From NCBI GenBank assembly GCA_022432975.1, contig CM039512.1, positions 36,453,730 through 36,517,729 on the forward strand: a stretch of DNA of 64,000 nucleotides, written 5' to 3'. The DNA comes from Begonia masoniana (lineage: Eukaryota; Streptophyta; Magnoliopsida; Cucurbitales; Begoniaceae). The notes beneath the pieces were generated by a model that saw only the letters and a list, made by a program, of their open reading frames with translations, was not told the DNA's origin and ran no database searches. A program made the translations under genes and the position numbers. Shown piece by piece: positions 1 through 64,000 of the stretch (positions are counted from its first letter, which is position 1; every line of letters starts with the position of its first letter).

Positions 1-1
1 C

Positions 2-679
2 AGATATTTGCCATTGATCGAGTTCTCTTACAACAACAGCTTCCAGGCTACCATTGGTATGGCTCCGTATAAGGCTTTGTATGGTCGAAAGTGTAGGTCT
101 CCGTTATATTGGGATGAGGTTGGTGAAGCCAGTATTGTTGGTCCCGAGATTCTACAGCAAACGGCAGAGAAGATTGTCGTTATCAGACAGCATATCGAAA
201 TAGCTCAGAGTCGACAGAAGAGCTATGCTGACACAAGACGGAGAGAACTGGAATTCGAAAAAGGTGATGAGGTCTACTTGAAGGTTTCTCCATTTAAAGG
301 AGTTATGTGGTTTGGAAGGAAGGGCAAGCTAAACCCTCGATATGTGGGGCCCTTTCCTTTTTTGAAGAAGATCGGAAAGAGGGCGTATCGACTACAGCTT
401 TCGGCTTCAATGGAAGACATCCACGACGTATTGCACGTGTCTATGCTTCGAAAGTGTCTATGCGATCCATCGCAAGTTGTGGAGGTACGAGAAATCAAGG
501 TACAGCCTACCTTGACTTATGTGGAGAGGCCTGTACGTATCTTAGAGTCTTCCATCAAGGTATTGCACAACAAAGAAATTCCACTAGTTAAAGTCTTATG
601 GCGGAACCACGAGGTGGAAGAAGCTACTTGGGAGCGACAGCAAGATATGATGGCTAAGTATCCTGAGTTGTTTGTATGA
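2..679 (+). CDS. Element A pol C-terminus: integrase C-terminal part and chromodomain (partial)
   Basis: The frame is open at the left window edge, so this is the end of a Ty3/gypsy polyprotein, not a complete gene. It begins in the integrase core tail ([18 protein letters not shown]), runs through the basic linker and GPY/F-type module (YVGPFPFLKK), and ends in a chromodomain-like segment (VKVLWRNHEVEEATWERQQD, then PELFV). In this family the integrase joins cDNA to the chromosome and the chromodomain is thought to steer insertion to chromatin. The visible 226 codons have no stop or frameshift, unlike the same region of B, D and E. A stop is followed after 40 bp by the 3' LTR. Confidence 0.9.
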   Translation, partial: RYLPLIEFSYNNSFQATIGMAPYKALYGRKCRSPLYWDEVGEASIVGPEILQQTAEKIVVIRQHIEIAQSRQKSYADTRRRELEFEKGDEVYLKVSPFKGVMWFGRKGKLNPRYVGPFPFLKKIGKRAYRLQLSASMEDIHDVLHVSMLRKCLCDPSQVVEVREIKVQPTLTYVERPVRILESSIKVLHNKEIPLVKVLWRNHEVEEATWERQQDMMAKYPELFV

Positions 680-706
680 TTAAATTTTGAGGACAAAATT
701 TCAAAT

Positions 707-719
707 AAGGTGGATGGAA
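707..719 (+). other. Element A polypurine tract
   Basis: The purine-rich stretch AAGGTGGATGGAA directly abuts the LTR start TGTAACACCCG. This is the plus-strand DNA priming site of LTR retrotransposons and fixes the LTR as the 3' one. Confidence 0.75.
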
Positions 720-908
720 TGTAACACCCGATTCTTTTACGGGAATTATTAAATTGAATATAAATGGCATTTTTGTAATTATGTCAATTAGGTCGGTTTC
801 GTGAAAAGAAAGCGTTATTATGATCCTAATAATTAATAAGGATTTTCAGAAAATTTTGGGAATTTTAGGAGTTCAACGCTAATTTTACGAGAATTACGTT
901 TAGTGTAA

Positions 909-916
909 TATAAAGG
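909..916 (+). promoter_or_regulatory. Candidate TATA box in the LTR of A
   Basis: TATAAAGG lies about 190 bp into the LTR. The same word, on the minus strand, lies at a similar place in both E LTRs (40544-40550 and 47698-47704), beside a shared stretch (GCGAACGGACAGTTTTAAT). A start near here would put the intron-like domain in the RNA leader. No start site can be shown from sequence alone. Confidence 0.35.
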
Positions 917-1707
917 ATACTTTGATAAAAATAGTAAACAGGGTTCGAATTGCGAACGGACAGTTTTAATGGAACCCTGGTAGTAAGTTGAAGTTATTGG
1001 CGAAGTAAGGAAATTTGGAGAAATCAAATCATTAGCTAATTAACGAAACGAATGACGAAACAAATAGAAAAAAAAGGAAGGGCAAAAAGGTAATTTGCCA
1101 AGTCAAATTTTAATTAAAAACAAGTTTTTGTCTTCCTCCTCCCGAACACTTATTCTTCTCTGCGTTTTTCCCTCTCCCGTGGCGATTTCTCATTCTCCTT
1201 CACGGCGACTTCCATTCCGACGCCGATTTCTCTTATGTTCGCCTTCCGTTCTTCGCGATTTCCTCTCCTCTTGCAACCCTAGGTATGACTCTATGCTTTT
1301 GGAGTGTTATAGTTTGATTTTCATGAAGTTATACGGTTAGGGTTCCGTTTAGGGTTTTGCAAAAAACGTGGTCTAAAGTTAGGAATCGGTAGGACTATCG
1401 TATTTGTGAGTATATTGAACGTATTAAGCGTTATTGGACGAAATCTAGTGAGTATATGGTGTTTAGGTTTAAAACTGGATATTTGGAGCTTGAGAATCTC
1501 CATCAACGGAGTTTAGAAATTTACGAGCGCGAGTTGCTTGGTAAAATGCCTTGTTGAGCTAAGTTAGAATTTTAGGAAAATTTCCTTAGTTAAGGTTTCG
1601 TTAAATTTGGACATTTAAAGGTTTAATCTCGTTTTAACAACAACTGTTGTGTTTTGCCCCACACGAACGACGCTCGTAGACAGAGCTCGAAGTTCAGTGC
1701 GCGCAAG

Positions 1708-2280
1708 GTAAGTTCTCGTGACTTACTTGGTCGAGTGGCCTACACCGTACCTCGATGTCGCGTTGAGGGATATTGGAGTTTATTTATTTATATGCTTTGG
1801 TCGGGTAGATAGGGTTAATTCCTTATAGGTTATGTTTTTTTTTTTTATAATCTTGATGGTATGTATGATGCTTGTTTACTTTATGTCTTTAATTGTTCAT
1901 GCATCACGTATTTTAAAATAGCATGCAAAAGGATTTATGCACGTTTTATGAAAATGAAATGGACTAATGCAAAGAAAATACGTAATCTGTTATCTGTTAT
2001 CTGGTCATGGGAGGTGGGGCTCAGGCATGGCTGTTACGGATTAGTAAGCATGTACCCCCCCCCCCCCCCCCCCTCTCTAAGTGGAAAGTGTTGTCCAACC
2101 GCTGGAAAAGCACTCTCCATTTAGGGGGATGAGACCTTAGTGGCATCTCTGTTATCTGTTATCGAAACGATCTGTAATGTTAAGTAATCTGCATGATTTC
2201 TGAACTTCATACGCACAGCATACATCTGCATTTACGAAACTTACTGAGCCTTTAGCTCATAGTGTGTCTGTATGGTGTAG
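1708..2280 (+). other. Candidate structured LTR intron of A
   Basis: A perfect donor AAG|GTAAGT (GT at 1708) is followed 573 bp later by TATGGTGTAG|GTGA. Donor hairpin: GTAAGT pairs with ACTTAC across a 7-nt loop. Central hairpin 2077-2124: CTAAGTGGA pairs with TCCATTTAG, then an A.C mismatch and four more pairs, with loop TTGTCCAACCGCTGG. Pre-acceptor hairpin 2245-2259: TGAGC/GCTCA. Splice-site pairing: CCTACACC 1739-1746 with GGTGTAGG 2274-2281. Splicing itself is inferred. Confidence 0.55.
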
Positions 2281-2811
2281 GTGATATCAAAACAGGTGAG
2301 GACGACATTCTTCCTCCTGAAGCATGAGTCCAGTTGAAGAAGAATGATCGCGGGTGTGTGTTGGCGCAGTCGAGGCGTTTCATGACCCGTGGGGATGTAT
2401 ATAGGTATTTTGGGTTATTTTTGATAGTAAATGTTAAGGAAAAATATTTGTAAAGATAGAATATTATAGGATGTTTGGATCTAGACTAGTTGATAGGCTT
2501 ACGTTTTGAAGTATTTAAATGTTTTGGAAACTTGTTTTGCAACTGGTTGGTAATTTACTTTATAGGGATATGTTCGGTTTTTTAAACATATCTACACGAT
2601 TTGTTTTCATGAAGTCTTACCACGTTTTAAAATGCATTTTGAGTCGTTAAATGAGGGATTAGTGAAGTGTGAATTGTACGTCGGGGGGGGAAGAGTTTTT
2701 ATGTTGAAGGTTGTTATGAATGAATAGAAGAGAAATGAAGAAAATGGTTAAGTGTTAAGTTGTTATGTAGGGAAAATGAAGGAAGAAAAGAAGAAAAGAG
2801 AGGGATGCAAG

Positions 2812-3056
2812 TCCTCTGGAAATTCGAATTCCTGAGGACTTGGCGATCGATCGCCAGGGAGGGCAATCGATCGCCCCCTTTTGGTCACGCCCTGGAAGAA
2901 ATTCCAGGGCGTGTGCCGAGCGATCGCCTGGAGAGGCAATCGCTGGGCAAAATATGTGATCGCCGAAGGGCGATCGATCGCAGGTTTTGGGCGATCGATC
3001 GCCCCTCAGTTTTTTTCAACATACGATCGATCGCCTGTTTTGGGCGATCGATCGCC
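2812..3056 (+). repeat. Hairpin cluster with CGATCGATCG words in A LTR
   Basis: Successive inverted repeats fill this part of the LTR. AAGTCCTC/GAGGACTT lies near the start. GGCGATCGATCGCC at 2842-2855 is itself a palindrome. At 2886-2913 a perfect 12-bp stem (CACGCCCTGGAA/TTCCAGGGCGTG) closes a GAAA loop. Four more GATCGATCG palindromes follow to 3056. Equivalent clusters lie at the same end of the LTRs of D, E and G. Confidence 0.8.
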
Positions 3057-3294
3057 CCTGATTTTCACGGGACAATTGTCCCTTCTGCCCTTTTGTTCTC
3101 TACTGATTGTTTTTAAGTTTTAATTATGTTTTCTTTTAATTGTTTTAAAGTTTTATTAAGTGGTTTTCAAAATAGATTCGAACGTTTTTAACAATTTAGA
3201 TTCCAATTTAAATTCCGCTTAATTGTTGCAAGGTTATAAGGATAAAAAAAAAAGTAATACGGGAAAATAAGGGTATAGTGTTAGGGTCGCTACA

Positions 3295-3314
3295 GCTTTA
3301 GCTAGGATTTTTGT
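3295..3314 (+). mobile_element. Element D 5' LTR, short piece between A and B
   Basis: Only 20 bp remain between the end of A and the start of B. They match the D 3' LTR near 52890 (TAGCTAGG...TTTTG), and the LTR continues after B at 32843. The last five bases, TTTGT, are the B TSD. Confidence 0.75.
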
Positions 3315-3732
3315 TGTGACAGCCCAGGACCCGATCAGGGTCGAGGAGTCGTCACTCCGAACATTTTTAAAACATGGACTATTTTTTTTTTTTGAACTTT
3401 TAAAACTTTACACGGAGAGGAAACCCTCTATGGAATGAAGGCTGGAAAGACATGATTAAATCCGGACTTCAGAAATAAATGGAAGAAGAAAAACAGGAAG
3501 TATAAATGGGCGACTGGAGTAAATAAACAGAACAAAACAGAAAAAACATGAACACAAAAATCTGGACGAGTGCAGGAAGACAGAGAAATGAAAGCAGGAA
3601 AAATAGAATACTTTGAATGTTTTAGAAAACAAGACAGAATAGATGACAGACATGTAGTGGAAGAATTAATAAAAATGAGAAATATAAACTGGAAGATATA
3701 CTATGGAAGGCTACAGTGGATGGCAGAAGTTG

Positions 3733-3960
3733 TGGACGATCAGGAGATGTAGACAATCGAAAACTGTTGACAATTGGGAACTGTGGACAAACAGAAGCCG
3801 TGGACGTTTAAAATCAAAGCGGCTGTGGGCGTTTAAAAATACAAAGCAGAATCTGGACGTTTAAAATACAAAGCAGAATCAGTGGATACAGGAGTCCGTA
3901 GACGTTTACCCTAAAAGACAAAAACAGTAGACAGAATTGACGTTGAAAATAGAAGGCAGA
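3733..3960 (-). repeat. Short dispersed repeats GTGGACGTTTAAAAT in B LTR (with 5938-6250 and 15178-15790)
   Basis: Variants of TGGACGTTTAAAATACAAAG and TGGACGATAACTTTGGACG recur many times here, at 5938-6250, and in the other B LTR at 15178-15790. Some copies form inverted repeats, for example TGGACGA and TCGTCCA around a 5-bp centre near 6113 and 6212. The array lies in both LTRs, so it predates insertion of B. Confidence 0.75.
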
Positions 3961-4602
3961 ATGGACATTTGACACTTAGCCAAATACTTCAAACAATTAC
4001 TCGTCGGGCGAGTTATAACACCCGGAATATTTTCCTGTAGCTTATGTAGCCCTAGTTAGAGTTGTTGTGGGAGTTTAATGTTACTCAAGGCAACATTTTG
4101 GGAGTTTATTTATGCAAGAGTTATGCAAATTGTAGAGTGACATTTATAAAGAAAATTGTGAGAAACCTTATATTGGAGTGTTAGGAAAGTATGTGAATTT
4201 TAAATTGTAACAAAAGTAAAGTTGGAGTAAATGAGAGGCTCTCACGTTGGAATGTTTGATGAAAAGGAGAAGAATGTTGACAAGTCAAAAGTATAGGTTG
4301 AAAATTCAAAGTCAAAAAGGAGACCAATAGAATAAAAGGAAAAATTAAGTGAATTAAACAAGGGAAAATTGAGGTTAAAAAGGAGACATCCACGTTGCTT
4401 TAAGGAATGAAGAAAGTGGAGTGGTTAATTTATAAATTTCAAAAGTTTTGTGGAAATTGTCAAAAGTGAAAAGTTAAGTTAGGTTAAATTATAAAATACC
4501 CTTCTTCCTCCCCATTGCTTCACGAAATTTGCAGCAACATTTGGAGAGTTTCCCCAATTGTGTGGATGAAGTATAAGATATGCGACAGTGTGATATGCAA
4601 AT

Positions 4603-4815
4603 GTGTCTCGAGTAGAACTCGAGAGGTACGCTGATGTGTCTCGAGTAGAACTTGAGAGGTACGCTGATGTGTCTCGACTAGAAGGATTTCTACTTGAGAG
4701 GTACGCTGATGTGTCTTGAGTAGAACTCGAGAGGTACGCTGATGTGTCTCGAGTAGAACTCGAGAGGTACACTGATGAGTCTCAAGTAGAATGATATTCT
4801 ACGAGAGTGGTACGC
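4603..4815 (+). repeat. 33-bp tandem repeat with CTCGAG palindromes in K
   Basis: Units read GTGTCTCGAGTAGAACTCGA plus GAGGTACGCTGAT. Five clear copies start at 4603, 4636, 4669, 4711 and 4744, with a diverged one after them. The copy at 4669 is 9 bp longer. Each unit carries CTCGAG, TAGAA, CTCGAG, a small hairpin. The long open frame across it is only a product of the repeat. Confidence 0.85.
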
Positions 4816-5539
4816 CTACGATTAATGAAGTGAGAACGTGATACATACAACTGAGCGTTAGAAACTGCATGTGATAGGATCTGTTTCATTTTGTTTAGTC
4901 GCATTTGTTATTCCCTACTTGCTAAGCGTAAGCTTACGTGTGTGTGTGTGTGTGTTCTGTGGTGTAGGTAACGACGCGATTACAGGTGAGCTAAGTGAGT
5001 GAGCCAGGACTTGGGAGCAGTAGGAGATGCACGGGGTGTGCCGGTGCGGGCAGTTGTCGGGGCGTCTCGACTATAGTCTTCGGGATGTGTGTGGGATTTA
5101 AATTTTGATAGTTTAGTTTAGATTTCGGGTTGTGGGGCTTAAGTATTTTGGGATTTGGTATAGGTCTCTAACTATTTTGTATATTTGGGGTTTTGGTGTT
5201 TTTATTGGTTGAATTTCGTATTGTGGCTAGCGATGGCTTTGTTGGATGATTGGTATGGAATGATAGTGTTTTAAGGCTTTGATTTCAGGTTTTGGGTTTT
5301 GGAAATTTTAGGAGTTATGCCGCTCGTTTTAGTTTTAAAGCAAATAACGTCGGGTTCACTTTTCTCTATTTTTTTTTATCCATTTTAAGTTGGTTTTCTA
5401 AGATTTTTACGGGACATAGAGTCGAGGGTGTCGGGATTCTGTGGTTAAATTTTCACGTGATTTAAGGGTGTTTGGCTAGATGAAAAATGAAGAAAAGTGG
5501 AGAACAGTCGAAAAAGGGGGCATTTTGGCCGAACGAGCC

Positions 5540-5703
5540 CGAGAAGGCCCGATCAATCGGGCTGGGCGCGATCGGTCGGGCTGGGTGCGCTGCTGCCCGC
5601 GCGGCGCGCTGCTGTGCGCGCGCGCGGTGCGCAGCGGCCCAGTGCGCTTGCACGCTGCCTGGGCACGCTGCGCCCAGCACTCCCGCGCGGCGCGCCCAGC
5701 ACA
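5540..5703 (+). repeat. GC-rich inverted-repeat cluster in K
   Basis: Words such as GCCCGATCAATCGGGC and CGATCGGTCGGGC are followed by a run rich in GCGC and GTGCGC up to the next AT-rich stretch. It lies 230-390 bp before the LTR end, the same place as the hairpin clusters of A, D, E and L, but uses different words. Confidence 0.6.
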
Positions 5704-7750
5704 CTAACTTTAATTTTTTTTAAATTTTTCCTATTTTCAAAATGTTTTGACCCGACCTTTTCTGACATATTTTAAACGTATTTTGGGCACATTTGTCAAC
5801 AAAAATTGAGGGTTATAAAAACCCAAAAACTGAGTCGAATAATTTACGAAAATTATTTTAAACGCCGTTTTAAAAAACGTTTTGAGTTAGCAATGTAGCG
5901 CACCGAGCCGGGGCGGGTTCGGGGGCGTTACACGAGTACTGTGGACAACTGAACTTTGGACGACGTTATCGTGGACGATAACTTTGGACGTTTAAAATAA
6001 CAGGCAAACTTTCAGATGATAACACTCAGCCGAATAAAAGACAGAAACTAAAGGCAAAATAGACAACAGAAACTGGAGGAAGTATGGACGACTGAGACAA
6101 AAGGCAAAATGGACGACGTTATCGTCCACAACTTTAGATGATAACTTTGGACGATTAATACTTAGCCAAATACTTGAAAACTCGAAAGACAGAAACTGTA
6201 AGGCAGAATGGACGACATTATCGTCCACAACTTTGGACGATAACTTTGGACTGTTTTACAGAAGGAAAACTTGAGGATTTGAAAACATAACATTTTCTCC
6301 GCCGATCGATCGGCTATCTCTCTGTTTGACAACTTACATCTTTTGACACAAAAGCATCAAAACTCAAGACAATTCCCAGAATACTTCAGAAACTTTCAAC
6401 TGTTATAACAGAGGTTTTAAAAGACCATTACAACCCAGAATCTATGCATTGTTTTTAAATCTCAGAATCTGTACAGAACTTGACATACATTTCCAGAATT
6501 CACCAAAACAGAAGTTTTTAAAACATAAACAAAACACAGAACTTAAAACTTCACTCTCTTAGTCAGGAATATGTCTGGCTACCACAACAATTCCCAAAAT
6601 CTCGAGCCACCAACAACCTATGCGTCGGACTGAGGCACAAAATTCTCATTCACGGGTTCCGTGCCTGCATCAGGGAGTTCACCTATGAGTCTAAAACTCA
6701 ATAAGAACATAAAAAATGCAGTGATGGAAATGCTATGTATGAACTTTCAGAATACAGTGACAGTACATTATATTACGTTTCACTGGCACAAGGGTATAAG
6801 TGGGGCTTATAGGGGAACTGGAGAGTGCACTATCAGGCATATATAGTAATACAGAACATAACAGAAATAGAGGGCTAGTCCCCGTCCCACACTTAACTGA
6901 TACATTACGTTCAGATTTTTATCTTTCTTAACTTCAAAACGTGTGCAGAAAAGATTTTGCATGAGTTTTCGAGAAAAATGTGTATGCATGGACGTTTACA
7001 GTACTTCAACTTAAAATAGCAAGACAACAGGAATAAAACAGCAGAACATAAAGAGATACGCAGATAACTCATAACTCAACTCTAACTTTTCTACCCAAAA
7101 CCACCCGACAGAAGTAAAACCTAGTATCTCTGTGATATAGGGCCTTTAGTGCCAATCTACACACATGAACTTACCTGTTGATTGAAATGCAGCAAGTCTT
7201 GAATGTCACGGTGAGTCTCAAACCTATATTATGAATAATCGGGCTGTTAACCCTAAACTTTCTTAAAACTAAAAAGTAACTAACCTAAACTTGTTAACTA
7301 ACGAAAAACAATTACCTGTAACAGAGAAAATGGAAGAAAACAGGAGGAGGAGAAGTTTGAAAATGGATGCAGTCGCCTAGAAGAGAGAAAATAGAGAAGA
7401 AGGGATGGAAATGTGAATGCTTTCACGATGAAGAGAAAAAGAAAAGTTTGTCTTCTTCCACAAGATTGCCAAGTGTCAATCACCCATTGACTTTCTTCCA
7501 CCAACCTTAATTAGCTTCCAATTTTACCCTTCCATTGGTTTTTAACCAAATTGTTTTGTTTTGGTTGCACTTAGTTTGGTTTTCCAATTGAATTGTTATT
7601 TAAATTCTTCGATTCGTTTTTCTCCAAAAAATCTACTTTTTTCGTAAGGTATCACAAAACTCCAATAAGAATACGCATTTTATTAATGGCCAATAAATCT
7701 CATTCAATAGTTTAAGGAATAATTACATGGCTAAAATGCCGGGTGTTACA

Positions 7751-7765
7751 TTCCACCCACCTTAA
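7751..7765 (-). other. Element B polypurine tract
   Basis: TTCCACCCACCTTAA on the plus strand reads as a purine tract on the minus strand directly before the 3' LTR. It is the normal plus-strand primer site and fixes the orientation of B. Confidence 0.75.
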
Positions 7766-7790
7766 TAGAAATTTTGTCCCCAAAATTTGC

Positions 7791-8222
7791 TTAAGCGAAT
7801 AGCTCCGGATATTGGGCTCTCACATCCTGCTGTCTTTCCCAGGTGGCTTCCTCCACGTTATGATTGCGCAATAAAACTTTCACCAGTGGGACCACCTTGT
7901 TGCGCAGCACCTTGAATGACGTATCCAAAATCTGTATTGGCCTTTCTTCATACGTCAGCATCGGCATGATATCAAAGTCCACCCGTTCCACGATCTGAGT
8001 TGGATACCGTACACATTTTCTCAGCATCGAAACATGAAAAACATTGTGAACTCCACCCATTGATGCTGGCAGTTGTAGTCTGTAGGCCATGCTCCCAACT
8101 CTCTTCAAGATGGGAAAGGGCCCAATAAATCTTGGACTTAGCTTCCCTTTCTTGCCACATCTCATCACGCCTTTGAAAGGTGACACCTTCAAGAATACTT
8201 CATCACCTTCAGTAAACTCCAC
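7791..8222 (-). pseudogene. Element B integrase C-terminal part and chromodomain
   Basis: A 143-codon open frame holds the basic GPY/F-type module (FIGPFPILKRVG), the conserved FHVSMLRKC stretch, and a chromodomain-like end (VKVLLRNHNVEEATWERQQD, PELFA). It is cut from the integrase core by an in-frame TGA near 8256, where relatives have arginine (the QS-R-QKSYAD stretch). It ends 40 bp before the 3' LTR, as expected for the end of pol. Confidence 0.85.
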
Positions 8223-9146
8223 GTCTCTTCTCTTGTGGTCTGCGTAGCTCTTCTGTCAACTTTGTGCAGTTTGAATCCTTTGTTTAATAGCAGCTACCAC
8301 CTCAGACATCTGCTGTAATAATTCAAGGCTGACAAGTCTGGACTCTCCAACTTCATCCCAACACAATGGAGATCTGCACTTTCTGCCATAAAGAGCTTCA
8401 TATGGAGCCATACCGATCGTTGCCTGGTAGCTATTGTTGTAAGCGAACTCCACAAGCGTCAAATATCTACTCCAAGGAGTATGAAGTTCTAGCACACACG
8501 ACCTTAACGTATTCTCCAGTATCTGAATTGTTCTCTCTGATTGTCCTTCCGTCTGTGGATGAAATGCTATGCTGAAGTTTAACTTGGTGCCCAAGGAGTT
8601 TTGCAAGCTTCTCCAAAACCTGGAGGTGAATCTAGGATCCTGATCCAAAACGATCGACACCGGAATACCATGCAGCTTAATAATTTTGTTAATATACCGC
8701 TCTGCATACTGATTCATAGAGAACGTCGTCTTCACAGGTAGAAAATGGGCCGACTTCGTCAATCTTTCTACTATGACCCATATGCTATTATGGCCCTTAG
8801 CTGTCCTTGGAAGGCCGACAACAAAATCCATCGTGATACTCTCCTATTTCCATTTGAGGATCGGGACAGGCTGAAGCGTTCCACCTGGTCGTTGATGTTA
8901 AGCCTTGACTTGTTGACATATCATGCAAGCCTCAACATATTTGGCGACTTTATTCTTCATATTCGGCCACCAGAAGTGAAGTTTCAAGTCTTGATACATC
9001 TTTGTGCTTCCAGGATGCATTGAGAAAGAAGATGAGTGGGCTTCCGACAAGATGTCTTTTCGTAGCTCTTCGTCTCTCGTAACATACCACCTGTCTTTGA
9101 ACTTCAGAATACCATCTCCCGAATAACTTAAATCGGAAGAGGCCAT
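8223..9146 (-). pseudogene. Element B integrase zinc-binding and catalytic core
   Basis: The frame at 8256-8831 has the catalytic core with D (MDFVVGLP), D (LDQDPRF) and E (HPQTEGQSERT), and the frame at 8898-9146 has the H-H-C-C zinc finger ([27 protein letters not shown]). A frameshift between 8831 and 8898 separates the two. All three acidic residues survive although the protein is broken. Confidence 0.85.
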
Positions 9147-10622
9147 AGGTAACTATCAGCCATCTCCTTTGAATTGGTCTCTGGGCCTCTTTAATTCGGT
9201 CTAGAATGGTTGGTCGTAATGTTAGATCTGCCAGCATGGCCGATAGCTCAGAAACTACCTCCAAATCGAACCTCCGAATTTCAGTCCTCAAAGGCATTGA
9301 AATGGCAGACAAGGCCAGTTGCATAGTAGCCGGCATCCTGCTCAATGCATCAGCTACCACATTGGCTTTCCCAGGGTGGTACTTAATCTTGATATCGTAG
9401 TCTTTCACAAACTCAAGCCACCGTCGTTGCCTCATGTTTAACTCTTTCTGGGTAAATATGTACTTCAAGCTTTTGTGATCCAAAAACACCTCACATGATT
9501 GCCCATACAAGTGGTGTCTCCATACCTTTAGTGCAAAAATAACTGCCGCTAACTCCAGATCGTGAGTAGGATAGTTTTGCTCATAACTCTTCAATTGCCT
9601 GGATGCGTATGCCACCACTTTCCCTTCTTACATTAATACACATCCCAAGCCAACCTTGGGCGCATCGCAATATACGCTGAATTTGTCGTCTTCAATAGGC
9701 AATACTAACAAAGGAGCAGTGGTTAATTTCAGCTTAAGCGTCTGAAAACTCACCTTATAAGCTTCAGACCACTTGAACCTGACGTCTTTCCTCGTTAAGC
9801 TGGTCATAGGCTTCGTTATCACAGAAAATCCCTTGATAAACTTTCTGTAATAACCAGCTATTTCGATAAAGCTCCGCACTTCATTGGCATTCCTCGATCT
9901 CGGCCAGTCTTTCACAGCCTGAATCTTGGCCATATCCACTGAAACTCCTTCTGCAGACACCACGTGGCCTACGAAATTAATCCTACTCATCCAGAACTCA
10001 TATTTTGATAACTTGGCGTATAATTGGTGTTGTTTTAGAGTTGATAGCACAATTTCCAAGTGCTCCTCGTACTCGGCCTCACTCTTGGAGTAGACCAGGA
10101 TGTCGTCGATGAAGACGATTACAAATTTATCCAAGAAATCCTGGAATATCCTTTTCATCAAGTCCATAAATGCTGCCGGGGCATTAGTCAACCCAAACGA
10201 CATCACTAAGAACTCATAGTGCTCGTATCTGGTCCTGAAGGCAGTCTTTGGAATATCACTGGCCCTGACCTTCAATTGATAATAACCAAAGCGCAAGTCA
10301 ATCTTCGAGAATACCCGAGCTCTTTGTAGCTGGTCAAATAAATCATTGATCCTCGGCAACGAGTACTTATTCTTGATAGTTAACTTGTTCAGCTCACGGC
10401 AGTCGATACACATACATAGGGACCCATTCTTCTTTTTAACAAATAAGACGGAAGCACCCACGGAGAGAAACTAGGGCATACAAACCCCTTGTCCACAAGT
10501 TCTTTTAGCTGAGTCTTCAACTCCTTCAGCTCAATTGGTGCCATACGGTACGGGTTCTTTGATAGTGGTTCGGCACCAGGACATATGTCAATTTCAAACT
10601 CAATCTCACAATCTGGTGGCAA
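9147..10622 (-). pseudogene. Element B reverse transcriptase and RNase H
   Basis: RT lies in the frames 10389-10622 and 9628-10461, and RNase H from the end of the latter into 8950-9618. RT motifs seen are [26 protein letters not shown] and the catalytic [10 protein letters not shown]. RNase H shows YCDA and the tail [15 protein letters not shown]...[21 protein letters not shown]. Near 9628 a TAA interrupts the join between [14 protein letters not shown] and EGKVVAYAS. At least two frameshifts lie near 10440-10470 and 10530-10620. Confidence 0.88.
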
Positions 10623-11536
10623 CCCGGTAAGTCTTCTAAGAATTCCTCTGAGAAGTTTCGAACTACCAGAATATTTTGAAGTTCCACCTCACCTTGCCTT
10701 TGATCATCTACTACGTGGGCAAGAAATCTGACACATCCTGACCTCATCAGCTGTTGAGCTTGCAAGGAGGATATAACAGGCATAGTGTACTCTTTTGGTA
10801 TAGCCTAATAGGAGAACTCTTCCTCGTTCGGGCACTTAAACGACACATGCCCATACCTGCAGTTGATGGTGGCATGATGTCTAAATAGCCAATCCATCCC
10901 TAGAATAACATCGTATCCCTTCATACCGATGATGATGAGGTTGGCATATAATTTCTGGTCCCCAACTGACACTATATCACCCTACACTGCCTGCTCGGAG
11001 TCCATAAACTCTCTGAATGGTAGCATGACACTGTAGGGCAGACTAGAAGGCAAAATACTTAACTTCTCCTTATCTATGAAATACCTTGCCACAAACGAAT
11101 GTGTGGCCCCCATGTCCAACAGAGTATATGCAGGTGCATCACATATCAAAATTGTACCTGTAATTGCTGTGTGCTGGGCGGCATCATCATCATCCTCTAT
11201 CATTCCAAAAACTCTTGGCATGGTGTGATTTGGTCTCGTGTCGGGCATCGGGCAATCCCGGACATGATGGCCCTCTTTGCCACATCGGAAACAATGGTCT
11301 GTAAGGAGCCTGCATTCTCCTCTGTGACTCTTCTGGCATCGTGGGCATACGGGAAGCTGAGGAGTTCCCATTGGTCTCTTTCCCTTGTCATGATAAGTGA
11401 TGGTCTTATTGGGCCTCTTAATGCCCCTGTTCTATTGCTGTTGAGGTTGCAAATTTTGACCCCTTTGTTGTTGTTGTTGAGGGGCATCACGAAGGAATCT
11501 CTTCGACGAATCCCTCTCTCTCTGGGACTTTATTTT
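10623..11536 (-). pseudogene. Element B gag zinc knuckle and protease
   Basis: The 129-codon frame 10982-11371 holds two knuckle-like clusters (CPRCQKSHRGEC, and the canonical CFRCGKEGHHVRDC) and then the retropepsin region. The protease active site reads LLDMGATHSF, so the normal D-T/S-G triad is D-M-G near 11110, a single change that should kill the enzyme. The linker to RT (10526-10783) follows after a stop. The frame upstream is cut off by solo LTR L at 11537. Confidence 0.85.
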
Positions 11537-11807
11537 TGTAACGACCCTTAAACTATTCCTTGAAATTCCCGATAAATTTAAAATTTTCTTTCTATACTAG
11601 GTAAATCTCATAACATTGAGCGGAAATTAAGTCATTGAAATCGTTTGGGAAATCATTAGAAATAATTTTAATAAAACATTCTAAAACCTCAATTAAATTT
11701 AAGACAAATAATTAAACATCAATTTAAACCCTCGGCCATTTGAGATAAAAGAGCTTCGAATCAGGGGAGGGCAGAAGGGGCAATTCAGCCTGAAAAAGCA
11801 CAGGCGA

Positions 11808-11981
11808 CCGAACGCATGAAGACGTGCGTTCGGGCGCCCCTCGCACAGCCGACCGAACGCTCATCTTCGAGCGTTCGGTCGCTTCACGTTCTGTTCCAGA
11901 ACGTGAAATCTGACCTTCAAACCGACCGTACGCCACTCTACCCGCGTACGGTCGCTAAACTCTCTGGAAAACAAGAGAGTT
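11808..11981 (-). repeat. Five consecutive perfect hairpins in L
   Basis: Stems are perfect in all five. 11808-11833: CCGAACGCA/TGCGTTCGG. 11850-11881: CGACCGAACGCTC/GAGCGTTCGGTCG, 13 bp. 11883-11907: TTCACGTTCTG/CAGAACGTGAA. 11924-11953: GACCGTACGC/GCGTACGGTC. 11958-11981: AACTCTCT/AGAGAGTT. Loops are 3-10 nt. No protein frame explains the symmetry. Confidence 0.9.
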
Positions 11982-12540
11982 CTGCATTCCAACTCCTTTC
12001 CCCCTGCGAACAGTCGCCTCCCACCTTTTCCTTCTTTCCTCTCCTTTCCTTTCACGCCCTGTACACCACATTTACACACACAAGCACTCTTCTCTTTTCT
12101 CATTCCTTCATCACACACCATTTCATACATTTCACAAAACACATTTCTACACAATAACCCTATCTCTCACATACATTACTCACGCTATCAATCACTCGTC
12201 CATCGACTCAAAACACAAATAAACATAACCCATGTTGTAAAAACAAACCGCGTGGTTCCGTTTAAAAGTTTAACATATCCTCCTGTTTGAAAATAGTTAA
12301 AGCATTACAAAATCCTTTTAATTTCCAAAACACGTTATATAATCCATCCAAACCCAAAACATCCTAAAATATAACTATACATATTTCCCATATTCTATCC
12401 ATCGATTCCTAAAACATTTACCTATGTTCCCACGGGTCAAAATCACGCCCCGACTACCAGCGCACTCCCACGGGCCATTCTCCCTCAACGTGCTCATACT
12501 TCAGGCGGAGCGACGTCATCCTCACCTGTCTTGAAATCAC

Positions 12541-13125
12541 CTACACCATAGAGACACCTATGAGATAAAAATTCAGTAAGCTCTACGCAAATGCTAATGC
12601 ATGATCATGTATGTTCAGTGCAATGAAAACCGTCCATGTCAATGCATATCTCTGTACGTGTCAGTCTATAGTTATCGGAAACGCTCGACAGATGGATAGG
12701 GCACGTCCAGCGGTTAGACAGCCCACACCATCTGAAGGGAGGAAAACCCGCTCACCACGGAATGCCAGGTCTGAACCTCATCCCCGATAACCCCATGTCA
12801 TGGTTGTTTACTGTGATACTTTACTTGTCTTTACATGCATGTTCTTTTCATGAAATCCGTGCGTAAATTCATTTTCATGACATGTTTAAAACCATGATGC
12901 ATGAACAGTTCAATATAAACATAAAGTAAACAATCACATGTGTACCATCAAGACGATAAACAAACACATATGTACCATCAAGACGATAAACAAACAACAT
13001 ATAAAAACAACTAATCCTAACTACCCAAACCAAAACGATTTAAACAAACAAATCCTCAAGGTTCCTCGAGACGACTTCGACATATGGTGTAGGCCTATCG
13101 GCCAGAGTAAGTCACGAGAACTTAC
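12541..13125 (-). other. Candidate structured LTR intron of L
   Basis: On the minus strand the donor GGTAAGTTCTCGTGACTTAC begins the segment and GGTGTAG|GTGA ends it. Splice-site pairing: plus-strand GGTGTAGG 13086-13093 with CCTACACC 12540-12547. Central hairpin 12689-12734 has CAGATGG/CCATCTG outer pairs and a loop with CTAACCGC. The pre-acceptor hairpin at 12561-12575 has lost one base. Confidence 0.55.
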
Positions 13126-13946
13126 CTCTCGTCGTTGCACACCGAGCTCCGTCCACGAGCATTTGTTCACCTATGCATTCACAATATACGACGTTAAACC
13201 GAGTCTAAATCTTCAAACTTCAAAAATTACTAACTCCTAACTAAAGAAAATTCCATAAAACTCTAAAATACCTTGTTGAGGCATTTCATCGAGCAATTCG
13301 TGCTCGTGATTACCAAACTTCCATTAATGGAGGTTTTCAAGCTCCAACTTAACCAAGTCTCCAATACACCTCAACAAATCAATGAACTAAGCTCCAATAA
13401 CTATCAATAAGTCTATTAGAGGCACAACTAAACTCAACCTATCAATTTCAAACATCGATTTACGTTTTCAACAAAAACCCTAACGAACCCTATTCGTTTT
13501 AAATCCTAGAAATCGATATCTAACGTTCCAAAAGCTTAGAGCCTTACCTAGAGAGCGAAGACGGAAGAGAAACGTGAAGACTCGAGTCGCCGGAGGAAAA
13601 GCTTCGACCACGGAGAAGAGAGTCGCCGGAAGAGGAAGGGGGTTGAGAGAAAAATGAAATTGGCGTGGGTGAGGGGAAAAGAAATGAGGGAGTTTTGATT
13701 TTAATAGAAATTGGATTGTGCAATTACCAACTTGCCCTCCATTAATTCTCTATTTGTTTATCCACTAATTTCGTTATTTAATTAACGATCCATTTACCTC
13801 AAATTTTCACATTTCACCCAAAATTCCAATTTATTATTACGGCCTTGTTAAAATCTTATGTTCGTAAACCAGACCTAATTTGACGTATTTACAAAATACC
13901 GTCTATATTGGAATAAAAATTAAATCTCGTAAAGCCGGGTGTTACA

Positions 13947-14606
13947 ATTTCTAAGGCCTCTAATTGATAAGCCTTGGCCACCACTCTCGGGTAGGTGCCT
14001 CATCAAATCCCCCAGTTGTGATCCCTCGTAAAAGGTCTATCTTCAAACCCTGAATAAACTTGTGTACCTTATTCTTATCTGTGGCCACCAAATGTATTGC
14101 ATAATGCGACAAGGACTCAAACTTCTGAACGTATTCAACCACTGATCCGTATTGTCGTAGCCGAGAGAATTCAATCAACTTTTCCTTCCTCACACTGCGG
14201 TCGAAATACTTATCGTAAAAGATATTCTTGAATCCCTCCCAGCTTAATGCCACAGTAGTTGACTGCACTGTGTCCCACCAAAATCCAGCATTCTTGGTGA
14301 GATGAAACGTGGCACATGAACCTTCTTGCTCTCCTCCACTTCGGCATAGTTGAACATTTGTTCAACCTGCCGAACCCATTCCTCACCGTGAGTTGGATCC
14401 GTCGATAATCCATCAAACATCGGCGGTTGGAGTCGCCGGAACCTATCTCCACTGGTGTCACGTGGAGCATTACCATGATTGTTATTTCCGTTATCTTCTC
14501 TGGCCATCAAGCGTTCCACCATGCGAAACTGTATACCCACCAGCTCAGTTAATCGGTCAATGGCACGAGAACTTTTGCTTTCTTCATCCTGATGTCCTCT
14601 TACCAT
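13947..14606 (-). pseudogene. Element B gag N-terminal and capsid part
   Basis: The frame starts MVRGHQDEE at 14606 and reaches the capsid region (DRFRRLQPPMFDG, GEEWVRQVEQMFNYAEVEE). It then shifts frame near 14250 and continues in 13960-14268 (ALSWEGFKNIFYDKYFDRSVRKEKLIEFSRLRQ...YVQKFESLSHYA), the typical retrotransposon gag core. The protein would form the particle that packages element RNA. Solo LTR L cuts it from the zinc knuckle at 13946. Confidence 0.85.
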
Positions 14607-14751
14607 TTATAAGAAAATCCTATAAACAGAATAACCAAATTTAATAAACAGAACTTTGACGGGAATTTAAACACTTACAGTTTGTGGAGCGATCGCTTAT
14701 GGCGGGTTGCGCAACAAGACATTTCTCCAAAACTGCTTTTAAAACCTGGCA

Positions 14752-14764
14752 GGCTCTGATACCA
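14752..14764 (-). other. Element B primer binding site
   Basis: The minus strand reads TGGTATCAGAGCC, complementary to the 3' end of initiator Met tRNA, four bases inside the 5' LTR edge at 14769. It primes minus-strand DNA synthesis. Confidence 0.9.
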
Positions 14765-14768
14765 TAAC

Positions 14769-16344
14769 TGTGACTGCCCAGGACCCGATCGGGGTCGAGG
14801 AGCCGTCACTCCGGACATTTTTAAAACGTGGACTATTTTTTTTTAACTTTTAAAACTTTACACGGAGAGGAAACCCTCTCTGGAATGAAGGCTGAAAAGA
14901 CATGATTAAATCCGGACTTCAGAAATAAATGCCAGAAGAAAAATAGGAAGTATAAATGGGCGACTAGAGTAAATAAACAAAATAAAACAGGAAAAACAGG
15001 AACACAAAAATCTGGACGAGTGCAGGAAAACGGAGAAATGAAATCAGAAAAACAGAATACTTTGAACGTTTTAGAAAACAAGACATAATAGACGATAGAC
15101 ATGCAGTGGAAGACTTAATAAAAATGAGAAATATAAATTGGAAGATATACTGTGTAAGGCTACAGTGGATGGCAGAAGCTGTGGACGATAAGAAGCTGTG
15201 GACAATCAAAAACTTTGGACAATCAGGAACTGTGGACATTTAAAATTAAAGACAAAATTTATGGACAAACAGAAGCCGTGGACGTTTAAAATCAAAGCGG
15301 TTGTGGACGTTTAAAAATACAAAGTAGAATCTGGACGTTTAAAATACAAAGCAGAATCAGTGGACACAGTAGTCCGTGGACGTTTACACTAAAAGACAAA
15401 AATAGTAGACAGAATGGACGTTGAAAATAGAAGGCAGAATAGACGTTTGACACTTAGCCAAATACTTCAAACAATTACTCGTCGGGCGAGTACTGTGCAC
15501 AATTGAGCTTTGGACGTTTAAAATAACAGGCAAACTTTCGGACGATAACACTCAGTCGAATAAAAGACAGAAACCAAAGGCAAAATAGACAACAGAAACT
15601 GGAGGCAGTATGGACGACTGAGACGGAAGGCAAAATGGACAACATTATCGTCCACAACTTTGGACGATAACTTTGGACGACTAATACTTAGCCAAATACT
15701 TGAAAACTCGAAAGACAAAAACTGAAAGGCAGAATGGACGACGTTATCGTCCACAACTTTGGATGATAACTTTGGACGACTAATTTATAGAAGGAAAACT
15801 TGAGGATTTGAAAACATGACATTTGCTCCGCCGATCGATCAGTTATCCCTCTGTTTGACAACTTACATCTTTTGACACAAAAGCATCAAAACTCAAGACA
15901 ATTCCCAGAATACTTCAGAAAGTTTCAACTGTTATAACAGAGGTTTTAAAAGACCATTACAACACAGAATATATGCATTGTTTTAAATCTCATAATCTGT
16001 ACAAGACTTGACATACATTTCCAAAATTCACCAAAACAGAAGTTTTTAAAACATAAACAAAACACAGAACTTAAAACTTCACTCTCTCAATCAGGAATAT
16101 GTTTGGCTGCCACGTCCACCTATGCGTCAGACTGAGGCACAAAATCCTCATCCACAGGTTCCGTACCTACATCACGGAGTTCACTTATGAGTCTAAAACT
16201 CAATAAGAACTTAAAAAATGCAGTGATGGAAATGCTATGCATGAACTTTCAGAATACAGTGACAGTACATTACAATAAGTTTCACTGGCAGAGGGGTATA
16301 AGTGGGGCTTATAGAGGAACTGGCGAGTGAACTATCAGACACAT
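14769..16344 (-). mobile_element. Element B 5' LTR, first part
   Basis: It matches 3315-4013 and 5938 onward of the 3' LTR, including the TGGACG repeats and the pre-acceptor hairpin TGAGT/ACTCA at 16188-16202. Element C interrupts it at 16345 (TSD CACAT) and the LTR resumes at 31924. Confidence 0.88.
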
Positions 16345-19284
16345 TGTAACGACCCAGACACTGTACCCTATTTCCCGTACGAAATTCTTCTTTTTCTTTT
16401 TATACTTAGCGTTTAAGTGGAAAACGATTTAATAAAACGTTTAAAAAATTTCAAAACTATTATTTAAACTAACACGCGCACAAACACCTACAAAATACAC
16501 CTCACCATTTCACTAACGCAATTCTATCTATACCACGAATTATAACTACATCACAAACATACACTTTCCAATACGACTTAACTTTAAACCACCGATACTC
16601 CTACATCTCCGAAATCTCACTCAGAACGAATCGAGATATAATTAAACAAAACACATTTTCACGAAAACAAACTGCATGGTTCCGTTTAAAAGTTTAACAT
16701 GTCCTCCTGTTTACAAAATACCAAGCAGTTCATAAAAATCCAAATAAAAACCTTAACAAACGTTTTATAAAACAAATCTATCAACTAAACAGAACCAACA
16801 CCCTAATATGATCAACTATACATTTTATAATACCATTAACATAAATCTATCACCTAACCAATCCAAGCATCCTAATATGATCAACTATACATTTTATAAT
16901 ACCATTAACTCCTCCAAAATACTTACATACATCCCAAAATACCAACTCCTCCAAAACACTCACATACATCCCAAAATACCAACTCCTCCAAAACACTCAC
17001 ATACATCCCAAAATACCAACTCCTCCAAAACACTCACATACATCCCAAAATACCAACTCCTCCAAAACACTCACATACATCCCAAAATACCAACTCCTCC
17101 AAAACACTCACATACATCCCAAAATACCAACTCCTCCAAAACACTCACATACATCCCAAAATACCAACTCCTCCAAAACACTCACATACATCCCAAAATA
17201 CCAACTCCTCCAAAACACTCACATACATCCCAAAATACCAACTCCTCCAAAACACTCACATACATCCCAAAATACCAACTCCTCCAAAACACTCACATAC
17301 ATCCCAAAATACCAACTCCTCCAAAACACTCACATACATCCCAAAATACCAACTCCTCCAAAACACTCACATACATCCCAAAATACCAACTCCTCCAAAA
17401 CACTCACATACATCCCAAAATACCAACTCCTCCAAAACACTCACATACATCCCAAAATACCAACTCCTCCAAAACACTCACATACATCCCAAAATACCAA
17501 CTCCTCCAAAACACTCACATACATCCCAAAATACCAACTCCTCCAAAACACTCACATACATCCCAAAATACCAACTCCTCCAAAACACTCACATACATCC
17601 CAAAATACCAACTCCTCCAAAACACTCACATACATCCCAAAATACCAACTCCTCCAAAACACTCACATACATCCCAAAATACCAACTCCTCCAAAACACT
17701 CACATACATCCCAAAATACCAACTCCTCCAAAACACTCACATACATCCCAAAATACCAACTCCTCCAAAACACTCACATACATCCCAAAATACCAACTCC
17801 TCCAAAACACTCACATACATCCCAAAATACCAACTCCTCCAAAACACTCACATACATCCCAAAATACCAACTCCTCCAAAACACTCACATACATCCCAAA
17901 ATACCAACTCCTCCAAAACACTCACATACATCCCAAAATACCAACTCCTCCAAAACACTCACATACATCCCAAAATACCAACTCCTCCAAAACACTCACA
18001 TACATCCCAAAATACCAACTCCTCCAAAACACTCACATACATCCCAAAATACCAACTCCTCCAAAACACTCACATACATCCCAAAATACCAACTCCTCCA
18101 AAACACTCACATACATCCCAAAATACCAACTCCTCCAAAACACTCACATACATCCCAAAATACCAACTCCTCCAAAACACTCACATACATCCCAAAATAC
18201 CAACTCCTCCAAAACACTCACATACATCCCAAAATACCAACTCCTCCAAAACACTCACATACATCCCAAAATACCAACTCCTCCAAAACACTCACATACA
18301 TCCCAAAATACCAACTCCTCCAAAACACTCACATACATCCCAAAATACCAACTCCCCAACCGAAAGCGATTAAAGCAAACAAGTCCTCAGAAATCCTCGA
18401 TACGACGTCGAAGTATGGTGTCGACCGATCTGGTCAGAGTAAGTCACGAAGACTTACCTGTCGTCGTAGCTTGCTGGTTTTGGCACATCCGGTCACATAG
18501 GGTTGACCTATGTCAAACATTCAAACTTCATTAAATTCAAGCCTACATTCTCCAATTACTCTCAAATTACTATTTCTAGTCTAATCCAATTAAACCTAAC
18601 TTAACGGGCCACTCATTCGGGTTGGGTAAAACCGACCCGAAACTTTGAACGCGCGTACTTCGCGTCGGTTACCGGAATCGAATGATCCCGCGGCCACGTA
18701 CTCCTCTAATAACCTATTTTAATATGCCAAAAGGAATTAAAAACAAACGACCTGAGCTAGGTCAATTTATCAAAAACCCGAACTGCCCCTTTCTCCCAAA
18801 ATTCCTCTTTTTGATTTTTTCATCAAATTCCATCAATTTCTTCACTAATCTATCCTTTAACATCCAATTAACAACAACTAACCTAAAATCGAAGTTACAA
18901 GCACAACAACCCGAATTGCCCTAATTCGGGCATCACTGATTTTCGCCCAATTCGGGCGCTCCACAGCCAATCGACAATAGCCGGCCTTAGGGTTGACAAT
19001 CCACGCCGGAAGTGACCGAAAACGGCCGGCGATTGGAGCTCAATCGAGCTCGCCACCGCCAGCCCCAAACCGAACAAAAACAGGGCCGAAGTCGAGCTTA
19101 CCGTTCGGGTTGCGCGCGGAGATGGCCGGAGGTCGCACGCCGCCGTCGTCTGGCCGGAGAGGGGCGGAAGTCACCGGCGTTCGTCGTTCTTCGAGGGTCC
19201 GCGCTCCTTTCTCTCTCTCGGCGTCGGGCTCGGGTTCGTCGAAATCAACTGAATGGTTTAACCATTCGTTGATTTTAATTATTA

Positions 19285-19330
<46 letters not shown>

Positions 19331-19679
19331 CCTAATATTCTATTTTATTGAACGTCACTACCCTCTCGTGTTTTCAACCGTTCGAATTTCTTATCTCGCC
19401 AGTAAATCCAACTTATTATCTGGGTTCTATTAAAACTGTCCGTTCGCAAATCGGACCTCGTTTACTATTTTTACTAAATTATATTACGAGAAACGTAATT
19501 ACCCGGAATATAGCGTTATTATTCCGAAAATTCTCGTAAATTCTTTAAAATTCCTATTAATTGCTAGGATCGCATGACACATTTCTTTTGTAAAACGGAC
19601 CTGATTTGACATATTTACAAAATGTCATCCGAAAATATAATAATAATATTCTCAAAATCCGTACGAGCCGGATATTACA
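16345..19679 (-). mobile_element. Element C LTR 1 (outer, 3' side), expanded and deleted
   Basis: This copy is 3335 bp against about 2.5 kb for the other two. It gains a 39-copy 37-bp array (16907-18349) and loses about 0.6 kb between that array and ACCGAAAGCGATT. The lost block is the one that in LTRs 2 and 3 holds the central hairpin, pre-acceptor hairpin and acceptor. The donor survives at 18457. Confidence 0.9.
16907..18349 (-). repeat. 37-bp tandem repeat, 39 units
   Basis: The unit is AACTCCTCCAAAACACTCAC plus ATACATCCCAAAATACC. 1443 bp divide exactly into 39 units. The first has two changes (AATACTT) and the rest look identical by eye. The sister LTRs have only two units each (from 23847 and from 30015). 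A 521-codon frame crosses the array because three units make 37 codons; it is not a gene. Confidence 0.95.
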
Positions 19680-22639
19680 TTCTACCCTCCTTATTAGAAT
19701 TTTGTCCTCAAAATTTGCTCTAACTCATAGTCTTTGACATTAATGTTTCATGTCATCAGGCCTTATACTTCGATTATCATCCGTATCTACGGTCATTCTT
19801 CGGGGTTCTAAACCAAAATTCTTCACTGTACTATCCATCATCGGCCTTAAATTTGTATTCTCTACTTTCGACTTGATCGTACACTTTCTCACTAAAGCAT
19901 TGAACACAATTTAAAATTTTTAAGTCTCAAGTTAATTAACTCCGCGACATATTTGCCACCTTAACATTTGCGCATGCATCATCTTTTAATAATTCACATA
20001 TTAAACCTCCTATTAATACTGACTTTAAAGTTTCTTTTATCCTTGTCTTTCCTCTGCCGTTTCTTCATATCAGAGTTATGTTCAAGCTTTCTAACGCCTG
20101 CCAAATTAAATATCCACACTTCATCAAATCTCTGGATTGTGACCCAAACCTCAGCATAATTCCCTCGACTCTGTCCACAGTAGGGATGCACACCAACTGA
20201 ACTTCTACATTAACTTTATGACCACATTCCTTACTTTCAATTGGCCTAAACAAATCATTGCCTACGCATCCAATCTTACCAAGTTTCCTAAGCCTTTAAT
20301 CAGACGATCTCTAACTATGTATTTGTCACCTGACATCCCGAGCACGCGTTGGTCAAAATTTAATCACCCAAAATGTTAAACTCCCTAACTTCTCAATTGG
20401 TCTCCATTAAAGATTGTCACCTATCCTAAATCCTCGAAATATCCTCCACTTCCCGACGTCATTTGGGTTGACTATCGTTCAAGGATTCCTGACAACACAC
20501 AGGTTGTAATCTAACTCCCCTCTATTTTACCTTCAATTCATCGACTTAAGTTTCTTTGGTTTAGTTTCTAACTTTCTAAATCTTTGTCTATCGAATACGT
20601 ACCTAACCGTTTTACGCCCTCTAGGTCTTCTCAATTTACTTACTCCAACGCTAAAATATCAATTACACTACAACCCTCATCCGCCATATATATATATGTA
20701 TCGGAGCTGTAACCTGAACTTGGTTATGAGTTCGTTGGCCCAAATCTTGGTCATCATTACGACCACCCGAGTCCACGCTTCTCTAGTAATGTTCCCTTAA
20801 AACTTATTTGTCAAAAGTATTCAAATGCACACTTCTTTGGGCACCCCGCGGATCTTAACAACATTCTCCACTAAAATTCCAATTTCTAAATCTCACAAAC
20901 CATCTTGTTGAGATTACTCTGAGGTCTCGACGAGTCCATCCGGGGCTAAAGTTACTACTCGCTTAGGATTACGATCCCTTTGTAACTAAGACGTTATAAA
21001 TATCATATTTTGTTCTAATCTACCTCAACGAATTCTATCGTTATGTCCTTTGCTAAATACTATACACATTATGCCTCATCTGTTTAGCTCAATTTCCTTA
21101 TTAACTCCATGTACAAGGGAATCCCCAAGTTTGACCATAGAATTGTTTTAACTATTTATTATAACCTTAAGTCTCTAATGCATCCATCGGTCTCGACTTG
21201 TTAACCGTCGGACTTTCGGAGCTTTTCTAACTTGTCCCACTCCAAGTTTACTTTAAATGGCTTCGCGAGCAAACTCACATTCTCTATTCAACTATTGCGA
21301 ATTTCACAAATCGCCCGACATTAGCCACCGAACTAGGCTTCTAATCTTAACTCTTCCTTTTAGTCTAACTATCACCTGCACTTACCTCTAACATCGTACG
21401 AGGATTTCTTCAAAGTTTCGAAATAGTCAATCCTCTTTCGTTCCTCCTAGTCGGGTTCAATACTTTACTTGTCTACTTGACTCGCATGCTACGATTCATC
21501 CAACTATCTTCTTGTTTGCGAACTTGTTGTAGATAAGTTTACGCCTTCATTCCAATTCTCCTTAAGTCCTTAAATCCTACCCTTTTTATCCCCCAATAAT
21601 TTGAAACGTCTCTTCATTAATGATAACCTTTCTAGTTCCTCGAACACTAATACTTCTACTTTCATCCTGGAGGCAGCCTCATGTTGTGGCTCCTAACTTA
21701 AATTGTACCAACTATAGGTTCGCAACTTAACTCCTATATCTTTTGTTTCACAATCCAATCAAGCAACTCTAACTGCCTGACATGTCCACAATTCGTCGAT
21801 TATTCTTAACTTTGCTAGACCTCCCACCTAATAAGTCGGTTGTAATCTTCTCACAGATTAATATCTTCCTTTATGGATTAGTCTTCTAAGGTGTCTTTGG
21901 TGGTACTCATTTCCTAGAGAACAGCCAATTTCGGTACCTAGAGTATCACCATGCACATGACTTCAATTCTCTAGGGTTTCAGGGATTTAAATACTTTCCA
22001 ACTCGGAGTAAATCTCCTTATCTTTGCCTCCATATTGGTCGATACGACCACTCCTATCCGATCACTCAAATCTTACGTCCGCGACTTGTATTGATCTGTC
22101 ACATCTTTCTACACCACAACCATAATGGTCACCCTCGTATCCAATCCACAATAACACTAGGTAAGCTCTGGAATATGATTCTTTTGTCTAGACACTTCAA
22201 TCTTTTCATGGATCCGGGGTATTCAAATTCTTACTAAATCTTCCTACTTGCTTAATTGCACTTAGTATACCTCGAGAACCTAAAACATCTCCAAATGCAT
22301 TTTACATTTTAGCTTAAATTACCTACTTAATTCTTTACACCTTAAGACTCTAAGGGTTTTGAGTTTCATCAACTAGGGTTCATTTCCTATAAATTTAAAT
22401 CCTTACACCTCGTAAGTCGTATCTCTCTAATAGCACAAAATCTAAGTGCATAACTCTTCATGGTTAAGTCAGGCTAATCTTATTAACGTATAACTCTCTT
22501 TCTACAAGGCTTGTATGGTCACGCATCTACCTACCGTCTTATAGTTGGGGTTCATTTAAGAACTCCTCTAACCCACCTTCCATTACTTTCTTACTTCTCT
22601 ATTTTAATATTATTCGTTCTATTAATTTTTGAAATAAAA

Positions 22640-23118
22640 CTCTACCTGAAACAGCTGAGGGTTGGGCAGTTTCTTCTTCTCTAGTCAAGGCAAGCAGCTT
22701 TAGGGTACGTTTTTCTGATTCTTGCCTCGTTGGCCTCTACCTGGTTGATCTCGGCACAGCTTCGGGCAATCCTTGACGAAATGGCCATTCTCTCCACATC
22801 GAAAGCATTTATCTGTGCCTACTCTACAGCTGCCGTAGTGCTCCTTTTGGCATTTAAGACACAGGGTCCCTGAGTAGTTCCTCGTAATTTCTTTCGTCGA
22901 CCTTGTTCGATTTCCTCCCTGCCCATCCTCTTCATACCTTGACTATTGCAAGCAACCACCCCTTGGGTCCTTGGGTCGTCTCGGTTTGTCAACCTCTCGA
23001 GCTGAAGAAATTGCCTGACTATGAGCTGAGTTTGTTGGTCTATACGTTGGGACTGGCGATCTATTATCTCCGTAAGTCGATCTAGCGCGTCGTCTCTAAG
23101 ATTCTTTCCTCGAACCAT
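22640..23118 (-). pseudogene. Element C mini-gag, copy 1 (frameshifted)
   Basis: It starts MVRGKNLRDDALDRLTEIID at 23118. After about 88 codons one missing C at GACACAGGG (GACACCAGGG in copy 2) shifts the frame just before the zinc knuckle. The knuckle sequence remains readable in the next frame to about 22700. Otherwise it matches copy 2. Confidence 0.8.
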
Positions 23119-23262
23119 TTTATATAAATCCTATAAAAATCAAAAACAATAATCCTAAGAAACAAAATCAAATAAAGCTATAAATAGACTTACAGTGATG
23201 AAGGATGTCCGCGTAGTGGCTGTGCAGTCGAGCAGTCTACAGAACCGATTTTAAAACCCGGG

Positions 23263-23275
23263 GGCTCTGATACCA
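23263..23275 (-). other. Primer binding site of C internal region 1
   Basis: The minus strand reads TGGTATCAGAGCC five bases inside LTR 2, the usual Met-tRNA primer site. It shows that LTR 2 acts as the 5' LTR for internal region 1. Confidence 0.9.
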
Positions 23276-24053
23276 TAACTTGTAACGACCCAGACACTGT
23301 ACCCTATTTCCCGTACGAAATTCTTCTTTTTCTTTTTATACTTAGCGTTTAAGTGGAAAACGATTTAATAAAACGTTTAAAAATTTCAAAAACTATTATT
23401 TAAACTAACACGCGCACAAACACCTACAAAATACACCTCACCATTTCACTAACGCAATTCTATCTATACCACGAATTATAACTACATCACAAACATACAC
23501 TTTCCAATACGACTTAACTTTAAACCACCGATACTCCTACATCTCCGAAATCTCACTCAGAACGACTCGAGATATAATTAAACAAAACACATTTTCACGA
23601 AAACAAACTGCATGGTTCCGTTTAAAAGTTTAACATGTCCTCCTGTTTACAAAATACCCAAGCAGTTCATAAAAATCCAAATAAAAACCTTAACAAACGT
23701 TTTATAAAACAAATCTATCAACTAAACAGAACCAAACACCCTAATATGATCAACTATACATTTTATAATACCATTAACATAAATCTATCACCTAACCAGA
23801 TCCAAGCATCCTAATATGATCAACTATACATTTTATAATACCATTAACTCCTCCAAAATACTTACATACATCCCAAAATACCAACTCCTCCAAAACACTC
23901 ACATACATCCCAAAATACCTTTACATCATTCCCCACGGGTCAAAACGCGCCTCGACTGCTCAGCGCACTCCCACGGCCATCATCCATCAGCTGCTCCTAC
24001 GTCAGGAGGAGGAATATCATCCTCACCTGGGTCAACGTAACCTAGAACGTCAC

Positions 24054-24633
24054 CTACACCATACAGACACATATGAGATATGGAAATCTCAGTAAGCTAC
24101 GTAAATGCAGATGCATGCGTGTCGTGCATATGAAGTTCAGAAAACATGCTCATCAGACATATCAGATCATTTCATACATATTGCCACCGAGATATCAGCC
24201 CTCTAAATGGAAAGGATACATCCCGCGGTCGGACTACCACTTTCGATCTAGAGGAGGGGGGTACATGCTCATAAACGCTACAGCCATGCCTGAGCCCCAT
24301 CTCGCGTAACCAGATGATGTGGTATTCAGACCCAGAAATAGTCCACCAATAGATCAAAGTCCCCCCGTACGGGCCACATAGATTTTTCTTTGAAAACATC
24401 GTGTAGAATTCGTTTTCATGTCATTTGAAATACGTGATGCATGAACAGATAATGAACAGAAAGTAAACAATCAACATATATACCATCAAGACCGAAATAG
24501 AATAACCTATAAACCATTTAAACCTAACTACCCAACCGAAAGCGATTTAAAGCAAACAAGTCCTCAGAAATCCTCGATACGACGTCGAAGTATGGTGTAG
24601 ACCGATTGGTCAGAGTAAGTCACGAAGACTTAC
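24054..24633 (-). other. Candidate structured LTR intron in C LTR 2
   Basis: Minus strand: GGTAAGT donor at 24633 and ATGGTGTAG|GTGA acceptor at 24054. The donor sits in GTAAGTcttcgtgACTTAC. Splice-site pairing is CTACACCAT (24054-24062) with ATGGTGTAG (24592-24600), 9 bp. Central hairpin 24201-24253: CTCTAGAT/ATTTAGAG (one G.T), a C.C mismatch, then GAAAG/CTTTC. Pre-acceptor hairpin 24074-24091 pairs TGAGAT with ATCTCA. Confidence 0.55.
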
Positions 24634-25425
24634 CTGTCGTCCGTAGCTTGCTGGTTTTGGCACATCCGGTCACATATGGTTCGACCTATGTCAAACATTC
24701 AAACTTCATTAAATTCAAGCCTACATTCTCCAATTACTCTCAAATTACTATTTCTAGTCTAATCCAATTAAAACCTAACTTAACGGGCCACTAATTCGGG
24801 TTGGGTAAAACCGACCCGAAACTTTGAACGCGCGTAACTTTCGCGTCGGTTACCGGAATCGAATGATTCCAGCGGCCACGTACTCCTCTAATAACCTATT
24901 TTAATATGCCAAAAGGAATTTAAAAACAAACGACCGGAGCTAGGTCAATTTATCAAAAACCCGAACTGCCCCTTTCTCCCAAAATTCCTCTTTTTGATTT
25001 TTCATCAAATTCCATCAATTTCTTCACTAATCTATCCTTTTAACATCCAATTAACAACAACTAACCTAAAATCGAAGTTACAAAGCACAAACCCGAATTG
25101 CCCTAATTCGGGCATCACTGATTTTCGCCCAATTCGGGCGCTCCACAGCCAATCGACAATAGCCGGCCTTAGGGTTGACAAATCCACGCCGGAAGTGACC
25201 GAAAACGGCCGGCGATTGGAGCTCAATCGAGCTCGCCACCGCCAGCCCCAAAACGAACAAAAACAGGGCCGAAGTCGAGCTTACCGTTCGGGTTTGCGCG
25301 CGGAGATGGCCGGAGGTCGCACGCCGCCGTCGTCTGGCCGGAGAGGGGCGGAAGTCACCGGCGTTCGTCGTTCTTCGGAGGGTCGCGCTCCCTTCTCTCT
25401 CTCGGCGTCGGGCTCGGGTTCGTCG

Positions 25426-25464
25426 AAATCAACTGAATGGTTTAACCATTCAGTTGATTTTAAT

Positions 25465-25512
<48 letters not shown>
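25426..25512 (-). repeat. 35-bp palindrome joined to an (AAT)n microsatellite
   Basis: AAATCAACTGAATGGTT and its exact complement flank one T at 25426-25460, followed by an (AAT)n run to 25512. The same pair lies in LTR 1 (about 19246-19330, one base lost in one arm) and LTR 3 (about 31500-31571). Arms stay conserved while the AAT run differs in length among the three copies. Confidence 0.9.
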
Positions 25513-28500
25513 CCTAATATTCTATTTTATTGAACGTCACTACCTCTCGGTTTTCAACCGTTTCGAATTTCTTATCTCGCCAGTAAATCCAACTTATTAT
25601 CTGGGTTCTATTAAAACTGTCCGTTCGCAAATCGGACCTCGTTTACTATTTTTACTAAAATTATATTACGAGAAACGTAATTACCCGGAATATAGCGTTA
25701 TTATTCCGAAAATTCTCGTAAATTCTTTAAAATTCTATTAATTGCTAGGATCGTCATGACACATTTCTTTTGTAAAACGGACCTGATTTGACATATTTAC
25801 AAAAATGTCATCCGAAAATATAATAATAATATTCTCAAAATCCGTACGAGCCGGATATTACATTCTACCCTCCTTATTTAGAATTTTGTCCTCAAAATTT
25901 GCTCTAACTCATAGTCTTTGACATTAATGTTTCATGTCATCAGGCCTTATACTTCGATTATCATCCGTATCTACGGTCATTCTTCGGGGTTCTAAACCAA
26001 ATTCTTCACTGTACTATCCATCATCGGCCTTAAATTTGTATTCTCTACTTTCGACTTGATCGTACACTTTCTCACTAAAGCATTGAACACAATTTAAAAT
26101 TTTTAAGTCTCAAGTTAATTAACTCCGCGACATATTTGCCACCTTAACATTTGCGCATGCATCATCTTTTAATAATTCACATATTAAACCTCCTATTAAT
26201 ACTGACTTTAAAGTTTCTTTTATCCTTGTCTTTCCTCTGCCGTTTCTTCATATCAGAGTTATGTTCAAGCTTTCTAACGCCTGCCAAATTAAATATCCAC
26301 ACTTCATCAAATCTCTGGATTGTGACCCAAACCTCAGCATAATTCCCTCGACTCTGTCCACAGTAGGGATGCACACCAACTGAACTTCTACATTAACTTT
26401 ATGACCACATTCCTTACTTTCAATTGGCCTAAACAAATCATTGCCTACGCATCCAATCTTACCAAGTTTCCTAAGCCTTTAATCAGACGATCTCTAACTA
26501 TGTATTTGTCACCTGACATCCCGAGCACGCGTTGGTCAAAATTTAATCACCCAAATGTTAAACTCCCTAACTTCTCAATTGGTCTCCATTAAAGATTGTC
26601 ACCTATCCTAATCCTCGAATATCCTCCACTTCCCGACGTCATTTGGGTTGACTATCGTTCAAGGATTCCTGACAACACACAGGTTGTAATCTAACTCCCC
26701 TCTATTTTACCTTCAATTCATCGACTTAAGTTTCTTTGGTTTAGTTTCTAACTTTCTAAATCTTTTGTCTATCGAATACGTACCTAACCGTTTTACGCCC
26801 TCTAGGTCTTCTCAATTTACTTACTCCAACGCTAAAATATCAATTACACTACAACCTCATCCGCCATATATATATATGTATCGGAGCTGTAACCTGAACT
26901 TGGTTATGAGTTCGTTGGCCCAAATCTTGGTCATCATTACGACCACCCGAGTCCACGCTTCTCTAGTAATGTTCCCTTAAAACTTATTTGTCAAAAGTAT
27001 TCAAATGCACACTTCTTTGGGCACCCCGCGGATCTAACAACATTCTCCACTAAAATTCCAATTTCTAAATCTCACAAACCATCTTGTTGAGATTACTCTG
27101 AGGTCTCGACGAGTCCATCGGGGCTAAAGTTACTACTCGCTTAGGATTACGATCCCTTTGTAACTAAGACGTTATAAATATCATATTTGTTCTAATCTAC
27201 CTCAACGAATTCTATCGTTATGTCCTTTGCTAAATACTATACACATTATGCTCATCTGTTTAGCTCAATTTCCTTATTAACTCCATGTACAAGGGAATCC
27301 CCAAGTTTTGACCATAGAATTGTTTTAACTATTTATTATAACCTAAGTCTCTAATGCATCCATCGGTCTCGACTTGTTAACCGTCGGACTTTCGGAGCTT
27401 TTCTAACTTGTCCCACTCCAAGTTACTTTAAATGGCTTCGCGAGCAAACTCACATTCTCTATTCAAACATATGCGAATTTCACAAATCGCCCGACATTAG
27501 CCACCGAACTAGGCTTCTAATCTTAACTCTTCCTTTTAGTCTAACTATCACCTGCACTTACCTCTAACATCGTACGAGGATTTCTTCAAAGTTTCGAAAT
27601 AGTCAATCCTCTTTCGTTCCTCCTAGTCGGGTTCAATACTTTACTTGTCTACTTGACTCGCATGCTACGATTCATCCAACTATCTTCTTGTTTGCGAACT
27701 TGTTGTAGATAAGTTTACGCCTTCATTCCAATTCTCCTTAAGTCCTTAATCCTACCCTTTTTATCCCCCAATAATTTGAAACGTCTCTTCATTAATGATA
27801 ACCTTTCTAGTTCCTCGAACACTAATACTTCTACTTTCATCCTGGAGGCAGCCTCATGTTGTGGCTCCTAACTTAAATTGTACCAACTATAGGTTCGCAA
27901 CTTAACTCCTATATCTTTTGTTTCACAATCCAATCAAGCAACTCTAACTGCCTGACATGTCCACAATTCGTCGATTATTCTTAACTTTGCTAGACCTCCC
28001 ACCTAATAAGTCGGTTGTAATCTTCTCACAGATTAATATCTTCCTTTATGGATTAGTCTTCTAAGGTGTCTTTGGTGGTACTCATTTCCTAGAGAACAGC
28101 CAATTTCGGTACCTAGAGTATCACCATGCACATGACTTCAATTCTCTAGGGTTCAGGGATTTAATACTTTCCAACTCGGAGTAAATCTCCTTATCTTTGC
28201 CTCCATATTGGTCGATACGACCACTCCTATCCGATCACTCAAATCTTACGTCCGCGACTTGTATTGATCTGTCACATCTTTCTACACCACAACCATAATG
28301 GTCACCCTCGTATCCAATCCACAATAACACTAGGTAAGCTCTGGAATATGATTCTTTTGTCTAGACACTTCAATCTTTTTCATGGATCCGGGGTATTCAA
28401 ATTCTTACTAAATCTTCCTACTTGCTTAATTGCACTTAGTATACCTCGAGAACCTAAACATCTCCAAATGCATTTTACATTTTAGCTTAAATTACTACTT

Positions 28501-28768
28501 AATTCTTACACCTTAAGACTCTAAGGGTTTTGAGTTTCATCAACTAGGGTTCATTTCCTATAAATTTAAATCCTTACACCTCGTAAGTCGTATCTCTCTA
28601 ATAGCACAAAATCTAAGTGCATAACTCTTCATGGTTAAGTCAGGCTAATCTTATTAACGTATAACTCTCTTTCTACAAGGCTGTATGGTCACGCATCTAC
28701 CTACCGTCTTATAGTTGGGGTTCATTTAAGAACTCCTCTAACCCACCTTCCATTACTTTCTTACTTCT

Positions 28769-29290
28769 CTATTTTAATATTATTCGTTCTATTAATTTTT
28801 GAAATAAAACTCTACCTGAAACAGCTGAGGGTTGGGCAGTTTCTTCTTCTCTAGTCAAGGCAAGCAGCTTTAGGGTAACGTTTTTCTGATTCTTGCCTCG
28901 TTGGCCTCTACCTGGTTGATCTCGGCACAGCTTCGGGCAATCCTTGACGAAATGGCCATTCTCTCCACATCGAAAGCATTTATCTGTGCCTACTCTACAG
29001 CTGCCGTAGTGCTCCTTTTGGCATTTAAGACACCAGGGTCCCTGAGTAGTTCCTCGTAATTTCTTTCGTCGACCTTGTTCGATTTCCTCCCTGCCCATCC
29101 TCTTCATACCTTGACTATTGCAAGCAACCACCCCTTGGGTCCTTGGGTCGTCTCGGTTTGTCAACCTCTCGAGCTGAAGAAATTGCCTGACTATGAGCTG
29201 AGTTTGTTGGTCTATACGTTGGGACTGGCGATCTATTATCTCCGTAAGTCGATCTAGCGCGTCGTCTCTAAGATTCTTTCCTCGAACCAT
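28769..29290 (-). CDS. Element C mini-gag: coiled N-terminus fused to zinc knuckle, no capsid core
   Basis: A 173-codon frame starts MVRGKNLRDDALDRLTEIID, just downstream of the primer site. Residues about 10-50 are a Q/L-rich segment likely to form a coiled coil, matching the N-terminus of D gag (DEALDRLTDLLDRQTQ). Residues about 82-125 match the D and E nucleocapsid, with CLKCQKEHYGSC and the canonical CX2CX4HX4C knuckle CFRCGENGHFVKDC. The capsid core seen in B, D and E (the WERF...YDKYF...YVRKFE region) is absent. The product could bind RNA without making a shell; this is inference. Confidence 0.75.
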   Translation of the reverse strand: MVRGKNLRDDALDRLTEIIDRQSQRIDQQTQLIVRQFLQLERLTNRDDPRTQGVVACNSQGMKRMGREEIEQGRRKKLRGTTQGPWCLKCQKEHYGSCRVGTDKCFRCGENGHFVKDCPKLCRDQPGRGQRGKNQKNVTLKLLALTREEETAQPSAVSGRVLFQKLIERIILK

Positions 29291-29434
29291 TTTATATAAA
29301 TCCTATAAAAATCAAAACAATAATCCTAAGAAACAAAATCAAATAAAGCTATAAATAGACTTACAGTTGATGAAGGATGTCCGCGTAGTGGCTGTGCAGT
29401 CGAGCAGTCTACAGAACCGATTTTAAAACCCGGG

Positions 29435-29447
29435 GGCTCTGATACCA
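29435..29447 (-). other. Primer binding site of C internal region 2
   Basis: The minus strand reads TGGTATCAGAGCC, five bases inside LTR 3. It marks LTR 3 as the 5' LTR of the outer unit. Confidence 0.9.
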
Positions 29448-29452
29448 TAACT

Positions 29453-31923
29453 TGTAACGACCCAGACACTGTACCCTATTTCCCGTACGAAATTCTTCTT
29501 TTTCTTTTTATACTTAGCGTTTAAGTGGAAAACGATTTAATAAAACGTTTAAAAAATTTCAAAACTATTATTTAAACTAACACGCGCACAAACACCTACA
29601 AAATACACCTCACCATTTCACTAACGCAATTCTATCTATACCACGAATTATAACTACATCACAAACATACACTTCCCAATACGACTTAACTTTAAACCAC
29701 CGATACTCCTACATCTCCGAAATCTCACTCAGAACGACTCGAGATATAATTAAACAAAACACATTTTCACGGAAAACAAACTGCATGGTTCCGTTTAAAG
29801 TTAACATGTCCTCCTGTTTACAAAATACCCAAGCAGTTCATAAAATCCAAATAAAACCTTAACAAACGTTTTATAAAACAAATCTATCAACTAAACAGAA
29901 CCAAACACCCTAATATGATCAACTATACATTTTATAATACCATTAACATAAATCTATCACCTAACCAGATCCAAGCATCCTAATATGATCAACTATACAT
30001 TTTATAATACCATTAACTCCTCCAAAATACTTACATACATCCCAAAATACCAACTCCTCCAAACACTCACATACATCCCAAATACCTTTACATCATTCCC
30101 CACGGGTCAAAACGCGCCTCGACTGCTCAGCGCACTCCCACGGCCATCATCCATCAGCTGCTCCTACGTCAGGAGGAGAATATCATCCTCACCTGGGTCA
30201 ACGTAACCTAGAACGTCACCTACACCATACAGACACATATGAGATATGGAATCTCAGTAAGCTACGTAAATGCAGATGCATGCGTGTCGTGCATATGAAG
30301 TTCAGAAAACATGCTCATCAGACATATCAGATCATTTCATACATATTGCCACCGAGATATCAGCCCTCTAAATGGAAAGGATACATCCCGCGGTCGGACA
30401 ACCACTTTCGATCTAGAGGAGGGGGGTACATGCTCATAAACCCTACAGCCATGCCTGAGCCCCATCTCGCGTAACCAGATGATGTGGTATTGGTCAGACC
30501 CGGAAATAGTCCACCAATAGATCAAAGTCCCCCCGTACGGGCCACATAGATTTTTCTTTGAAAACATCGTGTAGAATTCGTTTTCATGTCATTTGAAATA
30601 CGTGATGCATGAACAGATAATGAACAGAAAGTAAACAATCAACATATATACCATCAAGACCGAAATAGAATAACCTATAAACCATTTAAACCTAACTACC
30701 CAACCGAAAGCGATTTAAAGCAAACAAGTCCTCAGAAATCCTCGATACGACGTCGAAGTATGGTGTAGACCGATTGGTCAGAGTAAGTCACGAAGACTTA
30801 CCTGTCGTCCGTAGCTTGCTGGTTTTGGCACATCCGGTCACATATGGCTCGACCTATGTCAAACATTCAAACTTCATTAAATTCAAGCCTACATTCTCCA
30901 ATTACTCTCAAATTACTCTTTCTAGTCTAATCCAATTAAAACCTAACTTAACGGGCCACTAATTCGGGTTGGGTAAAACCGACCCGAAACTTTGAACGCG
31001 CGTAACTTTCGCGTTGGTTACCGGAATCGAACGATTCCAGCGGCCACGTACTCCTCTAATAACCTATTTTAATATGCCAAAAGGAATTTAAAAACAAACG
31101 ACCGGAGCTAGGTCAATTTATCAAAAACCCGAACTGCCCCTTTCTCCCAAAATTCCTCTTTTTGATTTTTCATCAAATTCCATCAATTTCTTCACTAATC
31201 TATCCTTTTAACATCCAATTAACAACAACTAACCTAAAATCGAAGTTACAAAGCACAAACCCACGCCGGAAGTGACCGAAAACGGCCGGCGATCGGAGCT
31301 CAATCGAGCTCGCCACCGCCAGCCCCAAACCGAACAAAAACAGGGCCGAAGTCGAGCTTACCGTTCGGGTTGCGCGCGGAGATGGCCGGAGGTCGCACGC
31401 CGCCGTCGTCTGGCCGGAGAGGGGCGGAAGTCACCGACGTTCGTCGTTCGTCGGAGGGTCGCGCTCCCTTCTCTCTCTCGGCGTCGGGCTCGGGTTCGTC
31501 GAAATCAACTGAATGGTTTAACCATTCAGTTGATTTTAATTATTAATAATAATAATAATAATAATAATAATCCTAATATTCTATTTTATTGAACGTCACT
31601 ACCTCTCGTGTTTTCAACCGTTTCGAATTTCTTATCTCGCCAGTAAATCCAACTTATTATCTGGGTTCTATTAAAACTGTCCGTTCGCAAATCGGACCTC
31701 GTTTACTATTTTTACTAAAATTATATTACGAGAAACGTAATTACCCGGAATATAGCGTTATTATTCCGAAAATTCTCGTAAATTCTTTAAAATTTCTATT
31801 AATTGCTAGGATCGTCATGACACATTTCTTTTGTAAAATGAACTTGATTTGACATATTTACAAAAATGCCATCCGAAAATATAATAATAATATTCTCAAA
31901 ATCCGTACGAGCCGGATATTACA
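29453..31923 (-). mobile_element. Element C LTR 3 (outer, 5' side)
   Basis: 2471 bp. It matches LTR 2 except for a deletion of about 90 bp after 31260 and a shorter AAT run. It ends CGGATATTACA at 31923 and is followed by the TSD CACAT. It carries the full intron-like domain. Confidence 0.9.
30230..30801 (-). other. Candidate structured LTR intron in C LTR 3
   Basis: Same layout as in LTR 2: donor at 30801, acceptor at 30230, splice-site pairing 30230-30238 with 30770-30778, central hairpin 30366-30418, pre-acceptor hairpin 30240-30256. Confidence 0.55.
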
Positions 31924-32837
31924 CACATACAGTAATACATAACATAACAGAAATAGAGGGCTAGTCCCAGTCCCACACTTAACCGATACATTACATTCAG
32001 ATTTTTATCTTTCTTAACTTCAAAATGTGTGCAGAAAACATTATGCATGTGTTTTCGGGAAAAATGTGTATGCATGGACGTTTACAGTACTTCAACTTAA
32101 AACAGCAAGACAACAGGAATAAAACAGCAGAACATAAAGAGATACGCAGATAACTCATAACTCAACTCTAACTTTTCTACCCAAAACCACCCGACAAAAG
32201 TAAAACCTAGTATCTCCGTGATATAGGGCCTTTAGTGCCAATCTATACACATGAACTTACCTGTTGATTGAAATGCAGCAAGTCTTGAATGTCACGGTGA
32301 GTCTCAAACCTATATTATGAATAATCGGGCTGTTAACCCTAAACTTTCTTAAAACTAAAAAGTAACTAACCTAAACTTGTTAACTAACGAAAAATAATTA
32401 CGTGTAACAGAGAAAATGGAAGAAAACAGGAGGAGGAGAAGTTTGAAAATAGATGCAGTCACCTGGAAGAGAGAAAACAGAGAAGAATGGAAGGAAATGT
32501 GAATGCTTTCACGATGAAGAGAAAAAGAAAAGCTTGTCTTCTTCCACAAGATTGCCAAGTGTCAATCACTCATTAGCTTTCTTCCACCAAACCTTAATTA
32601 GCTTCCAATTTTATCCCTTCCATTGGTTTATAACCAAATTGTTTTGTTTTGGTTGCACTTAGTTTGGTTTTCCATTTGAATTGTTATTTAAATTCTTCGA
32701 TTCGTTTTTCTCTAAAAATCCACTTTTTCTGTAAGGTATCACAAAACTCCAATAAGAATACGCATTTTATTAATGGCCAATAAATCTCATTCAATAGTTT
32801 AAGGAATAATTACATGGCTAAAATCTCGGGTGTTACA
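31924..32837 (-). mobile_element. Element B 5' LTR, second part
   Basis: It continues the B LTR after element C (the first five bases are the duplicated CACAT) and ends GGGTGTTACA, matching 6840-7750 of the other LTR. The B TSD TTTGT follows. The donor-like GGTAAGT on the minus strand is kept near 32263. Confidence 0.88.
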
Positions 32838-32948
32838 TTTGTAGTTTTCGAAACTCAATGGTTTAGACTCGATTTTAATGACGAATGTTGTGAATTGCCA
32901 TAGGTGAATAACGCTCGTGGAAGGAGCTTAAATTGCAACGGACACGAG

Positions 32949-33497
32949 GTAAGTCTTCGTGACTTGTTTGGCCGATCCGGCCTACACCTTGGATGAGCTT
33001 TGTTAATCGAGGATAGTTGGAGAAATTCTTGTTTAGTGTAGGTTGGAAGGGTAGTTAGGATAATTGTATGTTAGAACATTTTTTTATTAGGTTCTATGTA
33101 TCGTTTGTGCTTTTCCTTACGTTTATGCTCAAATTCATGTTCATGCATCATGTTTTATGAACTGGCATGAAAAATGAATTTCTGCATATATTTTCATGAA
33201 AAGAAACGCCTAATGAAAAGATATGAAATGCATGTAATCCCGGTCACGTCGGGGTGGAGTTCAGACATGGCTGTCCTAAGAGGAGGAGCATGTTTTCCCC
33301 CTGCAGATGGAAAGGGCTATCTAACCGCGAGATGTGCTCTCTCTATCTGCTGAGTCAACCCCCGGTGACACCTCCCGCTATGTAACTAAATAATGAAAAA
33401 GAAATGCATGTTTTTACAAACCTCGCATGCATAGCACACATTTACATTTACGTAGATTTACTGAGCCTTTAGCTCATAGGTTATTTCTATGGTGTAG
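32949..33497 (+). other. Candidate structured LTR intron of D (5' LTR)
   Basis: Donor GAG|GTAAGT at 32949, acceptor TATGGTGTAG|GTGA at 33497, 549 bp. Splice-site pairing CCTACACC 32981-32988 with GGTGTAGG 33491-33498. Central hairpin 33303-33350: GCAGATGGA/TCTATCTGC, A.C mismatch, then four pairs; the loop holds CTAACCGCG. Pre-acceptor hairpin 33462-33476: TGAGC/GCTCA beside TTACTGAG, a fair branch-site sequence. Confidence 0.6.
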
Positions 33498-34047
33498 GTG
33501 ACTGTGATACAGGTGAGGATGACATTCCTCCATTCGATGTATGAGCAGGTTGAAGGAGGATGGCCCGTGAGCGTGCGCTGGGCAGTCGACGCCTATTTTG
33601 ACCCATAGGGACATCACGTAGGTATTTTAGGATTTTGATATTTAGAAACGTCGATAAATGTATAGGGATGTTTAGATTGGCTGACGGACGAATAGATAGG
33701 AGAATTGTATAGTCGAACCATTTTAGGATGCTTGGTTTCTGGATAGTAGATGTACAAATGTTTTGATGTTTTGAGAAAGCTCGTTTTATGAACTATTTAG
33801 TGGAACTGCTTGGTGACTTAAGTTTCATAGGAAAATGTTTAATTTTTAAACAGATCTACGCGGTTTGTTTTCGTGAAATTTTACTACATTTTCGAATGTG
33901 CTTAGAGTAGGTTTTGTCAATTAATGATTTGAGGATGGTGTTTAGGTGAAGTGGAAGTGTTTAGTGTTATGAGTTGTGTTTTGAAGGATCAAGGTAGAAA
34001 ATGGAAGTGTGAAGTGCATGTTATATGCAGGGAGGAATGGGGAGCAA

Positions 34048-34375
34048 GTTCTCTGGAATTCGGATTCCAGAGAACATGTCGATCGATCGCCAGGAGGGGC
34101 GATCGATCGGCTTAAATGTTGGCAAACTCTATGGAATTTCCAGAGAGTTAGCCGATCGATCGCCAGGAGGGGCGATCGATCGGCTTAAGTGTTTGCAAAC
34201 TCTATGGATTTTCCAAAGAGTTAGTCGATCAATCGCCTGATAAGGAGATCGATCAGCTGGGGATCGATCGCAGTGGGGCGATCGATCGGCTGATGTGTGG
34301 GGCGATTGATCGCCCCCAAATAATTACTACTGCCGATCAATCGGCTGAATTGGCCTATCGATCGGCCATGCAAAT
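34048..34375 (+). repeat. Hairpin cluster with CGATCGATCG words in D 5' LTR
   Basis: 34048-34075: GTTCTCTGGAAT/ATTCCAGAGAAC, 12 bp. 34080-34109: CGATCGATCGCC/GGCGATCGATCG with loop AGGAGG. 34151-34184: GCCGATCGATCGCC/GGCGATCGATCGGC, 14 bp, same loop. At least four more GATCGATC or GATCAATC words follow to 34375. Confidence 0.9.
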
Positions 34376-34587
34376 TATGGGCGAAATGCCCCTTTTGCCC
34401 CTGATTTCCTTTGGCCGATTATTTTCTTTTCTTTTCCAGCATGTTGATGAGTCTTCTTTTTATTTAACGATTTCAACGATTTAGATTTTGGTTTAAAGCT
34501 TTAAAAGGGAATCAAATTTCGATTATGGCTTAAAATGAAAAATTTTATGGGAAATTCGTGGTATAGAGTCAAAGGTCGTTACAGTTA

Positions 34588-34600
34588 TGGTATCAGAGCC
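34588..34600 (+). other. Element D primer binding site
   Basis: TGGTATCAGAGCC lies four bases after the 5' LTR end, complementary to initiator Met tRNA. Confidence 0.92.
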
Positions 34601-34749
34601 CTCGGGTTTTAAAATCGATTCTATAGACTGCTCGACTGTACAGCCACAACACAGACATCCTTCCTCAACTGTAAGTACGTTTAAATGCTTTATTTGATTT
34701 CGATTTTCTTAGGATTATATGTTTTGACTTTTATAGGAGTTATAAAACA

Positions 34750-35752
34750 ATGGTTTGAGGTAGAGACGCCAGGGACGAAGCTCTGGATAGACTTACTGAT
34801 TTGCTGGATCGTCAAACTCAACATATGGACAGGCAAGCACAACAGATCGAGAGCCTAGTGAACCGAGAAAATCAAAGATCCCGGGATATAGTCATTCTAA
34901 ACAATCACGGCATGGAGAGGTTTCAAAAGCTACGGCCTCCAGTATTCAACGGAATCTACGGACCCCTCTATTACTGAGGAGTAGGTTCAAACGATGGAGG
35001 ATATGTTGGCTTATGCTAAAGTAGAGAATGCCGAGAAGCTCACGTGCGTCACTTTCCACCTGACATTGGATTCCTGATTTTGGTGGGATTCCCTTAAAGC
35101 GACTACGGACGTGACACTGATGAGGTGGGAACGGTTTAAGATCGTATTGTTCAATAAATACTTCAACCGTATAGTGAGGGCGGCAAAAAGGGTGGAGTTC
35201 ATGCAGCTGAAGCAGACCAGTACAGTTGCAGAGTATATTAGAAAGTTCGAAGCCTTATCACGGTTTGCACCGCGCTTAGTCAGCGATAATGAAGACAAGG
35301 TGCAACAGTTTATGGATGGACTAAACCCAAAGATTCGAAAGAATATCAGAGTATCTGGCATTTTAGATGTGCCCTATGAGGATATCGCGGCGAGAGCCTT
35401 AGAGTTTGAGGCTGTGGAATTGACTTGTGTGAAACCAAAGGAGCCAACTAGGGGATTCTTTCGAGAGATCCACTCTCAGTTATGGAATAGAGGTTGGCAA
35501 CAAAAAGGACAGCCACCAGTACAACAACAAAAGGGTGTCAGGAGACCATATGAAGGAGGTAACGACCGGGGAAAAGGAAAACAGGTACAGGGAACTACTC
35601 AAAAGCCTTGGTGCCCTAAATGCCAGAAAGAGCATAGCAGTGAATGCTGATTGGGCACAAATAGGTGTTTCCGGTGTGGAGAGATAGGCCATTATGTTAA
35701 AGATTGCCTGAAGCCGGGCCGAGAACAGTTAGGCAGAGACTAGAGGAGAGTT
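34750..35752 (+). pseudogene. Element D gag
   Basis: ATG at 34750 is followed by a TGA at codon 3 where C and relatives have arginine. The frame then gives a coiled N-terminus (DEALDRLTDLLDRQTQ), the MERFQKLRPPVFNG stretch, a frameshift near 34970, and a second TGA just before FWWDS. The capsid core is intact in 35111-35650 (MRWERFKIVLFNKYFNRIVR...YIRKFEALSRFAP), followed by CPKCQKEHSSEC, a third TGA, and the knuckle CFRCGEIGHYVKDC. The three TGAs fit CGA changed by one C-to-T step. The gene cannot make a particle protein. Confidence 0.88.
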
Positions 35753-36778
35753 ATGCCGAGGATCTTTGCCTTTATCGAGCCTGGTGACGTTGATGACGAG
35801 GCTCAGCCATCTGTTATAGCAGGTACTATCTTAGTCATGGGTGTACCAGTATTTTCTTTGATAGACACGGGAGCTACTCACTCCTTCATTTCAACTGCTT
35901 GCAGGACTAGATTGGGGTTATTATCTGAGTTGGCAGAGTAGGAGTATAGAGTAATGTTGCCTTCGGGAGCTTATTTGCAGTCTGATCATGCTTTCCAAGG
36001 CAATGTCGTCTCGGTGGGGAATAACACACTCTACGCCCGGTTGATAGTTATGGGCATAGAGCGGTATGATCTATTTTCTGAGATATTCCTCAACGATCTT
36101 CCCGGATTACCGCCGGATAGAGAGATCGAGTTTACTATTGATGTTTATCCAGGCTCTGGGCCTATATCAAAGAATCCGTACAGACTGGCACCTGCTGAAC
36201 TAAAGGAGCTGAAGACTCGGTTAGAAGAGTTGTTAGACAAGGGGTTCATTCGACCCAGTTTCTCTCCTTGGGGTGCGCCAGTTCTGTTTGTTAAGAAGAA
36301 GGACAGAACTCTCCGGATGTGCGTCGATTACAGAGAGTTGAATAAGCTAACAGTGAAGAATAAGTATCCATTGCCCCGGATTGATGACCTGTTTGATCAA
36401 CTGCAGGGTGCCCGAGTGTTTTCGAGGATTGATCTACGCTCAGGTTATTATCAATTGAAAGTCCGGAGAGAAGATATTCAAAAGATTGCATTCCGAATGA
36501 GGTATGGGCATTACGAGTTTTTAGTAATGTCTTTTGGACTTACGAATGCTCCTGCAGTGTTTATGGATTTGATGAACCATGTTTTTAAGGAGTATTTAGA
36601 CAAGTTTGTCGTCGTCTTTATTGATGACATCTTGATCTATTCAAAGACAAAGGAGGAGCACGAGGAGCACTTGCGAATTGTTCTGAGGATTCTATGTCAG
36701 CACCAGTTGTACCCTAAGTTCTTTAAATGCGAGTTTTGGCTGGATCGAATTAGTTTTCTCGGCCATATCATATCTTAG
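35753..36778 (+). pseudogene. Element D protease and reverse transcriptase
   Basis: The protease frame 35753-35941 has an intact active site (SLIDTGATHSFIS). A TAG separates it from the frame 35954-36778 with RT motifs [26 protein letters not shown] and catalytic [10 protein letters not shown]. Between IERYDL and [11 protein letters not shown] the D frame lacks about 85 residues that E has (from ILGMDW on), an in-frame deletion of the protease-RT linker. RT ends in a TAG at the HIIS/EGISVD junction. Confidence 0.88.
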
Positions 36779-37675
36779 GAGGGAATTTCGGTGGATCCGG
36801 CTAAGTCTGAAGTTGTCAGGGATTGGCCGCAGCCTAAAAATGTGCGAGAGGTACGTGGATTTCTTGGATTGGCCGGGTACTACAGGAAGTTCATTGAGGG
36901 ATTTTCAAAGATAGCAGTCCCTCTATCTCGATTGACGAGGAAGAACAAAAAATATGTATGGTCGGCTTCATGCGAAAAGAGCTTCAATGAGCCGAAACAA
37001 AGACTATCTACAGCACCAGTGTTAACATTGCCTATTGAACGCAATAAGTTCAGTATTTATTACGACGCCTCAAGGATCGGACTGGGGTGTGTATTGATGC
37101 AAGAAGGTAGAGTCATTGCTTATGCTTCTCGGCAGTTGAAGCTGTATGATCAAAATTATCCGACACACGATCTTGAGCTTGCAGCGGTTGTCTTTGCTTT
37201 AAAAATATGGAGACAATATCTGTATGGGCAGCAGTGTGAGGTGTTCTCAGACCATAGGAGCTTAAAATATTTGTTTACGCAGAAAGAACTTAATATGCAA
37301 CAGCGAAGGTGGTTGGAGTTCGTTAAAGATTATGACTTTGAGATTAAATACCACCCAGGGAAGGCAAACAAAGTCACTGATGCCTTGAGCCGAATGCCCA
37401 CTACGAGTCAACCTTCGCTTGCATCAATGTCCGTAATGCTGAGGTCTGAGATTGAGAGGTTTGATGTGGAGATTGTGGCTGAGTTGTCCACTATGCTCAT
37501 GAACATTTCTCTTAGGCTGACAATAATTGACAAACTCCGAGAAGCTCAGAAGGAAGACTTGGAGTGTGAGAGATATCGATTGAGCATGAAATCTGAGGAC
37601 CCATCCGATTTCAGCTTATCGGATGATGGAATATTGAGATTCAGACATAGGTGGTACGTGCCTAACGATGAGTAG
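36779..37675 (+). pseudogene. Element D RT thumb, RNase H and connector
   Basis: Open for 294 codons. It has the RT connection ([17 protein letters not shown]), RNase H motifs ([43 protein letters not shown]), the tail [16 protein letters not shown], and the linker to integrase ([19 protein letters not shown]). A TAG ends the frame. Confidence 0.88.
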
Positions 37676-38263
37676 CTGAAGAGAGAGATCTTAACCGAGG
37701 CACACTCCTTGGCATACTCAATGCATCCAAGGAGCACAAAGATGTATAGAGACCTAAGACAACACTTCTGATGGCCGAACATGAAGAGAGAGATTGCCAG
37801 TTATGTGGAAACCTGCCTGGTTTGTCAACAGGTTAAGGCAAAACATCAAAGGCTAGCCAGAACCTTACAGCCACCGCCAATTTCGGAGTGGAAATGGGAG
37901 CAGATCTCCATGGATTTCATAGTTGGACTCCCGAGAACGACGAAAGGGCACGATGGCATCTGGGTGCTAATGGATCGTTTGACAATGTCGGTCCACTTTC
38001 TATCAGTGAAGATGACCTATTCTATGGATCAGCTTGCCGAGCTGTAGGAGATCGTGAGATTACACGGAGTACCCATTTCGATTGTCTTGGATAGAAATGT
38101 CAGGTTTACTTCAAAATTCTGGAAGAGTCTGCATAAGACGATGGGAACTCAGCTAAATTTCAGCACAACGTTTCATCCTCTGACTGACGGACAAACAAAA
38201 AGAACAAATCAGATTCTTTAGGATATGCTCAGAGCTTGCGTAGTAGAATTTCAGGGCTCGTGG
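37676..38263 (+). pseudogene. Element D integrase zinc finger and core, cut by element E
   Basis: The H-H-C-C finger is present (MHPRSTKMYRDL...CLVCQQVKA) but a TGA replaces a Trp codon in HF-WPNM. Core motifs are MDFIVGLPRT (first D), LDRNVRFTS (second D) and TDGQTKRTN, where the third catalytic residue is K in place of E. TAG codons follow LAEL and NQIL. The frame stops at FQGSW where E is inserted (TSD CGTGG) and resumes at 47901. Confidence 0.88.
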
Positions 38264-40741
38264 TGTGACGACCCTAATACTGTACCCAATTTTTCCAGTA
38301 CCATTTTTTTTGTATACTTATCATTATAAACTTTAGACCTAACCTTAACAGTTATTAAATTGAAATCAGAGTTCGTTTAGTAATTCGTTTAAAACAAATA
38401 CTAAAACAATTAAAACAAATATGTAAAACAAATTAAAAACATTTAAAAACAATTAAGCATCGGCCGAGGGACAAAAAGGGATTTTCATCCCAATATACAG
38501 GGGCGATCAATCCCCCGTAGGCGATTGCAACAGGCGATTGCTCGCTTGTTGCCAAAACGCCAGTGGCGATCGATCAATCGCCACAGTTTGTGGCGATTGA
38601 TCGCCACACTCCCTGGAATTCCAGGGAATGGCGATCCAAGAGGGGCAATTGATCCCCTCTTTAGGCGATCAATCGCCACCCTTTCTGCCTCCCTCTCACT
38701 TTCGTTCCATTTCCTTCCTTTTCTTTCTTTCTTTTTCTCCTGCGCCAACTACACAAATACAACTTATACATACACCCTAACCAACACAATAACATCAAAT
38801 ATAAACTCACTCATATCCTCATCCTTTTCACATTCACCGAATCACCCTAAATAACGACTCAAAAACGTATTTAAAATACGATCAATTTTCCTGAAAACGA
38901 ACTGCGTGGATATGTTTGAAAACCGTACAAAATCCCCTATGAAAATTTAAAACAACCAAGCAGTTCCAGAATTTCAAAATAAAAGTCGTCATTTAAGCAT
39001 CCTATACATATTCTATCTATTTTGTCCCAAAACACTTACATACGGTCCCCACGGGTCAGGTAAGCATCGACTGCGCAACACACCACCGCAAGCCATCCTC
39101 CGTCAACTGCATCACTCCTCAGGTGGAGGGATCTCGTCCTCACCTATGTCGAAATCACCTACACAATACAGACACCTATGAGATAAAAATCTCAGCAAGT
39201 TCTAGTAAATGTACATGCATGCTATGCATATGGGTTCAGAAATCATGCAGCATTTTCTTTATCTTTACTCTGTGGGTGTCACCGAGATCTCAGCCTCCTA
39301 ACCGGAGAGAGCACATCCAGGGGTCAGACTACTCTTTCCAGCTAGAAGAGGGGGATACACACTTACAACGAGTACAGCTGTGCTTGAGCCCCATCTCGCA
39401 TGACCTATAACTGTATAACTGTATGAGTATGCAATAAATGTGGTATTGTGACAAACCCGTAATCAGTCTCCACAATAGGTCGTGCCCCTCTCCAGGCCAC
39501 ATCGCCGTTTTCTTTAAAACATCATGTGGAAATTCATTTTCTATGTTCTTTTAAAACACGTGATGCGTGAACAGTTCAATATGACAGAAAATAAACATAC
39601 ATACGGAGCATACCATTAAAACACAACATCAACCTATAAAACGATCGAACCCTAACTACTCAACCAAAGCGATTAAATAAACACGTCACCAAAACTCCTC
39701 GAGACGACCTCGACGTACGGTGTAGGCCAATCGGCCAGAGAAGATCACGAGAACTTACCTCACGCCCGCTGCAATCCAAGCTCTGTCCACGAGCGTTGTT
39801 TACCTAAGAAATTTCACAATATCATTGTTAAAACGAGTTTAAACCGTTGAATATCCAAATTTAACGAAACCTTGACTAAGGACATTACTTAAAGCTCTAA
39901 TTTGATTTAATAGCGCATTTTAGCGAACATTACACATTCTATATTCCAAAACCTCAATTAACAAGCATTTTCCACAAACTCGAAAATCCTAAAACTTTAA
40001 CATTCTCACAAATCAATCTAACTTCGTCCAAAAACGTTCAATACGTCCTTTATATCATCAATCACAATAAACCTATTAATTTCGGACCCTAAATCACATT
40101 TTCAACGGAAACCCTAAACGAACCCTAACCGTCAAACTCCGTGAAAATCAAAATAAACTTCACCAAAACCTTAGAATCGTACCTAGGGTCGGGATTGAGG
40201 AAGAAAACGCGAAGAATCGAGGACGAACGGAGGACAAATCGCCGTTGGAGAGGAGGAACGTCGTGAGGGAGAAGTCGCCTGGAGAGGGAGGTTAGCAGGG
40301 AAGGAGTGAAAATCGTGAAGGATAAGAAGGATTTTGTTTTATTTATAATATTGACTTGTCAAATGACCGTTTTGCCCCTTTCTTTGATTTTTTATTTGTT
40401 TCGTCTTTCGTTTCGTTAATTGATCATCGATTCGGTTTCTCCAAATCTCCATATTTCTCCAGTAAACCCAACTTATTACTAGGGTTCTTTTAAAACTATC
40501 CGTTCGCAAATCGAACCACGTTTACTATTTTTACTAAAACGTACTTTATATTACGATAAACGTAATTTCTCAAAATATAGCGTTATTACTCCGAAAAATC
40601 CCGTAAATTCTTTAAAATTCCTATTAATCGTTATGATCGAAATGACGCTTTCTTTTCGTAAAACGGGTTTGATTTGACATATTCACAAAAAAATGCCAAT
40701 ATATATTATAATATAAAATCTCGTACAAGCCGGATATTACA
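38264..40741 (-). mobile_element. Element E 3' LTR
   Basis: 2478 bp, TGTGACGACCC to CGGATATTACA on the plus strand. It holds a hairpin cluster 38503-38690 (including CCCTGGAATTCCAGGG at 38611-38626 and TGGCGATTGATCGCCA at 38591-38606), the intron-like domain 39159-39758, and a TATAAAG on the minus strand at 40544-40550. Confidence 0.92.
39159..39758 (-). other. Candidate structured LTR intron of E (3' LTR)
   Basis: Donor GGTAAGT at 39758, acceptor GTGTAG|GTGA at 39159, 600 bp. Central hairpin 39298-39345: CTAGCTGGA/TCCGGTTAG, A.C mismatch, then four pairs. Pre-acceptor hairpin 39179-39194: TGAGAT/ATCTCA. The splice-site pairing is 7 bp here because one base changed (CCTACACA); the 5' LTR keeps all 8. 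Confidence 0.55.
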
Positions 40742-40755
40742 TTCCACCCACCTTA
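40742..40755 (-). other. Element E polypurine tract
   Basis: TTCCACCCACCTTA on the plus strand is a purine tract on the minus strand immediately before the 3' LTR. Confidence 0.75.
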
Positions 40756-40781
40756 TTTAGAATTTTGTCAGCAAAATTTAA

Positions 40782-42346
40782 CTACACAAATAGCTCAAGA
40801 TACTTAATCATCATATCCTGCTGTCGCTCCCACGTAGCTTCTTCCCCTTGTGGTTCCGCCACAAAACTTTGACCAGCAGGATCTCTTTGTTGCGTAAGAC
40901 TTTAATGGAAGATTCCAATATACGTACCGGCCTCTCCTCATAAGTTAAGGTAGGTTGTACCTCGATCTCTCTAGTCTCGACGATATGCGATGGATCGCGT
41001 AGTCACTTCCGAAGCATAGATACATGAAATACATCGTGGATGCCTTCCATTGAAGCTGGAAGCTGAAGTCGATAGGCCATCTTCCCAATCTTCTTCAAAA
41101 TAGGAAAGGGCCCCACGTACTGACGGTTTAGCTTACCCTTCCTTCCGAATCTCATAACACCTTTAAACGGAGAAACTTCTAGATAAACCTCGTCACCTTC
41201 TTCAAATTCCAGTTCCCTCCGTCTTGCGTCAGCATAGCTCTTCTGTCGACTCTGAGCTATCTCAATACGCTGTCGGATAACGGCAAACTTCTCTGCTGTT
41301 TGCTGTGGCATCTCAGGACCAACAATGCTGGCCTTGCCAACCTCGTCCCAATCTAACGGAGATCTACACTTCCGACCATACAGCGTCACATACGGAGCCA
41401 TGCCAATCGTAGCCTGGAAGCTGTTGTTGTACGAGAACTCAATCAGAGACAAATATCGGCTCCACGAGCCCTGAAACTCCAGCACACAAGCTCTGAGCAT
41501 ATCCTCAAGAATCTTATTCGTCCTCTCTATCTGACCATCAGTCTGAAGATGAAATGTCGTGCTGAAACTAAGCTGAGTCCCCATAGCTTTGTGCAGACTC
41601 TTCCAGAACTTCGATGTAAATCTCGGATCTCTGTCTGAGACAATCGAAACTGGCATACCGTGAAGCCTAACAACCTCCTGCACATAGAGCTCAGCGAGCT
41701 GGTCCATAGAAGACGTCATCTTCACAGATAAGAAGTGACCCGACTTTGTCAATCGGTCCACGATAACCCATATGCCGTCATGGACCTTCTTCGTCCTCGG
41801 GAGTCCCACAATAAAATCCATGGAGATCTGCTCCCATTTCCACTCTGGAATAGGCAGTGGCTGTAGCGTTCTGGTCGGCCTCTGATGTTCTGCCTTAACC
41901 TGTTGACAGACTAGACAGGTTTCAACGTACTTGGCGACCTCTCTCTTCATATTTGGCCACCAGAAATGTTGTTTTAAATCTCGGTACATCTTAGTACTTC
42001 CCGGGTGCACAGAATATGTCGAAGAATGTGCCTCGGCCAATATCTCCTTCTTCAGATCCTCGTCGCTAGGCACGTACCACCTATGCCTGAACTGTAGAAT
42101 ACCATCATCTGATAAATGAAAATCCAATGAGTCTCCCAACGTCATACTCGATCGAAGCTCCTCACACTCTGTATCATTCTGCTGAGCTTCGCGTATCCTA
42201 TCCAGAATAGTCGGCCTGAGAGAAATGTTGGTGAGCATACTGGACAACTCTGCCACTATCTCCACATCGAACCTCTCAATCTCAGACCGCAGCGTAACTG
42301 ACATCGTTGCTAGTGAAGGCTGACTCGTAGAAGGCACTCTACTCAA
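40782..42346 (-). pseudogene. Element E integrase and chromodomain
   Basis: The open frame 41003-42346 (447 codons) has the linker [19 protein letters not shown], zinc finger ([30 protein letters not shown]), catalytic D-D-E (MDFIVGLPRT, SDRDPRFTS, TDGQIERTN), and the basic GPY/F module (YVGPFPILKKIG). A stop and a one-base shift near 40860-41000 break the chromodomain-like end (EEATWERQQD, LELFV), whose stop is at 40782. All three catalytic acids are intact, unlike D. Confidence 0.9.
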
Positions 42347-43531
42347 AGTATCATCAACCTTGTTTGCCTTTCCTGGATGGTACTTGATATCAAAATCATA
42401 ATCTTTGACGAACTCAAGCCATCACCTCAGTCGCATATTCAGCTTCTTCTGCGTAAATAAATACTTCAAGCTCTTGTGGTCGGAAAATATCTCGCACTGC
42501 TGCCCATATAAATAATGTCTCCATATCATCAGTGCGAAGACCACAGCTGCTAACTCAAGGTCGTGTGTAGGGTAATTCTGCTCGTACGGCTTCAGCTGCC
42601 GAGAAGCATAAGCAATAACTCTCCCCTCCTGCATCAATACACAACCAAGTCCAACTCCAGACGCATCACAATAAATACTAAACTTGTCACCTTCAACAGG
42701 TAGCGCCAATACTGGAGCGGTGGTCAATTTTTGCTTTAACTCCATAAAACTGTTGTCACAAGCAGCCTACCATGTAAATATCTCGTTCTTCCGAGTCAAT
42801 CGTGAAAGAGGAAGTGCGATCTTCGAAAATCCCTCTATAAACTTCCAGTAATAACCAGCTAATCTGAGAAATCAACGTACCTCACGTACGTTTTTCGGCT
42901 GTGGCCAATCTCTGACCACTTGAATTTTGCTCAGATCCACAGATACTTCATCCTGCGATATAATATGGCCAAGGAAACTCACTCTATCTGGCCAAAACTC
43001 GCATTTAGAAAACTTTGGATATAACTGGCGTTGACTCAGAATTCGCAATACAATCCTCAAATGCTCCTCGTGCTCTTCCTTCGTCTTGGAATAGACCAAG
43101 ATATCGTCAATGAAAACCACCACGAACTTGTCCAGATACTCCTTGAAGACACGGTTCATCAAATCCATAAACGCTGCAGGGGCATTAGTAAGTCCAAAAG
43201 ACATGACAAGGAACTCATAATGCCCATACCTCGTTCGGAAAGCCGTTTTCTGTATATCTTCCTTCCGGACCTTCAACTGATAGTAACCCGAGCGTAGGTC
43301 AATCCGGGAAAATACTTGGGCACCTTGCAGCTGATCAAATAAGTCATCGATCCGGGGCAACGGATACTTATTCTTCATCGTCAATTTGTTCAATTCTCTG
43401 TAATCGATGCACATCCTGAGGTTCCTGTCTTTCTTATTGACAAACAGAACGGGCGCACCCCAAGGGGAAACACTGGGTTGAATAAAACCCTTCTCTAACA
43501 ACTCGTCAAGCTGAGTCTTTAGCTCTTGTAA
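42347..43531 (-). pseudogene. Element E reverse transcriptase and RNase H
   Basis: RT lies in 42872-43501 ([26 protein letters not shown], catalytic [10 protein letters not shown]). A TGA ends it at VREVR where relatives have glycine. A further TAG follows the FTW stretch near 42770. RNase H lies in 42422-42745 ([46 protein letters not shown]), then a TGA before [10 protein letters not shown]. Confidence 0.9.
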
Positions 43532-44332
43532 CTAGGCTGGTGCCAACCAATATGGGTTCTTAAACCTTGGCGCGACATTTGGATAAACATCAATAGTAAA
43601 CTCAATCTCCCGGTCTGGCGCAAACCCAGGAAGATCATCAAGGAATATCTCAGAGAACTCTCTGAGTATAGGAATGTCACTCGGCTTTACTCCGCTGAGT
43701 AACTGAACATCAAATACTGAGGCCAAATAAATAGAGCACGCACCTTTAAATTGCTCGTTGACCTTCATGGAATAAGAAATAGGCGATCCACTCAATCGGT
43801 TCATCGCCTGATAAGAAAACTCGACTTTACCTGGGGATCGAAAGGTCACAATCCCGGATCGACAGTCGATGGCGGCGAAGTGCTGTGCAAGCCAGTCCAT
43901 CCCTAAGATAAGATCATACCGCTCTATGCTCACAACTATCAAACGAGCATAAAGGGTAATATCCCCCACTGAGATGACGTTGCCTTGGAGAATACGTTCT
44001 GACTGCATAAGCTCTCCTGAAGGCAGCATCACTCTATACTAGACCCCAGCTAACTAAGACTCTAACCCCAATCTAGTCATGCATGCGGTCGATATGAAGG
44101 AGTGCGTAGCTCCCGTATCCATCAAAGTAAATACAGCTGTACCCATAATCAGAATAGTACCTGCTATCACAGAGGGATGAGCCTCGTCGTCGACATCACC
44201 AGGCTCAATAAATGCGAAGATCCTCGGCATAACTCTCCTCTGATCACCGCCAGACAAATCTCGGTCGGGCTTCGGACAATCTCTGACGAAATGGTCCGCA
44301 TCTCCACAACAATAGCACACATTCATGCCCAA
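43532..44332 (-). pseudogene. Element E zinc knuckle, protease and linker
   Basis: Frame 44054-44332 has the knuckle CYCCGDADHFVRDC and protease active site TLMDTGATHSFIS. A stop follows at about 44050 and 43532-44032 continues with ERYDLILGMDWLAQHF and [30 protein letters not shown] then stands in place of a Glu codon before the RT start. It serves as the intact reference for the deletion in D. Confidence 0.88.
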
Positions 44333-45262
44333 TCTGCACTGGCCAGTGTGTTCCCTCTGATATTTAGGGCAAATAGGTATCTGAGAAGCCCATTGTACTT
44401 GCTTCCCCTTACCCCGATCATTACCTCCCTCAAGAAGTCTTTTAACACCCCTCTGTTGCTGCTGGGGCTGTGCTCTAGGCTGCCAACCTCAATTCAGAGA
44501 CTGAGGACGTATCTCTCGGAAGAAGCCCTTAGATGGCTCCCTCGGTTTGACAGAATCTCTATCAACTGCCTCAATATCAAGCGCCCTGGCCACAATCTCA
44601 TCATAGGATACATTCCGTACCCCTGATATAGTAAGGCGCATCCGAAACTCCTGGGTAAGCCCTTGCAAAAATCTGCGTACCTTGTCCTAGTTAACGCTGA
44701 CCTGACGTGGCGCGAATCGAGAATGGGCTTCGAACTTCCTCACATACTCGGCAATCGAACCAACTTGCCGTAACTGCATGAATTCAACCATCTTCGCCTC
44801 CCATACGGTATGGCTGAAATACTTGTCATAAAACAGCTCTCTGAATCTCTCCCATCCCATAATCGTCACATCGGTGGTCACCTTGATGGAATCCCACCAG
44901 AATCGAGCATCCAATGCTAGGTGGTAGGTCACCAACACAACCTTCTCCCCGTCTTCAATGCTAGCATAGGCCAGCATGTCCTCCATGGTTCGAACCCACT
45001 CTTCAGCTAAAGAGGGATCCGTAGACTGTCCGTTGAATATAGGAGGTTGGAGCTTCTGGAATCTCTCCATCCCCTTATTGCTAGGAGTCGCCGCCTCACG
45101 AGCTCTAACGCCCTCGCGGTCAATTAAGGTGCCCAGCTGTTGGGACTGCCTTTCCATCTGTTGGGCCTGACGCTACATATGTTGGGACTGTTGTGCAATA
45201 AAGTCCTTTAAAGTGTCTATCGTATCGTCTCGGTCATCTCGGTCGTTTCCTCGATGCACCAT
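44333..45262 (-). pseudogene. Element E gag
   Basis: ATG at 45262 begins MVHRGNDRDDRDDTIDTLKD. A TAG follows at QSQHM. The frame 44687-45157 has FQKLQPPIFNGQSTDP, AEEWVRTMEDMLAYASIED and the capsid core WERFRELFYDKYFSHTVWEA...YVRKFEAHSRFAP. It then stops at a TAG after VSVN and continues to the knuckle, with a TGA after PQSLN where an Arg codon is expected. Confidence 0.88.
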
Positions 45263-45410
45263 AATTATATACTCCTATATCAAAGTTAAAACACATAATC
45301 TAAGAAACTAGAAATCAATTAAAGCTATAAACATACTTACAATTGATGAAGAATGTCCGCGTAGTGGCTGTGCAGTCGAGCAGTCTACAGAACCGATTTT
45401 AAAACCCAGG

Positions 45411-45423
45411 GGCTCTGATACCA
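45411..45423 (-). other. Element E primer binding site
   Basis: The minus strand reads TGGTATCAGAGCC, four bases inside the 5' LTR edge at 45428. Confidence 0.92.
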
Positions 45424-45427
45424 TAAA

Positions 45428-47895
45428 TGTGACGACCCTAATACTGTACCCAATTTTTTCCGTACCATTTTTTTTTTTATACTTATCATTATAAACTTTA
45501 GACCTAACCTTAAGCGGTTATTAAATCGAAATCAGAGTTCGTTTAGTAATTCGTTTAAAACAAATACTAAAACAATTAAAACAAATATGTAAAACAAATT
45601 AAAAACATTTAAAAACAATTAAGCATCGACTGAGGGACAAAAAGGGATTTTTATCCAAATATACAAGGGCGATCAATCGCCCGTAGGCGATTGTAACAGG
45701 CGATTGTTCGCCTGTTGCCAAAACGCCAGTGGCGATCAAGTTTGTGGCGATTGTTCGCCACACGCCCTGGAATTCCAGGGAGTGGCGATCCAAGAGGGGC
45801 GATTGATCCCCTCCTCAGGCGATCAATTGCCACCCTCTCTTCCTCCCTCTCACTTTCGTTCCATTTCCTTCCTTTTCTTTCTTTCTTTTTCTCCTGCGCC
45901 AACTACACAAATACAACTTATACATACACCCTAACCAACACAATAACATCAAATATAAACTCACTCATATCCTCATCCTTTTCACATTCACCGAATCACC
46001 CTAAATAACGACTCAAAATGTATTTAAAATACGATCAATTTTCCTGAAAACGAATTGCGTGGATATGTTTGAAAATCGTACAAAATCCCCTATGAAAATT
46101 TAAAACAACCAAGCAGTTCCAGAATTTCAAAATAAAAGTCGTCAATTAAGCATCGTATACATATTCTATCCATTTTGTCCCAAAACACTTACATATGGTC
46201 CCCACGGGTCAGGTAAGCATCGACTGCGCAACACACCACCGCAAGCCATCCTCCGTCAACTGCATCACTCCTCAGGTGGAGGGATCTCGTCCTCACCTAT
46301 GTCAAAATCACCTACACCATACAGACACCTATGAGATAAAAATCTCAGCAAGTTCTAGTAAATGTACATGCATGCTATGCATATGGGTTCAGAAATCATG
46401 TAGCATTTTCTTTATCTTTACTCTGTGGGTGTCACCGAGATCTCAGCCTCCTAACCGGAGAGAGCACATCCAGCAGTCGGACTACTCTTTCCAGCTAGAA
46501 GAGGGGGATACACACTTACAACGAGTACAGCCGTGCCTGAGCCCCATCTCGCATGACCTATAACTGTATAACTGTATGAGTATGCAATAGATGTGGTATT
46601 GTGACAAACCCGTAATCAGTCTCCACAGTAGGTCGTTCCCCTCTCCAGACCACATCGCTGTTTTCTTTAAAACATCATGCGGAAATTCATTTTCTATGTT
46701 CTTTTAAAACACGTGATGCGTGAACAGTTCAATATGACAGAAAGTAAACATACATACGGAGCATACCATCAAAACACAACATCAACCAATAAAACGATCG
46801 AACCCTAACTACCCAACCAAAGCGATTAAATAAACACGTCACCAAAACTCCTCGAGACGGCCTTGACGTACGGTGTAGGCCAATCGGCCAGAGAAGATCA
46901 CGAGAACTTACCTCGTGCACGCTGCAATCCAAGCTCCGTCCACGAGCGTTGTTTACCTAAGAAATTTCACAATATCATTGTTAAAACGAGCTTAAACCGT
47001 TAAATGTCCAAATTTAACGAAACCTTGACTAAGGACATTCCTTAAAGCTCTAATTTGATTTAATAGCGCATTTTAGCGAAAATTACTCATTCTATATTCC
47101 AAAACCTCAATTAACGAGCATTTTCCATAAACTCGAAAATCCTAAAACTTTAACATTCTCACAAATAACTCTAACTTCGTCCAAAAACGTTCAATACGTC
47201 CTTTATATCATCAATCACAATAAACCTATTAATTTCGGACAAATCACATTTTCAACAGAAACCCTAAACGAACCCTAACCGTCAAACTCCGTGAAAATCG
47301 AAATAAACTTCACCAAAACCTTAGAATCGAATCGTACCTAGGGTCGGGATTGAGGAAGAAAACGTGAAGAATCGAGGACGAACGGAGGACAAATCGTCGT
47401 TGGAGAGGAGGAACGCCATGAGGGAGAAGTTACCTGGAGAAGGAGGTTCGTAGGGAGGGAGTGAAAATCGTGAAGGAGAAGAAGGAATTTTTTTTTATAT
47501 AATATTGACTTGTCAAATGACCGTTTTGCCCCTTTCTTTGATTTTCTATTTGTTTCGTCTTTCGTTTCGTTAATTGACCGTCGATTCGGTTTCTCCAAAT
47601 CTACATATTTCTCTAGTAAACCCAACTTATTACTAGGGTTCTTTTAAAACTGTCTGTTCGCAAATCGGACCGCGTTTACTATTTTTACTAAAACGTCCTT
47701 TATATTACGAGAAACGTAATTTCTCAAAATATAGCGTTATTACTCCGAAAAATCCCGTAAATTCCTTAAAATTCCTATTAATCGTTATGATCGAAATGAC
47801 GCTTTCTTTTCGTAAAACGGGTTTGATTTAACATATTCACAAAAAAATGCCAATATATATTATGATATAAATTCTCGTACAAGCTGGATATTACA
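45428..47895 (-). mobile_element. Element E 5' LTR
   Basis: 2468 bp, near-identical to the 3' LTR. The hairpin cluster lies at 45665-45835 (palindrome CCCTGGAATTCCAGGG near 45766). It has lost a short stretch of GATCAATCGCC words relative to the 3' LTR near 45740. A minus-strand TATAAAG lies at 47698-47704. Confidence 0.92.
46312..46911 (-). other. Candidate structured LTR intron of E (5' LTR)
   Basis: Donor at 46911, acceptor at 46312. The splice-site pairing is full length: CCTACACC 46311-46318 with GGTGTAGG 46872-46879. Central hairpin 46451-46498, pre-acceptor hairpin 46332-46347. In the gene order of E this copy would lie in the leader of the genomic RNA. Confidence 0.55.
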
Positions 47896-48576
47896 CGTGG
47901 AGCTGATATTTGCCCTTGATTGAGTTCTCGTACAACAACAGCTTCCAGGCTACGATTGGCATAGCTCCGTACGAGGCGTTGTATGGTAAAAAATGCAGGT
48001 CTTTGCTATATTGGGATGAGGTAGGCGAGGCTAGTTGGCCCAGATATTTTACAACAAACAGCAGAGAAGATCGCCGTTATCAGACAACGTATCGAGGTAG
48101 CATAGAGCCGCCAAAAGAGCTATGCTGACACTAAACGGAGGGACTTGGAGTTCAATGAGGGTGATGAGGTTTATCTTAAAATTTCTCCGTTTAAGGCGTT
48201 ATGCGGTTCGGAAGAAGAGGCAAGTTGAACCCTCTTTATGTGGGGCCCTTTCCTACTTTGAAGAGGATCGGGACCATGGCGTATAGGTTACGGCTTCCGG
48301 CATCCATGGAAGGCATTCACGATGTGTTTCACGTGTCCATGCTCAAAACAATGTGTGCGTGATCCATCACACGTCATAGAGACAAGAGAGATCGAGGTGC
48401 AACCAACACTGACCTATGTGGAGAGGCCAGTGCGGATTCTAGAGTCCTCTATCAAGGTGGTGCGCAATAAGGAGATCCCGTTGGTAAAGGTTCCATGGCG
48501 GAATCATGATGTAGAGGAGGCTACTTGGAAGAGGCAGTAGGATATGATGTCTAAGTATCCTTAACTGTTTGTATAA
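47896..48576 (+). pseudogene. Element D integrase C-terminal part and chromodomain
   Basis: It continues the D integrase after E. A TGA follows the TSD where relatives have Arg before [11 protein letters not shown]. The frame holds [21 protein letters not shown], then shifts near 48035 and again near 48190 and 48340. The chromodomain-like end is YVERPVRILESSIKVVRNKE...VEEATWKRQ, then TAG, and a TAA within the final PELFV-like stretch. Confidence 0.85.
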
Positions 48577-48600
48577 TCAAATTTTGAGAACAAAATTTTA

Positions 48601-48616
48601 ATTAAGGTGGATGAAA
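48601..48616 (+). other. Element D polypurine tract
   Basis: ATTAAGGTGGATGAAA directly precedes the 3' LTR start TGTAACACCCGG and matches the tract of A. Confidence 0.75.
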
Positions 48617-49066
48617 TGTAACACCCGGTTTTACAGAATTTTATTATTTCAATAAATAATGGCATTTTTGTAAATATGTCAAATTAAGTCTGTTTTGCGA
48701 ACGGAAAGTTTTAATGGAACCTTAATAATAAATTGGAATTTATGGTGAAATAAATAAATTTGAAGAAACCAAATCATTAACTAAATAACGAGATAAGTAA
48801 AGGAACAAAATAGAAAATCAAAGGAATGGCAAAATAGTAATTTGATAAGCAAAATTAATAAAAAAACATCACAAATCCCCTCCCCCCCTCCCACGATTAT
48901 TTCATTCTGCTATTTCTTTTCTCTCCTCACCCTCCAACGGTGATTTCCCTCCTCCCTCACGCGGCTCTCTCCTCCGGCAATTCCTCTTCCTCCGATCAAC
49001 AACGATTTCTTCACGTTTTCTTCTCCAATCCCGACCCTAGGAAAGAATCTACTGTTTTGGAGCTTT
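48617..49066 (+). mobile_element. Element D 3' LTR, first part
   Basis: It begins TGTAACACCCGG and is interrupted after 450 bp by Cassandra element F. It resumes at 52612, as shown by the GCTTT duplication and similarity to the A LTR across the join (TTTTGGAGC then TTAGGGTTCG). Confidence 0.88.
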
Positions 49067-49189
49067 TGTAATGACCCTTTTTCCCAGCAAGATATTGTCC
49101 GCTCTAGGGATTAGGCTGTAGCCCAATATCCTCCCCTCACTGCTTTGTTTGGCGATGACTCACCAGTCGGTCACCCAACCTGGTACTAC
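49067..49189 (-). mobile_element. Cassandra F 3' LTR, first part (second part 51901-52159)
   Basis: TGTAATGACCC to GGTACTAC, then resumes at 51901 after G (TSD ACTAC) and ends GGGTCATCACA at 52159. The break falls inside the 5S-derived segment. Confidence 0.9.
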
Positions 49190-49636
49190 TGTGACGACCC
49201 CGACCCCGCATCGGTGCCACCATGACCTGTGCCGTGCGTGCATACGTACATACATGTGTTTTACACTCGCCTGTTCTCACTTAAATTTTTTTCCTTTCTT
49301 TTCTTTTCTTTCGTTGCATTTTTTGTTTTCCTTTCCTTTTCATTCGTTTAATCATTAGAGAACGGACTCGGGCTTAAAATCCATATCTAGACATTTGATC
49401 TCTAACTTAACCTTAAACAAGTTGGACATAAAGTTCGTCAACGTTTAAATCATTAAAACGGGGTTAAACCATTTTTTAGAAAAATGTTGACTCGATTTTT
49501 GGGTCCTTAAAATCCTTTAAAATACTTGGGGATCGCTCGTAAAATACATTTAAAAAGTATCGTAAAAGGTCGGGTTAAAACGTGTTTTGAAAAGTCAATT
49601 TTCAGAAAAAAATCATGTTGGGGTCAAGTGTGGCGC

Positions 49637-49815
49637 CGATCGATCGGGACATAAGGACAATCGATCGGGCCCTCTATGGATTCCCGATTAAAAACAATCA
49701 TCAACTCCGATCGATCGGGACATAAAGCCGATCGATCGGGCCCTCTCTGGATTCTGACTTAAAAACATCCATAAACGCCGATCGATCGCCCCTCGGGCGC
49801 GATCGATCGAGCGGA
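49637..49815 (-). repeat. CGATCGATCG word cluster in G
   Basis: GCCGATCGATCGGG, ACAATCGATCGGGCC, TCCGATCGATCGGG, GCCGATCGATCGGGCC, GCCGATCGATCGCC and GCGATCGATCGAGC occur in turn, spaced about 15-60 bp, with GACATAA spacers repeated. Confidence 0.88.
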
Positions 49816-50482
49816 CACCTCCTGGGCGCGCACACAGCACGCCCAGCGCGCACGGCCAGCGCGCCTCTAGCGCCCAACCAGCGCGCCACCCGCGCCCTTT
49901 TGTCCCTTTTTCTACCATTTGGCATTTTTCTTCAAATTTTCACCTAATACACACTTCAAATTTCATCATCAAAACATCTATCAATAATCCAACTAAATTA
50001 CTCATTCAAAAACCGAACACCCTACCTAAAACCATCAACTCCCGACACGAAACATTCGTTTCAACTTAAAACCTCAACCTACTTTAAAAACATCCAAACT
50101 CAACCAAAATCCATTCTATTTCACCAAAACATCACGTTCATTAATATTCATCCAAATCCATATCGAAACAATCAACACCCTATCCTTAAAACATAAAAAT
50201 CTATATCTAATTCATCAAAATTCATCAATACACGGCGGAAGCTAACATGGTCATCAAAATATCAACCTATCCAGATACCAAGCACCCTATAATGGTTTCT
50301 ATACATTTCATCAAATAATATTACCCATCAGCCCATTTCATCCCAAAATCCCAAAACACAAGACCTATGCTCCCCACAGGTCGTGCTCGCATCGACTATG
50401 CCAGCAGGTCCCACGAACATCCTCCTTCAAGCTGCAAGCTCGTCAGGTGAAGGGACATCGTCCTCACCTTGCTCGTCGTCAC

Positions 50483-51037
50483 CTACACCATAATGACACC
50501 TATGAGATAAAAATCTCAGTAAACTCTACGTAAATGTCTATGCATGACATGTATGCTATGAAAACCGTCCATATCATTTCATTTATCAGTACGTGTCAGT
50601 CTATGGTTATCGGAAACGCTCGACAGATGGATAGGCACATCAAGCGGTTAGACAGCCCACACCATCTGAAGGGAGAAAAACCTGCTCACCATGGAACGCC
50701 GAGTCTGAACCTCATCCCCGATAACCCCATGCCATGGTTGTTTACTGTGATAATTTACTTGCCTTTACATGTATTTCCTTTTTCATGAAACCGATGCACA
50801 AATTCATTTTATTGACATTTTAAAACGTGATGCATGAGCAATTCAATGTACAGTAAAACATACCTAATTGAGTATACCATCAAAACCTCTCAATACATCA
50901 AAATATCATAACACGCATCCTGTAAAACAATCAAACCTAATCTAACCAACCGAAGCAAAGCAATTAAACAAGCAAGCTCCAACAAAACTCGACATATGGT
51001 GTAGGCCAATTGGCCACGGTAAGTCACGAGAACTTAC
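50483..51037 (-). other. Candidate structured LTR intron of G
   Basis: Donor GGTAAGTTCTCGTGACTTAC at 51037, acceptor TATGGTGTAG|GTGA at 50483, 555 bp. The splice-site pairing is 11 bp: CCTACACCATA 50482-50492 with TATGGTGTAGG 50995-51005. Central hairpin 50624-50668, pre-acceptor hairpin 50503-50518. Confidence 0.58.
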
Positions 51038-51900
51038 CTCTCGTCCCGTGCACACCGAGCTCCTTGGTTCGAGCCTTGTCACCAAAAGCAAACCATAGCG
51101 TTCTTTTGTCAAAATTGAGCTTAAACATAAAATTTCAGAAATTTACGAAACTCCTAACTGAAGGAAATTTCCTAAAACTCTAATAAATCTCTCTCGGGCA
51201 TTTCATCGAGCAACTTACGCTCACAAATTCTCAAACTCCATTAATGGAGGTTTTTCAAAGCTCCATATTCGATTTTTCCAAACAAACGCTCAAATCATTC
51301 ATTATTTTGCCCAATAAACGTTAACAAAGTAATTTCTAACGTTTTCTAACAAAACCCGACTTTTTCCAACAAAATATAACAAAACCCTAAATGTTAAACA
51401 TCCTAGAAATTGAGAACTAACGCCGGGAAACACTAGAAACTCACGTAGAATCGCGAGGGGATGAGAAAACATGAAGAACCTCGATGAACGGATAAAGAAT
51501 CATTGATGTGGAGGAGGAATCGCCGTTGAGGAGAAGGGAGTCACCGTGAAGAGGGAGAGGAGAGAAATAACGTGAAGTGTTAGAGAAAGTTAGGGTTTTT
51601 GGCATTTAATCTACTTTGGCTTGGCAAATTACGAGTTTGCCCTTTGGTTCAATCTCCCGTTTATCCTATTGTTCGGCTATCGGTTTGGTTTCTCTAAAAC
51701 TTCTTATTTCACCAATAATTCCAATTTCTTCCTAGGGCTCTAATAAAACCTTTCGTTCGTCAAACAAATTTATTTTGCTATTTCTACGAATTAAATCTTC
51801 ATAGGGTCAAAACTGAAAACTTAAGCATTATATCTCGGTTTGAATTCCTTAAATTCCCATTGCGCGCACAATTCAAAAACCTGTAAAATCGGGTGTTACA

Positions 51901-52159
51901 ACTACTCTCACTAAAGCACTTTTAACTTCGGAGTTCTTATGGAATCCGTTGCCAATTGTGCTCCAAAACGCATCTTACTATCTTGGGAGGGTCTTTTTAC
52001 ATATGTTTCATTTTCACATACTTCCTCAAGCGATGTGGGATTGTGACCACCCCCTCTTTACGACCCGTCACGTTACAGTTCGCCCGCGTGAACGTACTGC
52101 CATCCGGGTTCCAGTTTGTGCAGCTATCGTACACATACTTACACATCCGGGTCATCACA
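51901..52159 (-). mobile_element. Cassandra F 3' LTR, second part
   Basis: It starts with the duplicated ACTAC and continues the 5S-derived segment (CTCTCACTAAAGCACTTTTAACTTCGGAGTT on the plus strand in two overlapping parts) to the LTR end at 52159. Confidence 0.9.
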
Positions 52160-52230
52160 ATCACCCTCCCTCGGGGGCTTAACGTCCTCATTGGCCATAT
52201 TTCCGGTTGGGTACAGGCTCTGATACCATT
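52160..52230 (-). other. Cassandra F internal region with primer site and polypurine tract
   Basis: All 71 bp between the LTRs. The minus strand reads TGGTATCAGAGCC (52216-52228), the Met-tRNA primer site, near the 5' LTR. GGGAGGGTGAT, a purine tract, lies next to the 3' LTR. No frame is present. Confidence 0.9.
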
Positions 52231-52606
52231 TGTAACGACCCTTTTTCCCAGCATGATATTGTCCGCTCTAGGGATTAGGCCGTAACCCAATAGCCTCCCC
52301 TCACGGCTTTGTTTGGCGAGGAATTCCCAGTCGGTCACCCAACCTGGTACTACTCTCACTGAAGGATTTTTAACTTCAGAGTGCTTATGGGATCCATTGC
52401 CAATTGTGCTCCAAAACGTGTCTTACTATCTTGGGAGGGTCTTTTTACATATGTTTCATTTCCACATACTTCCCCAAGCGATGTGGGATTGTGACGACCC
52501 CTCTTTACGAACCGTCACCTTCCGGTTCACCCGCGTGGATGTACCGCCATCTGGGTTCCGGTTCGTGCAACTATCGTACTCATATTTACACATCCTGGTC
52601 ATCACA
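52231..52606 (-). mobile_element. Cassandra F 5' LTR with 5S rRNA-derived segment
   Basis: 376 bp. The 5S-like part is about 52317-52410 on the minus strand. The box C region (GGTTGGGTGACC) and the intermediate element (GAGTAGTACC) are well kept and box A (GAAGTTAA then AAAT) is partly lost. Pol III promotion is known for 5S genes; activity here is not shown. Confidence 0.9.
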
Positions 52607-53591
52607 GCTTTAGATTTCGGTTTCTAGGGTTTAAACAATTAGGGTTCGTTAAGGGTTTTGTTAAAAACGTGAAATAAAGTTTGAAATCGATAGGGTTACC
52701 GTGATTATGGCTCAAATGGACGTATTTATGGTCGTTGGTAAGAGTTAGTTGAATTAATAAGGGTTGTTGAGGTTTTAGATTGTTGAAAGTTTGGAGAACT
52801 CCATTAATGGAGGTTTAGAAATTCACGAGCACGAATTGTTTGATAAAATGCTTCAACGAGTTAAATTAGAGTTTTAATAAATTTCCTCTAGCTAGGAGTT
52901 TTGCAGTTTTCAAAACTCAATATTTTAGACTTGATTTTAATGACGAATGTTGTGAATTGTCATAGATGAATAACGTTCGTGGATGGAGTTTAAATTGCAA
53001 CGGACGCTAGGTAAGTCTTCGTGACTTGTTTGGCCGATCCGACCTACACCATGGATGAGCTTTATTGATCGAGGATAATTGGAGAAATTCTTTTTTAGTG
53101 TAGGTTTGAAGGGTAGTTAGGATAATTGTATGTTAGAATGTTTTTTTATTAGGTTCTATGTATCGTTTGTGTTTTTCCTTACGTTTATGCTCAAATTCAT
53201 GTTCATGCATCATGTTTTATGAACCGGCACGAAAAATAAATTTCCGCATATGTTTTCATGAAAAGAAACCCCTAATGAAAATATATGAAATGCATGTAAT
53301 CTCGGTCACGTCGGGGTGGGGTTCAGACATGGCTGTCCTGAGAGGAGGAGCATGTTTTCCCCCTGCAAATGGAAAGTGCTATCTAACCACGAGATGTGCC
53401 CTCTCTATCTGGTGAGTCAACCCCCGGTGACACCTCCAGCTATGTAACTAAATAATGAAAAAGAAATGCATGTTTTTACAAACCTCGCATGCATAGCACG
53501 CATTTACATTTACGTAGATTTACTGAGCCTTTAACTCATAGGTTATTTCTATGGTGTAGGTGACTGTGATACAAGTGAGGACGACATTCCT
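52607..53591 (+). mobile_element. Element D 3' LTR, second part
   Basis: It continues after Cassandra (the first five bases are GCTTT) to the H insertion at 53592. It contains the intron-like domain 53011-53559. It overlaps in content with the 5' LTR from 32843. Confidence 0.88.
53011..53559 (+). other. Candidate structured LTR intron of D (3' LTR)
   Basis: Donor CTAG|GTAAGT at 53011, acceptor ATGGTGTAG|GTGA at 53559. The splice-site pairing is 10 bp (CCTACACCAT with ATGGTGTAGG). The central hairpin 53365-53412 and pre-acceptor hairpin 53524-53538 each carry a decayed pair relative to the 5' LTR copy. Confidence 0.55.
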
Positions 53592-53989
53592 TGTAACGAC
53601 CCCAACGGAATCGCCACACAAATTCATTACTTGATCTCTTAATCATTTGATTCTTGCTTCCATACACTTTATTCATTATTATTGTTAATATTATTCCCTC
53701 TTTATTTTCTCTCTTTTTTTTTTTTAAACATCTCTTAATCTGCATCCACCGATAGAGTTATAGTCTCACATCGACCGATGATCACGTGTCCGCCACGCGA
53801 CACCTCTGATCTCAACCAGCAATAGACATCCGCCGGTGGTCACGGGCATTGCACGTGCCTAATTAAAGACATCGCCCGGTCCCAAACATTCTCCACTAGA
53901 TGTTCATATTTACCCTACATTGACCGGTGGACATGTGTGCTTCACGTGACCGATTTAAAACATTTCCTGACTTTAAACAATAAGAAAAT

Positions 53990-54610
53990 ACTCACATCAT
54001 CCGGTCACTAGACGACAATTTAACATCTACATCATCCGGTGGAGAATTACACTTCATCCACCGAACACTAGACGACAAAATACCATTTACATCATCCGGC
54101 GAAGAAATACGCTTCATCCACAGAACGCTAGACGACAAAATAACATTCCCAGCATCCGGTGAAGAAATACACTTCATCCACCGAACGCTAGACGACAAGT
54201 TAACATTTACATCATCGGGTGAAGAAACAAACTACATCTTCCGGTGACTTATTACACTACATCTGCCGATCACTAGACGACAAAATAGCACTATCATCAT
54301 CCGATGGCTTAAACACTACATCTGCCGATCGCTAGACGACAAAATAGCACTTTCATCATCTGATGGCTTAAACACTACATCTGCCGATCGCTAGACGACA
54401 AAATAGCACTTTCATCATCCGATGGCTTAAACACTACATCTGCAGATCGCTAGACGACAAAATAGCACTTTCATCATCCGATGGCTTAAACACTACATCT
54501 GCCGATCGCTAGACGACAAAATAGCACTTTCATCATCCGATGGCTTAAACATCGCTAGACGACAAAATAGCACTTTCATCATCCGATGGCTTAAACACTA
54601 CATCTGTCGA
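53990..54610 (-). repeat. About 59-bp tandem repeat with CTAGACGAC core in H
   Basis: Roughly ten units, each with GCTAGACGACAAAATA. The right-hand units (from about 54250) are 59 bp and nearly identical (ACTACATCTGCCGATCGCTA...CATCATCCGATGGCTTAAAC). The left-hand ones are diverged (GAAGAAATACACTTCATCCA). Confidence 0.88.
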
Positions 54611-55046
54611 TGACGTCAGCCGGATGGTTGCCTCATCCGGCTTCTATCATACGGCAGTAAAACAATATAATCATCAAACATCTTCATTCGATAGAACATA
54701 TCACAACTCACCCGATTCTTAACTTAGTAACTATAAACCTCAAAGAGTAAGGATCATAAATTCATCCAAAATACGCATAGCGGAAGACTTAAGCAACACA
54801 ACCATTCAATAATCCTTAAGTTGTATTCAGACTCTAAAGTCAAACCATTCAAATCCAAATCTCATTGTTATAAGAAATTCTGTTCTACTTAGTCATTTGT
54901 TTATGATAAACTACTCTGACTTACTATGAGCATAACCAGGGAACTTAATCGCCTATCCAGCCTTGCACTGTCACACTGAGCATCCTCCAGCAACCAAGCT
55001 TAGACATCCTCATTAACCTTGAGTTCCTCACCTGAAAACTCGTCAC

Positions 55047-55845
55047 CTACATCATAAGGTTTAAACTATAAGCCTAATGCTTAGTAAGGAATGCAACACT
55101 AACATGGATGCATGAATGTATAGTTTGGGAAAATCACATGCTCATAAGTCTTTTTCTTGTTCATATCTTTGCTTGAAATCATCATTCATAGTCATAGATC
55201 ATATTCATCATTCATAGTCATTGATCATATTCATCATTCATAGTCTTTGATCATATTCATCATTCATAGTCTTTGATCATATTCATCATTCATAGTCTTT
55301 GATCATATTCATCATTCATAGTCTTTGATCATATTCATCATTCATAGTCTTTGATCATATTCATCATTCATATAAGTTGTGTGGATTAAGAGAGGATTTG
55401 TGCCGGTAAAGGGGGTTCGACAGTGAGTTTGATCTTTTTCCCTACTGCGGGTCGTATTTATATGTCCTTCTTTGGACTGTGACATACGTCGAACCGCCCC
55501 CAACCCTCACTTCATCCACGTTGCATAAATCTTATATATATACATATATACATACATATCTTGTTCATGGAAAACATGCATTAAAACATTTTCTTATGCT
55601 TGAGAAACATTCATGATGCATGAACATGAGAACTTTTAACCCATCAGACTATGACAAGGATCTTATCAGAGCAGACAACTTCACATTCACTAGCAGGTCA
55701 TCAAATAGCATAACTCACATTATTCATCAATCCTTCAAGTGCAGACAAGCTCATCATCATAAGGTAAACATCAGACATCTAAAACAACCTGGTACTCCCA
55801 CGATGTAGGGCTCTATTAGCCGGAAATCTTAATACATTCACTTAC
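55047..55845 (-). other. Candidate structured LTR intron of H (compensatory changes)
   Basis: Donor AGGTAAGT at 55845, acceptor TGATGTAG|GTGA at 55047, 799 bp, the longest of the set. Splice-site pairing: GATGTAGG 55802-55809 with CCTACATC 55046-55053, so both partners changed together from the CCTACACC/GGTGTAGG of other families. Pre-acceptor hairpin 55069-55083 is TAAGC/GCTTA. A different middle inverted repeat (GGGTTCGAC with GTCGAACC, 55425-55500) replaces the usual hairpin. Confidence 0.5.
55173..55372 (-). repeat. 26-bp tandem repeat in H
   Basis: About seven units of CATATTCATCATTCATAGTC plus TTTGAT, the first ones with CATAGAT or CATTGAT in place of CTTTGAT. It lies within the intron-like domain of H and explains much of its extra length. 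Confidence 0.92.
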
Positions 55846-56423
55846 CTGGTCTCCTTAGCACTTTGAGCTCCTTTCTCTTCAAACTTCTCCACCTAAAACA
55901 TTTACATTGCAGTAGTTAAAACAAAATCCTAATAGTTCTAATCTCAAGTCATCCTAAGGTCTGATAGCTAAGAGTCATTCCCACTCTCAGATTTCAAATG
56001 TTCTTATTATTAGTCGGCCATTGGAAAACCCAAAACTCCAATGCCGAGTAGAAAACAGGGCTAACGAACTAACAGATAGCTACGTTGTCTATTGCTTACC
56101 TTGGGCACGGAGTAGTCGAGTAGTGGCAGAGAAAACCGATCGTCGAAGAGGGTATGCTGAAAGCAGAGAGCAAGAGCTTGGGAGAGAAGAAATCGCCGAA
56201 GAGGAAGGTGTCGGCTACAGTGGTTCAAGTGAGGTTTAAAACATTTCCTTTTTCTTTATATAGTGGTCATCTCCCTCCATTATTACAACTTTGCCACTAA
56301 ACCTAGTTTAAATCCACATGAAATTAATTATTCTTGGTATAAAACTCTAAACCGTGAAGATTGAATACTCATGACCGTTAATACAGTTAGGGAGTCACCT
56401 GGTTGAAGTTGTCAGGTGTTACA

Positions 56424-57409
56424 TTCCTCCACCCGATGTATAAGCAGGTTGAAGGAGGATGGCCCGTGAGAGTGCGCTGGGCAGTCGACGTGTATTTTGA
56501 CCCGTGGGAACATCACGTAGGTATTTTGGGATTTTGATAGTTAGAAACGTCGATAAATGTATAAGGATGTTTAGATTGGCTGACGGACGAATAGATAGGA
56601 GAATTGTATAGTTGAACCATTTTAGGATGCTTGGCTTCTAGATAGTAGACGTACAAATGTTTTGATGTTTTGAGAAAGCTCGTTTTATGAACTATTTAGT
56701 GGAACTGCTTGGTGACTTAAGTTTCATAGGGAAATGTTTAGTTTTTAAATGGAACTACCCGGTTTGTTTTCGCAAAATTTTACTACATTTTCTAATGTGC
56801 TTAGAGTAGGTTTTGTCAATTGATGATTTGAGGATGGTGTTTAGGTGAAGTGGAAGTGTTTAGTGTTATGAGTTGTGTTTTGAAGGATCAAGGTAGAAAA
56901 TGGAAGTGTGAAGTGCATGTCATGTGCAGGGAGGAATGGGGAGCAAGTTCTCTGGAATTCGGATTCCAGAGAACATGTCGATCGATCGGCAGGAGGGGCG
57001 ATCAATCGGCTTAAATGTTGGCAAACTCTCTGGATTTTCCAGAGAGTTAGCCGATCGATCGCCTGTGAGAGCGATCGATCAGCTAGGGATCGATCGCAGT
57101 GGGGCGATCAATCTCCTGATGTGTGGGGCGATCGATCACCCCCAATTCATTACTACTGCCGATCAATCGACTGAATTGGCCGATCGATCGGCCATGCAAA
57201 TTATGGGCGAAATGCCCCTTTTGCCCCTGATTTCCTTTGGCCGATTGTTTTCTTTTCTTTTCCAGCATGTTAATGAGTTTTCTTTTCATTTAACGATTTC
57301 AACGATTTAGATTTTGGTTTAAACCTTTAAAAGGGAATCAAAATTCGCTTATGGCTTAAAATGAAAAATTTTACGGGAAATTCGTGGTATAGAGTTAAAG
57401 GTCGTTACA
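56424..57409 (+). mobile_element. Element D 3' LTR, third part
   Basis: It continues after H (the first five bases are TTCCT) and ends GGTCGTTACA at 57409. The hairpin cluster at 56950-57196 parallels 34048-34375, with one shorter block. AACTCTCTGGA/TCCAGAGAGTT here is a perfect 11-bp stem, which is imperfect in the 5' LTR. Confidence 0.9.
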
Positions 57410-58051
57410 ATATGTGTTATCATTGTGAGAAATTTTAATTTTCTTGGAATTAGGCAATTTCCCTTTAAAAATTTTAATATTCAACAGTGATTTATTAGTG
57501 GGCCTTCTCACAAAAAAAAACACTTTACATAAAACCATAAAAAAATAGCATACCCGTTTCTAGAAATAATGACAATATTATTATGAAAATAAATGGAATT
57601 ACATTGTTCAAATAAGAGAGAAACAAAAATAATGTTCCTAGTATACAACGATAAAAAATAAACATTAGTCAACAATAAAAATTTATTCTGAAAATACAAT
57701 TTTGTTTCTTCCACTGTTGAAGCTGAAACTAGTGCCTCATTGCCCACTCTCTTAGTGAACTCCCCATCTGCTAGCTTTTGGTAGGAATTAAGAATCTGTA
57801 AAAAAAACAAACATGATTAGTCACACATGAACAAATTATCAAGGGCGATAAATCATTCTCTACTAAACAAGATTCAATAATATGTAAATCAAATTTACAT
57901 GTTTTCCTTTGTTTTATCTCATCGAGATACTTTTTACGATCCATCTTCCAATGACCATCAACTACACAATGAAAATATTTTCCTTTGGACTTTTTCTGGC
58001 TTGAGCTACTCTTATTTCCCTCGTTGCACTTATTCTTTTTATTGGGGTTGT
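57410..58051 (-). pseudogene. Copia fossil: zinc knuckle, protease and pre-integrase part
   Basis: Frame 57771-58064 has a knuckle-like YFHCVVDGHWKMDRKKYLDEIK, where the first and last Cys of CX2CX4HX4C are Y and R, and then a protease-like LIICSCVTNHVCF in place of W-D-S-G-A-T-N-H. After a shift, 57508-57810 matches the Ty1/copia stretch before integrase (FQNKFLLLTNVYFLSLYTRNIIFVSLL). 57410-57507 has no clear motif. Joining across element I restores the order of the gag at 63387-64000. Confidence 0.78.
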
Positions 58052-59233
58052 TGATTTGCTTCAAAATGAGAAAGGAGGTTGAAACACAAAAACACCATCA
58101 GTTGCAAAATAGTTTTGGCTGATGAATGGGTGAACTTCCAGATCAAACAACTCTACTAAAATAGATCATATGAAGCTAAAATTTTAACAAAATCTTACCC
58201 TACATGTGGCGGAAATACCCTCCAAAAATCAATTGTTAACTCGATGGGGATGAAAAGATATGGCTTATGAGGTGCACGTTGGTTTCAAAAATGATATGGC
58301 TGAACTTTCTCTATTCTTTGGCTCTCCTTGAGGATGAGCACTCCAACTTGCTGTGATGAGAGCGTGGCATGCTCTTGCTGGATGTTCTACCTTAAGGAAA
58401 GAGGTAGAAGAAAGAAGCAATACAATAGAATCCACTACACTCACAAAGATGGAAACTAAATTAAACACACACTCAATCAAATATTACTCACCGAGGAGAT
58501 GCGGCCACTTGAAGCTTGATAGCTCAAGATTTCGAAGTTGAACATTAGCTTTTCTATTCAAAATGTGATGAAGATTACAAGCAAGGGAATTAGAGTTTCC
58601 ACCCATAACTCTTACAAAAGAAGTAAAAATTCAAAGGAAGAAAAGAAGGGAAAAGGAATGCTCGGCTAAATGAGGAAACCAAGCACTTTATGGTCTCCTC
58701 TTGCCATGTGGCTCTCTCCTCTTCACTAGATGGTCCCAACCATAAATACTGCACACTAAATAATATAAGGTTCAGCAAAGGATTCAAAAAGATACAAACA
58801 TAAGTTGAAAATAAAAGACTCTCCTAGAATTAGCCATGTGCTTCTTCCTTGCCAATTGTTGGATTGAATGGCTTGATGTTTTGGCTTGAGGGATCCATGC
58901 TAGGAGCTCTATAGACCCAATTCTTGGATCCTATTGGTGCTTCTTGGACTACATCCTTCTTCAAGCTTTCAAAGAGATAGATTGGCCTAACTTGACCTCC
59001 ATGGCCAAAGTGTTGAATTCTCGGGTCTCTCTTTTTTGGCTCCCACACTAGCACATGTTTTTGGATTCTTGGAACTTCTCTTAGGTGTGAACTTTTACAT
59101 CTCCTTGTGAATTTGTGGTGGATGCTCTCCTTTGCTTCTTTGCAAACCAATTTTCCTACAAAAATGAAGAGAACTAAAACATAAGGTTAGCCTCCATGGT
59201 GTTTGCCTTGTGTTAGGTTTTCGTGGCACATCA
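58052..59233 (-). mobile_element. Element I 3' LTR
   Basis: 1182 bp, similar to 62129-63335 along its length. A gypsy-type pol end and purine-rich tract adjoin it on the internal side (59234 onward). Confidence 0.88.
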
Positions 59234-59310
59234 TCCTCTCTGGGTGAAAAAGGATTTGCCCTCAAATCCATGGCTCCCTTCAAATTTACTCCAACATAAA
59301 TTTCTTGCAA
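59095..59310 (-). pseudogene. Element I pol C-terminal tail running into the 3' LTR
   Basis: The 71-codon frame begins MQEIYVGVNLKGAMDLRANP and includes FSPREDD. The D-L-R-x-N-P-F...E-D-D stretch is typical of the C-terminus of gypsy polyproteins, and it crosses the LTR edge at 59233. It shows that the ancestor of I had a full pol and that most of it was deleted. Confidence 0.6.
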
Positions 59311-60335
59311 AGTATTCCAACCTCTCTAGAAGAAAATTTTCTTTGGTTGTTCTTGAGGTTTTCAAAACAAACTAAAGACCAATTAGGTAGATTAGGAGTC
59401 CATAAAAATAAACACAATCTAAAAGTGTGCAATCAGTCACTAGCCATGTTGCATTTGTTCCTTCCCCGTTATTGAGCCACCATAAGTCTTGATAAAGCAG
59501 ATACATGGGACTCAAATCAAACTTTGATAATGCTTCCAAAAATAAAATGTTCATCCCAAGGCAAAAACAACATTAATGAAGTAAGGTTAGCCAAAACCTC
59601 CCATAACTCAATATTTGACAAAAACAGTGCTCCTTTATCCTTATCCTTCTTCTTAATTTGATGATGAAAAATATGGTGCCAAAGCAATGAAGCTAGTTTA
59701 GTTATCCTTTTACCGACTTGAAAATTAGGGACATTAGAAAATACATCATGCATAGTCCTTCTATCAATTTTCCAAGGTCTACCAAGGATAATAGTACTAG
59801 CATCCATAGGAACAAATACACGAACTACTTCATCCATAATCTCTCTAGAAGAGAAGGGAATTCTTACTTGGTTGTTCTTTTTTATGGAAAGAAAAGATAT
59901 ACTCATCTTGGCACAAACTTCCCTTGTCCACAAAAAGTTCACAAACTCAACTCCATAAAAGTATGGATCTAACAACTTTCCATTTCCAAAACTAGGAATG
60001 CCAAATTTGCAAACCACAAATGAACATCCTCCATTACGTAAAGTGTCATCTATAACCATATCATCACATTTATCACACCAATTTATCAACTTTACATCAC
60101 TATGATAAAAGTCTTCAATCCATCCAATTTTAAGAAACCAAGACATCAAGTTGTTTAAGGCCACATACCTAATCGATGAAGTAGTGGCAACTTCATTTGA
60201 CTCTCGATGCTCGTAGTTTAGGAAGTAAGGATGTGGATGCATTTTCAAACTAATCTTCTCCCCATCATGAAGGAAAGCCTTTGTTGCTAAGAGCACAATC
60301 CTTTCCCATTCAAAGTAAATGGTTTTGTGGTCCAA
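59311..60335 (-). pseudogene. Element I internal frame with a retropepsin-tail-like motif
   Basis: The main frame 59517-60335 (272 codons) is mostly unrecognised. Near residues 170-200 it reads EVVRVFVPMDASTIILGRPWKIDRRTMHDV, shown here for the stretch VPMDASTIILGRPW, which resembles the region after the protease in gypsy gag-pol. Upstream are Cys pairs (CDKCDDMVI) and FLWTREVCAKMSISF. It overlaps another frame at 60287-60335, so a frameshift may lie between. 59311-59516 holds nothing clear. Confidence 0.5.
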
Positions 60336-60577
60336 AATCTAACTTCACCACAATTGCACAAATGATAAAAATTCTCATCACTTAATTCTGAACCACTCAT
60401 GATTAAGGTAATCTTTCGAAATCTAGTTGAGTTTTGCTTCAATGTGGAAATATAATACAGATCCTTATTCACGAAACTTATCAAATCAACAAGCTTAATG
60501 AAAGGTACCTCCATTAGTGGTTGCAACATTCTTTCCTCTTCTCGAGTTGAGGGATTTAAGGACCCTTCAATTAGCAA
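60287..60577 (-). pseudogene. Element I unrecognised frame upstream
   Basis: 96 codons starting MLIEGSLNPSTREEERMLQP. A CNCGEVRFW segment near its end may pair with the Cys residues of the next frame. I do not recognise the family. Solo LTR J begins just upstream. Confidence 0.4.
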
Positions 60578-60619
60578 GGTAAAAATCTCGTTTTAAGCAT
60601 AAATGTCATCCTCATGCTC

Positions 60620-61631
60620 TGATGTGCCAAGGGGAGCGACCACTTGGTCACGAGCCAAAAGTGTAACTAACTTATGTGCTCATTTTATAGGTGATGCAAT
60701 TGAAGACCAATTGGAGCCAGGGCCAAGCACACAAGACAAGGAGAGGTCATGTTGATATGGGAGCATCCTCAAGTCCAAACCGAGCTTGAAGAGGGAACCA
60801 ATGTTTTCCTTGGAGCAAAGTGACGTAACCGATAATCTAGTTTATTTTCTTAGTAATTTCTCTTACTTTTTGTGATGGCCGAGCACACTTAGCATTAAAG
60901 GTTTCCTTTTAGTTGTGTTTTATGGAAGAAGTAACCACTTGAATGTGACACTTGGAGAGAGGGTTGGCTTTGCCAAAATTGGTCAAGCATGTCTTATACT
61001 CGGCTAGGTGTTCTAGCCAAATTTCCTTGTTTTGTCTCATCCTTGTTGCTGAACATTTTAACCCTAATTTAGTAAGGGAGGTGGTATTAAACCACTCTTA
61101 TGGCTGCTGAAAGGCAGCTCATCTTTGAATAGAAAACTCAAGTTAATCTTCCCCAAAACCTTGAAGCTTTCGACATCAAGTCCATATTAACTCAGTGAGT
61201 TATATCCGAGTGTTGGTGTGTGTTTTTGGATTCTATTTTTGTGAGTGTAGTGAGTTCCATCTTTATTGCTCCCTACTCTACCTCCTTCACCAGGGGTAGA
61301 ACGTTCAGCAAGGGTGTATCAAGCTCTCACCATAGCAAGTTGGAGTGCTCTTCTTCAAGGAGAGCAAAAGAACTAAGGGAGTGCAACTTTGTCACTTCCC
61401 AGACCAACGAGTACTAATTCATCCATATAACTTCATTTCCATTGATTTAGCCATTGATTCTTGGAGGGTATTTCCACACATCCAGAGTAAGACCCCATTG
61501 AAATTTTAGCCACATTGGAGTTACTTTGAAGAAGTTGTGCATCTTGGAAAGTGTCTCATTTTCGGCTGTACTATTTTGGTTTGTTCGAGAGTTTTTGTGC
61601 TTCAACTTTCTACCTTTCTTGAAGTACATCA
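60620..61631 (+). mobile_element. Solo LTR J, inverted relative of the I LTR
   Basis: 1012 bp, TGATGTGCC to AGTACATCA, flanked by TGCTC (60615-60619) and TGCAC (61632-61636), one change apart. Its plus strand aligns with the minus strand of the I LTRs (for example GCAAGTTGGAGTGCTC near 61340 and TTGGAGGGTATTTCCAC near 61462) with many differences, so it is an older, diverged LTR of the same family in opposite orientation. Confidence 0.82.
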
Positions 61632-62015
61632 TGCACACTTTCTTTTCCCCAAAGCCAAGATTTGGTCATCTTGAGGATGAGCTTCTTCTTCGACCTTTGG
61701 GATGAACAACTCCACACTATGAGAGAAATCATCCAAACAAGTTTAGCCAACCAAAGAAACAATCGAAGAATTGTTAGAATTACAAAGGAAAGACAACTCT
61801 GGAAAACCGACACTAACTTCTTCAAACTCAGTTTCTTTTCTGTCATCTTCTTCAATATTTTCTTCTCCTTCTTTCACCATAGCATGAGTAGGCACTCCAA
61901 GCAACTTGTATAACCCTTCAAGACCAAGACCAATGTCAAGGAAAAGTGCAAAAATTGCATCATTTTGCTCTTCAAAAGTTTGTGTTGGTTTTTCAACAAA
62001 AGCATGACTTGGTTT
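61632..62015 (-). pseudogene. Element I first internal frame (acidic, unrecognised)
   Basis: Reading from 62015 on the minus strand the frame runs KPSHAFVEKPTQTFEEQNDA, then LGLEGLYKLLGVPTHAMVKE and an E/D-rich segment, a TAA at 61743-61745, and continues in the same frame to VELFIPKVEEEAHPQDDQ before J cuts it. It stands where gag should be but shows no gag motif. Function unknown. Confidence 0.45.
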
Positions 62016-62113
62016 TCACAAGTCGTAACAAAAACTTTTTGAAGACAATGAATGACTTCTTACCATGATTCAAGAGATTCAAATTGAAAATGAAAGAATG
62101 GTTAAAGGAGCAA

Positions 62114-62126
62114 GACTCTGATACCA
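62114..62126 (-). other. Element I primer binding site
   Basis: The minus strand reads TGGTATCAGAGTC two bases inside the 5' LTR edge at 62129, a Met-tRNA type primer site with one change from the other elements. Confidence 0.85.
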
Positions 62127-62128
62127 AA

Positions 62129-63335
62129 TGATGTGCTTCAAAAATGGGAAAGGAGGTTGAAACACAAAAACACTATCGATTGCAAAACAGTTTTGGCCGA
62201 TAAATGGGTGAACTTCCAGAACAAACAACTCTATCAAAATAACTCCAATTAAGCTGAAATGTTAACAAAATCTTACCTTGAATATGGTGGAAATACCCTC
62301 CAAAAATCAAGGGTTAACTCAATGGGGATAAAAAGATATGGCTTTTGAGGTGCACGTTTGTCCGAAAAATGATATGGCTGCACTTTCTTGGTTCTTTGCC
62401 TCTCCTTGAGGATGAACACTCTAACTTGCTATGATGAGAGCTTGTCATCCCCTTGCTGGATGTTCTACCTTAAAGGAAGAGGTAGAAGAAGGGAGCAATA
62501 CAATGGAATCCACTACACTCACAAAGATGGAAATCAAATTAAACACACACTCAATTAGATATTACTCACCGAGGAGATGCGGTCACTTGAAGCTTGACAG
62601 CTCAAGATTTCAAAGTTGAAATTCAATTTTTCTATTCAAAATGTGCTGAAGATTACAAGTCTTAAGGAGGGTATAAATAATGTCTCCAAGAGAATTAGGG
62701 TTTCCACCCATAACTCTTACAGAATAAGTAAAAATTCAAAGGAAGAAAAGGGGGAAAATGAGTGCTTGCCCAAATGAGATAACCAAGCACTTTATGGCCT
62801 CTTCTTGCCATGTGGCTCTCTCCTCCTCACTAGAGGTCCCCACCATCAATACTACACACTAAATAATATAAGGTTTAGAAAATGATTCAAAAAGATACAA
62901 ACATAAGTTGAAAATAAAAGGCCCTTCTAGAATTGGCCATGTGTTTCCTCCTCCCTAATTGTTGGATTGAATGGCTTGATGCTAGAGCTTGAGGGATCCG
63001 TGCTAGGAGCTCTATGGTTTGAATTATTGGCTTCTATTGGTGCTTCTTGAACTACATCTTTCTTCAAGCTTTGAAGAAGATAGAATGGCTTAAGTTGACC
63101 TCCATGGCCAATGTGTTGAGCTCTCGAGTCTCTGCTTTTTGGCTTCCAGACTAGCACATGTTTGAGGATTTTTGGAACTCCTCTTAGGTGTGAACTTTGA
63201 CATCTCCTTGTGAATTTGTGGTGGAGGATCTCCCTTGCTTCTTTGCAAGCAACGTTTCCTACAAAAATAAAGAAAACTAAACATAAGGTTAGCCTCCATG
63301 GTGTTTGCCTTGTGTTAGGTTTCCGTGGCACATCA
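62129..63335 (-). mobile_element. Element I 5' LTR
   Basis: 1207 bp, TGATGTGC to GCACATCA on the plus strand. It has a short extra stretch near 62661-62690 relative to the 3' LTR. Confidence 0.88.
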
Positions 63336-63386
63336 GTTCTCTTTTCTACCCCCTATTAGATATGCTCCCAGACCTTTGCCCTTTTT

Positions 63387-64000
63387 CTAAAAGTTCTTCC
63401 GCTTCTTAAGGGAAGATTGAGAAGAGAAACATTTCATAACATTTGCTTCTTGCTTCATCTCTATAGAAGAAAAGAACTCGTAGTTTGTTAGCTCGTTAAG
63501 CAACTGAGTCATATTGTAACTCAATTTGTTCATGAAATAGTTGTTCTTGAATTGTAAGAATTGTGGGCTTAAGCTTTCTAATATCATGCCCACTTGGATA
63601 GCCTCATCAATATGAGCCTCATTTATTTCAACCTCATGAATTGTGCTAATCATCATTAACACATGCTCTTGAAAAAAGATGTCAGCACGCATCTTGCTAT
63701 TCGTGACTTTCTTGATAGCTTCATGATGGGATTTGTTAGATGGACGACCAAACATGTTTTCAAAAGACTCCATTATCTCATAAGTAGTCCCTATGTTCTC
63801 AAATTTTGTGTTGAGAACATTAGTCATGCAAACGAGTAAATAACAATGAGCTTTGTCATTTGCTCGTTGCCATGTCTTGAAAGATTTTCTCTCTGCTTTC
63901 GTGGCATTTTCAGTAAGGACAAGAGGACATTCCTCAGCCATGAACAACTTGAGGTTGTTGTGCACAAGAATCAAATTCATGTTCTTTTTCCAGATAACGA
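63387..64000 (-). pseudogene. Copia fossil: gag capsid part (open at the window edge)
   Basis: An open frame of about 200 codons continues past the right edge (VIWKKNMNLILVHNNLKLFM). Motifs match Ty1/copia gag: ECPLVLTENAT, WQRANDKAHCYLL, IMESFENMFGRPS, HHEAIKKVTNSKM, the EHVLMM and IDEAIQVGMILESL segments, and MTQLLNELTNYE. It ends at a stop after SSLKKRKNF. The remaining piece to the I insertion at 63341 is out of frame but fits the basic stretch before the zinc knuckle at 58046. Confidence 0.85.

Follow-up and report, generated by a model that had tools for sequence, protein, structure and literature searches.

LTR retrotransposons of plants are generally free of introns, Ogre and EVADE being among the exceptions (a 2025 review, PMC12786077). 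Among the closest described systems, the barley Ty1/copia element BARE1 resembles the elements in this report, as we interpret them, in that its RNA is partly spliced, its unspliced RNA is copied, and its intron is U-rich and lies between GC-rich flanks (accessible sections of PMC3735527). EVADE/ATCOPIA93 (shGAG) and Ogre likewise have functional introns, a subset of their transcripts being spliced (available portions of PMC12786077 and, for Ogre, also PMC6317226). Spliced and unspliced isoforms of the sunflower elements Tyran and Varan appear in direct RNA reads, and no Tekay element was found in the sunflower expressed set (both from the available part of PMC7730604). In the literature on Tekay introns, LTR introns, leader introns and chromovirus splicing, taken from accessible text that was mainly open-access, with subscription journals mostly missing, we found no description of introns inside plant LTRs; to this extent the original prediction, whose author knew of none, agrees with the literature.

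The window, by which we mean the whole 64,000-nucleotide stretch of Begonia masoniana DNA analyzed here, carries a domain with splice-site-like ends in the LTRs of several families. The domain is probably the second intron of a multi-exon 5' leader within the LTRs, one of three or four leader introns; to treat it as a stand-alone module would overstate its independence, and the families that carry it are mostly of one lineage. Our preferred reading, to which we give a probability of roughly 0.6, is that this intron (intron 2) is a spliceosomal leader intron whose fold restrains its splicing, so that part of the RNA would stay unspliced as the genome and the spliced RNA would be translated.

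Domain profiles and LTR comparison show the window to be a nest of Ty3/gypsy elements. RVT_1, RT_RNaseH_2, Integrase_H2C2 and SH3_Tf2-1 all scored above cut-off in the profile search; rve (E = 0.00039) was below its own cut-off, and a match to the Chromo domain at the C-terminus (E = 0.0015, 18.9 bits) was below the gathering score. The elements that host the domain are probably chromovirus families of the Ty3/gypsy group belonging to the Tekay clade, the clade name (Tekay/Del) being assigned from motifs. PBS sequences of what we take to be the iMet type lie at 14753, 23264, 29436, 34588 and 45412. Element E, our reference in much of what follows, has two 2.5-kb LTRs (38264-40741 and 45428-47895), and M is an additional family absent from the earlier list.

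45428..47895, minus strand: 5' LTR of the E element, TG..CA, with the presumed iMet-type PBS at 45412-45423 and TATATAAA near LTR position 397
31924-32837 plus 14769-16344, minus strand: M, a further family with intron 2; its copy M' is at 3315-7752

The LTRs of A, C, D, E, G and L match one another pairwise at 65-80% over stretches of at least 150 bases, a list in which the H LTR has no match. Because these six align mutually, the description of the domain as embedded in otherwise different LTRs is wrong for them. Most of the domain-bearing families are, judged by their LTRs, related members of one lineage.

The nest has several further peculiarities. The C copies (16345-31923, minus strand) form a tandem LTR-internal-LTR-internal-LTR array with a period of ~6.17 kb, possibly the result of LTR-LTR recombination, and a 37-bp tandem array with an open frame of 521 codons (16759-18373) apparently stands in place of part of the first C LTR. 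Minisatellite-like repeats occur in the H LTR (53986-54614) and, as GAATGATGAATATGATC units, in H intron 2. A PBS at 52217-52241 (minus strand) adjoins a different LTR end and is not followed by the exon and intron that the others share after their PBS; it belongs to another element type. The B LTR (4014-5932, plus strand) has CGAGT on either side, possibly the target duplication of a solo LTR.

The predicted copies of intron 2 in the window are as follows.

1708..2280, plus strand: intron 2 of A, donor AG|GTAAGT and acceptor GTGTAG|GTGA
12541..13125, minus strand: intron 2 of L, a solo LTR (splice-site pattern, donor scan)
24054..24633, minus strand: intron 2 of C1 (splice-site pattern)
30220..30801, minus strand: intron 2 of C2 with corrected start, 582 nt (donor scan)
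32949..33497, plus strand: intron 2 of D1 (splice-site pattern, donor scan)
53011..53559, plus strand: intron 2 of D2 (splice-site pattern)
39159..39758, minus strand: intron 2 of E1 (splice-site pattern)
46312..46911, minus strand: intron 2 of E2 (splice-site pattern, donor scan)
50483..51037, minus strand: intron 2 of G (splice-site pattern, donor scan)
55047..55845, minus strand: intron 2 of H, a solo LTR nested in the D2 LTR (splice-site pattern, donor scan, genome copies)
6665..7174, minus strand: intron 2 of M', a mutated copy of the divergent family M (other genome copies, L039-L057)
31924..32260, minus strand: 5' part of M intron 2; the remainder is at 16167-16344, with the C cluster nested between

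All ten copies listed originally have AG|GTAAGT and (G/A)TGTAG|GTGA on the element strand, and nine of the ten coordinate pairs given for them were exact, that of C2 being ten bases off (30220-30801, not 30230-30801). In an alignment of 863 columns with a mean column identity of 55%, AGGTAAGT and TGTAGGTGA are invariant in 10/10 rows; the splice-site blocks are not due to chance. Donor 2 is the best-scoring sense-strand donor in seven of eight scanned regions (A, L, C2, D1, E2, G and H), by an approximate PWM; the eighth region, M, did not contain donor 2. Acceptor 2 has a weak context for a plant acceptor and scores poorly: of the seven regions that contain it, D1, G and H are the only ones where it ranks among the ten best acceptors. 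Read by eye, CATAG lies 17-18 nt ahead of acceptor 2 in A, D, E, G and L. B had been said to keep the donor, yet no donor of the pattern with two or fewer mismatches occurs there. Only an acceptor-like site is present in B, CTGTGGTGTAG|GTAAC at 4957-4971, with repeated GAGAGGTACGC units upstream where the donor usually lies.

Conservation of the GT/AG sites in other copies of each family was a check put forward with the original prediction, and the sites are kept. G-type genome copies have donor 2 in 19/22 and acceptor 2 in 20/22 (27 loci, 5 unparsed), H-type copies in 20/20 and 17/18, respectively (20 loci, 2 acceptors unparsed), and M-type copies have the GTAAGT of donor 2 in 19/19, the AG in 19/19 and the strict ATGTAG|GT in 16/19 (20 loci, 1 unparsed). 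Inside intron 2, TTCATGCATCA is conserved, and TGTTCAYGCATCAYG (in E2, 46710-46727, minus strand) is nearly invariant in all ten copies, including H. Its CATGCA core is RY-like, and alifold pairs TGTTCAYGCATCAYG with a conserved GCATGCAT stretch.

Read from the LTR start, the predicted E2 leader begins with a TATA box at about position 397 and a CT-rich start region. Exon 1 ends at CCTAG|GTACG and intron 1 extends to CTTAG|GTAAAC; a 45-nt exon 2, intron 2 and an exon 3 of ~119 nt follow. Sites resembling donor 1 are found at the equivalent place in A, L, C, G and H. A third intron, with exon 3 donor AG|GTATTTTGG and an acceptor ~100-270 nt further on, is a candidate only. A stretch of 59-66 nt running GTAAGT...TATAG, located between the PBS and the gag ATG, is common to C, D, E and M, and is very U-rich in E2. 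No intron of the BARE/EVADE type, at the gag/protease border and ending Gag, was encountered in the leader, the region covered here; the introns that we describe lie upstream of the gag ATG.

46957..47337, minus strand: predicted intron 1 of E2, CCTAG|GTACG ... CTTAG|GTAAAC, missing from 7 related genome copies
55893..56099, minus strand: predicted intron 1 of H, CAAG|GTAAGC ... TTTTAG|GTGGAG, missing from 5 genome copies
13171..13547, minus strand: predicted intron 1 of L (site reading, composition)
30854..31361, minus strand: predicted intron 1 of C2 (site reading, composition)
1283..1662, plus strand: predicted intron 1 of A, without acceptor AG in the window copy, its end taken from the 45-nt exon 2 of relatives
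51083..51444, minus strand: predicted intron 1 of G, without acceptor AG in the window copy; the AG is present in L003-L006, L008 and L009
46912..46956, minus strand: exon 2 of E2, 45 nt, GC 0.58
46193..46311, minus strand: exon 3 of E2, 119 nt, GC 0.55, first codons coding-like
45275..45340, minus strand: short candidate intron 4 of E, between PBS and gag ATG, GTAAGT..TATAG
34671..34736, plus strand: candidate intron 4 of D, between PBS and gag ATG, GTAAGT...TATAG
29303..29364, minus strand: candidate intron 4 of C2, GTAAGT...TATAG
14620..14678, minus strand: candidate intron 4 of M, GTAAGT...TATAG

In four E-like genome copies from L010-L017, the surroundings of acceptor 1 vary and the AG is kept (CTTAG, CTCAG, CTCTAG, CCTAG); exon 2 is three bases shorter in two of the four.

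Base composition follows these boundaries. For A, L, C2, D1, E2, G and H, the GC content of exons 1-3 is 0.48-0.72 versus 0.31-0.43 for introns 1-2, and it is 0.31-0.33 in the 290-300 nt after exon 3 (exon 1 was counted as the 128-130 nt before donor 1, D1 is without exon 1, and exon 3 of G and H was 110 nt). Intron 2 is U-richer and GC-poorer than its flanking exons in seven families, and M' has almost no exon/intron contrast; the accessible text of the BARE paper gives ~15% as a plant yardstick for intron versus exon composition (PMC3735527). AUG triplets are five times rarer in exons 1-2 (7 in 1029 nt, 0.68 per 100) than in introns 1-2 (227 in 6573 nt, 3.45) across seven families, 66 of the 227 coming from the repeat-rich intron 2 of H. 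With the start site assumed, the E2 leader has 48 AUGs unspliced and 16 when spliced as modeled, and removal of introns 1 and 2 alone drops 27 of the 48.

We looked for copies lacking an intron in the genome of the window (G000, 795 Mb). With an H-type probe of joined exons 1, 2 and 3, five of the 40 best matches cross the exon 1-exon 2 junction without intron 1, at 87-95% identity; the remaining 35 are exon 3 alone. In these five copies, the junction is free of any intron 1 remnant, and intron 2 starts at donor 2 in each. The TATATAAAG box lies upstream in L078-L081, and L078, L079 and L081 also show acceptor 2; in L080 another insertion lies within intron 2, and the 2 kb fetched for L098 contain no acceptor 2. 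L079 and L080, which lie on one strand at a distance of 9.1 kb, share 99.2% identity over 400 nt, as expected of the LTR pair of a single element. Among the 40 best matches to an E-type probe that joined exons 1 and 2, seven are joined copies without intron 1 (81-86% identity) and the other 33 are single-exon matches. Five of the seven have the junction AG|GTRAACA and the other two CG|GTAAACA; donor 2 follows immediately in every case, the fetched stretch covering the donor end of intron 2. Two of these copies share a strand at a distance of 7.0 kb, again as expected of an LTR pair. A longer E-type fused probe returned exon 3 alone in its best 40 matches and was uninformative on intron 1, and the shorter probe was used instead.

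Exact absence of intron 1 is thus seen in 12 copies from two lineages, among the best 40 matches for each, and donor 2 is kept in 12/12; these are copies and not counted events, the H-type ones outside the L079/L080 pair differing mutually by 13-16% downstream of the junction and by 2-7% upstream. Because A, C, E, G, H, L and M all have intron 1 at that place, we read the absence as loss. Exact removal from GT to AG, seen in two lineages, is the footprint expected of reverse-transcribed spliced RNA. The genomic copies without intron 1 point to real splicing of the leader RNA. Splice signals, composition contrast and precise genomic loss of intron 1 accordingly support the earlier proposal of a leader intron; intron 2 itself would be spliced out of part of the transcripts.

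Probes for the exon 2-exon 3 junction found joined copies in none of the 40 best matches for E and none of the 40 for H. For diverged copies this absence weighs little, since the best 40 are single-exon matches of 90.6-95.1 bits; in the E-type exon 1-2 probe, joined copies at 84-86% identity score about as high, and those of lower identity could be missed among the best 40. A sharper test, since an unspliced copy cannot match it, was the 24-letter E-type exon 2-exon 3 junction, which with three or fewer mismatches occurs nowhere in the genome. Within the window there are no fused exon junctions.

The original prediction held that the domain is selectively kept against a largely different background. 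This is supported in degree, in a comparison without H. Among A, C1, D2, E2, G and L, mean pairwise identity is 64.9% for intron 2 and 66.1% for exon 3, compared to 56.9% for the 300 nt upstream, 54.5% for the 50 nt leading up to the donor (exon 2) and 53.4% for the sequence downstream (values for exon 3 and downstream are without D2; shuffled baselines are 43.0 and 47.6%). Pairs with H reach 41.8-51.8%, near baseline, the H intron 2 being hardly alignable with the others. Mostly homologous LTRs would be expected if the domains were relics of a single ancestral LTR, with GT/AG ends arising by chance, but we consider such shared descent alone very improbable, because conservation is uneven, P3 and the three-way junction (see below) have compensatory changes, and intron 1 has been lost precisely.

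A YCUAYAYC segment lies ~32 nt into intron 2 (37 nt in H) and is complementary to GRUGUAG|G at the acceptor; we call the resulting helix P3.

46872..46879, minus strand: core of the P3 5' arm in E2, CCTACACC (helix search, covariation)
46311..46318, minus strand: core of the P3 3' arm in E2, GGTGTAG|G, covering the 3' splice site

The strongest end-to-end helix is at the P3 position in 10/10 window copies, with shuffle p values of 0.002 or less in eight of the ten (D1, 0.015; E1, 0.073). Over eight family representatives (A, L, C1, D2, E2, G, H and M), pairs 2-11 are formed in 80/80 cells versus 12-41/80 in slid controls; the rows omitted from this count were C2, D1 (without pair 9), E1 (without pair 8) and M' (without pairs 4, 10 and 11). 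Changes on both sides occur at pairs 7, 11 and 12, e.g., pair 7 goes from C-G to U-A in H and M. Pair 10 is changed on both sides in the window copy of M only and, by eye, is unpaired in 19/19 parsed M genome copies, and the change in the window is therefore private. When the 3' arms were permuted among families, the observed total was reached in 1056/40320 permutations, a weak test because the core hardly varies. Two hand-picked short stems beside P3 also covary: P2 is paired in 30/32 cells (312/40320 permutations) and P4 in 37/40 (672/40320). Mean pairing probabilities of P3 are 0.88-1.0 in L, C1, C2, D2 and E2, 0.43 in H and 0-0.19 in A, D1, E1, G and M', and P3 is not the favored fold in every copy. 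A donor hairpin, P1 (GTAAGT:ACTTAC), was rejected as a general feature; it pairs well in A, C, D, G and L and fails in E, H and M.

The arms of P3 double as an inverted repeat in the DNA, and this, together with the conserved TTCATGCATCA, would also suit a module acting at the DNA level, be it inverted protein-binding motifs, RY-type CATGCA boxes or an old insert with terminal inverted repeats. That one P3 arm is the splice acceptor, that the arms of P3 and of the three-way junction change in step on both sides, and that no flanking target duplication is visible by eye make this reading highly unlikely.

Enclosed by P3 is a three-way junction of 128-149 nt, on which single-sequence and alignment folding concur in most copies. 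Folding and a covariance model place it in nine window copies.

46425..46560, minus strand: three-way junction of E2
39272..39407, minus strand: three-way junction of E1
24177..24313, minus strand: three-way junction of C1
30342..30478, minus strand: three-way junction of C2
2001..2149, plus strand: three-way junction of A
33241..33375, plus strand: three-way junction of D1
53303..53437, plus strand: three-way junction of D2
12666..12794, minus strand: three-way junction of L
50601..50728, minus strand: three-way junction of G

Folding z scores are -1.4 to -3.25 for six sequences. Across the nine, 84.6% of cells are paired versus 78.7% after shuffling and 41-56% in slid versions; 16 pairs are changed on both sides versus 8.9 in shuffles, and 34 cells are so changed versus 13.1, values as high being reached in 0/500 shuffles in both cases, and further pair types do not exceed the shuffles (174/500). 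With 34 genome matches added (42 distinct rows), 112 cells are changed on both sides versus 44.3, in an alignment that was fitted to the covariance model and thus leans to the structure; related rows inflate covariation counts, and the slid controls preserve that relatedness. The covariance model does not find the junction in H, M or B, so that P3 is the more widely shared part.

Covariation in P3, in P2 and P4 and in the three-way junction supports the structured RNA that the original prediction had offered as an interpretation. A search of Rfam, which it had also proposed, gave no match at the gathering threshold over the window and none at E of 1 or less for 46200-47000, and the domain accordingly matches no known Rfam family or ribozyme. 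Relatives sought in IMG/VR by acceptor pattern, donor pattern and integrase were absent beyond one chance match, L001, which we rejected because, by eye, the long ORFs of that contig are without retroelement sequence; a pattern search of GTDB genome contigs found none.

A covarying fold closed by P3 could also belong to an intron 2 that is never spliced, i.e., a structured element of the genomic RNA serving as a packaging, dimerisation, export or translation signal, whose GT/AG ends are relics or rarely used. The absence of intron-2-less copies (0/40 for E and for H among the best matches, and no E-type junction), when 12 copies lack intron 1, fits this as well and counts against a spliced intron 2; intron 2 is also more conserved than exon 2 and the flanks, and in several families both splice sites lie within or beside predicted helices. 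Such a fold, however, does not require an invariant AG|GTAAGT and TGTAG|G, nor the exon-like composition on either side. Moreover, donor 2 is still the best donor in H despite a hardly alignable intron, and GTAAGT is kept in 19/19 parsed M copies. We therefore consider an unspliced element doubtful; it differs from splicing under restraint in whether donor 2 and acceptor 2 ever join.

Exon 3 introduces a complication. Its first codons are coding-like in one frame, with the reading G-D-x-x-x-G-E-D-D-I-P-P (E2 46193-46311, minus strand, and homologues), and a pure leader has no need of this. One possibility is that splicing serves a product of these exons, either a small LTR protein read from spliced RNA or a conserved upstream ORF, that would end in G-x-x-x-G-E-D-D-I-P-P-x-x-stop. 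Amino-acid similarity in frame 0 of exon 3 is higher than in column shuffles (75/3000; synonymous measure 205/3000), as it is in exon 2 (120/3000). The stop is at an equal place in six of eight families, with TAG or TAA in 15/19 parsed M genome copies, and an in-frame AUG precedes the frame in E2 and G (exon 1) and in L (exon 2) when read through the predicted junctions. Against this, C, H and M have no in-frame AUG in exon 2 or in the 100 nt before donor 1, the frame opened by the exon 1 AUG of A is closed by a stop at the junction, the exon 3 frame is interrupted by stops within exon 2 of D and M, a word search with the 57-aa E2 reading gave no candidate, and the signals are weak (p ~0.03-0.07). 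A functional protein is thus unlikely; the frame may stem from an upstream ORF that is old and partly decayed or that starts without AUG.

Returning to the leader intron with restrained splicing, the leader would start inside the 5' LTR and end just ahead of gag, in the order exon 1, intron 1, 45-nt exon 2, intron 2, exon 3, perhaps a third intron, the PBS, the short candidate intron 4 and the gag ATG. P3 would slow splicing by tying up the 3' splice site in a helix with sequence close to the 5' splice site. RNA retaining the folded intron 2 would be the genome that is packaged and copied; RNA without it would have a shorter leader and far fewer upstream AUGs and would be translated, and dropping introns 1 and 2 from the E2 leader should help translation of gag. 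Since introns persist in the LTRs, the RNA that is copied must be unspliced there, and we propose that intron 2 survives because the packaged, copied RNA retains it. Most simply, the genomic RNA would need to contain intron 2, either because the fold of the intron is a packaging or export signal or because P3, lying over the acceptor AG, slows removal of the intron. Among the observations that count against the leader model are the weak acceptor 2, the near-absent composition contrast of M', the 16 AUGs still left in the spliced E2 leader as modeled, and the missing acceptor 1 AG in the window copies of A and G.

A more specific version is possible, and we advance it tentatively. The folded leader intron would mark the genomic RNA, with P3 hiding the 3' splice site and the three-way junction acting as the signal for packaging or export. 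Copying would then be confined to unspliced RNA, and splicing would sort RNA for translation from RNA for the genome; the unprotected intron 1 would occasionally be lost via reverse-transcribed, partly spliced RNA.

How one RNA serves as both message and genome is an open question in plant retrotransposons. If our reading is true, a large group of plant elements would have solved this by splicing, through a multi-intron LTR leader in which one intron is sometimes lost and loss of the other, folded one was not seen. Such LTRs could also supply ready-made splice sites and 5' exons to neighboring host genes, and annotation models that assume intron-free elements would overlook part of their biology.

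Deltaretroviruses and foamy viruses have the major splice donor in R, and the lentiviral packaging signal is 3' of the splice donor. The likeness to the present elements, as we interpret them, is a donor in an LTR-derived leader and a genome-specific signal that is spliced out; their acceptor, however, is far downstream, for env or regulatory genes, whereas here donor and acceptor are in one LTR. BARE1 differs in that its single 104-nt intron is near the gag/pol border, outside the LTR, and serves to make Gag only, and a conserved fold is not described for it in the accessible text (PMC3735527). The introns of EVADE/ATCOPIA93 and Ogre are in coding regions (protease), according to the available portions of PMC12786077 and PMC6317226, and the isoforms of Tyran and Varan alter ORFs (available part of PMC7730604). 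For the fold itself, the nearest parallels are Dscam and ATE1, in which distant intronic pairing governs splicing (PMC9198270); these are host genes in which the pairing governs exon choice, and it is not one that covers the acceptor in a transposon leader intron, as we propose for P3.
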